Shown here piece by piece: positions 1 through 64,000 of a DNA stretch of 64,000 nucleotides. Below the pieces are notes generated by a model. It ran no database searches and was not told the DNA's origin. It saw only the letters and a program-made list of their open reading frames with translations. Position numbers and translations under genes: made by a program. Every line of letters starts with the position of its first letter. The first letter of the stretch is position 1. Source of the stretch: Trachythela sp. YZ-2020 (lineage: Eukaryota; Cnidaria; Anthozoa; Malacalcyonacea; Clavulariidae); NCBI GenBank assembly GCA_016169945.1, contig JADLSH010000073.1:2208501-2272500 (forward strand), given 5' to 3'.

Positions 1-1057
1 CTACATATATTTTTACATTAACTCGTAATACATGTTTTGCTGTGGTCAAACAAATATAAAAAGTCGGTCCCTGAACAATGGACACCCCCCGAAACTTTTT
101 TGAAATGTGCGCCCCTGGTCTTGTGACAAAAGGTCATAGCCTCATATTGATACTGGCTTGCAGTTGGTTACGTTATGTTAACAAGAATTTCGTAATTAAT
201 ATATTTGAGAAGGGGTGGTTTATTTATTTTTCCGCAAAATGGTATGAATTTCATTATCAAGCCGGACATTTGCCTTGCTGAAGGGCACAGGTGCACTTCC
301 ATAAAGTATGAGACGCCGTTTGTGGCTTCTTCGAGAGTCTTTATATCTGCCTATGCTTAGCTCGCATTACTTCTAATTTATACACAGACAGTCATTTTCT
401 GGTGCTTTTAATAACGAGGAGTTTCAAAGAAAGCAGCACAAGTGTAATTCCAGTGGCAATGGAAATGACTGGAGGACGAATTCTCATTTTTAATATCCGC
501 ATAAATAGCATTCACACGCAGAAAAAATTGCCATCAAAATATTCACCAGTTTCCAGGCTTTCTGAATACGTGTGAACATTTGCATATTGCGCATGAACAA
601 TTCGTGAAAATCAACTGTAAACTTTACTCGCTGGCTCAGCGCTTAATAATTTATAGACTATAATAGCAATTGACAATGTTTGCGCACTTCAACCTCCTGA
701 GTCCGGATCTACAATCGTTACGGATTTATTGTTAAATCATTAAAGTGTTCTATCTAAGGTCACGAAAGTCGTGTGAACATTTCAATAAAGTCAAATTTTC
801 ATTGTACTATTCTGCAGTCTGGCCCCACCGGGGGCTGACACTTGATATTTAACTGACCAGATGTCTCGGCATTTTCCCCCATGTTTGTTTATGGTTTGTT
901 CAAGCACGGTACAATGTATGTTTTAACAGTTAATGTATGCATACCAATAATTAAATGTTTCACAATTATGAGTGTCAAAACGTATGAATGGAGGTACTGA
1001 TGACAGATACACATGAAGTTGAATGTCATACAACCGAAAATAGAAAGTAAATTGATG

Positions 1058-1548
1058 TAAAGAAAATCAAAATATCTGATCAAAACACTTGTGTTTTTGT
1101 ATGAATGGAGGGGGGGGGGCCTTATTAGAAGTGGGCTTACTAGAGAGGTGTGCTTAATAATTTTTTCTTCACCTAAAAGGGGGGCCTTATTAGAGAGGGA
1201 GAACTTATTAGAATTGGAGAGATGCGTATATGGGAGGGGGATTATTAGAGAGATTACGGTGTTTTTTGGTTAGAATGGGAATGAAATAACCATGTTAAAA
1301 ACACAAAAACTTTATTTTATTAGGTTACAATATATCTCGTACGACATCAAATGTTGTCCTGCATCACGTTTTATATGTTTGATATATAGATTTGGTAAAT
1401 AAAACAACCTTGATCATTTTTTAAACCACGTACCCCTCCGAAGAAGTGAATTTCTAACTTAAGTTGTGGAAGAGCTAGGTCAAGAGCTAGGTTAATGAAG
1501 TCAAATCTGTTTTATACATGGTATGTGTCTGAAAAATTTAAAATTAAC
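1058..1548. repeat. Copy-1-only insert with G-rich minisatellite
   Basis: About 490 bp present here and absent at the matching place in copy 2 (near 56690). The stretch 1105-1255 is a degenerate tandem repeat built on CTTATTAGAGAGGGGG-like units. No terminal repeats or coding potential are clear, so it could be an insertion here or a deletion in copy 2. Confidence 0.55.
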
Positions 1549-1651
1549 TGAATTCTCGAACTTTTGTCCCGTTCCTTTCGTATAATTACATATACCCACT
1601 CGACAGTCAACACACGTTTACTGTCGTCCGCGGACAATAACTTTCAGTTTA

Positions 1652-4600
1652 TCAAATATAAGAAATAGCATAAATTGCAGCCATGGTAAGCCAGGCCTGT
1701 AGTATAAGGGAATTTCTTGTCGAACCACTCGTTACTTGTCGTTCAATAAATCCTTCAGGGTCCATCAAAAATTCACAATGTTTTTCACGTAATTTTGTTC
1801 CAACGAGCATCTGAGAGTAACTTTCCATATCCAGAAATTCTTCCTTACTATTGCTATGTCGAGGCCATGTTGGTAAACTGTCGACCTTGTCTACCATAAT
1901 CGGTAATTTTCTTGTGCCTAAATTTGGATCTCTGTAAAAAAGAAAGGGAATCAGTTCTAGCTTTTAATCTGGGGAACTGTCACAATGGTAGGCGGTGTCG
2001 GACCGTTGGTACCACAATGGCTAGTATATATAGTGTGCGTGTTTGTACACCTTTCGACTCTTTCCATTTGCACTTATCAGATTAAAATTCCACTTAAAAA
2101 TATCTAGAAAAGATCTAATTTTATTATACCAAAATTTTAACAAAGTATAACTAGAAACGAACTGTAGTTGAAAAATGCACGAAAATGTTGAGGATCTAAA
2201 TTTGTTAATTGGTGCATGCATATCTATAAATGTGCAATGTTATCTAAAGTCTAGAGAGACATTTGATTTCTAATATCTTTCCCAGTTTTGTTATCTCAGC
2301 ATAACTTTGTATCCCTATCCCAAGTCCAGGATAAATGTTTTAAAGAGTATCAAATTATTGGGAAATTAAGTCGACACCATTTTCGTTGATAAAAGAAACC
2401 TACTCGGGTGTGCTAATCATCCTAACTTGCACTTGAAAGCTGAGTTGAATTACGAAGGACGCAGCCCGACTTTATCGAGTCAAAGGTCTATTAAAGGCGC
2501 CTCTGGGCAGGGGGTGTAGTGGGGGAAGGGGGAGGGGGCGGCAACGGGGGCTGAGCCATTCCATGTCGATATGATGGGGCTGAGCTACCCCCTGTAATTT
2601 TGCAGGTTTCATAATCTTAACCTGGAATATTCTTTGAAACTGTAGTGTTAAAATGATTTAAGTAATCTCTATTTGATCACTTTGATTCTCATGTATGATC
2701 AGGGAGCACAGCTACGATGAAAGTGTTATCCCAACCAACCCTGCCAACATTACTTGCGGGAGGAAACCGGAGTACCTGGAGAAAACCCGCGACCTTCGGT
2801 AGAGTGTTGACTGACTAATTGTTTCACATAAGTGTCATGAGTCCGCATGGAGAATCGAACCCACGATCTCATTCTCAGTCAGAGGTGACAAGCGCCTGCT
2901 CCGACGATTGCGCCACCGAAAGCCCCTGTCCTTTGATGTTTTCCCTCGCGTCGTAACCTCTGCAAAAAATAGATATACCCATCGGGATGGACATTGGAAC
3001 TTACCCGGTTTTAGCAAAATTTGTCCAATATAATATCATTCGCATAGAGAGTGTTTGATCGTCAGGTCGGAACTTCGTATTATTAACTGGCCCACCAAAT
3101 ACTGACTGAAATACAAATGAAAGTAGCTATCAGTTACAGCATGATATTAATTGTAAGGCTGTCAAAAGAGTCGTTTACTATTTAGTAGAGTCTAGTTACG
3201 AGGGACGGATTAGGCTAGTACAAATTTAACGTTACCATGTTGCTTTTGAGGTTTCGCGATTATTTTCTATCCTGTCAGGACCCTTATTTTGAATGCGTAG
3301 ACTACAAAGCGGTTAAATAGGAAGAATTTCTTACCACAACATCAAGTGCATGAGCTGCAAATCCATATACTCCATAAGGGTACAAGTCGGTAATATATGT
3401 TACCAATGGGGCGTGAGAATATTGAAATACATATACATTTGTGGTATTCATCAGTTTAGATCTTACTTTAGCTTCATGTCTGCTCGCACAAATAAACATT
3501 CTATCTGATTCAAATGCAACGCTCGGTTTCAACGCTTCCAAGTAGGAAGGAATGCACGTCGGTTTGTATAATTCTCTCGCTTTCTCGTACACCGCCTTCG
3601 ATGAATTCTCGAAATGTTTATTTAGTGTTGTCTCGAAATGTTTTAAGTAAAAACTTATGTTCTTAGATTGTTTCAATAACTCTTGCTGGTACAAAAACAT
3701 TTCATCTTTAGTTATTCCAATAATTATATCTTGATTTTTAACTTCTCCTTTTCCCCATAATTTTTGTGGATTGTCAGAAATGAATTCTTTATCAACATTT
3801 GGGCCAATCCATATATTCGAAATACCCTTGCTATTCGCAACTCCCTTCCACTTGTTTTCGGTCACATTTCGAAGACATTCCAGTAGATTATTATCATTGT
3901 TACAATTAACTTTTTCCAGAAACCATTTTAATCCATCTTTGATCTGGGAATCTGTCATAATCCCCCACGGCATAAGCATGTTTCCACTTTGCAAGATAGC
4001 TCTATCAAACAAATCCCAGCTACCTTTGAATAAAGTATGCGCCGAGACACTGGCACTCCCAGCGCTCTCACCAAATATGGTGATTGAGTTTGGATTTCCG
4101 CCGAAATTTGCAATGTTCTCTTTAACCCATTTCATCGCCAAACGTTGATCATAGAGACCGAGGTTACCTGAAAATACGGAAAAAAATACATTTTGAATTA
4201 TATATTAAGCTACGTTTTCATAATGCGATGTGTCGGGCCGATTTCGCTTCCAAAAATATTTGAAAAACACGTGGCGCAATATCACCAACTTGAAAACACG
4301 TGGCGCAAACGTCATTTGGCAAAACACCAACGGAAAAATGTAAGAAATCTTAAACGTACAAAATCTTTATCGATATTTATGATTGATAACGTACCTTTAA
4401 TCCTATCATCTCCAGTGGTGAGAAAGCCGAGAGCTGAAACTCTGTAATTAATCCAGTATGTAACCAGTATGTACGTCACCAACTGATACTGGCCGGAACA
4501 CCCATTCCGAAATGCTCCACCATGTATCCAAACCTGATGGAAATATAAACTACATTTTAACTCTCTCACTCTCTGTATTGTATAGTTTAGTTTTCAGAGT

Positions 4601-7600
4601 AGTTTAGTTCATTGGAGATGTACGGCGGTTGACTGTTGTGTAAGACTACCTGAAAAATACAATAAAAATTTCGACGTTTCGAGCGAAGGCCCTTCGTCTG
4701 AAAGTTAGTAGAATGGGTCGGGGGGAAACACGTGCTTGTATAGCGACTACAAAAGCGATCACGTGATAAAATATAAACAAATCAGATGGATTTAATCAAA
4801 ACAAACTATAAACAAATTATGGAAATCACGTCACAAAATATATTAGCATATATGGAGAAGCGAACAAAGCAATAAAGACAGAAATTTAGGAACTATATAT
4901 AAGAGGAGGTCGGATGTAGAGTATCTGCTGATGTCAGGCATAAACAGATAGGAGTTAAATGTAAGAGAAGCGCTCATTAATGCCGAGAGGATGGATGGTG
5001 CCAAATTGAGAAAAGAGACGCATTTCTTGGCTTTTGCGGCTATCATTACTACCAGAAATGGAAAACAGAGCTCGAATTTTCATATCTGAAACATTGCGAT
5101 TCCAAGTGTTGAAATGTCTGGCAACATGTTGTTTAGCACCATTGTTTGCGACAGCAGGACCATGCTCACCAAATCCTATCCTTAAATATCTACCCGTTTC
5201 ACCAATATACAGGGTGTATAAAAAAAAAGGTAATCCAACTTTGGCGCGCTATTGTACGTGAACTACTCGGTGGATGAACGAAATTTTTTCATATGCGGAA
5301 AGATCAGTCTTTTAGCTGTTGAGTGACGCGTTTTGTAATACGAAAATCGAGAAAATGAGCAAACAGGAGTCCGATAAAAATGGTAGTCAGAACTGCATAC
5401 ATGCACCTCCTGATGAGTTGGGACTAAAACTATTGAAAATAACTCCTTTGGGACTTCATGAATTTCGCTTCTGAATAAACTACTGTATATGCATATTAAT
5501 GCATATTGCTAGGAATAAATGAATAAATGCAAACATGAGCAAAACATGAGGCAAGCTGTGACATGTTTGTTTTTAATTTTGTTATGTACTGCTTATGTAT
5601 CATTTTAATTGAAAAATATGGAGGTGAACTACCATTTTTCTTACTACCATTTTACCGGACCTGTATTTGCTAATTTTGTCTCGATTTCAGTATTCAAAAC
5701 GCGTCATTCAACAGCCAAAGCCTGATCTTTTCCGCATATGAAACACCAGTCGTTCATACACCGAGTAGCATACGTACAATAGCCTTTTTTTATTGACCCC
5801 TGTACAGGGGTGTATAAAAAAGGTAATCCAACTCTTTGGCGCGCTATTGTACGTGAAACTTACTCGGTGGATGAACGAAATTTTTCATGCGGAAAGATCA
5901 GTCTTAGCTGTTGAGTGACGCGTTTTAATACCAAATCGAGAAAAATGAGCAAATACGATCTGATAAAAATGGTAGTCAGAATTTACTATTTTCACCTCTG
6001 AGAGTTGGGACTAAAACCATTGAAAATAACCCCTTTGGGACTTCAGCATTGATGAATTTCGCTTCTGAATAAACTACCAGCATATGCATATTAAGTAGGA
6101 ATAAATCTCAGTCATTGAATAAATGCAAACATGAGGCAAGCTGTGACATGTTCGTGATTAATTGTTTTTTCTTTTGTTATGTACTGCTTTAATTAGGCAC
6201 AGAGGTGAAAATATGCGATTCTGACTACCATTTTTTATCGGACTCGTATTTGCTAATTTTGTCTCGATTTGGTATTCAAAACGCGTCATTCAACAGCTAA
6301 AAGCCTGATCTTTCCGCATATGAAACAATTTCGTTCATACACCGAGTAGTTCACGTACAATAGCCCGCCAAAGTTGGATTACCTTTTTTTTTATACACCC
6401 TGTAGAGCATGCCATATTTACTGCATGAAATACAGTAGATGAGATGAAAGGAGGTGCACGTAGAATGGTGCTTAATAGTGTACTTAAATTTTGGTGCCGA
6501 AATTTTAGTGGAAGAATCTATATACTTACAGGTTTTACACAGCTTCACACCACAAGGAAACGTGCCATAGAGCTGTGGACTAGGGTTTCACGGATATTTT
6601 ACTCTGTCGAAACGAGACTAGGGGATTATCGGTGAAAATGGAAGATGTTTCAGTGTCGTTTTACAAGATATGGAAATTCTTCCTAATGACATCCCTTACT
6701 TTGAAATTGAAGGAATGGTAACCGAGAACTGGGGGTATTTTGTTGTTGGGAGCATTAGACACATGGTCTCTAAGGGTTTCGGATTGGGGATTATTGGAGG
6801 TCTTCGAAAAGGCAGTATCTAAGAGAGGGGTTGGATAACCGCGTTGGACAAAAAAGTTTCTAATTTCCCGACTTTTGGTATGGAAGTCCTCATCTTCACT
6901 GCAAATGCGGCGAAGGCGAAGGAACTGAGAGAAGGGATTAGACCTTTTATTGTAGTTGGGGTGGGAAGAGGTAAAAAGAAGATAGCTATGGGAGTCAGTC
7001 GGCCCATTGTCTCTGCTTGCGGTTGGCCCACCGAGCTTATCTCTAGCTACCTCGATCGTGTTATGGCGCCCCTGGTTAAGGACTTACCATCCTATATCAA
7101 GGACACCAAACAGGCTTTCCAACAAATCTTTCAGAACATTCAATTTCACAACACTCATAAATTCATTTTCACCATGGATGTCAAATCCTTGTACACTGTC
7201 ATTGCCCATCATGATGGTTTGAGAGCACTCAAATTCTTCTTAGATAAGCGCCCTAAGCAGGAACCGTCTACCACTGTTTTGATTCGTTTGGCTGAGTTAG
7301 TGTTCACCGTCAGCAATTTTTCATTTGACGGTGAGCATTATCAACAAGTAAGTGGTGTAGCCATGGGAACTAAAATGGGATCCAACTACGCCAATTTATT
7401 AGTTGGTTTTGTGGAAAAGCAGATCTTCGAGCAATACACTGATCCCATAGCTGATTACCTTGGTAGGTACATTGATGACTGTCTCGGCACAGCATCCTGT
7501 TCCCGCGGAGAGCTGGAGAAGTTTATTAACTTTGTTAATAACTTCCACCCAGAACTCCCGTTTACGTGCGAGATCAGTGAGACCAGTGTATCGTTCTTAG

Positions 7601-10600
7601 ATATACTTGTATCTATCAATGGCAATAGCCTTGTTATTTCTGTGTTCTACAAGCCGACTGACTCCCATAGTTATCGTCTCTTTACCTCTTCCCACCCTAA
7701 CCACACTAAAAGGTATATTCCCTTCTCTCAGTTACTTCGCCTTCGCCAAATTTGCAGTGAATTAAGATGAGGACTTCCATACCAAAAGTAAGGAAATGAG
7801 AAAACATTTTGTCCAACGCGGTTATCCAATCCCTCTCTTAGATACCGCCTTTTCGAAGACCTCCAATATCCCCCGATCCGAAACCCATAGAGACCCTGGG
7901 TCTAATGTTCCCAACAGCGAAATACCCCTATTTCTCGGTTACCATACCTTCAATTTCAAAGTAAGGGATGTCACTAGGAAGAATTTTCAAATCTTTAAAA
8001 ACGATCCTGAAACATCTTCCATTTTCACCGATAATCCCCCAGTCTCGATTCGACATAGCAAAAATATCCGTTAAACCCTAGTCCACAGCTCTTTAGCACA
8101 GTACTCGTCGTCCACTAATGGCACGTTTCCTTGTGGCATGAAGCTTTGTAAAACCTATAAGTATATCATTTTTTCACTACAATTTCGGCACGAAAATCTA
8201 AGTACACTATTAAGCATCATTTCAAGTGCGCCTCCTCTCATCTCATCTATTGTATTTCATGCAGTAAATGTGGCATGCTCTATATTGGTGAAACTGGTAG
8301 ATATTTAACGATAAGGTTTTGTGAGCTTCGTCGTGCTGTCGCAAACAATGATGCTAAACAACCTTTTGCCAGACATTTCAACACAGGCAATCACAGTGTT
8401 TCGGATATCTAAATTCGAGCGCTATGTCCCATTTTTGGTAGTAATGATAGCCGCAAAAGGCAAGAAATGCGTATCATTTCCCAACTTGGCACCATTCATC
8501 CTCTCGGCATTAATGAGCGCTTATCTTACATTTAACTCCTATCTGTTTATGCCTGCCACCAGCGGATACTCTACATCTCATCACCTCTCATATATAGTTC
8601 CTCAATTTCTGTCTTTCTTGCTTTGTTCGTTTCTCCTTATTTGCTATTAATATATTTTGTGATGTGTTTCCATATTTTGTTTATAGTTCGTCTTGATTAA
8701 ACCAGGGTTTTTTAAAGAAAAATTTAGAACTGCACATTTTGTCATGAAATTCAACTCGCCCAAAAGGCACAATATTTTTCCTATTAATAAACTTTCATTA
8801 ACTCATTCTCATGCGTACAAATATGAACGATGTCGATGCTGACTTTAGTATTTCAGTTTGTCTAGTAATGCCATGCAGGTGCTTTAAATACATTTTATAA
8901 ACGGATTGGTTAAAATAAAGCCAATTTATATGCCCAATATAAATTTAAGTTAATAGGGCAATGCTTACATATTTGGGCAACCTGCGATTTTAACGCACAC
9001 ATTATCAATTCCGGTTATTGTTTTATATAAAAAATATGATCTGCGCAAGGTTCAAAGGTTGCCCACCTATGGCTGAAAGATCAAAGATCACCTTTTATTA
9101 CTATCAGGTGTGCACGTGAACAGGTAATGATATATAATCTAGCAGCCAATGAGAATGCTAGTTTCTGAGTGGCAGCAAATCTAGCAAATCAAAATTCGCG
9201 AAGGTAATACAATAGTATTCTATTCACACCTGTCTCAACTGCACACCTATGAGTTATGGAGAAATGTGGTCGCCGCCTTATATGTCAAACACCATTATAC
9301 AAGGCCGCCCCACCGCTGATACTTAATCTTCCTTTTGTTACCAGTCGCAAAAGGACTCTCCAAAACTCAAAAGAAAACCAATAAAATCCCCTTCCTCCTT
9401 ACCTGCATTATACCGTCTAAATGCGCTTGAATGCGTCCTTCGATGGGAAGGCACAAACAAACTGCGTTAAAGCATTATAGTCAGAGTAAGTTTTAGAAGC
9501 TTCGTGAAGTTGTTGGTCTTGTCTACAAAGCAAATCCGCTGGAGCGCCCGCGCGAAGAACGTCAGCGAGTTTTAAGTAATAATTGGCCGTACGGGGGTCT
9601 TTCCAGCCAATATGTGATATCACATCTCCTAAGGTAGAGCCGGAAAACATCAATGTTAAAGCACAGCCCGCACGGAAACTATGTAGAGTCTCGCCTGCAT
9701 CAAGGTTAGCCGCGTTAAGGTGCAATTTAAGTCTGGCTGCTGCGGCGGAGCTTGAAAAGGTTTATCGACGATGTTTCCTTTTGGATTAACTGGACGGAAT
9801 AAGTAACCTGAAGACAGATCGACGCCAAGTTCCCGTGAGGTAGCAATGTACGTTTCAAGAGCCTTGATAGGGCACAAAGTAGGGTTCGGATGTCGCCGAA
9901 TGCCAAACAAATTTGAACCGCCATCGCGTAACGTTTTCCCCCAGATGTGATTAAAAAGCAGGCCTTGATCGTCGGGGAAACGAGCAATTTCAGGTGTTTT
10001 GAGTTGTCCTAAGTCTCCACCACGGTCCCCACTAAAAAAGAGCGTTTTGAAATACGCTTGATCCCTGGCCAATAACAACACATCAGTTGGCAATAAGGAT
10101 GAGTCAGATAGCTTCCTATCCAGATAACGTGCAAGCAATAAAACTTTGTCGGAAAATATAGGTATTGCTTGTTTTGGTACCACCCGAGCTTGCAGTTGTT
10201 CTGCGGTGACGGCTTTAAGATAGTCTTTCACCGTGGAATCTGTTGCTGGGTTGCCAAGGAGAAGAGTTTTATTCCATTCGCCCTGACGTCCGTGGGTATT
10301 AAAAATCGACCGCAATTTTCCAATATAGGAGTCTACAGTATTGTAGGCGAGGTGTGTTGGGCACTGACATTGGGTACTAGATTGTAGTCCTAAAAATGGA
10401 CAACCATTTGAATGCACTTGAGTCTTACCATTGGCATCTTTGAAGGCCAGAAAACGACGGACATCGAGAGGGGTAGTAGTAAAATAGTCTGATGACCAGG
10501 GAGAGCATAAAGAAAACTCTCGAGCTCATTCTGTAGGGATAGTTTTTGTTTAGAATACGCTGTTGAGAGGGAGGTATTGACCAAATATTGTAGGCGGCGA

Positions 10601-13600
10601 TCAATAGCCGCTAAATCAATTGAAGGCACGCGGCTAGGAGGGAGATGCCGATCGTATGCTCGCACGTATCCACAATTTTGGCAGAACCGAAATGAATGAT
10701 CATTGGGATACGCACAGGCAGGACAAGCAACCGCAGGTACAAATAAACGAGCAACAGTCGGAAATGTCTACAAATAAAACAAAACTATATGATGTATAAA
10801 TTGATTTATTGACACACAAATTACAGCGTTGGAGAGCAAATGTGGTTAGAACCCATGCAGACTAGCAACTAATTTATGAATCGAAAAGCCCACAGATCCC
10901 AGGGAAGAGCCCAATTCTCAGAGAAGCCGGACTTAGAGGGTGGAAGGACAACACCACTTGAGTTCTTCCGTGATATCAAGAAGCAGGAGGAGCAAGAGTA
11001 TTGAAGGCCCGGCCACCAAAACTTCCTGGGTCTGATGTCAGGAATAACGAGAGTACAAGTTAACTTGTTTTCGCAGATAAAGCGTAGCACAGTTGGGATG
11101 AGGGCAATTGGTGGGAAGGCATAGGAATTTGAAAACAATGGGACAGCAGCGGAGGGAGATTGCGCAAAAAGATTGACGCCTGCCATGCCGGGGGTAGGTA
11201 TAGGGGAGAAGAAGGGAAGAAGTTTCCCATCTGAACTACATTGAGCATTCGAAGGAAGCGCCATTAAATCAACAGAATGGTCACCAAAGCGAGATTGGAG
11301 ATTTAACCAAGCAGCTTGTGAGAGTTTTGAATCCTGTAGCTTTAAAACACGTGAAGGATTGTCGGCAAAGTTAAGTGAAGAAGGAATGAAATGCAGATTA
11401 AGGTGAAGATTCAAACGCGTGACAGTCACGAAAAGTTTTTTTAAAGCGGCAACAAGATGAGCAGATTTACTTCCTTGACGTTGCCATACGCGGATGAGGA
11501 CCTGGCTGTCAGTGAATACATCTACCCAGGCGTCATGGATCGTAGGAGAAAAGGCTAAGAGCACGTTATTCAGAGCAAGAGTCTCTTTCACATTAATGTG
11601 GAGAGTTGCTTCGGAAGAGTCCCAGTAATCACGGCACATGACACGTTTCTCATGCGGGTTAAAAATCCCACCCCACGCAAAAGCTGAGGAATCAGAATAG
11701 AGCTTCACCTGAAAGTGATGCGAACTACGCCAGGGAAGCGGACGATGCCAGGACTCCAAGAATAACCAGTGTTCTATTTCTACACGTAAGGGCCTAAGAC
11801 CGGGATGGGTCGCGATGAGGTCAAACCTTTACGGACTGCGATATTCATTTCATTAGTGAACATACGCGCACCCGGGATAGCAAGCGACATAGACACGCAT
11901 TTGCCAGCTAACCGCTGCAATGTCTTAACAGCGACAGATTTCAAGGACAGAATATGGCGGACGAGGGAAAGAAACTTAGTCTTTTATCCTCGAGAAGGAT
12001 GAAGGCTTGCTTGACGGAGTCAACACCAAGACCCAGGAACGGAACGACTTGTTGGGGAACGAGGATGGACTTGCTAAGCCCGATAAAATACCCCAAAGAG
12101 ACTAGTATATATAATACAACAAAAATGGCAGACGAGGCTTTACAAAAGATTGTCTGTCCGGTGATGGAAGATCCTTGTAAGCGGAGTCCGGGAGGATACT
12201 AGAAGCTCGGCCGTATGGCGATCATCGATGTAGAGGGAGCATGGAATTGATAGGGAGCGGAAATAATTGGCGACCAGGAGCCCCGTGGAGTGATATATAT
12301 AGGCGGACGATTTCCAACCAAATGGGATGGTATTGGATGTGAAATACCACCCTCCCCACTGGAAGCCAAAATACTTTCTGCTATCTGGCGAAACAAGGAT
12401 ATGGTCATACCCTGATTTGTCGTCGCAAATAGTTTGATAACACGACTTGGAAACATAGTGCACCAGGGAGGGAAGGGTGTCAAGCTTGAAAGGGGTGTCC
12501 TTAATCCAGAGGTTTAGAAAGCGATTGTCATTGCATAAGCGAGGTTTGGAGGGTTCCACTGTGAGGGGCATAATTAGATGAGGAGGGACTTCGGCAACCT
12601 TGCCCCAGACGGAAATCGCGCTCGAAGCCAACCTTTTGAGGATAGTATCAGAAATATACTGTGCGAAAACTTTACACGAGAGATGGTTGTAGAAGGTCCG
12701 CGAAGGGGGTAGATCAGAATCGAAGGTCTCCCCTTTAAATTGTCCTTTAAACGGTCGGAAAAAATGGTCTATGTTCACCTTGTTTTTAATCCAATCCAGG
12801 ACAACGGGAGAAAGTTCGTATGGAGCAATTGAAGCGGTCTTCTCCCACATGTCAAGATGGGCATGCAACTGTCCAGCAATGAAGTTGTCGGGATTGCGAA
12901 AGACCAGCATTGTGGCATCGGCTAATCGTTGGCCGGAGAGAACGTCGTGGAGAAAAGTGTCAGATATGTGTTCGTTAGCGTTCGAGGTCGAAGGCTCTGG
13001 AGCAGTGAAGTCATGAGCAACCCAACCGTGATGTTTAATGGGCGCGGATCGCATGGGATCGAAACCAGGAGTGACCTCCCAAGGAGGGACAATGTATTCC
13101 AATTTATGACGTTTTGGGAGAGGCTAAAACATAATGAATGAAACATGTGAGCAAAAGGAGACAAGACAGAACAACGTTATTTAAGGAGATGTGAAAATAT
13201 GTATTTCTGTGACACAATGTTACAATTTACTATATTTATTAAGACAATATCTAGTAATTATACGTTCGTTCTGTCATTGTTTTGGAGAATCATCACGGCG
13301 AGGCGGTTTGGTAGTAGGGTATGGGTGAGGTCGAGTGCGGTTAAGTCTTCTGAAGCAGCGAGCGGCAATATGACCGGGTAGACCACAGAAAAAACAGGTT
13401 GCAGGGGGATTGGGAGGACGGCGGGGAGTAGGCGGTGTGGAATTCCTAGAGTTGTTGACCATGAATGATTTGGGTGCTTTAAAGGACTTATCGACTTTGG
13501 AGATACAGTCCAGAACTTTGGTATAATCATCATCAGAGAACAGCGCCATAAAATACGCGTGAAACTGCGTCTTAGGAGCATCGATTCTATCTCTCAACGC

Positions 13601-16600
13601 GAGGAGAGCAACTTTAAAGAAAGCTGCCTTTTCATGATTTTCTTGTTTGGCTTCGTTAGCTAGGATTTCAGCCATAGAGATGGCGGTGTATTGATCAAAA
13701 TCCACCAATTTCCTAATTCCATACGAAGTCAATGATTTTATTCGGGCAGAAATATCCGGTTTCTGTTGACTCTCCAAAAGGCTAATTCTCATAGCCAACT
13801 GATCAAACGATTTTTTCTATACACGAAAGATATCGATATATACAGTTGACATTTATAATCACAGACGATAACATCTGGGATGGGCAGACTAACCGAGAAA
13901 TGGGAATTCATGAAAGCTTACATTCCCGAAGCCTCCAAACTCATAGATTGAATAAGCACAGCAGGAATGCAAATAACGAAAGAGGAAGAAATGGAAGCCC
14001 CGGGAATGAAAGCAATGAAGCGTCAGTAATCCGACTAGGGAATTAGACTCCCTTTTCAAAGCTAACACCCCGTTAAAAGATTGAGTAGAAATTATACGAA
14101 AAGAAGAATTGGAAAAGTGAAGAAACACCAACGTTATAGGGAACAAGTAAAATTAGCTACTCAACCATATTATATAATATTATATGTTGGGATATGTTGG
14201 GATATCCTGTTGGGATATCCACGAGCACATACATCACAGGTAAAATTCTTCCATGGCAAAATCACGACACTATAGATATTGCAGACAAAATCGTATATGC
14301 CAAAATATGTTACCTATTGAATATCGCATGGCAAAATGTCTATAACGCCACAGAGGAAATTATATATCTCATTGAAAATATCTCATTGAAAGTATCTCAT
14401 TGAAAATATCTTATACGCCGCGTGTTGAAACTATCCCATGACAAAATACTTCCTACGCCACCTGTTGAAATGATCAAGGCAAGCATGGATGTACCCCCAT
14501 TGGAAATTATCTCAAGGGGAAAAGTTTATTTATTTACTTATCTATTTATTTATTTATTTACTTATTTAGTAATTTATTTATAGGTATATACAGACATATA
14601 CACACACATATCTATACATATATGTCTACACAAATACTTCCTAGAGCACATACTGAAATGATCTCATACCGAACATTTATATATTCCACAATGTTAAAAG
14701 TATCGGAAAGGAAAATTGTTATACGCCACATGTTGATATGATCTCATGGCAAAATACATTCGACGCCACATATTGAAATTATCTCATGACAAAACTGAAA
14801 GGTCACATGTTGAGATGATCTCATGGCAAAATACTCTCTACGCTACATATTAAAGTTATCACATGCCAAAACTCAAACGCCACATGTTGATATGATCTCA
14901 TGGCAAAATATATTCTACGCCACATATTGAAATTATCTCATGGCAAAACTCTAACGCCACATGTTGAAATGATCTCATGGCAAAATACTTTCTACGCCAC
15001 ATATTGACATTATCTCATGGCAAAACTCAAACGCCACATGTTGATATTATCTCATGGCAAAATACTATCTATGCCACAAATTGAAATTATCTCATGGCAA
15101 AACTGAAACGCCAAATGGTGATATTATCTCATGGCAAAATACTATGTATGCCACATATTGAAATTATCTCATGGCAAACTGAAACGCCACATGTTGATAT
15201 TATCTCATGGCAAAATACTATCTACGCCACATATTGAAATTGTCTCATAGCAAAACTCAAACGTCACATGTTGAACTGAGCGCGTGGCCAAATACTTCCT
15301 ATGCCACATATTAAAATTATGTTATGGCAAGTATTGATATACGCCACAACATTAACGCTATCACAAGGAGATACCTAATGTTAAAATTACCCCAAGGTAA
15401 GGTGTATATACGCCACATGTTGAAATGATCTCATGGCAAACATATGTTTGTGCGCTACAACGTTAAACCTATCGCAAGGAGAATTAGTTTATACACCGCA
15501 GGTTGAAATTATCTGATGTCAAATACAACGGCTCATACGCCACGCATGAGAACTATCTGCGGGCAAAACCTAAAACGAAATTATCGGGAGTATCGCAAAA
15601 CAAAGTAAATGTCCGATTGTGCAATCAAAAGCTATTAACAGGATAATGAAGTGTACATGCAAGCCTAAGGCATGAGTGCATGGCGAGCGTGGGCGAGTAC
15701 ATAAATTTAATAGGTGAAGAAAATTTACAGCAACAACGATCAACATAGGCATGCATGGCAGATTACAAATATTATAAAATGTAGTAGACAGAGCAAAGTT
15801 GTGATTTGTAGACGGAGCCAAGCGCCGAGGGAGTACCCTTCGCCTCCCCGCGAGATAAAACAAACCGAGAATGGGGTAGAGGAACGGAAAGTTAGGCGGC
15901 AAACAAACTACATGCAGCAACAAAGGTAACGCAAACGGGGAAACAGACTAATGGCCCGAAACGGATATGCAAAATATTGATATAATAAGGCGGTATAGTG
16001 CTGCGAATATGGATTTTGTCCAGGAAGCAGCATGCGAAATAATATAGATAACGGTATAAAGCCAAGAATGTAAGGCAAGGGGAAGGAACTTACGATTTTT
16101 AGCTAAACTTACGTGATGCTAGCGCAGGATTAAGACGGGCGACTTTACTAGTTTGGGCGACCATGCATGCAGAGCAATAAAAGCTTCTACTTAAATAAAA
16201 CATATACGATCCCATATTATACCTCTAAACGTGGTTCAACAGCTGGATCGTTTGACGTTGGTGGTGCAGCAGATGTAGAGCCGGCAAAACGAGGAACTTG
16301 CTCTGCTGGAGTTGCTTCTGTACCTTCGTGATCAGACATTGTGCTTGCAGCGCTGACTCGATCAAAGTGGTGGTAATTTATTCCTGCTGATCATGTTTAT
16401 AGGCGCGCTAGTTGAGCCCGCTGTAAATAGTTTGAAGCATGCTCCAAAGGGATCACTTTGTTCCTGCTAACGAGATAGTGAAGTATATTTGCAAGCCTAA
16501 AAGAAAATTTAAAACCCACCCACCCACCTCGTATGCTCAGATGGTATTCATTGGTTACAAAGAGAACAGATTATGGAACATTTATATCTTGGAAACGGCG

Positions 16601-18991
16601 AAAACATGGGAGAACACTTTATTAATATGAATTAATGTTGTTATACTTAGTAGATGTTGAAGATTTTTCAAACATTCAAGAGCACTTTAATGTGCAAACA
16701 TTACTAATAGTAAGAATATTATATATATGGGAAATACTTAGTGATTTTGACGTTATTTGTTGATGGTTCTTATTGAAAATAAAACATGGTTTTGGGGTTG
16801 AAGTGCTCCCAATGGTCACATTCATGCCCATAGACTCAGGTATTTGGGTGTAACTATAATCAGTCGAATCGTAAGGACTGTCCAAGGGGATTATCACCCA
16901 TTGGTTCAGGTAATGTCGGAGAGGGTCGCAACCTTGAGGACAGGGCTCTATCGGGGTTTTTACCCCTAGGGCATTTAGTCTCTCCTAGCGGGTCTCATGT
17001 ATACCCCCGTGGGATGAAAATTAAGGCTTTAACGAGTCTCTTGGGATGAACACACTTTTATAACAGTTGATGTATGTACATGTATAACCGGAGTACTTCA
17101 CCCCCCTAAACCCATTCTCCCACATACAATTGTTATCTGTGTTATTATTTTTCATATGTTTGAAGAGCAATTGAACTATTAACCAAGTTAAATTGGTTGT
17201 CTCAGATGCATTCTATTTTAACCAATATTATTTGGTCAAAACAACCGAAATATTGGTTAAAATAACCAAAGTGTTGGTTGTTTTCACCAATAAAATATTG
17301 CTGAAATATGTGCATTTGAGACAACCAATTTAAATTCATTTGGTTGTTTTAACTAATCAGTTTTTCCAGTGTAGAAAGCTGTTGCAATAATTAAGACAGA
17401 ATTCGCAGATATTCATATTAAACACCGCTTGTGCAAAAAGGCAAGGAAATCTCCGAATGTTTATCTTTGTGAATAAGGTGGGTCTTTACTTTATAACGTT
17501 GAAGGTATGGCGGCATGCCGCGATGGTTTCAGAATGTACATTATAAACATGTAATTTCATAGCTTAGAATTTATCGTTTATACAGTCAACAAATAGTTTA
17601 TCTTATCCGATCATGTAGGAAATAGCGGTATTTCCGAATTCCGATGAACACCAATTAATGTTTCTCTTGTTTGAAATCCCATTCGTTTTACACAGTACAA
17701 ATATTCTTCACTCGCTTTAAATTTATCAAATATTTGGGATTTGTAATCGTGTATTTCTCGAGCAACAATTAATGGAAGTCAACAAAAACTATATTTGTTA
17801 AGTTTGCTATGAGAAAATATATATTCTGGTAATGCTTTTGTTAGTGAAGCTATATGTATTCCATTTATACCATATCCTGAAAGTTCGTTAGAGTTGTACA
17901 AATTGATTTAGAACTGCACGTTGGATTAAAATCCCTGGATTAAATCGTCTGATTTGTTTATTTTTTATCACGTGATCGCTTTTGCATTCGCTATGAAAGC
18001 ACACGTTTTCCCCCCACCCATTCAACTAACTTCCAGACGAAGGGCCTTCGCTCGAAACGTCGAAGTTCTTATTGTATTTTTCAGGTAGTTTTACACAACA
18101 GTCAACCCCCGTATATCAGGTAGTTTTACACAACAGTCAACCGCCGATACGCACACTGCCACTGGCACCGCACGTTCGAGTCATTCGAACTGCTTATTTC
18201 GCACTGCTACATTTTAATATTTCTAACTTATTAAAGAAGAACATCTTACCATAACACTCGCATTCTTAGTACGTGGAAATGGTGTCCACACATTGAGTAT
18301 TAAACAGTGTTCAGTGATTGTCAATCCAGGCTGCTTTGGTTGAATACATGCGATTATATCTTCAGTACTATTTAAGGTGCCTATAAAGCAAATACGTTTT
18401 CTATTAAAAATATTCTTTCCTTTCTAGTTGGAACTCGAACTCCATCTGGGCAAATGTTCGAGAATTTGAAGAATATTTTATGCATAGAAGTGGAAAAATG
18501 TGATTTCGACCGGCAATATTTAATCGTATGGTAGTTCGCCATTGTTGATCGGAATGATGCAAGAAACGGGTATATCATTTAACAGCTAAAGACCTGGTAT
18601 TACAATGCAATGTAATGCAATGCAATGCAATACTTTATTGACAACTCCCCAAAGGGGCTTTTCAGTGACAATATAAAAGTTCAACACCTCCGACGGTATT
18701 TATTAATAAGAAAATTGCTTTTCGCACGAACTATATTCGCTAGTGTCGAAACGTTGAGTCGTGGATGTGATTCAACAGGGCGGGATTGCATTAATTTACT
18801 AGCGATTAATATCAAAAGCTCGTAAATTGAAACATTACCGCTCCAAGGTTTTCTAGGTTGAGGTTTCTCAAATCTTAGTTGACCAACTGGAGCTTCAGCA
18901 TAAGGAATGTTGAGGAACTTCTGGACACTGATTCCAGCTAAACTGGAAGACTGGATTATGCCTCGTATCAAACCTGATTTGGTCCTGATCA
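1652..18991 (-). CDS. Carboxylesterase/cholinesterase-like protein, copy 1 (first exon not found)
   Basis: Type-B carboxylesterase, an alpha/beta hydrolase that cleaves ester substrates; the natural substrate is unknown. Six phase-consistent minus-strand exons: 18991-18839 (IPYAEAP, KPWSG), 18380-18250 (EHCLILNVWTP), 4533-4395 (WIHGGAF oxyanion-hole region), 4167-3335 (nucleophile Ser in FGESAG, acidic Glu in TKDE, His in FAAHALD), 3105-3005 (WTNFAKTG), 1931-1652 (DPN, WPRH, C terminus). Together they give 544 codons plus stop, and every junction has GT/AG and matching phase. The hydrophobic tail after TSGSTRNS suggests a GPI anchor or membrane end. Exon 3 of this series differs from copy 2 by an in-frame replacement that shortens it by 12 bp. 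The intron between 18250 and 4533 is 13.7 kb of nested transposons. The exon with start codon and signal peptide lies above 18991 and was not identified. The triad is complete, so it may be functional. Confidence 0.85.
2660..2930 (-). repeat. tRNA-derived SINE in an esterase intron
   Basis: Read on the minus strand, the head carries a box A-like GGTGGCGCAATCG and a box B-like GGTTCGATTC with tRNA-like spacing. A body follows containing CTCCAGGTACTCCGGTTTCC, a segment I recognise as a recurrent SINE-like body motif in invertebrate DNA. It lies in the intron between the exons ending at 3005 and starting at 1931. The paralogous copy at 58990-59243 lacks about 37 bp after the head. Confidence 0.6.
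5210..5802. mobile_element. TA-target MITE, first of two
   Basis: Non-autonomous DNA transposon of 593 bp starting CAGGGTGTATAAAAAA, with a long terminal inverted repeat of roughly 150 bp (shared tracts GTGACGCGTTTTG and TGCGGAAAGATCAG with their inverse at the right end). It is flanked by TA at 5208-5209 and 5803-5804. TA target and termini suggest the Tc1/mariner group. No transposase is encoded. Confidence 0.8.
5805..6402. mobile_element. TA-target MITE, second of two, sharing a TA
   Basis: A second, related element of 598 bp (CAGGGGTGTATAAAAAAGG at the left, CACCCTG at the right) directly abutting the first, with a single TA at 5803-5804 between them and TA at 6403-6404 on the right. Deleting both elements and one TA restores the interrupted Penelope coding line. 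One element evidently inserted into the target TA bordering the other. Confidence 0.8.
6990..8701 (+). pseudogene. Penelope-like element, sense arm: reverse transcriptase and GIY-YIG nuclease
   Basis: Plus-strand coding remnant. Residues in order: RPIVSACGWPTELISSY, MDVKSLYT (RT motif A region), GVAMGTKMGSNYANLL (motif B), RYIDDCLG (motif C, catalytic Asp pair), then SFLDI and FYKPTDSH. After a frameshift near 7765 comes the linker, then YCISCSKCGMLYIGETGR, the GIY-YIG endonuclease signature, near 8250-8310. A last conserved block resembling LGTIHPLGINERLSYI, in a shifted frame, ends near 8540. The 5' RT part is missing and several frame breaks make it inactive. Penelope-type elements reverse transcribe their RNA at the cut made by this nuclease. 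The 3' tail of the same insertion is at 17945-18146, displaced by later insertions. Confidence 0.85.
9417..10765 (-). pseudogene. DIRS tyrosine recombinase
   Basis: Integrates the circular DNA form of a DIRS element. The reading line starts after an acceptor-like TTTATTTGTAG (near 10765) with a zinc-ribbon-like CPACAYPNDHSFRFCQNCG (10745-10690), then an N-terminal helical region (VRAYDRHLPPSR). The catalytic domain has Arg in SGDRGGDLGQLK, HSFR in GETLHSFRAGCA, His in HIGW and a terminal Tyr in ANYYLK. Three frames are used (breaks near 10490 and 9725), so it is disrupted although the R, HxxR, H and Y positions are all visible. It is the most 3' gene of the element, as in DIRS and Ngaro. Confidence 0.8.
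10869..11759 (-). pseudogene. DIRS RNase H and downstream region
   Basis: Ribonuclease H part of the retroelement polyprotein, which removes RNA from RNA-DNA hybrids. Visible features: KLYSDSSAFAWGG (first catalytic Asp), NVKETLALNN (catalytic Glu), VFTDSQVL (second Asp) and LNFADNPSR (last Asp). A block typical of DIRS/Ngaro follows: FGDHSVDLMALPSNAQ, YAFPPIALIPTVLRFI and VIPDIRPRKFWWP. This 296-codon stretch is open. It joins the RT upstream through a connection region at 12180-11760 that needs other frames. Confidence 0.8.
12140..13102 (-). pseudogene. DIRS reverse transcriptase
   Basis: Reverse transcriptase domain of the element. Motifs seen: SKPRLCNDNRFLN (fingers), YQTICDDKSGYDHILV (motif A, catalytic Asp), GFQWGGWYF, NTIPFGWKSSAYIYHS (motif B) and LYIDDRH (motif C, Asp pair). 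After YIDDRH the frame is lost near 12185 and conserved-looking coding continues in a second frame towards 11760. The upstream part (GFDPMRSAPIKHHGW) may be gag-pol linker. Confidence 0.8.
13274..16339 (-). CDS. DIRS Gag-like protein with CCHC zinc knuckle, two-exon model
   Basis: Structural, RNA-binding protein of the retroelement. The main exon 13816-13274 (180 codons plus stop) has a helical body and the knuckle CFFCGLPGHIAARC near its end, followed by a basic tail. It lacks a good start codon: an in-frame stop lies directly upstream, inside an acceptor-like TGTATAG that abuts the exon. A 39-codon open exon at 16339-16223 starts MSDHEGTEATPAE, ends in GAG|GTATAA, and joins in phase 0, giving 219 residues. 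The join spans a 2.4 kb intron that contains the satellite. The main exon is firm; the leader exon is my inference from phase and position. Confidence 0.65.
14400..15560. repeat. Diverged minisatellite inside the DIRS insertion
   Basis: Tandem units of about 36-40 bp built on GCCACATGTTGAAATGATC, TCATGGCAAAA. In 14740-15270 two monomer types alternate, one with ATATTGAAATT and one with ATGTTGAtATg/t, giving a higher-order repeat of about 75 bp. Units decay towards both ends. A simple TTTA/CTTA tract at 14525-14580 interrupts it. It has no coding potential and is not a CRISPR array: the spacers are also repeats. Confidence 0.85.
15561..17182. other. 5' part of the DIRS insertion, no gene beyond the gag leader
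   Basis: Apart from the candidate leader exon at 16339-16223 this stretch shows no supported gene. The part 16920-17010 is GC-richer with short hairpins (GGGTTTTTACCCC, CTAGCGGG). It could hold the terminal repeat and promoter of the element, but I could not match it to the other end. Confidence 0.4.
17945..18146 (+). mobile_element. Penelope 3' tail with hammerhead-like motif (copy 1)
   Basis: Continuation of the Penelope 3' UTR after the nested insertions. It contains CAGACGAAGGGCC, TTCGCTCGAAACGTC (18033-18060), similar in layout to the core of hammerhead ribozymes known in Penelope elements (CUGANGA, stem II, GAAAC, GUC), with one core mismatch (A for U). The last roughly 40 bp (CAGGTAGTTTTACACAACAG, TCAACC) are tandemly duplicated. 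Confidence 0.6.
18600..18690. repeat. LINE 3'-end remnant
   Basis: A short tract TAATGCAATGCAATGCAATA followed by CTTTATTGACAACTCCCC and GGGGCTTTTCAGTGAC. The second part recurs near 48056 (GGGGCTTTTCAGTGACCG). It resembles the tail of a microsatellite-ended LINE in reverse orientation. It lies in an esterase intron. Confidence 0.4.
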
Positions 18992-19009
18992 CTGTCGAAT
19001 ATATAAAAT

Positions 19010-20157
<1,148 letters not shown>

Positions 20158-20491
20158 CAGGGATGGATCCAGCTTTGTTTGATAGCGGGGGTGCTAAGTG
20201 GGCTTTGGTCATGAAGCAGGGCGTGGTCAGCGACCGAGGAAGGATGAATCACCACTGAGGACCCTACAGGGTCAAGGGAGTTATCTTGTCAGAATTTTTT
20301 TGAAAAATAAGATGGCCTAGATGGTCAAAAATGCCCATCAATGGCCCAATATTATATTTTTGTTTGATAAATGCCCTGTCAAATCCAAAATTTGGATTTG
20401 ATATGGGAATTGGCACCCCTCCTGCACCCCCCTTGGCCAAGGCTAGGAGGGGTGCGCACCCCCCTGCACCCCCCCAGTAAATCCATCCCTG
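20158..20491. mobile_element. hAT-type MITE with 8-bp target duplication
   Basis: A 334-bp element with termini CAGGGATGGATC and its inverse ATCCATCCCTG, flanked on both sides by AAAGTGAC (20150-20157 and 20492-20499). The 8-bp duplication and CAGGG terminus are hAT hallmarks. The interior has C-rich inverted stretches and no gene. Confidence 0.85.
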
Positions 20492-22442
20492 AAAGTGACC
20501 CCAAAAATTATTCTGCCCGCGCCATCGAACTAAAGCATCGAAGCCCCAAAAATAGCATTCAGTTACGTCGAAATGTCCCACCGACCTCTTGAACTATAGT
20601 CCTCGACTATGACCAGTGAAATACTATGGCATGAGTAATCATAGTAAAACCTCAACACTATAGCATAAACTTCTGCAATATACATACCTTCTCCCTGATT
20701 GGCTGATATCTCACAAAAAACATTGAGGAGGAGGGAATATGCAATTATGACCAACATTTTTTCTGTGAAACATCGAGAATATAAGATGTACAGTAAACTT
20801 TATATACGCTATCATATTATAATTTCAGATGAATCATAGATTAATGACTAGCTCATATAAATATCGAATCTACTGTATGTATCACAAAAAATGCTAAGCT
20901 CACTCCCCACTTGAAAATTCCGATCAGAACTTTTCACTAACAGATTGTATAGAGTATACAGGTATTACGCTTACCTATAATATATAATTATATTATACAT
21001 AAATTTGACTATACAATAAAACACAAAACATACTCCGTCTTGTTCGCTCAAGATTTGAATTACAAACAAGAATACATGACTATATGCAGATGCAGTGTGC
21101 ATGCATCTTGAGCGCACAAGATGCTTTTATTCGGAGTATGTTTTGTGTTATATTTTCTAAAATTGTCGGCTGGATTCCTTCCTAATCAATCCTAACTAGT
21201 CATACCTATACTCAGCGGGTTACCATATACGTGCAGGCCACAAGAAAGTTATCCTAACTTATAGCCTGTAAAAATGATCTATGGGAGAAGAGCGGAGTTC
21301 GAGTAGTTTCGAAAGATCGTTGACTATCTCTTTCTGAAAGGTGCTTGGCACTGCTTGCTCTAACGAGTGCCCGGCCTGCCGGCCCTGCGTGGTTCGGATT
21401 TTACCTCTGCGCATAAATTTATAGCGATTAAATTGCGAAAGATCTAGGTTTAGGCGTTAAACGCAAATGTGACTGTAATTCTCAGAGAGGTACTCAGAAA
21501 TGCATGAAAATGTTCGTCCGTATCTATGAAAGGAAACGTTTAACGGCCTTCAACCTCAATATGTTAAGACTATTAGCAAATGTTGCAACATTCTTGCATT
21601 CCGGTTGTATAAACACTCGCGATTTGAAACACAAACATATAATTTTTTACGCTGAACAACTCACCAGCTTGAAATAGATATATACACTTTTCCACTTGAT
21701 CAATACACTGTCAGGATGTTGTTCCCGCTAAAGATAATCCAATTGCAATATATTCACCAATTCTTGCAGAACAACCTTCTTTTGTATACCCCAAAGTGAT
21801 AATTATTCAATATGACGGTGCAAAAATTATACATAAAATTATGTAATATGATATTGTTAGCTTGACATGACGCCTGTGTGTATTTATATCTCATCAGTAT
21901 GTGATAAATTTGCAAAGCGCTCAATGGGTATATATTGGCCGTAATACAACTATACATCTAAGACATCTTTGACTTTTACCGGAAAAAGTAAAGAGCACGG
22001 ATAGCACATGCGTACGCCATACACATACATCCGAGGGGCTAATCACTCGTAAAAAGTCTTTTGGACTTTCGAATGTCCGGGAATTTATCGTCGAAATTTT
22101 TGGGAATTTGTCAGACTTTTTCGGACCTTTTGTGCGAAATAGAACAATATTTTATTATTATTTTCAGTGTTCTGGTGAACTAATGCAGTAAAACGCAATT
22201 ATATCCGTTTTTCTTTAAATATATTCATAAAAAATACAAGAACTACCCGATCAGAGCAGTTGGCAGAATTCATACTTTACTTCAGGATAAAATTGCGTGA
22301 ATTAGAGTCTATATTTATGAGACAGAATGTCGATTCCGTCACACTCTTTCAAATTTTAAGGATTTTCGTTGAATTCAGTCGTATATTTTGGATTTTAAGT
22401 GTACTTTTTTATGAATTTTAAGAATTGTAAAGTATATTTAGA
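20492..22442. other. Intergenic, one foldback element, no gene
   Basis: No coding sequence I can support. It contains the foldback listed at 21020-21149 and otherwise unremarkable AT-rich DNA. Confidence 0.5.
21020..21149. repeat. 130-bp foldback element
   Basis: Perfect 18-bp inverted termini AACACAAAACATACTCCG / CGGAGTATGTTTTGTGTT, with a partial inner pair (CTCAAGAT / ATCTTGAG). Probably a small MITE; the target duplication is not clear. Confidence 0.7.
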
Positions 22443-22940
22443 GCCTGTGATATGATCCCGCTTGCCGAGACGTCTCGCCTAGCGGGACGAATATTTCCGT
22501 GTGTTCATATGCAGTTTTCATCCCGGCGCTTGCCGAGATGAAATTATAATGTTGTTCTATGATTAGGCTGCAAAACATGTACATGTCATGCACGAAACAC
22601 AAATATTTTAACGATTTTGTCGTTTTTCTTGATTTTTTTACAATGAAAAGCATTGGTTTAGCGACATATTTGATGCTTGTTTGGAAAACAAACATAAAAC
22701 TACGCTAAAATCGTCAAATTAAGCGGCAAAATCGAAAATTTGGTTTCTCGATTTCATCCCGGTAAGAGGGCTGGCGTGTTTATACGGAATATTTTTCATC
22801 CCGCCTACCTATGGTCTCGGCTCACACAGGCGAGATTTCGCCAATGAACGCGATGTAATTTTTTATAGTAAAAGAACTACGAGGCGAGATCATAGGTAGG
22901 CGAAACGTCTCGGTAAGCGGGATCATATGAACAGGTCCTA
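22443..22940. mobile_element. MITE with ATATGATCCCGCTT termini
   Basis: About 500 bp with imperfect terminal inverted repeats of roughly 45 bp. Left: CCTGTGATATGATCCCGC then TTGCCGAGACGTCTCGCCTA. The right end reads the inverse (TAGGCGAAACGTCTCGG, TAAGCGGGATCATATGAACA). Internal copies of the TTCATCCCGG motif occur. It encodes no protein. Confidence 0.7.
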
Positions 22941-23282
22941 ACATGGATTTTTGGAACCTTTATACAGACTTTGAACTTTTAGGACTTTTACGGACTTTTT
23001 GCCGAAGTATACGAGTCTTTTGGAATGATATGCCCATCGCATGCGTTACATTACGTAAGACTGAATATAACTCAGGTACTGATCAATTTTAGATGATGCT
23101 ACTCTGATGATGCTACTATAGTTTGGACTTGCAAAGGAAAGGTCGCGGGTTCGATATATTCCCATCATATCGCGCGGTCAACCAATGTTTCAGTTTCCAC
23201 TGTTTGGAGCAACTCAGAGTAACATCATCTAAAAATAACTCATTAGTCGCTGGGGCAACTGTGACTATATAGCTAGGTTTCG

Positions 23283-23412
23283 GCTAGACTTGCTCCAAGT
23301 CTGTCTCATGCGAAAATGCCTCTCCCAATTTTCTCGCCGCCCGTCTCCCGCCCGCATTTTCGCGCGCCTTAATATACTCCCCCTATAAGAGACAGACTTG
23401 GAGCTAGTCTAG
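23283..23412. repeat. Short inverted-repeat element
   Basis: Arms GCTAGACTTGCTCCAAGTCT, GTCTC and the inverse GAGACAGACTTGG, AGCTAGTC, about 27 bp each, with a GC-rich loop. The flanking sequence GGTTTCGGCTTGCATTTGTC recurs at 23411 and, diverged, at 24241. Confidence 0.6.
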
Positions 23413-23694
23413 GTTTCGGCTTGCATTTGTCGGCAATCTGCAATGGGCAATGCGCAATGTGCAATTTCGGTGGATGGTCACAAACGGTAAACTTCATGTA
23501 AATCGGAATATAGTTAACACAGATAATTCAACATGCCGACGGCGAGCGTCAGGAAGTGAAAATTAAATTTTAGGAATGACAATACATCATTCTCTCATCA
23601 TAGAGACATCGAAAAAAACCTTACATCGCTGAGACCTGAAACTATTAAATTGTGAAAATAAGAATGCCCTATGGAGAATCGAACTCGAGCGTTT

Positions 23695-24092
23695 GCGTTG
23701 GCGGGCTTACGATGTAGGACGCCAACGCGAACGACGACGGCCAAAAGAAACTCCTTCAAATAAATCATTTAAATAAAACTTGTCGTATATTATCAATCGT
23801 ATGAATTCACTTCAGTTTGAGGAAGTTGAGATAAGGGCTTTTTGGTTTAGAAGATTTCAACTTCAGTACTGAGCCAATTTGCTGAGTACCACTTCTCGCG
23901 TCTTGAAATGCAGACGTTGAACACAAGACGTAATTATCTGTAGTTTACCGTTGTAAACAGAGCGAGGATGACGTCTAAAACTCCCGTGGGATTTTAATTA
24001 TTCATTTCTATTCTAAAATACTATAAATTTCATTGTATTTATAGCCGTCGTCGTCACGTTGCCGTCTTAAATCGTAAGGTCCCTAATGCAAT
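23695..24092. mobile_element. MITE with CCTTACGAT termini, copy 1
   Basis: Diverged, inverted relative of the element at 25297-25676. Shared blocks include GAATTCACTTCAGTTTGAGG, GTACCACTTCTCGCG and CCGTCGTCGTCACGTTGCCG. Ends read TTACGATGTAGGACG and CGTAAGGTCCC. Non-coding. Confidence 0.65.
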
Positions 24093-24886
24093 ACCGTTAG
24101 ACTACGAGCGACGACTTCACAATTTGTCGTGAATAATCGACATTAAAGTATTTTTCTATTTCAAACAGTTCCGTGATGATATCCTCGTCATTATTGGAAG
24201 AGAGATGAATGGTCACTGGCATGGGGGCAACAGTGACTATAGGTTTCAGCTTGCATTTGTCTGCAATCGGCAATCATGGTCACAAAACAACGTCTTTGTA
24301 CTACAAAAAGTTTGGACCAAATTTGTTTAGGCATAATCGAGCATGCGCAATCAATCTGATATGCTCCCACATTCATAAGAGGAAGGAGGTTTTAATAAAT
24401 TGAATATTTGATTTGCTACAAGGAATTGCCCCAATGCGGTACTCGGTTTTGATGGCTGTATTGGTCGCTCAGTTTGGCCATATGCGCTATGGGAGTATAA
24501 GGGGAGCAGCCTACCTGGTTGCGCCGTGCTACTTGCAAATCTGCTGAAATTAAGTGGGATCCTCGATATGCTACGGAACATTTGGCTTGGCAACATGATT
24601 GAGGTGCATTGTTAATTGTTTTTACACATTCAAGTTTTATGGGAGTATATGGGTAGCAATTGAGGATCACTTACTTGTTTATCAATTGAGATCGTGAAGA
24701 GTTGTTCAATATTCATATTGAAATTACTTTGTTTTTAATTTGTAACTATTGAGGAACATTTTAACGTAATTAAACGAATTAAAATAAACATAGTTTGATG
24801 GTCTACAAAAGGTCTTCATCCAACATATCGGTATTTTGTAAGTCTGATTGTAGCTCGTCCAAACGTTTTGTAGCTCTTGAGCGGTA
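24093..24886. other. Intergenic downstream of ETS gene A
   Basis: No supported gene. Short repeats of the GGCAACAGTGACTATAGG family occur at 24226 and 23258. Confidence 0.4.
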
Positions 24887-27097
24887 TCAGCTTAATTCCT
24901 CAAAGCTGTACTCCGACAGTTCACGATTGTCTACGATGATTTCACGATTGTTTTCCGTACTTTCTGAATAGTCTACGGTTGTTCCATGAGCGTCCATTCC
25001 GCGTTTTTCTGAAGTTACCGCAATAGAGTCTCTTAAGCTGTTTTCGGGAGAGCCAACGAGTCGTGGTGTATCAGTTTTACCAGGGGTATTCACTTCTTGA
25101 TCACATCCTTCTGTCTTGTATGGTATAGATAGAAATTGGTAAGCACCTTTATGACCTTTCACCTGGAAAATAAAGAATTGACAACCATTAATGTGCTGTG
25201 GTGACAATCATTGTTGTGAGTTGTTTTTACTAATGAGATATATTAAAGTATTTTATCAAGCTTTCTTTGCTTTCTGCATATGTTCCAGAGATATTAGAGA
25301 CCTTACGATTTACGACGACAACGTGACGACGACGGCTATAATACAATGAAATTTATAGTAGAAATGAATAAGTAAAATCCCACGGCAATTTTGGACGTCA
25401 TCCTCGCTCTGTTTATAATGGTAAACTACAGATTTTTACGTCTTGCATGTGTTCAACGTCTGCATTTCAAGCCGCGAGAAGTGGTACTCAGCAAATTGGC
25501 TCAGTACTGAAGTAGAAATCTTCTAAACCATGCAAAAAGCCTTTCTCTCAACTTCCTGAAACTGAAGTGAATTCATACGATTGATAATACACGACAAGTT
25601 TTATTTAATTGATTTTTTGAAGGAGTTTGTTTTGGCCGTCGTCGTTCGCTTTGCCGTCCTACATCGTAAGGTCTCTATTGAAAGTTTGATACGCAAATGA
25701 ACATCACTATTACGTCACATTTCCTAATAGTTTAATGATTTTGGAATATTGTACATCTAATCATAAAACTGCGGGACTCTCATCTCCATAAAACAGTTGC
25801 CGGAAGGCAAATAAGTTAAACGAACGTGCCTATTTATCACGGACAAAACTGTACGAAGAACGCAGTACATGACACTGCTTAAGTCTCCAGTAACTTCTAT
25901 ATTAAAGCAGGAGCTAGATATTGAAAAAATCCAGAAACGTGCTACTCGTTGGATGGTGTGTCGAAAGCCTGGTGAATTGTCGTACAAGGAAAGACTTGAA
26001 ATGTTAAATATGTTCTCTCTTTGTTATAATCGTGAGGTGAAGCCGTGAAGGATTTGGTGGTCCTCTACAAGGTGTTGAATGGTTACATAGAGATCAACGT
26101 TCAGGACTATATATATATATCTTTTTTTAATTTAACAACTTTATTGGTGCCATAAATTACATTAAAATAAAGTATAATATCAACATTAAAATAAAGTACA
26201 ATATCAACTGGCCCAAAAGGGAAGGTGCGAACGAGACTATATAGAAGTCCCATGCAAGGCACCTCCCTTCTCTAATAAGTAGTAATATTTATATGAAAAT
26301 ATGAAAAATATAAATATGAAAACAATGAAATAAGCAAAATGATCAAACAGGAGCGAATGATGATTTAGAGATAGAGCTAGTCAACTCTCTAGGAGTGATT
26401 TAGTAAAAGTTGACGCACGAAACATCATCCGTTCCTATTTGAACGTTTTACTTCTAAATAATTCGTTTACTCTATGACTATACACATCATCAATCATGAC
26501 AGACTCATCGATCGAGATCTCAATACTTGGAAACTCCATTTTGTTGAACTACCAAATTTAAGTCACCCTACTTCAATCGCGTCGTTAAATTATGAAACAT
26601 TATTACTAACTCAGCCCTATCTAGTATTTTCTTTCTGAAGACAAGATATACCAATATGCTAAAAACAACTTTTGACCAGGAAAATAATAAAACTTGGCTA
26701 CTTAACCGTTATTGCGGTTGTCGTAAAGAGTATAGTAAATAGATTAGTAGACTAATTTGGGTACACCATATCATCATTAATTTGGGAAATATTTCACCGT
26801 ATCTCCCTTGAAAAATATGAACAAAAGAAAAATACGTTACCTTTTTTAGGATCCCTCTGTCGTAATACGTCCTCATCGCTCTAAACAGTTTGTATTTGTC
26901 CATTTTCGGTCTGTTCTTAACAGCTCCCCATAGTTTAGCCAGTTCTTCGGTGTTTTTTATAGCAAATATTCCGTCACGTTTCTTGGTCCAAGTGATAACT
27001 GAGGCACATTCATCGTCTTCCAGCAAACCAAAAAGAAATTCCCATAGATAAAGTGACTCCCTTGTGTTAGATCGCGAGCTACTCCATTTTCTAGAAG
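24887..27097 (-). CDS. ETS-domain transcription factor, gene A (5' exons not found)
   Basis: Sequence-specific nuclear DNA-binding protein of the ETS family, whose winged helix-turn-helix reads GGAA cores. Exon 27097-26841 carries most of the domain: LYLWEFLFGLLEDDECASVI (helix 1), TWTKKRDGIFAI (wing start), ELAKLWGAVKNRPKM (helix 2) and YKLFRAMRTYYDRGI (recognition helix with both conserved Arg). It ends AAAAAG|GTAACG in phase 0. Exon 25162-24887 starts VKGHKGAYQF, completing the domain, then runs through an acidic, Ser/Glu-rich tail to a stop. The ETS intron splits the domain at the same place as in gene B. Upstream exons, which must supply the start codon, were not recognised. A sense-strand LINE piece lies antisense in its intron. 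Subfamily not assigned. Confidence 0.85.
25297..25676. mobile_element. MITE with CCTTACGAT termini, copy 2
   Basis: About 380 bp in the ETS gene A intron. Ends GAGACCTTACGATTTACGAC and CATCGTAAGGTCTC are inverse to each other, continuing through ACGACGACGG / CCGTCGTCGT. It lies in inverted orientation to the copy at 23695-24092, so the two bracket the last ETS exon. Confidence 0.75.
25868..26115 (+). pseudogene. LINE reverse transcriptase C-terminal fragment
   Basis: Plus-strand reading IEKIQKRATRWMV, YKERLEMLNM and, after a frameshift near 26038, KDLVVLYKVLNGYI. This is the C-terminal block found after the reverse transcriptase in CR1/Jockey-like LINEs. 5' truncated and disrupted; it sits in the ETS gene A intron. 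Confidence 0.7.
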
Positions 27098-27287
27098 CTA
27101 GAAAATAAACAAAAGATTTTATGGCGCATGCACAGCACGTACTGTTATCGAGTACATTTGTACACATACATAAGATAGCTGAAATTGGTCTTGGTGATCT
27201 TTAATTTCTAGTGCTTGTTAAACCAAATATTCTTGACTGCTCAATCAGCAACTAGTTGATAGTTTCATGTGATATTTTGTGGTGTGT

Positions 27288-27960
27288 TAGGGTACGGTAT
27301 GGTATGATATGCCATGGTATGGTGTAGTATGTGATGGTATAATATTGTGTGGTATGGTCATGTAGTATGGGACCGAAGGGGATAGAATGTCGTCCGCCGT
27401 GAGGATACGATTTTTATTTCACCTTTCTACTGCACGGAAATCTCTATACTTATATAATAATGTATGGTATGGTGTGGTATGTTATGTTAATTTATTATAT
27501 ATGGATATGAGTGAAATACTGGAAAATACGCCACTGATATTTTCCATATTTCACTAGTGAAATATGAAATAAATATTTAACGCGTGTGTTTTCTCGCGGG
27601 ACCCACGCTAATTCCCGGCATTTTGTCTTTCTGGTTTGTATCACAATATGGCAACTTTTCGAAAGTTTGTCAATGTTTATCCATATAATAAAAAGAACAT
27701 TTAACGGTGGCTTTGAAAATATGACTTTTATTTTCTCGTGCTAAAAACAATATTTAACTCTTATATTGTTTTCACAACTCGAAAATAAAAGTCATATTTC
27801 CGCGCCACCGTTAAATATCCTCTATGTATGGTACGGTATGTTATGGGATGGGTTGGGTGAAACAGGATGGAATAGAATAAAATGAAATGATATTAATTTG
27901 TATGTTATGGTATGGTATGGTATTGTATGATATGGCATAGTATGGTATATCAGTGTATTG
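27288..27960. repeat. Degenerate GGTAT/GGTATGGTAT tracts
   Basis: Two tracts (27288-27365 with an echo at 27465-27487, and 27828-27955) of short units built on TATGG and TATGATATGG, in the interval between the two ETS genes. A shorter relative occurs at 29846-29915, the matching position of the other duplicate. Confidence 0.7.
27709..27816. repeat. Foldback, 108 bp
   Basis: Arms ATTTAACGGTGGC, ATATGACTTTTATTTTC and the inverse GAAAATAAAAGTCATAT, CCACCGTTAAAT. It could form a long hairpin; probably a MITE. Confidence 0.7.
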
Positions 27961-28434
27961 TATGATACGATTTACAATAAACTATGGAACTAACACGAAA
28001 TAGATTATAATTTTATAATGCCTTCAAGAATATCTTGTTAAACAAGCAATACAAACTAAAGACTTCTAAGACCAATTAAATGAAACTGTAAAGCTTACAA
28101 TTAAGATCAAGTAAAAGGAACGCACAATTATAGGGCAAAATTAGGTAGCCCCTATGCTTTGGTTACACATATATGCTTTCATTAATTTTCCATCGTTTTA
28201 CCATTGAAAGTGAATCTTCAAGGAGTAAAACACATGCATGGACTGAAATCTTGAATGTTTGAATCGACTGCTGGACTTATTTTAGTCCGTTTTTGTTTGA
28301 AAAGTGTTCAGAAGATTGTTGAAAATATTGCTCTCTACTTTCACTTTTTCAGTCTGAAAGGAGAGAGTTGTTCAGTTTTTTTGCTTTTGAATTTTTCTAT
28401 CTCCCTCGGAAATGAAGTTATTGTTCTCTTCTCT

Positions 28435-29724
28435 TCATATAGTATGTCTCAAAGGAGAGCCAACAATTAGACGTGGTGTATCAGTTTTACCAAAGGTATT
28501 CACTTCTTGATCACATCCTTCTGTCTTGTATGGTATACATAGAAATTGGTAAACACCTTTATGTCCTTTAACCTGGAGAATGCAGAATTGACAACCATTA
28601 ATGCGCTGTAGTGACAAGTATTGTTGCAAGTTATTTTTACTAATGAGCAATATTAAGCTATTTTATTAAACTTTCTTTGTTTGGCGCATTCCTCAGATAG
28701 TTATAATTAACAGTTATTCTACGAACTCGAGTCGTATGAGCTGATATAGCCCGAGAGCCGATAGCGCGCCCGTCGGCTATCAGTCATATACCCGACGAGT
28801 GATAGAATAACTCGTTTTAATATATATAAAGCTCTGGGAAATGAGAACATTTTGGCGTACTTTTTTTTTTTTTAAAACTTGAATTTTTCATTTAATTGCC
28901 CAATCTGCCAGCCATTTTTTTTTTTTTTACTTTTTCTATGCTAATATATATATCCTAGTGAAGTAGAGAGTAGAGAACCAAGAAGACCTCATATCTAATA
29001 TATATGTGTATATAATAACAACGATTAGTATGCAAATGACTATTACTTTGACGTTACATTGCCTAATAATTTACTGAAAAAGATCTTGGAATATTGTACA
29101 TCATTGTACATCAGCCCTATCTAGTACTTCCTCACGTCCATCATTCTTTAAAAAAATTCTGAACACAAAATATATCAATATGCTTAAAACAAATTAACTT
29201 TTCACCAGGCAATGACTTGTACTTGGCTCCTTAACCGTTATTGCGGTTTTCATAAAGAGTAGATAGATTAGTAAAAATGTTTCAGGTTTGCCAATTTCTA
29301 TCTATATCATAGGAGATGTGATCAAGAAGTGAACATCTTTGGTAATATACTAAAACTGGTACACCACGCCTTGTCATTACCAATTCTGGAAACACCATAT
29401 CATCACTAATTCGGGTAATATTTCCCGAATCTTCCTTGCCCGTGTGTATAAAAGAAGAATATGTTACCTTTTTTAGCATCCCTCTATCGTAATATGTCCT
29501 CATCGCTCTAAACAGTTTGTACTTGTTCATTTTCGGTCTCTTTTTAACAGCTCCCCATAGTTTGGCCAGTTCTTCGCTGTTTTTTACTGCAAATATTCCG
29601 TCACGTTTCTTAATCCAAGTTATAACTGAGGCACATTCATCGTCTTCCAACAAACCAAAGAGAAATTCCCAGAGATAAAGTGACTCCCTTGTGTTAGATC
29701 GCGAGCTATTCCGTTCTCTAGAAG
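28435..29724 (-). CDS. ETS-domain transcription factor, gene B (5' exons not found)
   Basis: Tandem duplicate of gene A. Exon 29724-29468 encodes LYLWEFLFGLLEDDECASVI, ITWIKKRDGIFAV, KKRPKMNKYKLFRAMRTYYD and RGMLKK, and ends AAAAAG|GTAACA. Exon 28572-28435 starts VKGHKGVYQFLCIPYKTEGC and stops after 45 codons, about half the length of the gene A tail. Relative to A the frame diverges after the TDTPRL segment. Both domain exons are 257 bp and the two recognition-helix Arg are kept, so DNA binding should be preserved. The tail loss may alter activity. Upstream exons not found. Confidence 0.85.
28712..28812. repeat. Small foldback between the ETS genes
   Basis: Ends AGTTATTCT / AGAATAACT and inner GATAGC / GGCTATC pairs around a GCGCGCCC centre. 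Imperfect; likely a remnant element. Confidence 0.4.
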
Positions 29725-31920
29725 CTAGAAAATTAACAAAAGCTTGTATGGCGCACGCATGGCACGTACTGTTATCGAGTACATTTGTACACATACATAA
29801 TTTATGTAAGATAGTTTAAATCGGCCTTAGTGATTCATATTTGTATGCTATGGTGTGTTATGGTATTGTATATAATTATGGTGTAGTATGGTATACCAGT
29901 ATGTGGTATGATATTCAGTACATTGGTTTTATTTGCCCATGGTAAACTCAATAAGATTTACAATAGACTAAGAAAATAACACGACATAGATTATAATTTA
30001 TACAGCTTTCAAGAATATATTTTGTCAGTAAACAAGCAATAGAAACTAAAGACTACTAAGACCTATTAAATCAAATTGTTAAGCTTAATATTAAGATAAA
30101 ATATAAGGAACACCCAATTATAGGGCAAAATTAGGTAGCCCCTTTGCATGCACCTATATATTTTCACAGTTTTACCATTGACGGTGAATCTTGAACGAGT
30201 TAAAGTCATTTTCTGGACTGAAATTTGGAATGTTGGAATCAACTGATAGATTTATTTTAGGTTGTTTATTGAAAAGCATTCAGAAGATTATGGAATCAAA
30301 ATATTACTCTGCTTATGAGTTATTGGGTAGGTAAATTTATCTTGTTCTTCTTGGAAATTAAGTAAGATTTCTATAAGAGTTATTTTCAAATATATGCATG
30401 TCAGTCAAAGTCTTCCTATACATTCAACGAAAGGAAGTTCTTTTAAAGAAGCTACTTTACGAGCCCAGCTAGCACACAACGCAATCCGGCACAACGTACG
30501 TTGCGGGAATGTTGCAATTTGGTTAGATCTGACATGCTACTCTACAACTTTAACAGCATGTTTTCGGAAATACAGTTTGTGATTAATTAAAGTGTTATGT
30601 GTGCAAAACGTTGTGGAAATGTTTTACTGAACGTTGCAAAATGGTTGATTGCATTTTATGGGATGTATTTAATATATACAATCAAGAAGAACCTTGGTCT
30701 TGCAATAACTTGGCGTTCCATAGACTGAATACGAGAGGAAAGTATACGCATGTTGATATCTATAAACTTGAGACATGGACTGCACAAAAACAAGACACAG
30801 AATTCAAGTGAAAATTTGACTGATTGGTTTTATGGAGACCGTGAGACATCACTAAGCCAACCTGCAGATCTTGATAATTTTAACTATATTTCTATAATGA
30901 TAATAGTATACACACTTTATATATAATATATATACCTCGTTTTGAAATCCATTAGGCAATACTATTTTCAATTTACAGTGTTCGTCTAGTTCCATGGTGT
31001 TGCTCGATATCGTGCAAGTTAATTTGGGTCAGTGCAGCCACTTCTTATCATAAACTTAATACTGAATAATTCCCCGGCCCATAGGTATAGTTGATATGCA
31101 AGAAGGTGCAGCCTTTGACCACTGCAAATTTTAACCACGTTTTCTCATAAAGTAAATTTTAGTACATTACACTAAAATTATAGCTGATGAATTACAGTTC
31201 TTCATTGCACCAGGGTGTTCACGACGTAACAAGTAACTGGGTGTGATTATTATTATACATCTATCCATGCATATAGTAGTTCATTTGTACCGAATATCGT
31301 GTAAAGGTATAGTGGCATATTAAGCTAACGTACAAATTTCAGTGGTATATACCATTCATATCATATTACTGTATAATGTACATTACAGTTGAGTGTGAAT
31401 TACATAATAATGTTACGGCGGTATAAGTTTTGTGAAATTACTATATGAACTTACTATATGCCCAAAAGAATTGTTTTACTTACCCCCAGCCATATTAGAG
31501 TATTGTAGTAAAAATTGTTTTCCCTCTTTCGCGTTGTTGATGCAGACTAACCAGTCTGATCTGAACTTCTGTACACTATCAACTGTGTACTGATGAATGA
31601 GTTCTCCGCAGGAAAGTGCTAGACTTTATGAACGCGTTTAGCCATGCATAAACACATTATAAATATTCACTTCATTCATACGTCACGAAACCTAGGTAAG
31701 CAATCTTAAGATAAAATCTGTCGCGTTTTTCGCTCCATTTTAAATTTCACACTGTGTTTTCTGTTTTTTACTCTCAATGACTTCCATTCCATCGCAATTT
31801 GATATTTGGCTCTTAAAATTATTATACAAAAATATTCGCGAAAAGAATGCTTTGACGGAGGTCTCAAGTATTTCACGATACATAAACGTAATTTTAGATT
31901 TTCTTCGTACATGCACATAC
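29725..31920. other. Intergenic upstream of ETS gene B
   Basis: No supported gene. The part 29930-30240 matches 27960-28265, the flank of gene A, marking the extent of the tandem duplication. A missing ETS 5' exon could lie here but I could not recognise one. Confidence 0.5.
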
Positions 31921-32530
31921 CAACCAATTGATCGAGGACATCGAGAAGGTGCAAAGAAGAGCAACCAAATACATTTTGAATCTTGGTTTTATTACCAACT
32001 TTCCGTATACAAGAAGACTAAAGCAACTCGACTTACTATCGTTAACTTATTGGCATGAATACTTGGAATTGGTGTTGCTCTATAAAATTATGAACAACTA
32101 TACTTACATTGATGAGAGTGCTCTACCTAAAAAAGCAATTTCCGGATTAACCAGAAGTGAAACAAACGATGACTCCATTAAATTTGTAATACTCTTCGCC
32201 AAAACAGTTACATTTCTTATTTTTTTAGAGTGTGTAAAACATGCAACGTTTTAAGTAGTGACCTTCGTAATAGAGACATTGTTTTGCAAATTTTCAAATC
32301 TGGACTAAAGTTATATTATAAAAACGCGTTATCGAATATTTATAACTGTGACTATCCGCGCACGTGGAAATCTTGTTTTCTGTGTCTGTCTGTAATTTAA
32401 TACCTTGTAGTATAGTTACTTATATATTTGTTCATATATGTCATTGTATTTTACTGTTAGTGTGAAGATGTCTTGAGTTAAGACGAAACGTCACTGTATT
32501 AAAACTTATATATATCACATATATATATTT
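31921..32530 (+). pseudogene. LINE fragment: RT C terminus and 3' end
   Basis: Plus-strand reading IEDIEKVQRRATKYILN, RLKQLDLLSLTYWHEYLELV and LLYKIMNN, then after a shift LSSDLRNRDIVLQI. The 3' UTR contains GAGTTAAGACGAAACGTC and the piece ends in AT repeats. 5' truncated CR1/L2-like non-LTR element. Confidence 0.75.
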
Positions 32531-33276
32531 GTGTATGGCTCTATTAAAACCATTATTATTAGGATCCTATTATTGGCAAGTTTTATATTTGCCTCACCTG
32601 TTATATATGAGATTGAATTGTAACTCAATTATTTCGCCAAACGCAGTTTGGAGAAAAAAAACCCGAAATATAGAATATACATAAATTCGAAATATAGAAT
32701 ATACATAGCCTCAAACGATATAATATAAAACCTATAATGACATGTGGTGACATTCGGCTCTTTTTGCGAAGTTCATTCGAAATATGTTTTTCTAAAGTAG
32801 AATTAACTTCGCTTGCATGCTATTTCACTTACTCTCGGAATCTGAGACTGAGTAGGATTAACAACTTTACGTTACGGACTGGATCATGACTAAAATTGAA
32901 TTGTTCCATTTTGCGCTTTTCTTACTTTTACTTTGTTTCGCCTAAATTGTATCAGAGTTTGGAATATACCTTTCTATTAAAGTATTATACTTAAAATTTC
33001 TTATATTGAAAATTTGTATGCGTCCTAATTTAACTCAATCTTACAATATTGATATTTTGACCCTTTCTGGAATATTCAGGTTTGCATAATAATGTCTATC
33101 TCAAATTTCACTCACGCACAAGTATAATGGGTATAAAGACTTTTTATTTACATGTTTATGCGACCTACTCGGTATATACTCTCAATTATGCGACCTAACT
33201 GTACTGAATGCTAAGACGTTATTTAAATGTTATTTAATTAAGAGGAATGTGCGATAAACATAAACAATATCTGGTT
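32531..33276. other. Intergenic, no gene seen
   Basis: AT-rich, with a short direct duplication CGAAATATAGAATATACATA at 32665-32705. Nothing else supported. Confidence 0.4.
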
Positions 33277-33650
33277 GTGTTTCCAGTCAGTTTTCAGTTT
33301 TATCGAAAGGTTGGACAAATCCTTAACCTATGCTGAGCAAAAAGACAAAAATGTATAAAGAAGCTACGAGAAGAGTCAACTTCCTATCACGTATACGGTG
33401 TGCTTAACTATAAGTGCCCCTTAATTTAGCTAAGAATAAGAGGGGATTTTTAGCTAAGAGTCCTTTTAACTAAAAGGATTCTTTGTGTTTCCGGCTAGTA
33501 TTCAGTTTTATCGAAAAGTTGGATAAATCCTTAACCTATGCTGAGCCAAAAGACAAAATGTATAAAGAAGCTACGAGATGAGACAAACTTCTATCAGGTA
33601 TACGCTGTGTCTTAGCTAAGTGTCCCTTAATTTAGCTAAGAATAAGAGCA
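33277..33650. repeat. Tandem duplication, about 207-bp unit
   Basis: Two adjacent copies starting TGTGTTTCC (about 33277 and 33484). They share TCAGTTTTATCGAAA, AAATCCTTAACCTATGCTGA, GTATAAAGAAGCTACGAGA and CCTTAATTTAGCTAAGAATA. Non-coding. Confidence 0.85.
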
Positions 33651-36054
33651 GGTGTCAAGCGAAATTTATGACTTCTGCGAAATTTTTTTTTTTAATTTTT
33701 TGCTGGGCAATAATATTTTTAACTACACATCGCTTGCCGCCAGGTGTTTCAATTGCTAAATTCAATGACTTGCAAGGCCTTCAATTCTTGTTTTCAAGGC
33801 CTTCAATTCTTGTCATGTATTTCGCACGTGTATGTGTGAAATACATGACGCTTGGGAAATATCTGACTCGATCGAAACCTAGGTCGAAACGACTTTTCTA
33901 GGTTTATACGTCGGTTGATATCGTGTTTGATGTTATTAATAATGTGTCGCGTCGACCTCCGAAACTACATTCAATCTGATATTGCTGATATCGCGAAGAA
34001 ATCAAGAAAAACTGTGCTTATTGTAGTAAAATGAAGTGCGACATCATTGTAAATAGCAGTCGATTACAATATTAAGGGTAAATTAAACTAAAATTTCAGG
34101 CATGTTACTCCACAAGACATGTTAAAGATTTTTCATGGAGGGAAGTTTAAGTATTGTGAATAGGTAACCATAAGCAATTAGTGTTTTTAAAGTAGTTTAG
34201 GATGGCTAAGTCGCTTTAAAGTAACTGATTCCAACCATGCAGAATTGAGACTTTCCAAAGTCTCATTTTGTGGTCCAATATTCAGGGTCTTTTGTTCTTA
34301 AATTTAGGCAATTGCGAGCCTCAACACACATAAATATTATCAAGTGCTTAAATTTAAGAATCAGGGAGGTGCCTAAATTTAAAGTGCTGCTGAAACGAAA
34401 TTTTCGACCCCTTTTTTATTGGTTTACTTAAAAGTTCTTAATCTCCTGTTTTGTTTGCCGCAAACAGAATTGAATTTGATCTTATGAAACGGCTTTACAG
34501 CCTTCCAAAGTTGCGATTCTTGGCACTTCCTGTGCGAATGTTTTCTCCGCCATATTGTAGGGCTGTGACGTAGAACGAGTATAGATCACTGAGCTATATA
34601 ATACCTGGAGGAAGTGCACGGTAGAAAAAAGTGAAGCCAAAAGCATGGAGGATTTCGACATTTGCTGACGACAATTGGTCCCAAATGCCCATAGTAATTA
34701 TCACTGACAAGCCGCGATCCTAAGCTTCAAACAAAATCCTTTGCCCCCCTGGTTTTTGGACAAATATTTCGAATATTTTTATTTATTCTTTTCCGCCTTG
34801 CTGTTATCCAACAACGACGCGAGAAAAATACCTTTTTGCTGCGCATTTGGCTGCCACAATACTTTATCAAAGAAAAAATATTTCTTCTCACCGGTAAGAA
34901 TCCATGAGACTCCTTTGTACTTTGTAGTTTTTACTGCAGGCCTATACACAAAAGCTCAATTTTAATTTTCACATAGTGTAAATTGTACAAGCAGAAATGG
35001 AGTCAAATATCATTTTAAACTTTAAACAATTGCCATGTATAAACCCTATAAACCTAGCTATCCCCTTTCTTTGATAAAATTTAGCTAATGTTTTGTATAG
35101 CCATGCAAAATTTTCGGTTTGTTTATAGCAGCAGTCAATATTTCTAGCTATATATAATAGTTTTTTTCATTTCCATAGTTTTTTGGTATTTTTGTGCAGT
35201 AGTGGATAGACTGGATAGGACTCTCATTTTATGTGGGAAATGGCATCAAAACCTATAAAATTTATATATTATTATACTTTAAAGCGAGCATAAAACAGAC
35301 CATATATATTTACATAATTACAGGACTGCAGGTTGCATGGGTGTATTTATAGAAACTACATTTATTATTAAATGCATTATAGCTTCCCTGATACCCAAAA
35401 AATCCTGAGATGCATGCATATGGGTAGAAAATATGAACAAGAATGCAGCAGTTGAGTTTATTCCGACGAAATGAAGTCGTCCTTGCTCAGAACATTTCAG
35501 TGTGGACATGATGCAACAGGTTGGGCAAAGAATGATGCTGCTGCCAGATGCTGTGCCAACAATATCTTAGAACTCTCAGGTTTGTTCTTTTGGTCTTTTA
35601 AATGTATCATTTAATTTGCTTTATGGCCAACAATTTCTTCTTGATAAGTTAAATTGTCTGGCATTAAATTGAGTAAAATAATAAAGTAGGCTGCATTAAT
35701 TGTGACTTAATGATAGAGTTTACAAGAGTGTAAGGTAGATAGGCCAGCTGGTTAACCCAATACTGTATGCATCCATTATGGTTAAATTGTTCATTTTGTT
35801 GGTTCAATGGTTCATATGGTTTAATGGCTCAAGAAAGGTGAAATCCCTAAAAGGAGAAAGGGTTATTATTTAAACTTATTTAATCACGGTAGCCTTTCAG
35901 AAGTACATCTGTTTTTCAAAGGGCCGTGAGTTCATTAAAATATTTACATAATTAGGAAAAAAAGAAAGTCTAAAAAGCAAGAAAAACAGGAAATTTAAGT
36001 AAACTATTTACATGGATGTAGTTAATTACACTATAAATGGGATAGGACCAATGG
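33651..36054. other. Intergenic, no gene recognised
   Basis: A 38-bp hairpin GTCATGTATTTC...GAAATACATGAC lies at 33811-33848, preceded by a direct repeat AAGGCCTTCAATTCTTG (33774, 33797). No coding region could be supported on either strand. Confidence 0.4.
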
Positions 36055-37830
36055 TTAGGACATACGTTTTATGACATTCTTAAAGGAGTTGACAGAGACA
36101 TCATCTATTAAGGCTTGGTCAATAATATGATTAGGTAGGTTATTCCAAATCATAGCTCCTCGATAGGAAAAGCTATTTTTTAGAAAATTTGTCTTTGGCT
36201 TAGGTAGGTGAATATTTCTATTGTTGCTACGTAATTGATGGCTGTCGTTTCCGTTCAAGTTAATTGTCTGCGTTAGGTAGTCGGGAACTAAACCTTTAAG
36301 GGCCTTAAAAATCATTACAAGGTCGCGCTCGTCTAAGTTGTCCTTTATAGGTCTCCAGTTTAAGGTTTCAAAAATGTTAGTTGATCTTATCTCGTAACTG
36401 GATCCTGTTATTACGCGGGCAGCCCTTTTCTGTAACTTATATAATTTATTAATGTGATCGGCGCCAAAGCCATGCCACACAGTTGAGCAGTAGGTAAAGT
36501 GCGGAAGTACAAGTGAATTGTACATTGTAATTAAAACATCTTGTGTGACAAAATCTCTAGCTCTTCTTAACATTCCGATAAGTGCTGAGATTGTTTTACA
36601 TTGCTTGTTGTTATGTTCGTGCCATTTTAATTGTTCATCTATAATAATGCCTAATGATTTTGTACTTTCAACTCGTGTTATTTGCTCGCCTGCAATTGAT
36701 ATGTTTGTAATATTTGAGCCAATAGAATTTAATTTTTGTCGTGAGCCAATAATCATGTATTCAGTTTTTTTACGGTTTATGGTCAGCTTGTTTGCGGTTA
36801 ACCATGTGTGAACTATTTCTAAATCGTGATTCAGTTTACTTTCTATATCTGCAGATGATAATCCATTGCATGATAGATTTGTATCATCCGCAAACATTGT
36901 GGCGTTTGTTGTTTCAAGGCAATTTGGCAGATCATTTACATAAAGGAGAAATAGCAACGGGCCTAAATTTGTCCCTTGAGGAACTCCACAGGTAATTGTT
37001 CTTGTGTCCGACATTTTTTGGTTAATTTTGCATACTTGCTGCCTCTCCTTTAAATATGACTGAAACCATTTGTGTGCTGTGCCCTTTATTCCATAAGCTG
37101 TCAATTTGGATAAAAGAATATTGTGGTCCACTGTGTCAAATGCCTTTTGAGATCTAAGAATAGAACACCATTGATAAGGCCCTGATCCATGTTTATTAAC
37201 CATTCATTTGTTGAGCTCAGAAGTGCAGTTTCAGTTGAATGGAGTGATCGAAACCCGGACTGGTTTGGCGAAATGATAAGGTTTTCGTCTAAATAGTCAA
37301 GTATTTGTGTATAGACAATTTTCTCCAAAATCTTTGCAATTGTTGAAATTATTGAAATAGGTCGATAGTTTCCACAGTCTGATTTTTCACCAGATTTATA
37401 GATAGGGGTAACCTTGGCGACTTTCCAATCTTCTGGAAAGATCCCAGAACTTAACGATAGGTTGAATAAATAATTTAGGGATGGTATTATACTGTCGCCA
37501 GCTTCCTTGACCAATTTTGTAGAAACGTTGTCAAGAGCTGGTGATTTGTTAGTTTTAAGGTTTTTAACTACTTTTTTCAGTTCATCATAAGTTATGGTTT
37601 GAAATTCGAATGAAGTTGACACTGGAGTGACATAATTCAAAGGATTAGTGTTTGTGATGGGAATGTTACTAGCTAGTGTAGGCCCAACTGAACAAAAATA
37701 GTCGTTAAATTCCTGGGCTATATTTGCATCACCGGTTATGTCAATCCCATTGACCTTCACTTTATTAACCGCAGTGGATTTGGAGTGCTTATTTAACAGT
37801 TTGTTAATAGTTTGCCAACACTCTATTTAA
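36055..37830 (-). pseudogene. Non-LTR retrotransposon reverse transcriptase, 5' truncated
   Basis: Copies element RNA at the genomic target site. Minus-strand order: linker NDYFCSVGPTLA, fingers LKTNKSPALDNVSTKLVK, GNYRPISIISTIAKILEK, SGFRSLHSTETALL, then after a frameshift near 37140 KAFDTVDHNILL (motif A), CGVPQGTNLGPLLFLLYVND (motif B), MFADDTNL (motif C), thumb and the C-terminal KLQKRAARVITG with FSYRGAMIWNNLP. The 5' end of the ORF and the endonuclease are missing above 37830. CR1/Jockey-like. Apart from one frame break the ORF is open, so the insertion is fairly young. Confidence 0.85.
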
Positions 37831-39434
37831 CATGAAATATATAGGTAGCTAAGGAGCGATTTTGCACACGTCTACACTGTTTTGCACACGTCTACTAAAA
37901 CACGGTTAGGTTTACTAAAATTGCAAGACCCTGAAATGGATGAAAATGTAAGCTATAGATGGAGAGCATCCACTAAAATGTTATGAATACATACACCCAC
38001 CCAAACGAATTTTCTGAATATTAAAAAAATATTTTTACTTCATTTGAATTAGGTCGCTGTCACAAATGTGGCCTTTGGGGCCATTTTGCCAAAGACTGTA
38101 CATCACGTATTTACTATTACTTCTATATTAAAGTCATAATGTTGTACTGTTTGAATTTATAGAGAATTTTGAATCCATAGTGTAGGTGGGTTTCACAGAG
38201 CATTACCATGCAGCGAATGGTACTTTTGAGGTACTGTTTTGTAAATGCTGTGAAAAATCTAAACGATGTGAAAAACGACTTTTCAAAAATTTAAATGTAA
38301 ATTCATCACAATGCTTATACCTACAACTACAATGTCTTATAGAAAATCTTATACATTGTCTGATCTGGAGAAGGCAGTGGTGTGAGAAAGGCTAATTTTA
38401 CTCTTCAGTGGTTGGGTACTGCAGATTATGGCTTAAATAGTAATTGTCACAATTGCCTTGTTGCAAAATTGTAACAATAGAATGTTTGCAATTGCAACTG
38501 GTCCAATTTTTGTGGTTGTAATTTAATGGAATCTGGCTTTATGTGTCCTTTGTATATGTACTAGGGTACTGCCGGTTAGTGGATTAACAACAATTTGCCA
38601 GTGTCTGTGAGTATTTTATTCTGTCAAACGCCAGACGATTTTACTCTTCCGTGGTAAGGTAATCAGTTGTTAAAGGGGTAAAGCATGTTATATCCTGGTA
38701 AGAGAACAAAAGATTGTTGATACACTTTCAGTGAAGATTAGATTGACATTATACCTCGTATCAAACCAGAATGAATTCCGGTTAATAAATAAGCAAGCAA
38801 GCTAGCTAGCTTGTAGCTTACTGTGCCTACTACTGGACAATTTTGCTCGTAAAAGGGGAATTCTTTGACTTTCATGGGTTAGTACGGACATAAAACCTTA
38901 CCGTTAGATCAGAGATGTTCAGCAATTACCGCAACTTTAGAGGCCTTAAAGGGATCTTAGGCTATTTAATTTAAGGCGATATTTGAAGTAGATAGATTTT
39001 GCGATTACGTAATGCTGTTGAAGGTTAAAGCTTAGTAATCCTTAGTACTTATCAAGCTCAGTGATTAGTAACCGTGCAGCGAGCAGTTGTTAAAGCTTAG
39101 TAGACAATAATTAAATTTACACAAACTATGATTTATTGACTTTGGTTATACAAAAGAGAATATTTACAAATGTTTTGGTATGATATATATGGTTAATCTT
39201 ACATTATTCATAATATGAGTGAAGTCATGCAACTTGATAACTAATACAAAACAAATTTATATACATAAACTTAGAAACATCTACACAAGAATGTCTACAC
39301 ATACCATTCAAACAACTATGTGTTTCATTAAGTACTATCGTGCGGCAGATGGTGGTCAACCTGCAACAGTTTTAAATAACATATGATATGATTACAGTAA
39401 ACAAAGTACTATAATGAAAAAGTTGTTACACTGC
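37831..39434. other. Intergenic between LINE and kelch gene
   Basis: Contains the possible CCHC exon at 38053 and the dispersed block at 38735-39110. A minus-strand AATAAA at 39130-39137 could serve the kelch gene. Otherwise nothing supported. Confidence 0.4.
38053..38162 (+). CDS. Possible exon with CCHC zinc knuckle
   Basis: After an acceptor-like CATTTGAATTAG the plus strand reads GRCHKCGLWGHFAKDC, a good CCHC knuckle, and remains open to a stop at about 38160. No upstream exon or start was found. It may be a fragment of a retroelement gag or of an RNA-binding protein gene. Confidence 0.35.
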
Positions 39435-41050
39435 TCACACAACAACAGCAATGTGCAGACATCTTGCTCGAGACATTTCTGGAAGTTCTTCCCAAGTATA
39501 CCTTTCAAAGTTGAAAGCTTCAACCGACTTTAGGTCACGTCCTAGTTCACCCACTCCTCCCAGTACTACAATGTTGTTTCCAATAACAACTGCAGTACAA
39601 CTTCGTCTCTTATATCTCATTGGTTGTAGCATGTGACCTTTTTCTGTCTTGACATTGTAAATGATAACTGTATCTAATTGTTGGCCATGTTTGTTAGCGC
39701 CACCTATCACAACAATGTTGTCTCCCCGTCTTACAGTTGCCATATCACTCACTTCATACGGCAGTACGTGGTAACAGCTGTTTCATCCCTTTATTTATAT
39801 CGTACAGTACGACGCTGCTGAGGCTGTCTTGGTAAAACGAAGTCGTACTTCCACCAACAATCAACACATTATCATCAAATATTTCAGTGCTGTGATATTG
39901 TCTTGGTCCTGACATTCTTGATAAGGTCTTCACAGTATAGGGAGGAACAAGCTGGACTTCATGAATACAGTCAGATGTTGCATTTCCATTTTGACCACCA
40001 GTAACTATCAAGTGATCGTTATACAGCACACTGCTGTGGTATGCCAACTTAGCAGGTATTTTAACAGGACAGTCACTCCAGTGTGTTGAGAGGTCAGTAT
40101 TGATTCTAATCATACCATCCAAATTATGAGGATAACACTTACCTCCAGCAATTGTCACTTGATTGTTGTAAACAAATGAAGTCGCTCCATAACGCTTCTT
40201 TGGCATGGATTGCAATGGCAACGACGTTTTTTGACGCCAGTTAAACATCTCTACAGAATCAGTTCCTGCACCTCCAGCAACAATTATGTTTTCCTTATCA
40301 CCACTTGCTGTATTTCTTACTTTTTTTGACGTGGTTCCTTCTTTCATCTCTTCCATCTTGACAAGAACATCCTTTATTTGATCAAAACCTTCAACTAAAG
40401 CTGCTTTCAATCCTCTCACTTCAGTGTTCACTGCTTCGAGTTTTCCTTCCATATCTGCGGTATTTCTCTCTACATTTGTAACATTCGTTTCTATATTCGT
40501 CATTTTGGTTCCCATAGTTGCCATATTCTTCTCCACATTCGCAATTCGTTCCTCCATATCTGCCAACGTTTTTGTCATTTCTCGGCACGAGTGGCACAAC
40601 TTTCGAAATGGACAGAGTTCACTTTCATGAGGAATAAGATCACGCTTGTTTACAGTTACAACACAGCCTTGGTTTGTACAAACGGCTGGTCAGGGGCGGA
40701 TCTAGGAATTTTCGTACATTGTCAAAAAAATTTGGTTCCACTACCCCAGGGGGGAGCATATTTTTTCGTTGGGAAGGGAGGGGCGCTGTTGTTTTTAGCT
40801 AGACAATAAAATGACTGTTTCGGCCCATATCATGGCTCATCAGCATGCCTAGGAAACACAATTTGCCATATATTATGCTTCTAGATATCGTATTACAAAC
40901 AGCGTAACACCAAACCATGCGGTCAAAGACTCCAAATTTCGACATAACAATTTGTGTAGTATTAATATTTGGTTCGGTCGATAAAAATACATCCGCAATA
41001 CCTTGGCTGATACAAATATTACAACAAATGCCAATATAACGACTATTTAA

Positions 41051-41151
41051 CAATTAGACAACGAGGCCGAGTTGGCTATGAGCGAATAGTCAACGAGGCG
41101 AAGCCGAGTTGACTATTCGCTCATAGCCAACGAGGCCGAGTTGTCTAATTG
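41051..41151. repeat. 101-bp hairpin with threefold AACGAGGCCGAGTT motif
   Basis: Arms of 44 nt (41051-41094, 41108-41151) starting CAATTAGACAA and containing GTTGGCTATGAGCGAATAGT; the only mispairing is a 9-nt central block. The motif AACGAGGC(GAAG)CCGAGTT occurs three times in the same orientation, once per arm and once across the loop. It lies 3' of the tyrosine recombinase gene, next to its 12-bp inverted repeat. Confidence 0.85.
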
Positions 41152-41439
41152 TTTTAGTATAAACTATAGCATTTATTGAGAACTAGGGAACACAATACAA
41201 AAGTAAACAAAAGTATTAATATTAATTTTAATAACTTATTCTCCGGAAATGACGCGCCAGGTCACGCGATTACAACAAGCGACATTTTTAGAACTGTCAA
41301 GTTTCATTCTTTAAAGTTTCAACTGTTGACAAACATGGTTTTAAATATCAGCAAACTATTTATCAAAGAAAATAATACAGAAGAAATATTACAGTTTTAT
41401 ATAAATTATTTCACAACAAAGTTTCGGATGAAACAAAAG

Positions 41440-42863
41440 TTAAGAAGAATAATTGTTGTTTACGATCGACACAGTGCAGCCATGGAAGCTGTACGACTGC
41501 TGTCCTCGCATCTGAATGTTGGTTTCGTTTCGAAAGTTTTCGTTACTCAAACTCAAAGGCATCACAGTCACAGTGGATGTTGTTGGAAGCGGCTCTTTGC
41601 TGGAAGTGGTTTCTAATGCTGCGACGACATTATGAGCAGATTCATCAGCTTCTCCAGATATGAAACGACTTAAAATATTTGACATATTTTCTTTTTGTTG
41701 GAATGATGCTCTTGAGTTGTACGCCTGGATTGAAGTATCCGATTTATGGCCAGTAACTCCCTTGATGTGTCTAGCGTCTACGTGGTTATCTGACAGGACC
41801 GTGACTGATGTTGCTCGAACACAGTGGTTTGTTAGATGCGGGATTATTCCAGCTGCCTTAGATATGGTTTTCATCATGTTCGCCAGAGTGCATTCGCCAA
41901 GGGGACTATTGCAATACCATATCTCCTCTTCGTCTGGCAGAAACTTTGTGGACATTTCTGGTGGACGTTGAAATAGGACGGGTTGCATTGGATGTAAGTG
42001 GCTCAGGAAGTTTTCAATTGTTTTCACTGGGCACCGTTGGGAATTCATCACTTCAAACATCTTCCCGTCCGATTCGTCCGTGTTGTCGTTGAGGCCTCCT
42101 TGATGATTCTTTGTTCCTAGCAAGCGGTCACGTCGGAATTCAAAATATCGTCGGCCTTGTGCTGTAGTGTGGAGAACAAGCATATCTTTCGTGAGTTTCC
42201 TCTGGTTTTCTCTCCCTCGTTTACCAAAGTAAAAGGTAATATAGAACCAAGCCGTTTGTAAAAGCTTCCGAGGGTTCTTGGAGTGACAGTCGGTAAGTTC
42301 GCCGCTTTCGTACAGCTTTTGTAGTTGCTCGCTTGTTATCGGATGCTTGTAGATAACTGGACCGACTTTCCCCTCTCGAGTGAGTTTTTTGCAGATAGCA
42401 TTCAGTGTTTTATTAGCTTGTTCAAACACAGGGTCGCCGATAATGGACCAGGGTTTGTTTTGAGGCGTTTGTTTTAGATAGCGGTCGATGGCAGATCTTA
42501 TTGCACGAAGAGTTGAGACTTTAAACTCACTCCCGTCTTGTTTTCTTGCAGCTGCATAAAACTTTTTCAGGCAGAGAGAAAGCTCGTCTTTTTGCATTTC
42601 TTCTATTTGGGCAGAAAATTCTTGTTGGCTTGCAAACCATTCTGAAATATATTTCATATATTATAAAAGGGAAGCAAATATTTTAACTTTTGTTCGTGTA
42701 AAACGTTTAAAATTGAGTATTTGTTATTTTTATGCATTTTCTTACCCTTAAAGATTGCTATTCCGTATTTTGTTGCTCTCTTGTTTTTTTCTGGCACGGA
42801 ATTGTCCAACAAGTCGTCTAAAAACTCATCAGATACTTCGGCAAAACGTGAATTTTCCGCCAT
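41440..42863 (-). CDS. Crypton/DUF3504-type tyrosine recombinase, intact two-exon gene
   Basis: Site-specific DNA recombinase fold of the kind found in Crypton transposons and in host genes derived from them (KIAA1958, ZMYM, QRICH1 relatives). Exon 1 42863-42746 (ATG in GCCATTGTTTTG context on the plus strand) encodes [19 protein letters not shown]. It ends AAGG|GTAAGA in phase 1 and joins exon 2 42641-41440 to give 439 residues without a break. A helical core-binding region (about 45-110) precedes the catalytic domain with Arg near 181 (YFGKRGREN), His312-Arg315 (NHCVRATS), His338 (VTGHKSDTS) and Tyr347 (QAYNSR). All catalytic positions are kept, unlike in typical domesticated relatives, so activity is plausible. 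The C-terminal 90 residues are Ser/Thr-rich. Confidence 0.85.
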
Positions 42864-42884
42864 TGTTTTGAATTTTGCTACTAG

Positions 42885-42948
42885 TAGACTATCACTAATA
42901 GCCTACGAGTAGCGTAGCCAATCAGAACGCAGGAAAAGTGATAGTCTA
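42885..42948. promoter_or_regulatory. Promoter-region inverted repeat and CCAAT box of the recombinase gene
   Basis: TAGACTATCACT (42885-42896) pairs with AGTGATAGTCTA (42937-42948), enclosing GCCTACG/CGTAGCC and a CCAAT box (AGCCAATCAGAACGC). It starts 22 bp upstream of the start codon of the recombinase. It may be promoter, recombinase binding site, or both. Confidence 0.5.
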
Positions 42949-42966
42949 TTACTAAGTTTATACTAA

Positions 42967-43447
42967 ATAATAATATAAATGACCTTTTGACCAACCGCAA
43001 ATATATGCTAATTCCGCCAAGCGGCTTTTACCGGCGTGAAATAGACACACTTTGAACTTAGTAATACTCAGTAATAGTATTAGTATCAGACTATAAACCA
43101 ATATAAGTAGAATCTCTTTTAATACCTTATCGCTGTACACTTCTTATTTTGTTGACGAGCAACTCTGGGTATGAAAATCTCTGTGCCAAAATCTCTCGAC
43201 AGACTGATATCGGTGTCATTGATAGCATCTTGGACAGACCTTGTATCCAAAGCGTGCATTATACTCGATCCTCAAACCAATTTGAACCTTTGCGAACAAG
43301 TAGCAATCAGAAAGACTTTCAACCCAAGTTTTATCTGGGAACCCTCTTCAATTTCAATTTATTCAAAAGATACCAATTTTGCAGTTAAAAACTGAATTAC
43401 ACTGGTTTACATGCATATGAGTAAAAATGTCTACAAACACTCCTTAT
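42967..43447. other. Spacer between recombinase gene and LINE
   Basis: No supported gene. AT-rich, with imperfect TTAGTAAT / ATTACTAA repeats near 43058-43080. Confidence 0.3.
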
Positions 43448-46035
43448 TTACACGTTGTTAATTATGATAGTTCTAGGTAAAAATGTAGCCAAACAATTAT
43501 TATTTAAAACTAGAGTTGTAGGCCTTACTACCGGCCATAATAAAACTATTAGCAAACCTACTTGTCCTATGCTTTGGTATTGAAAGACAATTATCATTAC
43601 GTAGAGAATATCCAGTTTTATGTCTTGGGGGAACGAGAGAATGGAGTTTATGGGATGTTCCTTCACACATTTGAACGAAAAATTTCTCGCAAATGGTCTT
43701 TCTCCGCAAGAACAGTGACAGCACCCCAGTGTGTACCAACGCATCTTCATATTTGAGATCAGGGAAGATTATACGAAGGGCTCTACGTTGAATACTCTCG
43801 ATCTCGTCGCTCAAATATTGCGCCAAGCTATAGTGCCAAGCCTCGCACGAAAACTCTAAAATTGGTCGAACGCAGGTAGTATAAATCCGGACTAACTTGC
43901 ACGCTGGAATCGAGGATCTCTTAAGTAATCGTAAGGCATACAACCGCTTCGAAGCTTTCTTGCAGATATAGTCAACGTGCTCGATCCATTTAAGATCTTT
44001 CGAGATCATAACACCAAGTAATTTAGCATGCGGGACCACAGATATATCATGACCGTCAATGGTGATCGGCGGAAGAGCCCCGAGATCAAGGGGAGAGAAC
44101 CCAACATGAACTTCTTTTGTTTTTGTAGGGTTCAGTTTCATGTTGTTCTCAGAAACCCATTTAGCAGATTCTGTAATTTCAGACGGTAGGACCGAGTTGG
44201 CTTCTTGACCCTTCAAGACAATCTCCCAGATAGTGGTGTCGTCCACAAATTTCACCGTATCGTCGGAGACGTTCAAGTCGTTCACCATGATGAGGAAGAG
44301 GAGGGGGCCCAGTTTTGTTCCTTGGGGGACCCCTCCGTTGATAGTTCTCCAACTCGAGAAATTAGAGCCAATTCTTGTTCTCTGACTTCTGTCAGTAAGG
44401 AAGTTGGCAATCCAATTAATTAGAATAGGGTGTACACGCATGTTAATGAGTTTCTGCATCAGAATGTTGAAATCGATGCGGTCGAAAGCTTTAGAAAAGT
44501 CTAGCATGCATATCCGTAGGCAGGCTCCAGGTGTGTCCATCGCTTCAAACCATTTATGGAGCAGGTGTATCAACGCCATGGTGGTGTTGGATCCTTTAAT
44601 TGAGCCAAATTGGAGCTTATCAATTTGGTCGCGGATTGACTGCAAGAGCCAGTTATATGGAAATGACTCCAGAATCTTACTCACTATGGGCGTGAGCGAT
44701 ATCGGTCGAAAATCAGAGTCAACATTCAGAGCAGGGGAAGACTTTGCTGCAGGGATGACATTTGCAGATTTCCACAGGGATGGGACATAACCATCATGAA
44801 TAGAGGCATTAAATATGGATGCTAATGGGCGACATAATAACGAGGAATTTTCACGGAGGAACCAAGACGTGATTTCGTCAGGTGTGTCGTCTCGGTGTCG
44901 TCGACTGAAATGTAAAAGTCGGGAGGAAAATCACCGACTTCGAGGGGCGTCCAAGCAAGCGAAGGCAGAGAATTCCCAACGGCAACGAACTTGTCGTTAA
45001 ACAGGTTGGCCAGAGCCGAATCGGAATAGGGCTGTCCGTTGTACACCAGTGTGGAAACGTTTTTAGATGGGGCAAGGCCAGCGATATTTTTGACAGCGGA
45101 CCACCACTTCCGTGAATTCGACTGAGTGGTATTAGCGACGTTGTTCGTATAATACTTTGAGCGAGCACGCCTACACAAGCTATTAATTTTGTTCCTATAG
45201 AATCGAAACATAGGCTTGTTTCCTCTGCGCCAGGTCACTTGGCGTTTCGATATTAATCTTTTTATCTCCGGAGTAATCCAGGGCTTATCGCTGCTATCAG
45301 ATTTGATACGCTTCAGCGGGAGATATTTATCAACAATACCATCGACAAGAGAAGAGAAGTATTGGAACTTTTCGTCACAAGAGCCTAGATGATACATTGG
45401 AGACCAGTTAACGCTGGATAGGGCTTCAGTGATTAACCTCCGATTGAAGGGACGCGCGTCCCTAACCATTCGGAAGGACCGTGAGTTCCTACGGTGATTC
45501 AGTGGATTTAGTAAAACTGAGTTATGGTCTGAGAATCCGAGTGGAGGAACAACTTCAGGAACGTCGTAAAATTTCGAAATGTTCGTGAATATTTTATCAA
45601 GAATGTTTGATCCTCTAGTAGCTTTCTTCACAATCTGTTTTAAGGAAAACGAATTACACAGTTGACGGTGTTTGAATTGGTTGAAGTCGCCGGTTAGGAT
45701 GATAGCAGCTCCTGGGTTTGCTGTTAGAGCGCGGTCAAGGGACTCGGTAAGATAAGCCAACATAGCCCTATTGTCACTACTTGGCGGATGATAAATGGCT
45801 CCCAATACGATTGAATTAATGCCACGTGGTAGGCGTCTTGATTTGATTAATAGCCACAAGGCTTCAAATTCAGGGTTCGAGAGATCTTTCAAATGGACTA
45901 CAGGTAGATTGCAGAGAGCATTAGGAACCAGGGCAGAGTCATTAGGAACCAGGGCAACTCTCTTGATTGCAGAGAGCATTAGGAACCAGGGCAGAGTCTG
46001 CAGCTCTGTGCATGCGTTCGGCCAGTTCAGAGTCT
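43448..46035 (-). pseudogene. Non-LTR retrotransposon: endonuclease and reverse transcriptase, 5' truncated
   Basis: Minus strand, from the middle of an APE-type endonuclease (LGAIYHPPSS, ILTGDFNQF, LGFSDHNSVLL with the SDH motif) through a linker (KPWITPEIKRLI, KWWSAVKNIAG) to the reverse transcriptase. Visible: MLDFSKAFDRIDFNIL (motif A), NGGVPQGTKLGPLLFLIMVN (motif B), KFVDDTTIWE (motif C), then thumb, LEFSCEAWHYSL and SIQRRALRIIFPD. Frame breaks lie near 44830 and 43750. The 5' end near 46000 has a small direct duplication of ATTAGGAACCAGGGCAGAGT. Jockey/CR1-like; inactive here. Confidence 0.85.
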
Positions 46036-46869
46036 AAGGGGCACTATATTGATAATAAAAGGTACTCAAAACCTGGCTGACAAGAAAAAACGGTTAGTGT
46101 AAAAGTTAACATCAAGATAAGACCCAGCATGACAGTCAACTCGTTCAGGTTGATTTTTTGTTTGCCTGGAATAAATTATTCCTAAAGGATATTTTAATGG
46201 GAACTCATTTAGGCATGTATTTCTGACTTAGCGTTGGGTAAATTTACTTGACTCGCATTTCGGACCTGAATATGACCCGCTGTAAAATTAAGTTTCATGC
46301 GATGAAGTATTGCCCCCTAAAGACAGTACTTCCACGCTATGATCTACTTACTGCATTCCTTCAAACGAGTTAGTTACGCAGGTAAAAGTGAAATATTTGG
46401 ATTGTTTAATGGCTACTTGGGGAGATGGGCGACGTCTTTTATACAATGAAACTATAACAGCGAGACATGAATCTGTATCCCTTTTTCCTATGGTAATTCC
46501 CACTGACCAGGCTCAATTTTAATATCCTTCTAGTTTTGTAAAAATATTTCGACATATTTTTCGACCTTTGACCATTTGTTCAATGATGTGCAATTTGTAC
46601 ACGCTATTCTCCCCTGTAAAAGATAACAAGAAAATATTTAAACCTCGAGAAATTTGAGCAAAGACGATATTTGTAGCCAGAGCTAACAGATAAATATTTT
46701 CTTACATTTAGCTCCAAAGGAGTTTACCATATTGTTACATGCCTGAAAGGCAGGGCAACTGGAGTTTTTATACAAGCAAAAATAGCAGGACAGCTAGTTT
46801 TTTTATATCACACATGCAACAGACATAACAAAAGTTAACACAACGTAACATAACATGCACCGAATCACT
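46036..46869. other. Spacer, no gene seen
   Basis: No coding region or repeat structure could be supported in this stretch. Confidence 0.3.
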
Positions 46870-46875
46870 CTGAAA

Positions 46876-46967
46876 AATAAATTGGTTAAAATAACCCATA
46901 AATTGATGGTCTCAGATCCAAAAGTTCTGAGACAACCAATTTATTGGCTATTTTAACCAATTTGTTT
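46876..46967. mobile_element. Short palindromic element, TTGGTTAAAATAAC family
   Basis: Near-perfect palindrome of about 90 bp: AATTGGTTAAAATAACC, GGTCTCAGATCC and the inverse TCTGAGACAACCAATT, TATTTTAACCAATTTG. Longer relatives lie at 62735-62933 and, split, at 8897-8917 plus 17183-17366. Confidence 0.75.
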
Positions 46968-46989
46968 TTACATGAACGCGTGATGTCAG

Positions 46990-47105
46990 TATAGATATAG
47001 AGTCTAATGAAGATTCGGCGAAGGCCCTTCGTCTGCATGGAAGTTAGTGAAGGGCCTTCCACGAAACGTCGAAGTTTTTATTGTATTTTCAGGTAGTTTT
47101 ATCCT
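46990..47105 (+). mobile_element. Penelope 3' tail fragment
   Basis: Carries GAAGGGCCTTC, ACGAAACGTCGAAGTTTTTA and TTTTCAGGTAGTTTTA as in the two Penelope copies, with an internal rearrangement. It abuts the BEL/Pao remnant. Confidence 0.6.
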
Positions 47106-47129
47106 ACTCCACATTGACCTCGATAATTT

Positions 47130-48000
47130 AAGATTTACTGTTGGTGATCGCGCGCCTAGTTCATCTTTGTTGACTGAACCATTCGTTCCCAGGCTCCGCC
47201 CATATGCGGAGCATACGGAGGGTTACAATGCCATTGAATCATGTTTGATGCCAGAAAATTCTCAATTTTTGCCTGGTCCAACCTTTCGAAACCCTCACGC
47301 AGTTCTCTTTCAGCGCCCGCAGTTCTCTTTCAAGTTAGTTCCGTTGTCCGAATACGTATCAGATGGTTGACCTCTATCGGTCATTCTATGTGTTAGCGGT
47401 TTTGCCCTCAACCTCTTGCAGACACAACAATTAAACTTTTCAAGTGCTGGCGTAGCAAACTTCTGGCTCCGACGATCCAGTATTGACGCCGTAGCAGATA
47501 CAACAAATGATTTACTCCCGGATGACGGTAAAGTTATGATATTCACGAACAAGCAATCTGGTTAATGGATGTTTGCCACACAGAATGATTGGGTTCTTCG
47601 TCGTTTCGGGCAATGGAGCGTTACGGAGGCGACCTCCTACGACCAACAGTTCATTGTTCAACTTCGGCGATAATGAAAGTAATCGTCTTCGAGACCGAAC
47701 GGGTTTGTTGACACGCAACATTTGAACTTCCTCGTTAAAAGATTCTGACTGTGCTGTCTTTATCAACGTGTTCATAGCTAACGTCAATTAACGGACCTTT
47801 AACGGACCGGTGATTCTTTCGCCTTTTAGAGCACGGGTATTGTGGATAAACCGATGACAGTAGGCAACAAATACGCGACGTAACTCGCCAAGTGAGGAAT
47901 AGTTTGTAATTTGAACTAGGCAGGACCCACATCTTCTTGGAGGACTCCGACCCATTTAACTTGCTTACATTCTTCTTGGGGTTCCACCACACGCTCGAAT
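47130..48000 (-). pseudogene. BEL/Pao LTR-retrotransposon integrase remnant
   Basis: Minus-strand fragments in several frames: NNELLVVGGRLRNAPLP and HPLTRLLVREYH (region before the zinc-binding part), CVCKRLRAKPLTHRM (HHCC end), TYSDNGTNLKE (catalytic Asp/Asn segment) and, in another frame, NPPYAPHMGGAWERMV (integrase core end). The sequence between CKRLRAKP and YSDNGTN is shorter than in complete integrases, so the core has an internal deletion. Inactive. Confidence 0.75.
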
Positions 48001-48177
48001 CTCCTCTCCGGCCATTTGTCTTCTTCTCTATACATATATTATTCAGCTCACTCCCAGTCGGGGCTTTTCAGTGACCGATTACATCAAGTATTTCGCTTAC
48101 CTATATTACGTACTTAGCCTACACTATATATTTTTACAACAATTGTGATATTACTTTCTTAATCTACATAGTGGTAG

Positions 48178-48280
48178 ATTTTGTATTGGCGAATTTGTAT
48201 TGGCGAATTTGTATTGGCGAATTTGTATTGGCGAATTTAGATTTTGTATTGGCGAATCCGCATTTGTATTGGCGAATTTG
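48178..48280. repeat. Minisatellite, TGTATTGGCGAATT unit
   Basis: Six copies of a 15-16 bp unit TTGTATTGGCGAATT with two short interruptions (TAGATT, CCGCA). Confidence 0.9.
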
Positions 48281-49269
48281 TTCTTCACTACTTTTGCTTA
48301 TACAAAAATCTTCCTTGCGGTAAGGAATATGCATTTCTCAGGGGACGCGATCGGTGATGCTCAACAGAACAAAGTCCATTAGATTTAAACAGGAAAAGAG
48401 CCTTACGAGAACAAAAACTTGCCAAGTCTTGTGCACTTGTGGTTGTTACCAGCTATCTCTGTTATATTCCTTCTCTTGTCTGTTACTCATATTACAAAGA
48501 TGATCATGTGACGATCAAAATTTCCCTTAACTGGTCCATGACCGTTGCTGCGTTAAATTCAAGCCTTAATTCCGTCATTTTCTTCTGGAAAAGACCGTAG
48601 TTAAGAGGCGAAGCGTTGAATGTTTTGAAAAGCATTTTTCGTGAATAGGTTGGCCCCTTTTGCTTGGGGTCCAGTGAAGATTCCCGTCTCCGCTTTGACC
48701 ACTGGCGAAACATCCAACGGCAAACAAGAGTTGTTGTGAGCACTCAACTGTGCCAGATATATACTAAGCGAAAAATAACTAAAATTGCTATATTGACAGT
48801 AGCAAAGGCAGATGGGGTTTTACCTTCCTAAAACCTTTAACCTAAATTTTTAAATGTACCATCATAACACCTAATGATGACCGTTCATCCACGTACAATT
48901 TTGATATATATAATCTAGAGGCCTAAAATAAAATGCACCTGGCTTCTAGCAGGCTTCTAGCCCAATTGTTGTAAATATGTTATTTATTTCTTTTATTTGT
49001 AATTGTAATATTTTGGGCGAATTAGTAAATAATAATAATAAATAGCCCTCACATGTTTTTGTTTTGAAAGTTTGAATATAGATTTGCTGCCATGTTTTAA
49101 TTCCAGCTTACTAAATTATTTCAAGATAGTGCATGTCGGCAAAGTTTAACTAAACCACTCAAGCATAATTAAAACACTTTAAACTTACAATTTGAGACTC
49201 AGTTTTATTAAATGCGTCAAAGCAAAGCAAAACAATAGATTATCGTTCGTTTTTCAAGTCATGTTCATT
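48281..49269. other. Spacer with one unassigned minus-strand frame
   Basis: A minus-strand frame at 48743-48504 (79 codons, basic N terminus WSKRRRESS) could be part of the neighbouring BEL/Pao element. I cannot match it to a family. Nothing else is supported. Confidence 0.3.
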
Positions 49270-51410
49270 ATCGGCCATTGCTTGTGACCTACCACAACTG
49301 CCTTATAAAAAACATTTTAATGCCTCATACACCTTGCAAACATCAAGAATGTTTTACATCATTTCAATTTTCACACATATTTTTTTGTTGAAGTTGCAAA
49401 TTAATATTTCGTGTGTATAATTGAGAAATTTGCGTGTCAGTTGTCATGACCTGCTATATAAAACTTTTAACAAACCTTGTCAAAATACAGTATTGTTTTA
49501 AATTTCATATGCTTTTACATCTCTGAGTGGTGTAACTTGGCAGCGATAATTATCGCAATAGCGACAAAAAACTTTGTTGTAACTACGAAATTGTAGTATG
49601 TGCAGTGCAAACAATTTTTATTTTCATGTATTTCCATATTATTGCTTCCACGTCAATCGTTTGGCTCGCATTGCCGATGCTCGCTAATTTACAACCTGTT
49701 GTTTTCCTGTCACACTGAAACGACTTTTTGCCATTAGCAACTGATTCCTGTCACAAGTACAAACGCTCACGTCATTTGAAAAAGAAATTCATCTCAGTTT
49801 GATAAAGAAAATGTCGAGGTAAGTATATTATAGTTATGACTAGCATTCAATACAATTTATGCCTGCTTTTGCGACAATGACAGCATACACTGCATGTAAA
49901 CTGTATTCATTAGTCATATACATATAAGGGAGGTGTATAATTTTAAGCGAGAATTGCAGCTATTTGGCATTTTGCAATCGTAGAGAAACAAAATAAATTA
50001 AGGACAATTAGGTGTTACCTCAAGCTAATGAAATATATTTGCAAAAATGGAAGAAAAACAAAGTTCTTCTTTGAAATTGATCGATATAAAATAAGTGAAA
50101 TTAATATAAATGATACTTTAACTTTGAGAAACCAAGAATCTCTTTCTCGTACATGTTTAGCTTTGCCAAAATTGAAAGATATTTTTTATCAGAGAGTATA
50201 GTTTCCGCTACCGTTTCTGTCTCATATGGCCACAAATTTTTAAAGTGAAGTATATATTAGTTGAATTTAAGCAAGCTAAAATAATCTTTTTGGAAGATGT
50301 TTTCAGTTGGTGTAATGAGAAAAGAAAATATTACCTAAAAGGATGAATTTTTTTCACTTGCTGTCGTCAACATACTGCCTGAAATGGAGTAGCCTAGTTT
50401 AAAAGCGTCTTTTTGGCATCGTATGCATCGCGTGGTATCTGATGAAATGCAACGAAACAGTTAGATCATTACGTGCTCTGCTAATGTCGTTAGTGTATAT
50501 AGATTGTATTAATTATTTGAGGTCATCGCTTGTGACCTGCCACAAACTTTTAAAAAACATTTTAATACCTCATGCAAGCTGCTAAACGCCTTGCAAGTAT
50601 AGATAGATAGATAGATTTTTTATTTTTATTAAGTTCAAAAATTTGCAGCCTCTTACAAATCAGCTGAATTATATTCGAACTACATGACATTATTAATCAA
50701 ATAAATTAGGAAATGTACTAGCTGCGCTATATATACCAAGTTGGATTCGAAATATAAAAATTCATAACTATTTTACATTATAAATAAGAAATTTACTGTA
50801 GTCTATATACTCTAAACATATTAAGAAAAGTATTAATTATCCAAATATTTGTTATTAACATTTGTTGGTAAAAAGCTCTTCCGAAATCTGTCTGTTTTAC
50901 AAACTGAGTCTTTAAGGAAGGTATAAAGTATCATGTTTCCAGCAGAGAAGTCAAGATGTTTCATATCATTTCACAGTATACATCTTTGTGTTCAAGTTGC
51001 AAATATATAGCGTGTGTAATTGAGAAATTTGCTTGTCATGACCTGCTAAAAACTGCTCACGCCGCTAAAAGCCCTGTCAAAATACACTAGTGTTTCGAAT
51101 TTCCAATTTCATATGCTTTTACATCTCAGAGTCGATAAATATTGCGATAGCTACAAAAATCTTTATCATAATTATGGCATAGGACTATGGCAGTAGCCTA
51201 TGTGCGGTGCAAAAATGAACCAAAAAATCTAATTTCATATATTTTCCCTTCTAGTACTTCTATTCAATACCTGCATGTCAATCAATTGGCTCTCAATTGC
51301 TCTGAACATTTACATGTAACCTGCATGTTGTTTCGGCACTAGTTCTGTCACACTGAAACGATTTTTTGCCATTGAGTAAAATCCCGTCACAAATATCCCA
51401 TGCACCTTTG
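49270..51410. repeat. Diverged tandem duplication in the first intron and promoter region of the PAN-EGF gene
   Basis: Segment 49270-49800 recurs diverged at 50525-51400. Landmarks: GCTTGTGACCT, CATATGCTTTTACATCTC, GTCACACTGAAACGA and TTTTTGCCATT. The second copy contains an extra 355 bp (50601-50960) that begins with a (GATA)n tract and resembles a reversed LINE 3' end. The first copy directly precedes the start-codon exon, so the second could be a duplicated promoter or 5' exon. Confidence 0.7.
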
Positions 51411-53620
51411 AAATTATGAAATCTGTAAAGAGATATTATGATATAACTGAACAAACCTTCCTTAAAATTTAATGTGCTCCTTTACTCCCTTACGTTCCAG
51501 TTTTATTTCTTTATAGTTTTTGGTTGCTTCCAGCTAATATTCTTGTTCTGTTTTCGCGACTACCAGTTAGTACAGTGGGAAATGTAATTGTACACAGATA
51601 TCAAAACAAAGTTCTCGTTGGTCACATTTATCGTAACATCACGTCTCTAGATCCACAGAAATGCCTGGAGTCTTGTCTAGCGGAGTGTCGTTGTCTTTCG
51701 TTTCAAATTTGTGCTGCTTCTCAAGATTGTCAGTTGTCTTCGTCGAACAAAATGTTAAGCGAGTTTTCATTTGAAGATAGCAAAGACTGTGATTACATGG
51801 AGTTTCAATATAAAGATATAACGAAATCAAAGGTAAAGGCACTTCTATCCATTTCCTTTCAAGAAGCAAACCATTTCGAGCTGTTTTTGGATTCACATGA
51901 GTTAAGCGTAATTAATTTTTGCTACATGATCTTTTTCAGTAGATTGACAAATATAGTTATATATAAAGAGGCAAATATAATTATATAAATATGAATATGG
52001 TGTATTTGCGATAAAAATACTCACTTGCCATGGAATAGCCTGCAGTGCGGGGTCATGCGGTTTGACTTCCCAAACTCGCACAACTCCTGCACTGCAGGCT
52101 AACTATGAAAGTACTTACTTCCAAAGTTCTTGTAAAGAACATTTCTACTGGTTCTTGTTGTCACAAGGAAGATGCGATGAAATTTCCCACTAAAAGACCT
52201 TTAGCTGTTTCCTTAGAGTAAGCGCTTTTGTTTTCCGTTTGACCGCGATGTTCACAGAGTCAGGGGAGTAAAACTAACGTTCTAATAAATTATAATTCAA
52301 ATATTTGCCTTTGAATGACACCACGTTATATAATTTATATTAGAGAGCTTAAGAAAGCGACGTTTTTGATTCGTGAACGCCGACCGGAAGTAAATTGAGC
52401 CGTTATAGATGGCGACAGCCGTTCTTGTTTGAAATCACGAAAATGAAACCACGTTGACTTACTTGACTGCCGTTCTTGATTTCCAGCAAGAACTCTGACA
52501 CCATGTTTAACGCTTAAATAATATACGCGTGACGTCCTTGTTGTCAAAAACGTCGCTTGCTTAAGCTATTTATGAACTGTTGGCTGACACACAATGTTAT
52601 GTTATTTTCTTTGTCTGTAGGTCCGTGCAGAACAGTGTAGTCACATTCAATGTGTGACAGATATTAATTGCTGTCATTGACATTATGTTATACTATTTTC
52701 TTCTACTGTAGCTCCATAAAAACAGTGCAGTGACCGTCAGTGTATAACAGATATTAATTGCTGTCTGACACACAATATTGTATTATTTTCTTCCACTGTA
52801 GCTCCAGATCGGACAGTGCAGCCACGGTCAATGTATGGCAAATATCAATTGCTGTCTAACATCGACATCATGTTACCATGGTGGTACATGTATACCATCT
52901 TTGTCACAACACCAACGTTTTACTTGCAAATGCAGGCCAGGTTTCAAAGGGCAGTTTTGTGAAGAAAAAATGAAATCATGTCGTGATTACAAGCTCAAGG
53001 ATGGGAAACATGTTCCAGGGAGCTACACGGTTGTTGATAAAAATGGTAATCCCTATGTTGTGTTCTGTGCTTTTAATGAGATTGGTAAGACGATTTGGAC
53101 TCTCATTCAGTCATTCAGTCTGGAAAACAATGATACATTTGCAAGCCCATTTACCACCGATAATCCCAAAAATGAAGAGAATTTTACGTGGTACGATTAT
53201 CGACTCTCGTACGAACGAATGGCTTATATTCATAGACATTCTTTGAAATGGAGAATTACTTGCAACTATGAAACCCAAGGGTTATTATTCCATCATGATT
53301 ATGTTCGTGCTTTAATTTCAAAAATACCTCTTTTCACTTTATTCACCAACCATGGCGACTGTGTTCCTGTTCAACGTATTGTAATTCGTGGACACGGATG
53401 TAAGAATTGTAATGCTTCCATGATTCAATCAAATGAACTTCCTTTACATTTTGATGGATGGCAAACACGTGATTGCAGCGGCGTCAACATTCCTGGAACA
53501 AAGAACTGTGCTGGTGGGAAAAGGGAAGACAGCTTTGGAAATTACAAATGTATAAATCCCGCACACAGCTGTTCCTCTTCGCCGTCTGCGACAACACAAA
53601 CTTGGTTAGGTGGGGTTTAA
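49811..53620 (+). CDS. Secreted PAN/apple-EGF-fibrinogen-like protein
   Basis: Extracellular adhesion- or recognition-type protein. Model: exon 1 coding part 49811-49818 (ATGTCGAG|GTAAGT), exon 2 51517-51832 (after TTTATAG), exon 3 52802-53620. Phases match at both joins (2 then 0) and give 380 residues. The exon 1-2 join creates MSSFWLLPANILVLFSRLP, a convincing signal peptide. Next is a PAN/apple domain (LVGHIYRN, CLESCLAECRCLSFQICA, DCDYMEFQY), an EGF module (QCSHGQCMA, CYHGGTC, CKCRPGFKGQFCEE) and a region starting CRDYKLKDG, GSYTVVDKNGNPYVVFCAF, TIWTLIQSF that resembles the opening of fibrinogen-related domains. It ends with a Cys-containing, Ser/Thr tail. A polyadenylation signal AATAAA is at 53871. 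It lies wholly inside the hAT-bounded segment. Partners unknown. Confidence 0.75.
52580..52870 (+). repeat. Triplicated splice acceptor and exon start
   Basis: Three 90-91 bp units, each with a pyrimidine tract plus TGTAG and the start of exon 3; acceptors fall at 52621, 52712 and 52802. Units share ACAGTGCAG/AACAGTGTAG and ATTAATTGCTGTC. Units 1 and 2 soon meet stops in the exon frame (unit 2 through a 1-nt deletion); only unit 3 leads into the open exon. Confidence 0.85.
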
Positions 53621-54394
53621 ACCTGTTTCATTTATTTATCACTGCTTTCTGTGGAGAAGATAGAAATATTCACGTAATATATAACTTGGCTGTGGCTAAA
53701 ACCGTTGCATTCACTTGACTATTCAATTTGTAGGGAAACTGGTATTTTTATCGTAATATTAGGTGCCAGCATACAAATAATCATATTAACAAAAATCAAC
53801 GGCGAACCTGCATACAGCAACATACTGTATTACGAAATTCAAATACCAAATTCATTTCTAGACTAAATTCAATAAATACATGGCGACTCAGGCATAATGG
53901 CGACCCAGGCATATTGTTTTCCATATATGTAAGGCTTGCCTTGATTTCTACATACTATATTGGCCTGTATTAGTTTATTTTCATTTCGTATGACTGAAGA
54001 CTGCTGAATACCCCAACGAGCGCTGCTGAATACCCCAAGGAGCGAATTAGTCAAACAAATCGAGCCAATGAGTAAGGAGAATATTTCCTTTGCAGCCAAT
54101 CAGAACGCTCGAATATTGCCCAAATGAGTCAGACCCCCGCAAACTTTAGTCAAAATTCAAATGGACCAATCAAATGGCTAGAATCCGCCTCAGATTAGTC
54201 AAAACTCACGCAGATAACCGATATTTTGACTTTTTTACTGCAGGCTCGGCCGCTGCACGAAATTGATAACTGGAGTATTTTTTGAATATTAAGTATTTCA
54301 CTGTCGGCTGCCGCTGCATGAAATATTGCAACTGGACTATGTATTTTTATATGTGCGCAATTTTTACCTTAGTCGCGTGACTAGTTTGACTACC
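53621..54394. other. 3' flank of PAN-EGF gene to the hAT right end
   Basis: No gene. Contains a local direct repeat CTGCTGAATACCCCAA (54000, 54027) and several CCAAT motifs (AGCCAATCAGAACGCTC at 54095). Confidence 0.4.
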
Positions 54395-54759
54395 CCTAGA
54401 TCCGCCCCTGCGGCTGGTGTATATCCACATGTATCCTCACGGCGGTCAAGATGTTGCAATTGTACAACTTCTTGACAACCTCTGTTGATGTAAACGCAAT
54501 GAATTTTTTATTCATTCAAATAATCTTTTACCATTCTTGGTGGTTCGGTCAAAATCTCTACGGTCAGTTCATCGGCACACATAGGACATCTTTGGTAGTT
54601 CTCGAGATGTTTCGTAATACAAGCTCGACAAAAACAATGTTTATTTCTTGGACACAGGACCGGGTCTCTTAAAACATTGAAGCAAATCAAACAAAGGAAA
54701 TTTCGATTGACTGTGGTCTCGAGCCTTTCTTCGTCGTAACCTCGGATATATGACGCCAT

Positions 54760-55697
54760 ATTTCACGCCGTTCGTGTTTCGAATAATAAAGCAAGTTTTA
54801 TGTTGATGTCAGTCTCTTTATAGTACAAACCTCGGTATATAGACTGGATATAGATACAGTGTTCGTTCTTGGAGAATGTATGTGTTCGTACTTGCTTGAA
54901 ATCTTTGACAAAATGATCTGTTTAGAGTAGCAGACAAATATCGCTTCCGTACAAAGTGTTTTAAGCGTCTTCTCCAGACAGGAATTTGTCTGGCTTTGAA
55001 ATATAATCGGATTATCAGATGTCTTGTGCAGGGGCGCATATTAGGGGGGGTGTGGGGGGTGTGACCCCCACCCATAATTTGTGAATTTTCCAAAAAGTCG
55101 GTCCCAAATTGTAAAATTACACTACTTAATTCGGTCCGAGTTGGTCCGAAACATCCTGTCTAAAAAAACGATATAATAAACGATACAAAAATTGTCAATA
55201 GAAGAAATCAACATTGCAAAACCAGAGATATATTTTCTTCTTAAAGCAATATACTCAAATGTAAGATGACATAGCCATACACGACTGCGCAAAACCTCCT
55301 AACTTTTGCTCTGCCGCATTGTGCGTTCTATTTCCACGTCAGTATTCTCGAGTAAAATTAAGACAACTCTGTTGTAAAAATGCAGTTTCTAATAGGGTCT
55401 TTATGATGTTGAAGGTTACGTTTTGGGGGGAGTTTTCTTTAAATAACTGCATTTAAAGAAAATTGCAGAGAAATATTTGAATTCGAAACTGGAGTGTTTG
55501 AAATCTTATATATATTAATGAAAGGGCCTATAACGAAAGAGAAATATATTAATGAAAGGGCCTATAACGAAAGAGACTCTGAAAATGGCATTTCCGACGA
55601 TCTACAGACTCAAGATTTTCAAAAATTTTCCCGTCGGCGCCAACCTTGGTGGCGCCTCGTGGGAGTCTTTTAACAATCCTTCTACACCTCTAGCACT
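54760..55697. other. Intergenic between RING exon and esterase copy 2
   Basis: Contains the upstream region of the RING gene and a 34-bp tandem duplication (ATATTAATGAAAGGGCC unit) at 55510-55577. No other gene seen. Confidence 0.4.
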
Positions 55698-57103
55698 ACA
55701 TATATTTTTACATTAACTCATAATACATGTTTTGCTGTGGTCAAACAAATATAAAAAGTCGGACCCTGAACAATGGACACCCCTGGGCTTGTGACAAAAG
55801 GTCATAGCCTCATATTGATACTGGCTTGCAATTGGTTACGTTTTGTTAACAAGAATTTCGTAATTAATATATTTGAGAAGGGGTGGTTTATTTATTTTTC
55901 CGCAAAATGGTATGAATTTCATTATCAAGCCGGACATTTGCCTTGCTGAAGGGCACAGGTGCACTTCCATAAAGTATGAGACGCCGTTTGAGGCTTCTTC
56001 GAGAGTCTTTATATCTGCCTATGCTTAGCTCGCATTACTTCTAATTTATACACAGACAGTCATTTTCTGGTGCTTTTAATAACGAGGAGTTTCAAAGAAA
56101 GCAGCACAAGTGTAATTCCAGTGGCAATTAATGGAAATGACTGGAGGAGGCAAAATTGACAATTGCCATCAAAATATTCACCAGTTTCCAGGCTTTCTGA
56201 ATACGTGTGAACATTTGCATATTGCGCATGAACAATTCGTGAAAATCAACTGTAAACTTTACTCGCTGGCTCAGCGCTTAATAATTTATAGACTATAATA
56301 GCAATTGACAATGTTTGCGCACTTCAACCCCCTGTGTCCGGATCTAGGTTAAGGATTTATTGTTAAATCATTAACGTGTTCTATCTAAGGTCACGAAAGT
56401 CGTGTGAACATTTCAATAAAGTCAAATTTTCATTGTACTATTCTGCAGTCTGGCACCACCGGCGGCTGACACTTGATATTTAACTGACCAGATGTCTCGG
56501 CATTTTTCCCCATGTTTGTTTATGGTTTGTTCAAGCACGGTACAATGCATGTTTAACAGTTAATGTATGCATACCAATAATTAAATGTTTCACAATTATG
56601 AGTGTCAAAACGTATGAATGGAGGTACTGATGACAGATACACATGAAGTTGAATGTCATACAACCAAAAATAGAAAGTAAATTGATTTACTTTTTGAATT
56701 CTAGAACTTTTGTCCCGTTCCTTTCGTATAATTACATATACCCACTCGACAGTCAACACACGTTTACTGTCGTCCGCGGACAATAACTTTCAGTTTATCA
56801 AATAAGAAATAGCATAAATTGCAGCCATGGTAAGCCAGGCCTGTAGTATAAGGGAATTTCTTGTCGAACCACTCGTTACTTGTCGTTCAATAAATCCTTC
56901 AGGGTCCATCAGAAATTCACAATGTTTTTCACGTAATTTTATTCCAACGAGCATCTGAGAATAACTTTCCATATCCAGAAATTCTTCTTTACTATTGCTA
57001 TGTCGAGGCCATGTTGGTAAACTGTCGACCTTGTCTACCATAATCGGTAATTTTCTTGTGCCTAAATTTGGATCTCTGTAAAAAAGAAAGGGAATCAGTT
57101 GTA

Positions 57104-57372
57104 CAATCGTAGACAATTTTACTCGGACTAACATGGCAAAGAAAATATTTTTTTAAACATATTTATATATCCTTCATAAATTAGATCCCCCCTCCCCTGA
57201 AACAATGTTGGTGAACATTTCAGTCATTGTTGCGACTATTGCGATATTTGTACCAACAACATTGGTACGGGGGAGGGGGGGATTCGATTGTATATGCGTA
57301 TAAACAGTTGATTGACTTAAACTTGAGCCATTTTTAATCAGCGTCCGCATTTTTATTGTCTAGGATTGTAGC
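57104..57372. mobile_element. Small element with TACAATCNTAGACAAT termini, copy 2 only
   Basis: About 270 bp in the last esterase intron, absent at the matching place in copy 1 (1961). Left TACAATCGTAGACAAT and right ATTGTCTAGGATTGTA are inverse with one mismatch. The interior has two G-rich tracts. Non-coding. Confidence 0.65.
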
Positions 57373-57843
57373 CTTTAATCTGGGGAACTGTTACAATCGT
57401 TGGCGGTGTCGGACCGTTGGTACCACAATGGCTAGTATATATAGTGTGCGTGTTTGTACACCTTTCGACTCTTTCCATTTGCACTTATCAGATTAAAATT
57501 CCACTTAAAAATATCTAGAAAAGATCTAATTTTATTATACCAAAATTTTAACAAAGTATAACTAGAAACGAAGTGTAGTCGAAAAATGCACGAAAATGTT
57601 GAGGATCTAAATTTGTTCATTGGTGCATGCATATCTATAAATGTGCAATGTTATCTAAAGTCTAGAGAGACATTTGATTTCTAATATCTTTCCCAGTTTT
57701 GTTATCTCAGCATAACTTTGTATCCCTATCCCAAGTCCAGGATAAATGTTTTAATGAGTACCAAATTATTGGGAAATTAAGTCGACACCATTTTCGTTGA
57801 TAAAAGAAACCTACTCGTGTGTGCTAATCATCCTAACTTGCAC

Positions 57844-58776
57844 AACAGGTGGGAATTTTGTTTGAGCATGCGTTGGATTTCGCGCGGTTGTTAGAAATGA
57901 GACCTGGGGCGAGTAAACTCGGCTATTGAATTTCCGGGCGATTCTTACACATTTTGACCTAGTTTTTTCTACCTACCGAAATTATTTAATTGATTGATTG
58001 ACTGAGAGTGTAAGCAAATGAATAATAACTTTTAAAAATTTAAAAATTGCGTAAAGAAACATCTCTATACGTATCGGAGAAGATCGGAGACTCGGAAAAT
58101 CCCAGAAAATCACCAAAATTCGTACTAGCGCGAATTTTGATGTAAACAAATTCTTCCCCAATATAATGTATATGCTATTAGGGATATTTTAAACCGTATT
58201 TGGTTTTGAGGCTCTCGACAAAATTTTGAAATATTTGATTTCTTTATCATTATACTGTGCTGATTTTCACACCTTGAATTACTATTTACTATATTAGAGA
58301 AAAAAGGCAAAATATTCATATGATTTCAAAACTGCCCATTTTTCTGGAATCAATGGACTTTAATCTCTCAACCGATTCTCTTTAACACCAGCAAGAATAG
58401 CATAAACATAGGATTTCTGGCAGCATTTTCAAAGGTACTTTTGTGAACAATTTCAGATCACATAAATAGTGTTGCCGTTTTTGGTATCAGCGCGAATTTT
58501 TATATCTAAATTACTTTGATTAAGGGATTAAGAAAGCTTCAGACTACCGTTTAAGGATAGTCTCGTTTTGAGGCTCTCGGCTAGATTTTTTACAATCTTA
58601 AGTTGAAAATTTGGCATTTTCCTATTTTTCGAAAAATGCCGATTTGGCCGTACGAAATCTCACAGGTTTTGATAATGAGAAAACTATTATAGCAATTTTT
58701 GTAAAGAAACATGCGTTGAAAAACTACGTGTGCGCCCGCAATTTGTTGACCAGCGCTGGCCAAATTCCCACCTGTT
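57844..58776. mobile_element. 933-bp DNA element with 9-bp target duplication, copy 2 only
   Basis: Termini AACAGGTGGGAATTT and exact inverse AAATTCCCACCTGTT, flanked by AACTTGCAC at 57835-57843 and 58777-58785. Copy 1 has a single AACTTGCAC (2424-2432), an empty site. A 9-bp duplication suggests a Mutator-like element, but the superfamily is not certain. No transposase. Confidence 0.85.
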
Positions 58777-58989
58777 AACTTGCACTTGAAAGCTGAGTTG
58801 AATTACGAAGGACGCAGCCCGACTTTATCTAGTCAAAGGTCTATTAAATGCGCCTCTGGTCAGGGGGTGTAGTGGGGGAAGGGGGGGGGGGGGGCAACGG
58901 GGCTGAGCCATTCCATGTCGATATGATGGGGCTGAGCTACCCCCTGTAATTTTGCACGTTTCATAATCTTAACCTGGAATATTCTTTGA

Positions 58990-59243
58990 AACTGTAGTGT
59001 TAAAATGATTTAAGTAATCTCTATTTGATCACTTTGATTCTCATGTATGATCAGGGAGCACAGCTACGATGAAAGTGTTATCCCAACCAACCCTGCCAAC
59101 ATTACTTGCGGGAGGAAACCGGAGTACCTGGAGAAAACCCGCGACCTTCGGTAGAGTCCGCATGGAGAATCGAACCCACGATCTCATTCTCAGTCAGAGG
59201 TGACAAGCCCCTGCTCTGACGATTGCGCCACCGAAAGCCCCTG
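58990..59243 (-). repeat. tRNA-derived SINE, paralogous copy
   Basis: Same insertion as at 2660-2930, inherited by the locus duplication. It lacks about 37 bp between TCGGTAGAGT and CCGCATGG, consistent with a deletion between short direct repeats. Confidence 0.6.
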
Positions 59244-60966
59244 TCCTTTGATGTTTTCCCTCGCGTCGTAACCTCTGGAAAAAATAGATATACCCATCGT
59301 GATGGACATTGGAACTTACCCGGTTTTAGCAAAATTTGTCCAATATAATATCATTCGCATAGAGAGTGTTTGATCGTCAGGTCGGAACTTCGTATTATTT
59401 ATTAACTGGCAAACCAAATACTGACTAAAATACAAATGAAAGTAGCTATCAGTTACAGCGTGATATTAATTGTAAGGCTGTCAAAAGAGTTGTTTACTAT
59501 TTAGTAGAGTCTAGTTACGAGGGAGGGATTGGGCTAGTACAACTTTAACGTTACCATGTTGCTTTTGAGGTTTCGTGATTATTTTCTATCCTGTCAGGAC
59601 CCTTATTTTGAACGCGTGGACTACAAAGCGGTTAAATAGGAAGAATTTCTTACCACAACATCAAGTGCATGAGCTGCAAATCCATATACTCCATAAGGGT
59701 ACAAGTCGGTAATATATGTTACCAATGGGGCGTGAGAATATTGAAATACATATACATTTGTGGTATTCATCAGTTTTGATCTTAGTTTAGCTTCATGTCT
59801 GCTCGCACAAATAAACATTCTATCTGATTCAAATGCAACAACGCTTCCAAGTAGGAAGGAATGCACGTCGGTTTGTATAATTCTCTCGCTTTCTCGTACA
59901 CCGCCTTCGATGAATTCTCGAAATGTTTATTTAGTGTTGTCTCGAAATGTTTTAAGTAAAAGTTTATGTTCTTAGATTGTTTCAATAACTCTTGCTGGTA
60001 CAAAAACATTTCATCTTTAGTTATTCCAATAATTATATCTTGATTTTTAACTTCTCCTTTTCCCCATAATTTTTGCGGATTGTCAGAAATGAATTCTTTA
60101 TCAACATTTGGGCCAATCCATATATTCGAAATACCCTTGCTATTCGCAACTCCCTTCCACTTGTTTTCGGTCACATTTCGAAGACATTCCAGTAGATTAT
60201 CATCATTGTTACAATTAACTTTTTCCAGAAACCATTTTAATCCATCTTTGATCTGGGAATCTGTCATAATCCCCCACGGCATAAGCATGTTTCCACTTTG
60301 CAAGATAGCTCTATCAAACAAATCCCAGCTACCTTTGAATAAAGTATGCGCCGAGACACTGGCACTCCCAGCGCTCTCACCAAATATGGTGATTGAGTTT
60401 GGATTTCCGCCAAAATTTGCAATGTTCTCTTTAACCCATTTCATCGCCAAACGTTGATCATAGAGACCGAGGTTACCTGAAAATACGGAAAAAAATACAT
60501 TTTGAATTATATATTAAGCTACGTTTTCATAATGCGATGTGTCGGGCCGATTTCGCTTCCACATTAAAAATATTTGAAAAACACGTGGCGCAAACGTCAT
60601 CTGCCGATATCACCAACTGGAAAAATTCGTCATTAACATTCGGCAAAACCTAAAATCGGTGCGGTGCGACCTATTGAAGAAGTGTAAACGTACAAAATCT
60701 TTATCGATATTTATGATTGATAACGTACCTTTAATCCTATCATCTCCAGTGGTGAGAAAGCCGAGAGCTGAAACTCTGTAATTAATCGTAACCAGTATGA
60801 CGTCACCAACTGCTACGAAATTTGTACCTTGATACTGGCCGGAACACCCATTCCGAAATGCTCCACCATGTATCCAAACCTGATGGAAATATAAACTACA
60901 TTTTAACTATCTCACTGTCTGTATTGTATAGTTTAGTTTTCAGAGTAGTTTAGTTCATTGGAGATG

Positions 60967-62540
60967 TACGGCGGTTGACTGTTGTGTAAAACTACCTGAA
61001 AAATACAATACGAATTTCGACGTTTCGAGCGAAGGCCCTTCGTCTGAAAGTTATTAGAATGGGTCGGGGAAAAACATGTGCTTGTATAGCGACTACAAAA
61101 GCGATCACGTGATAAAAAATAAACCAATCAGATGGATTTAATCAAAACAAACTATAAACAAAATATGGAAATCACGTCACAAAATATATTAGCATATACG
61201 GAGAAGCGAACATACAAAGCAATAAAGACAGAAATTCAGGAACTATATATGAGAGGAGGTCGGATGTAGAGTATCTGCTGATGGCAGGCATAAACAGATA
61301 GGAGTTATATGTAAGAGAAGCGCTCATTAATGCCGAGAGGATGGATGGTGCCAAGTTGAGAAATGAGACGCATTTCTTGGCTTTTGCGGCTATCATTACT
61401 ACCAGAAATGGAACACAGAGCTCGAATTTTCATATCTGGAACATTGTGATTCCAAGTGTTGAAATGTCTGGCAACATGTTGTTTAGCACCATTGTTTGCG
61501 ACTGACTTCCATAGTTATCTTCTCTTTACCTCTTCCCACCCCAACCACACTAAATGGTCTATTCCCTTCTCTCAGTTACTTCGCCTTCGCCGCATTTGCA
61601 GTGAAGATGAGGACTTCCACACCAAAAGTCAGGAAATGAGAATTTTTTTTGTCCAACGCGGTTATCCAATCCCTCTCTTAGATACTGCCTTTTCGAAGGC
61701 CTACAGTATTCCGCCGATCCGAAACCCTTAGAGACCATGTGTCTAATGTTCCCAACAACAAAACACCCCTAGTTCTCGGTTACCATCCCTTCAATTTTAA
61801 AGTAAGGGATGTCATTAGGAAGAATTTTCAAATCTTGAAAAACCAACCTGAAACATCTTCCATTTTCACCGATAATCCCCTAGTCTCGTTTCGACATAGT
61901 AAAAATATCCGTGAAACCCTAGTCTACAGCTCTCTACCACAGGACTCGTCGTCACCTAATGGCACGTTTCCTTGTGGTGTGAAGCTGTGTAAAACCTGTA
62001 AGTATATAGATTTTTCCACTACAATTTCGGCACCAAAATCTAAGTGCACTATTAAGCATCATTTCAAGTGCGCCTCCTCTCATCTCATCTATTGTATTTC
62101 ATGCAGTAAATGTGGCATGCTCTATATTGGTGAAACTGGTAGATATTTAACGATAAGGTTTTGTTAGCTTCGTCGTGCTGTCGCAAACAATGATGCTAAA
62201 CAACCTTTTGCCAGACATTTCAACACAGGCAATCACAGTGTTTCGGATATCTAAATTCGAGCGCTATGTCCCATTTCTGGTAGTAATGATAGCCGCAAAA
62301 GGCAAGAAATGCGTCTCATTTCCGAACTTGGTACCATTCATCCTCTCGGCATTAATGAGCGCCTCTCTTACATTTAACTCCTATCTGTTTATGCCTGCCA
62401 TCAGCGATACTCCACATCTCACCTCCTCTCATATATAGTTCCTCAATTTCTGTCTTTCTTGCTTTGTTCGTTTCTCCTTATTTTCTAATATATTTTGTGA
62501 TGTGATTTTCATATTTTGTTTATAGTTCGTTTTGATTAAA
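60967..62540. mobile_element. Penelope-like element, copy 2: inverted arm plus sense arm
   Basis: Minus-oriented 3' arm 60967-61500 joined near 61500 to a plus-oriented arm that starts late in the RT (THSHSYLLFTS-like region). It continues through YHPFNFKVRDVIRKNFQ and CKTCKYI to the GIY-YIG signature YCISCSKCGMLYIGETGR at 62092-62150, with a stop soon after (TTTTGTTAG). Compared with copy 1 the RT core is deleted, so the inversion point is different or secondarily lost. The 3' tail continues at 63541. Confidence 0.8.
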
Positions 62541-63534
62541 CCAGGGTTTTTTAAAGAAAAATTTAGAACTGCACATTTTGTCATGAAATTCAACTCGCCC
62601 AAATGGCACAATATTTTTCCTATTAATAAACTTTCATTAACTGATTCTTATCCGTACAAATATGAACGATGCTGACTTTAGTATCTCAGTTTGTCTAGTA
62701 ATGCCACGAGGTGCTTTAAATACACTTTATAAACGGATTGGTTAAAATAACCAAGTTAAATTGGTTGTCTCAGATGCATTCTATTTTAACCAATATTATT
62801 TGGTCAAAACAACCGAAATATTGGTTAAAATAACCAAAGTGTTGGTTGTTTTGACCAATAAAATATTGCTGAAATATGTGCATTTGAGACAACCAATTTA
62901 AATTGATTTGGTTGTTTTAACTAATCAGTTTTTCCAGTGTAGAAAGCTGTTGCAATAATTAAGACAGAATTCGCAGATATTCATATTAAACACCGCTTGT
63001 GCAAAAAGGCAAGGAAATCTCCGAATGTTTATCTTTGTGAATTTGGTGGGTCTTTACTTTATAACGTTGAAGGTATGGCGGCATGCCGCGATGGTTTCAG
63101 AATTTACATTATAAACATGTAATTTCACAGCTTAGAATTTATCGTTTATACAGTCAACAAATAGTTTATCTTATCCGATCATGTAGGAAATAGCGGTGTT
63201 TCCGAATTCCGATGAACACCAATTAATGTTTCTCTTGTTTGAAATCCCATTCGCTTTACACAGTACAAATATTCTTCACTCGCTTTAAATTTATTATTTG
63301 GGATTTGTAATCGTGTATTTCTCGAGCAACAATTAATGAAGTCAACAAAAACTATATTTGTTAAGTTTGCTATGAGAAAATATATATTCTGGTAATGCTT
63401 TTGTTAGTGAAGCTATGTGTATTCCATTTATACCTTCGATTATTTTAGTTTTCTGCAATAAATATCTATATCCTGAAAGTTCGTTAGAGTTGCACAAATT
63501 GATTTAGAACTGCACGTTGGATTAAAATCCCTGG
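62541..63534. mobile_element. CCAGGG-terminus element (unexpanded, 994 bp)
   Basis: CCAGGG...CCCTGG with ATTAAA on both sides (62535-62540, 63535-63540), inserted in the Penelope 3' UTR. Contains direct repeats TTTAGAACTGCAC near both ends and the palindromic element at 62735-62933. No coding sequence. It is the form expanded by the DIRS insertion in copy 1. Confidence 0.7.
62735..62933. mobile_element. Palindromic TTGGTTAAAATAAC element, copy 2
   Basis: About 200 bp with end-to-end inverted symmetry: GATTGGTTAAAATAACC at the left, GGTTGTTTTAACTAATC at the right, TTGGTTGTCTCAGATGC against GCATTTGAGACAACCAA inside. In copy 1 the DIRS element landed in its left TTGGTTAAAATAA. Confidence 0.75.
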
Positions 63535-63540
63535 ATTAAA

Positions 63541-63742
63541 TCGTCTGATTTGTTTATTTTTTATCACGTGATCACTTTTGCATTCGCTATGAAAGCACAC
63601 GTTTTCCCCCCACCCATTCAACTAACTTCCAGACGAAGGGCCTTCGCTCGAAACGTCGAAGTTCTTATTGAATTTTTCAGGTAGTTTTACACAACAGTCA
63701 ACCCCCGTATATCAGGTAGTTTTACACAACAGTCAACCGCCG
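63541..63742 (+). mobile_element. Penelope 3' tail with hammerhead-like motif (copy 2)
   Basis: Counterpart of 17945-18146: CAGACGAAGGGCC and TTCGCTCGAAACGTC at 63630-63657, then the duplicated tail CAGGTAGTTTTACACAACAG. It ends at CAACCGCCG, the same terminus as the inverted arm at 60967. Confidence 0.6.
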
Positions 63743-64000
63743 ATACGCACACTGGCACCGCACGTTCGAGTCATTAGAACTGCTTATTTCGCACTGCTAC
63801 ATTTTAATATTTCTAACTTATTAAAGAAGCAAATCTTACCATAACACTCGCATTCTTAGTACGTGGAAATGGTGTCCACACATTGAGTATTAAACAGTGT
63901 TCAGTGATTGTTAGTCCAGGCTGCTTTGGTTGAATACATGCGATTATATCTTCAGTACCATTTAACGCGCCTATAAAGCAAATACATTTTCTATTAAAAA

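Follow-up and report, generated by a model that had tools for sequence, protein, structure and literature searches.

A 13.7 kb gene-bearing insertion in Trachythela sp. YZ-2020 as a stack of insertions in a small hAT element

The window is the whole 64,000-nucleotide stretch that was analysed (contig JADLSH010000073.1 of Trachythela sp. YZ-2020, positions 2,208,501 to 2,272,500, forward strand); all coordinates below are counted within it. It contains a RING/kelch host gene that is interrupted by a 13.7 kb insertion carrying a tyrosine recombinase gene, a LINE and a PAN-EGF gene (Table 1). The insertion is bounded by 16-bp terminal inverted repeats (TIRs) at 40691-40706 (CAGGGGCGGATCTAGG) and 54395-54410 (CCTAGATCCGCCCCTG), which can be read directly from the sequence. 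An earlier note had described these inverted ends and an 8-bp duplication beside them; direct reading and family comparison confirm both.

Table 1. Features at the interrupted RING/kelch locus
Feature	Position	Strand	Remarks
Zinc-finger/kelch part of interrupted host gene	39435..40690	-	frameshift near 39765
Target site duplication CGGCTGGT, left copy	40683..40690	+	single copy in 10/10 empty related loci
Small hAT, first part, with left 16-bp TIR	40691..41046	+	family comparison
Crypton-like insertion, 1,920 bp	41047..42966	-	tyrosine recombinase ORF 41440-42660, minus strand
Small hAT, second part	42967..43319	+	family comparison
Array-unit block, start	43320..43348	+	one base C, then AACCC end of unit
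LINE	43349..45964	-	reverse transcriptase; local target-sequence duplication at right end (45907-45964)
Array-unit block, rest	45965..53973	+	ends ...TATTGG + 10 nt CCTGTATTAG; matches one whole C108 unit
Decayed retroelement pol fragment (BEL/Pao relic of the earlier note)	47156..48067	-	part of array unit
PAN-EGF gene	exons 49811-49818, 51517-51832, 52802-53620	+	380 aa, open
Small hAT, third part, with right 16-bp TIR	53974..54410	+	family comparison
Target site duplication CGGCTGGT, right copy	54411..54418	+	read directly
RING part of interrupted host gene	54419..54759	-	in-frame TAA, also in duplicate copy

RING adjoins kelch in all ten related loci examined (L032-L041); each has an uninterrupted site with one CGGCTGGT and no hAT match. 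These empty sites support the earlier note's single hAT insertion into a coding exon. RING and kelch halves separated at this place without the TIRs, which the note named as evidence to the contrary, were not found in these ten loci. One of them (L036) has approximately 236 bp of other sequence inside its RING part, about 43 bases from the site. The ends and the duplication are beyond chance because both ends belong to one repeat family, 8-bp duplications occur in that family, and the ten related loci are empty. With the insertion removed, the joined frame crosses the site, RING being followed by the zinc finger and then by kelch, as the note had claimed for the zinc-finger frame; unmentioned there were one in-frame TAA just after the RING part and a frameshift in the kelch part. 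Judged from these two lesions in its reading frame, this host gene copy is a pseudogene.

The hAT in the exon is a 1.15 kb non-autonomous element, and its family has many copies. It has the features of the hAT superfamily, an 8-bp target site duplication and short TIRs shared across the family; exact 8-bp flanking duplications are readable at three of 16 family loci (L004, L022, L028). Plain family members are continuous through the insertion points of the later inserts, which supports the alternative, also raised in the earlier note, of a small element later filled. The array-unit block is absent from its insertion point in all 13 plain copies compared, among the 16 family loci examined. No hAT transposase was matched among the ORFs scanned from the 13.7 kb element. 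Two whole hAT copies flanking a gene were considered and rejected; the hAT parts are continuous, and overlap by TTT at most.

A second copy of the filled locus lies 93 kb downstream. It has the identical target site, and hAT and array-unit block are present in both copies. The cores of the two are 98% alike and the neighbouring repeats 80-88%; this difference makes a duplication more likely than an alternative haplotype, which was set aside on the same comparison. The second copy is near the contig end and has one-base indels in its gene exons, so its broken frames were given no weight.

The recombinase ORF of the Crypton-like insertion is an open frame of 406 codons with Pfam matches to DUF3504 (1.1e-12) and Phage_integrase (4.5e-7), both above cut-off. 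Crypton ends carry short direct repeats of 4-6 bp; ACTA is possible at both edges of the element here if one flank base has changed. One end of the element forms a long hairpin, and a 12-bp inverted repeat links its right end with a place 107 bases inside its left end, on the hairpin's inner side. The insertion is absent from the downstream duplicate and from 8/8 plain hAT copies compared. The LINE, which is absent at a clean empty site in the duplicate, has a reverse transcriptase above the curated Pfam cut-offs and weak endonuclease matches below them. As the second locus copy has clean empty sites for both, sequence comparison identifies the Crypton-like element and the LINE as separate late insertions.

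The PAN and EGF domains of the gene within the block are supported by Pfam above curated cut-offs, and the C-terminal part of the protein has a weak likeness to animal lectins of known structure. Thus the recombinase, LINE reverse transcriptase, PAN and EGF named in the earlier note are backed by Pfam. Its BEL/Pao label, which rests on a motif, is not: among six ORFs of the region (40-110 aa, 47004-48067; two scanned at E up to 0.001 and four at E up to 1) none gave a significant match, and there was one chance match at 0.064.

Sequence comparison equates the 8.0 kb block with a single complete unit of a tandem array of genes, which lies on another contig, C108. From its second to its 8,011th base (numbered in the block of the second locus copy) it aligns with two complete C108 units, in two or three pieces; divergence is 0.75% and 1.08% of aligned bases, gaps excluded. 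The comparison covers these two units and three unit junctions of an array that contains further units. Of the three junctions read, two place the ends of the block 2 bp from each other and the third places them 26 bp from each other; the junction stands beside a short palindrome, CCCAA...TTGGG. For two random ends in a 7,906-bp unit, the chance of lying no more than 2 bp from each other in either direction is approximately 5/7906 = 0.0006, a figure weakened because the block opens where the array junctions vary, a place that may therefore be break-prone. There are 79 sites that differ between the two complete units. The first 1,000 bases of the block follow unit 2 at 12 of 16 sites and the remainder follows unit 1 at 48 of 63 (Fisher P 0.0002, for a split picked after the data were seen). 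The mosaic is not clean; beyond the first 1,000 bases, 15 of the 63 sites agree with unit 2 (one run of four, one of five, and six more).

The block resembles no recognisable transposon. Comparison of its 400-bp ends gave neither inverted nor direct terminal repeats (best matches of 7-10 bp, at chance level), and a Helitron or LTR nature was rejected on this ground; none of the ORFs scanned from the block matched a transposase. Among 145 listed copies of the EGF exon (142 of 249 candidates scored), those exceeding 80% identity are on contigs C389 and C108 only, and the same two contigs alone match the block's first 1.5 kb over a long stretch among 40 of 1,725 candidates scored. These two queries, with the middle of the block (47500-51400) outside them, define the genome searches. 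Among the candidates scored, the local duplicate is the sole further place where hAT and block occur together, and there is no hAT match in the 19.5 kb of C108 compared. The earlier note considered the PAN-EGF gene hard to explain by transposon nesting alone; its place in a unit of a tandem array agrees with that opinion.

The 13.7 kb gene-bearing element is therefore a stack of insertions; a giant hAT transposon was rejected, given the plain copies and the failure to find a second composite among the candidates scored. The sequences probably reflect a small hAT in the exon that was filled by one array unit by way of a DNA circle, then duplicated locally, and only then entered by the Crypton-like element and the LINE. 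A circle of one unit would arise by recombination between neighbouring units of the array; after opening at the unit junction, it would be ligated at a break in the hAT, and a few filler bases would be added. The insert corresponds to a single array unit, and within the array its ends adjoin each other; this is the footprint expected from a one-unit circle integrating in the hAT, and tandem-array circles are mostly exact multiples of the unit (PMC3225859, in the part available). Sites that follow unit 2 and then unit 1 are likewise expected from a circle in which the end of unit 1 meets the start of unit 2; gene conversion within the array could also yield this pattern. The circle, which we infer from these traces, is probably the route that the array unit took.

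A linear unit is the more serious alternative, although it is rather unlikely. Two breaks at one fragile spot in neighbouring units would free an 8 kb fragment, which end joining would capture at a break in the hAT, and the footprint would be indistinguishable from that of a circle. The variable junctions beside the palindrome allow for this, and the hAT junction shows filler and a 3-bp repeat, which are compatible with end joining. However, breaks are required at the same place in two units, and the order of unit 2 and unit 1 sites is not predicted by this route alone. It is improbable that the block entered a small hAT elsewhere and that hAT transposase then moved a 9.2 kb composite into the RING/kelch exon. 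Intact TIRs and target duplication fit such a capture, and Pack-type hAT elements are known from maize and rice (PMC8903248, in the part available), but among the candidates scored the gene and block occur only on C108, away from any hAT match in the stretch compared, and in the two C389 copies. The donor may have been erased by excision without leaving a trace. The earlier note's other alternative, a large gene-bearing segment mobilised by a pair of hAT ends, found no support in these searches.

The unit may have been mobile in itself. It would be quite surprising if it were an undescribed mobile element that has fixed ends, gave rise to the head-to-tail copies on C108 and also transposed into the hAT. 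Its opening point is the exact spot of the differing array junctions, but this reading is opposed by the lack of terminal repeats and of a transposase and by the failure to find dispersed copies, within the scans and searches described. Marginally less far-fetched is a gene-carrying DNA circle that replicates or moves, opens preferentially beside the palindrome, builds head-to-tail arrays and reinserts elsewhere.

The filling of a small hAT by a unit from an array circle is the preferred reading. One assembly would then display the donor array, the target and its empty sites, and would show in good part which event followed which, for a gene leaving a tandem array. A whole gene, open and with its introns, has settled inside a transposon. 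The locus makes circle-borne gene dispersal open to test in an animal whose PAN/EGF-type and RING/kelch families are large. The case also cautions that a long, cargo-bearing hAT element can have been built up by later insertions.

Several known systems resemble parts of this locus. Non-autonomous, MITE-like hAT elements share the 16-bp TIRs, the 8-bp target duplication, the high copy number and the lack of a transposase in what was scanned; this copy differs in carrying approximately 12.6 kb of later inserts. The Crypton-like element has the DUF3504/Phage_integrase tyrosine recombinase of Cryptons in an open frame. Cryptons are described as being without terminal inverted repeats (PMC3212892, in the part available), whereas this element has its terminal hairpin and inverted repeat; the latter speaks against Crypton-type ends. 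In Pack-TYPE transposons, as the available part of PMC8903248 presents them, a host gene likewise lies between transposon ends; here the gene is complete with introns, and the searches gave no sign that a gene-bearing form was moved or multiplied by hAT transposition. The closest parallel to the preferred reading is duplication through extrachromosomal circular DNA (Takahashi and Innan 2020, PMC7188851; Chicote et al. 2020, PMC7450558), in which, in the parts available, a segment is inserted elsewhere with its ends in circle order and short indels where they are joined. Those duplications are human, whereas the insert at the present locus is a single unit, drawn from a tandem gene array and placed in a small transposon within an exon.

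The element at window positions 40691-54410 is a stack, built in order from a small hAT, one unit of a gene array, a local duplication of the locus, and finally a Crypton-like element and a LINE. The earlier note had described a composite bounded by hAT ends that carries a recombinase gene and a PAN-EGF gene, and this observation holds. Its interpretation holds in part: a small element filled later is supported, while mobilisation of a large gene-bearing segment by a pair of hAT ends has no support.

Coordinates of features in the window and at compared loci
Feature	Window	Elsewhere
hAT, TIR to TIR	40691-54410	
Crypton-like element	41047-42966	
Crypton-like end hairpin	41049-41153	
Inverted repeat of Crypton-like ends	41154-41165; 42955-42966	
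Block (array unit)	43320-43348 (start); 45965-53973 (rest)	
LINE	43349-45964	
Short repeat	47049-47101	
Duplicated locus	34553-56148	C389:2336172-2353260
Large repeats	1-8165; 56161-62540	
Segment absent from C150	9217-16425	
C150 colinear stretch (L044, L045)		C150:5975001-5995000
Element with hAT-like ends (L017 3881-5362)		C389:2356381-2357862
5.1 kb array unit (L049)		C108:3428601-3430400

The hAT insertion is real; the 16-bp TIRs, the 8-bp target duplication and the coordinates previously reported for them agree with direct reading. The genome assembly searched comprises 578 Mb in 396 contigs, and the window occupies C389:2208501-2272500. Queried with the kelch part, it gives at least 47 matching stretches (40 of 136 candidates scored), and the first 12 of these, each compared, are the two filled copies (the window and C389:2341054) and ten others (L032-L041). 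RING and kelch parts adjoin in all ten, overlapping in one CGGCTGGT (L032 and L033 were also aligned); L036 has about 236 bp of foreign sequence within the RING part, about 43 bases off the site. A single open frame runs from RING into kelch, 526-542 codons stop to stop, in L034, L035, L037, L038, L039 and L041 (six of ten), and the insertion site therefore lies within coding sequence; L032, L033, L036 and L040 have no such single frame. The six open frames each lie in one exon. RING/zinc-finger/kelch genes form a large family, with several per contig on C188, C222 and C322. The struck copy is a pseudogene, because an in-frame TAA follows the RING part in both filled copies and the kelch part is frameshifted in the window copy; the second copy does not have the frameshift.

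Searches with the left and right hAT ends list 40 matches each, 40 being scored out of 453 and 712 candidates. Sixteen loci of the family were examined. All 13 displayed across the block insertion point continue past it, differing in single bases, and L003 also has a small deletion next to the point. The remaining three are L026, where the gap at the point is only short, L007, with some 410 bp of different sequence there, and L020, which has the right end only. Continuity through the Crypton insertion point is found in 8/8 loci displayed there. The three hAT parts of the window copy sum to about 1.15 kb, and the hAT is small. Its divergence from the consensus built on eight plain copies is 2.6%, against 2.9-5.1% for those eight themselves. 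L017 holds a different element of 1.48 kb, which has only 49 + 28 end bases in common with the window hAT (BLAST).

The locus is present again 93 kb downstream, as a second copy that is 97.7-98.6% identical in three pieces. There too the hAT occupies this site between identical target duplications, at 9,172 bp from TIR to TIR, but neither the Crypton-like element nor the LINE is present. We infer that these two were gained late; loss from the second copy is much less likely, since two inserts would have to have gone, leaving perfect sites. The recombinase frame of the Crypton-like element is open over 406 codons. One end is a long, near-perfect hairpin (-49.9 kcal/mol as DNA, z -15.5), followed by an inverted repeat of the opposite end (12/12). 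Letters resembling those at the start (CTATTTAACAATTAGA) occur beside hAT copy L025.

Large repeats flank the locus and have more copies downstream; the region is therefore a complex tandem array. A stretch of C150 follows the order of C389, beginning at 2199.9 kb and extending into the window, with about 95-98% identity. It represents either the other haplotype or a duplication of large size, and has one empty RING/kelch site.

The EGF-bearing exon has at least 145 matches (142 of 249 candidates scored) and thus belongs to a large family. Among the matches listed, those above 80% identity are at two C389 loci and in a group of copies on C108 at intervals of about 7.9 kb and 5.1 kb. With window 45960-47500 as a DNA query, long matches are listed at two C389 loci and C108 only (40 of 1,725 candidates scored); other matches are short, up to about 210 bases, and include pieces of the block's retroelement fragment from C253, C237 and other parts of C108. 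Copies of the PAN-EGF gene genome-wide were judged by protein search, the DNA search covering this interval. In the second copy the block is 8,021 bases long, and bases 2 to 8,011 align in two to three pieces with both complete C108 units (7,919 and 7,906 bases, start to start) and in part with two further units. Units end in TATTGG and start with AACCC; at two junctions TG stands between these ends, and at a third the gap is 26 bp. The block ends face the hAT as GACTTT[C]AACCC and TATTGG[CCTGTATTAG]TTTATTTTC, the plain hAT reading GACTTTATTTTC; the 19.5 kb of C108 compared contains no hAT match. By alignment, the block is one array unit. There are two shorter units of 5.1 kb: in the one read, L049, a deletion starts within the PAN-EGF gene and extends beyond the unit junction, and the other has the same match limits in both searches. 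A short repeat in the block has six further copies within the 153 kb around the locus.

In the window, the moved PAN-EGF gene has GT/AG introns and an open frame of 380 codons, and encodes PAN and EGF domains. The C-terminal part weakly resembles animal lectins of known structure (serum lectin, XEEL; E 0.004-0.02), the serum lectin match running partly through the EGF region. The named relative, one of six found, is from the octocoral Paramuricea clavata (58% of the query aligned, 68% identity), which suggests that the window too comes from an octocoral. Between the moved gene and that of array unit 1, also open, there are four amino acid substitutions and a single silent codon difference, too few to demonstrate constraint.

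One-unit circles can leave a tandem array by recombination between neighbours. If such a circle were opened at a single place and ligated into a broken hAT, exactly such an insert would result, and a circle is the likely route of the array unit. Divergence of the block is 0.75% from unit 1 and 1.08% from unit 2. Unit-2-type sites make up 12/16 in the first 1,000 bases vs 15/63 beyond, a split picked after the data were seen; the order of unit-2-like then unit-1-like sites fits a circle formed across units 1 and 2. The later 15 (runs of four and five, plus six others) speak against this, as they would have to come from conversion or a further donor unit. A permutation test finds the sites clustered (21 switches, P 0.0002), as would also be expected from conversion. 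The two filled loci are 0.61% apart in the block vs 1.66% in the hAT parts (19/1,142), a mismatch possibly due to small sample, indel alignment or assembly error near the contig end. The odds of the explanations overlap a little, since a mobile circle would count under both readings, as circle and as mobile unit. In the parts of the literature consulted, duplication by way of circles has been described in human cases (PMC7188851, PMC7450558), and for plants there are accounts of genes captured by hAT and other TIR elements (PMC8903248).
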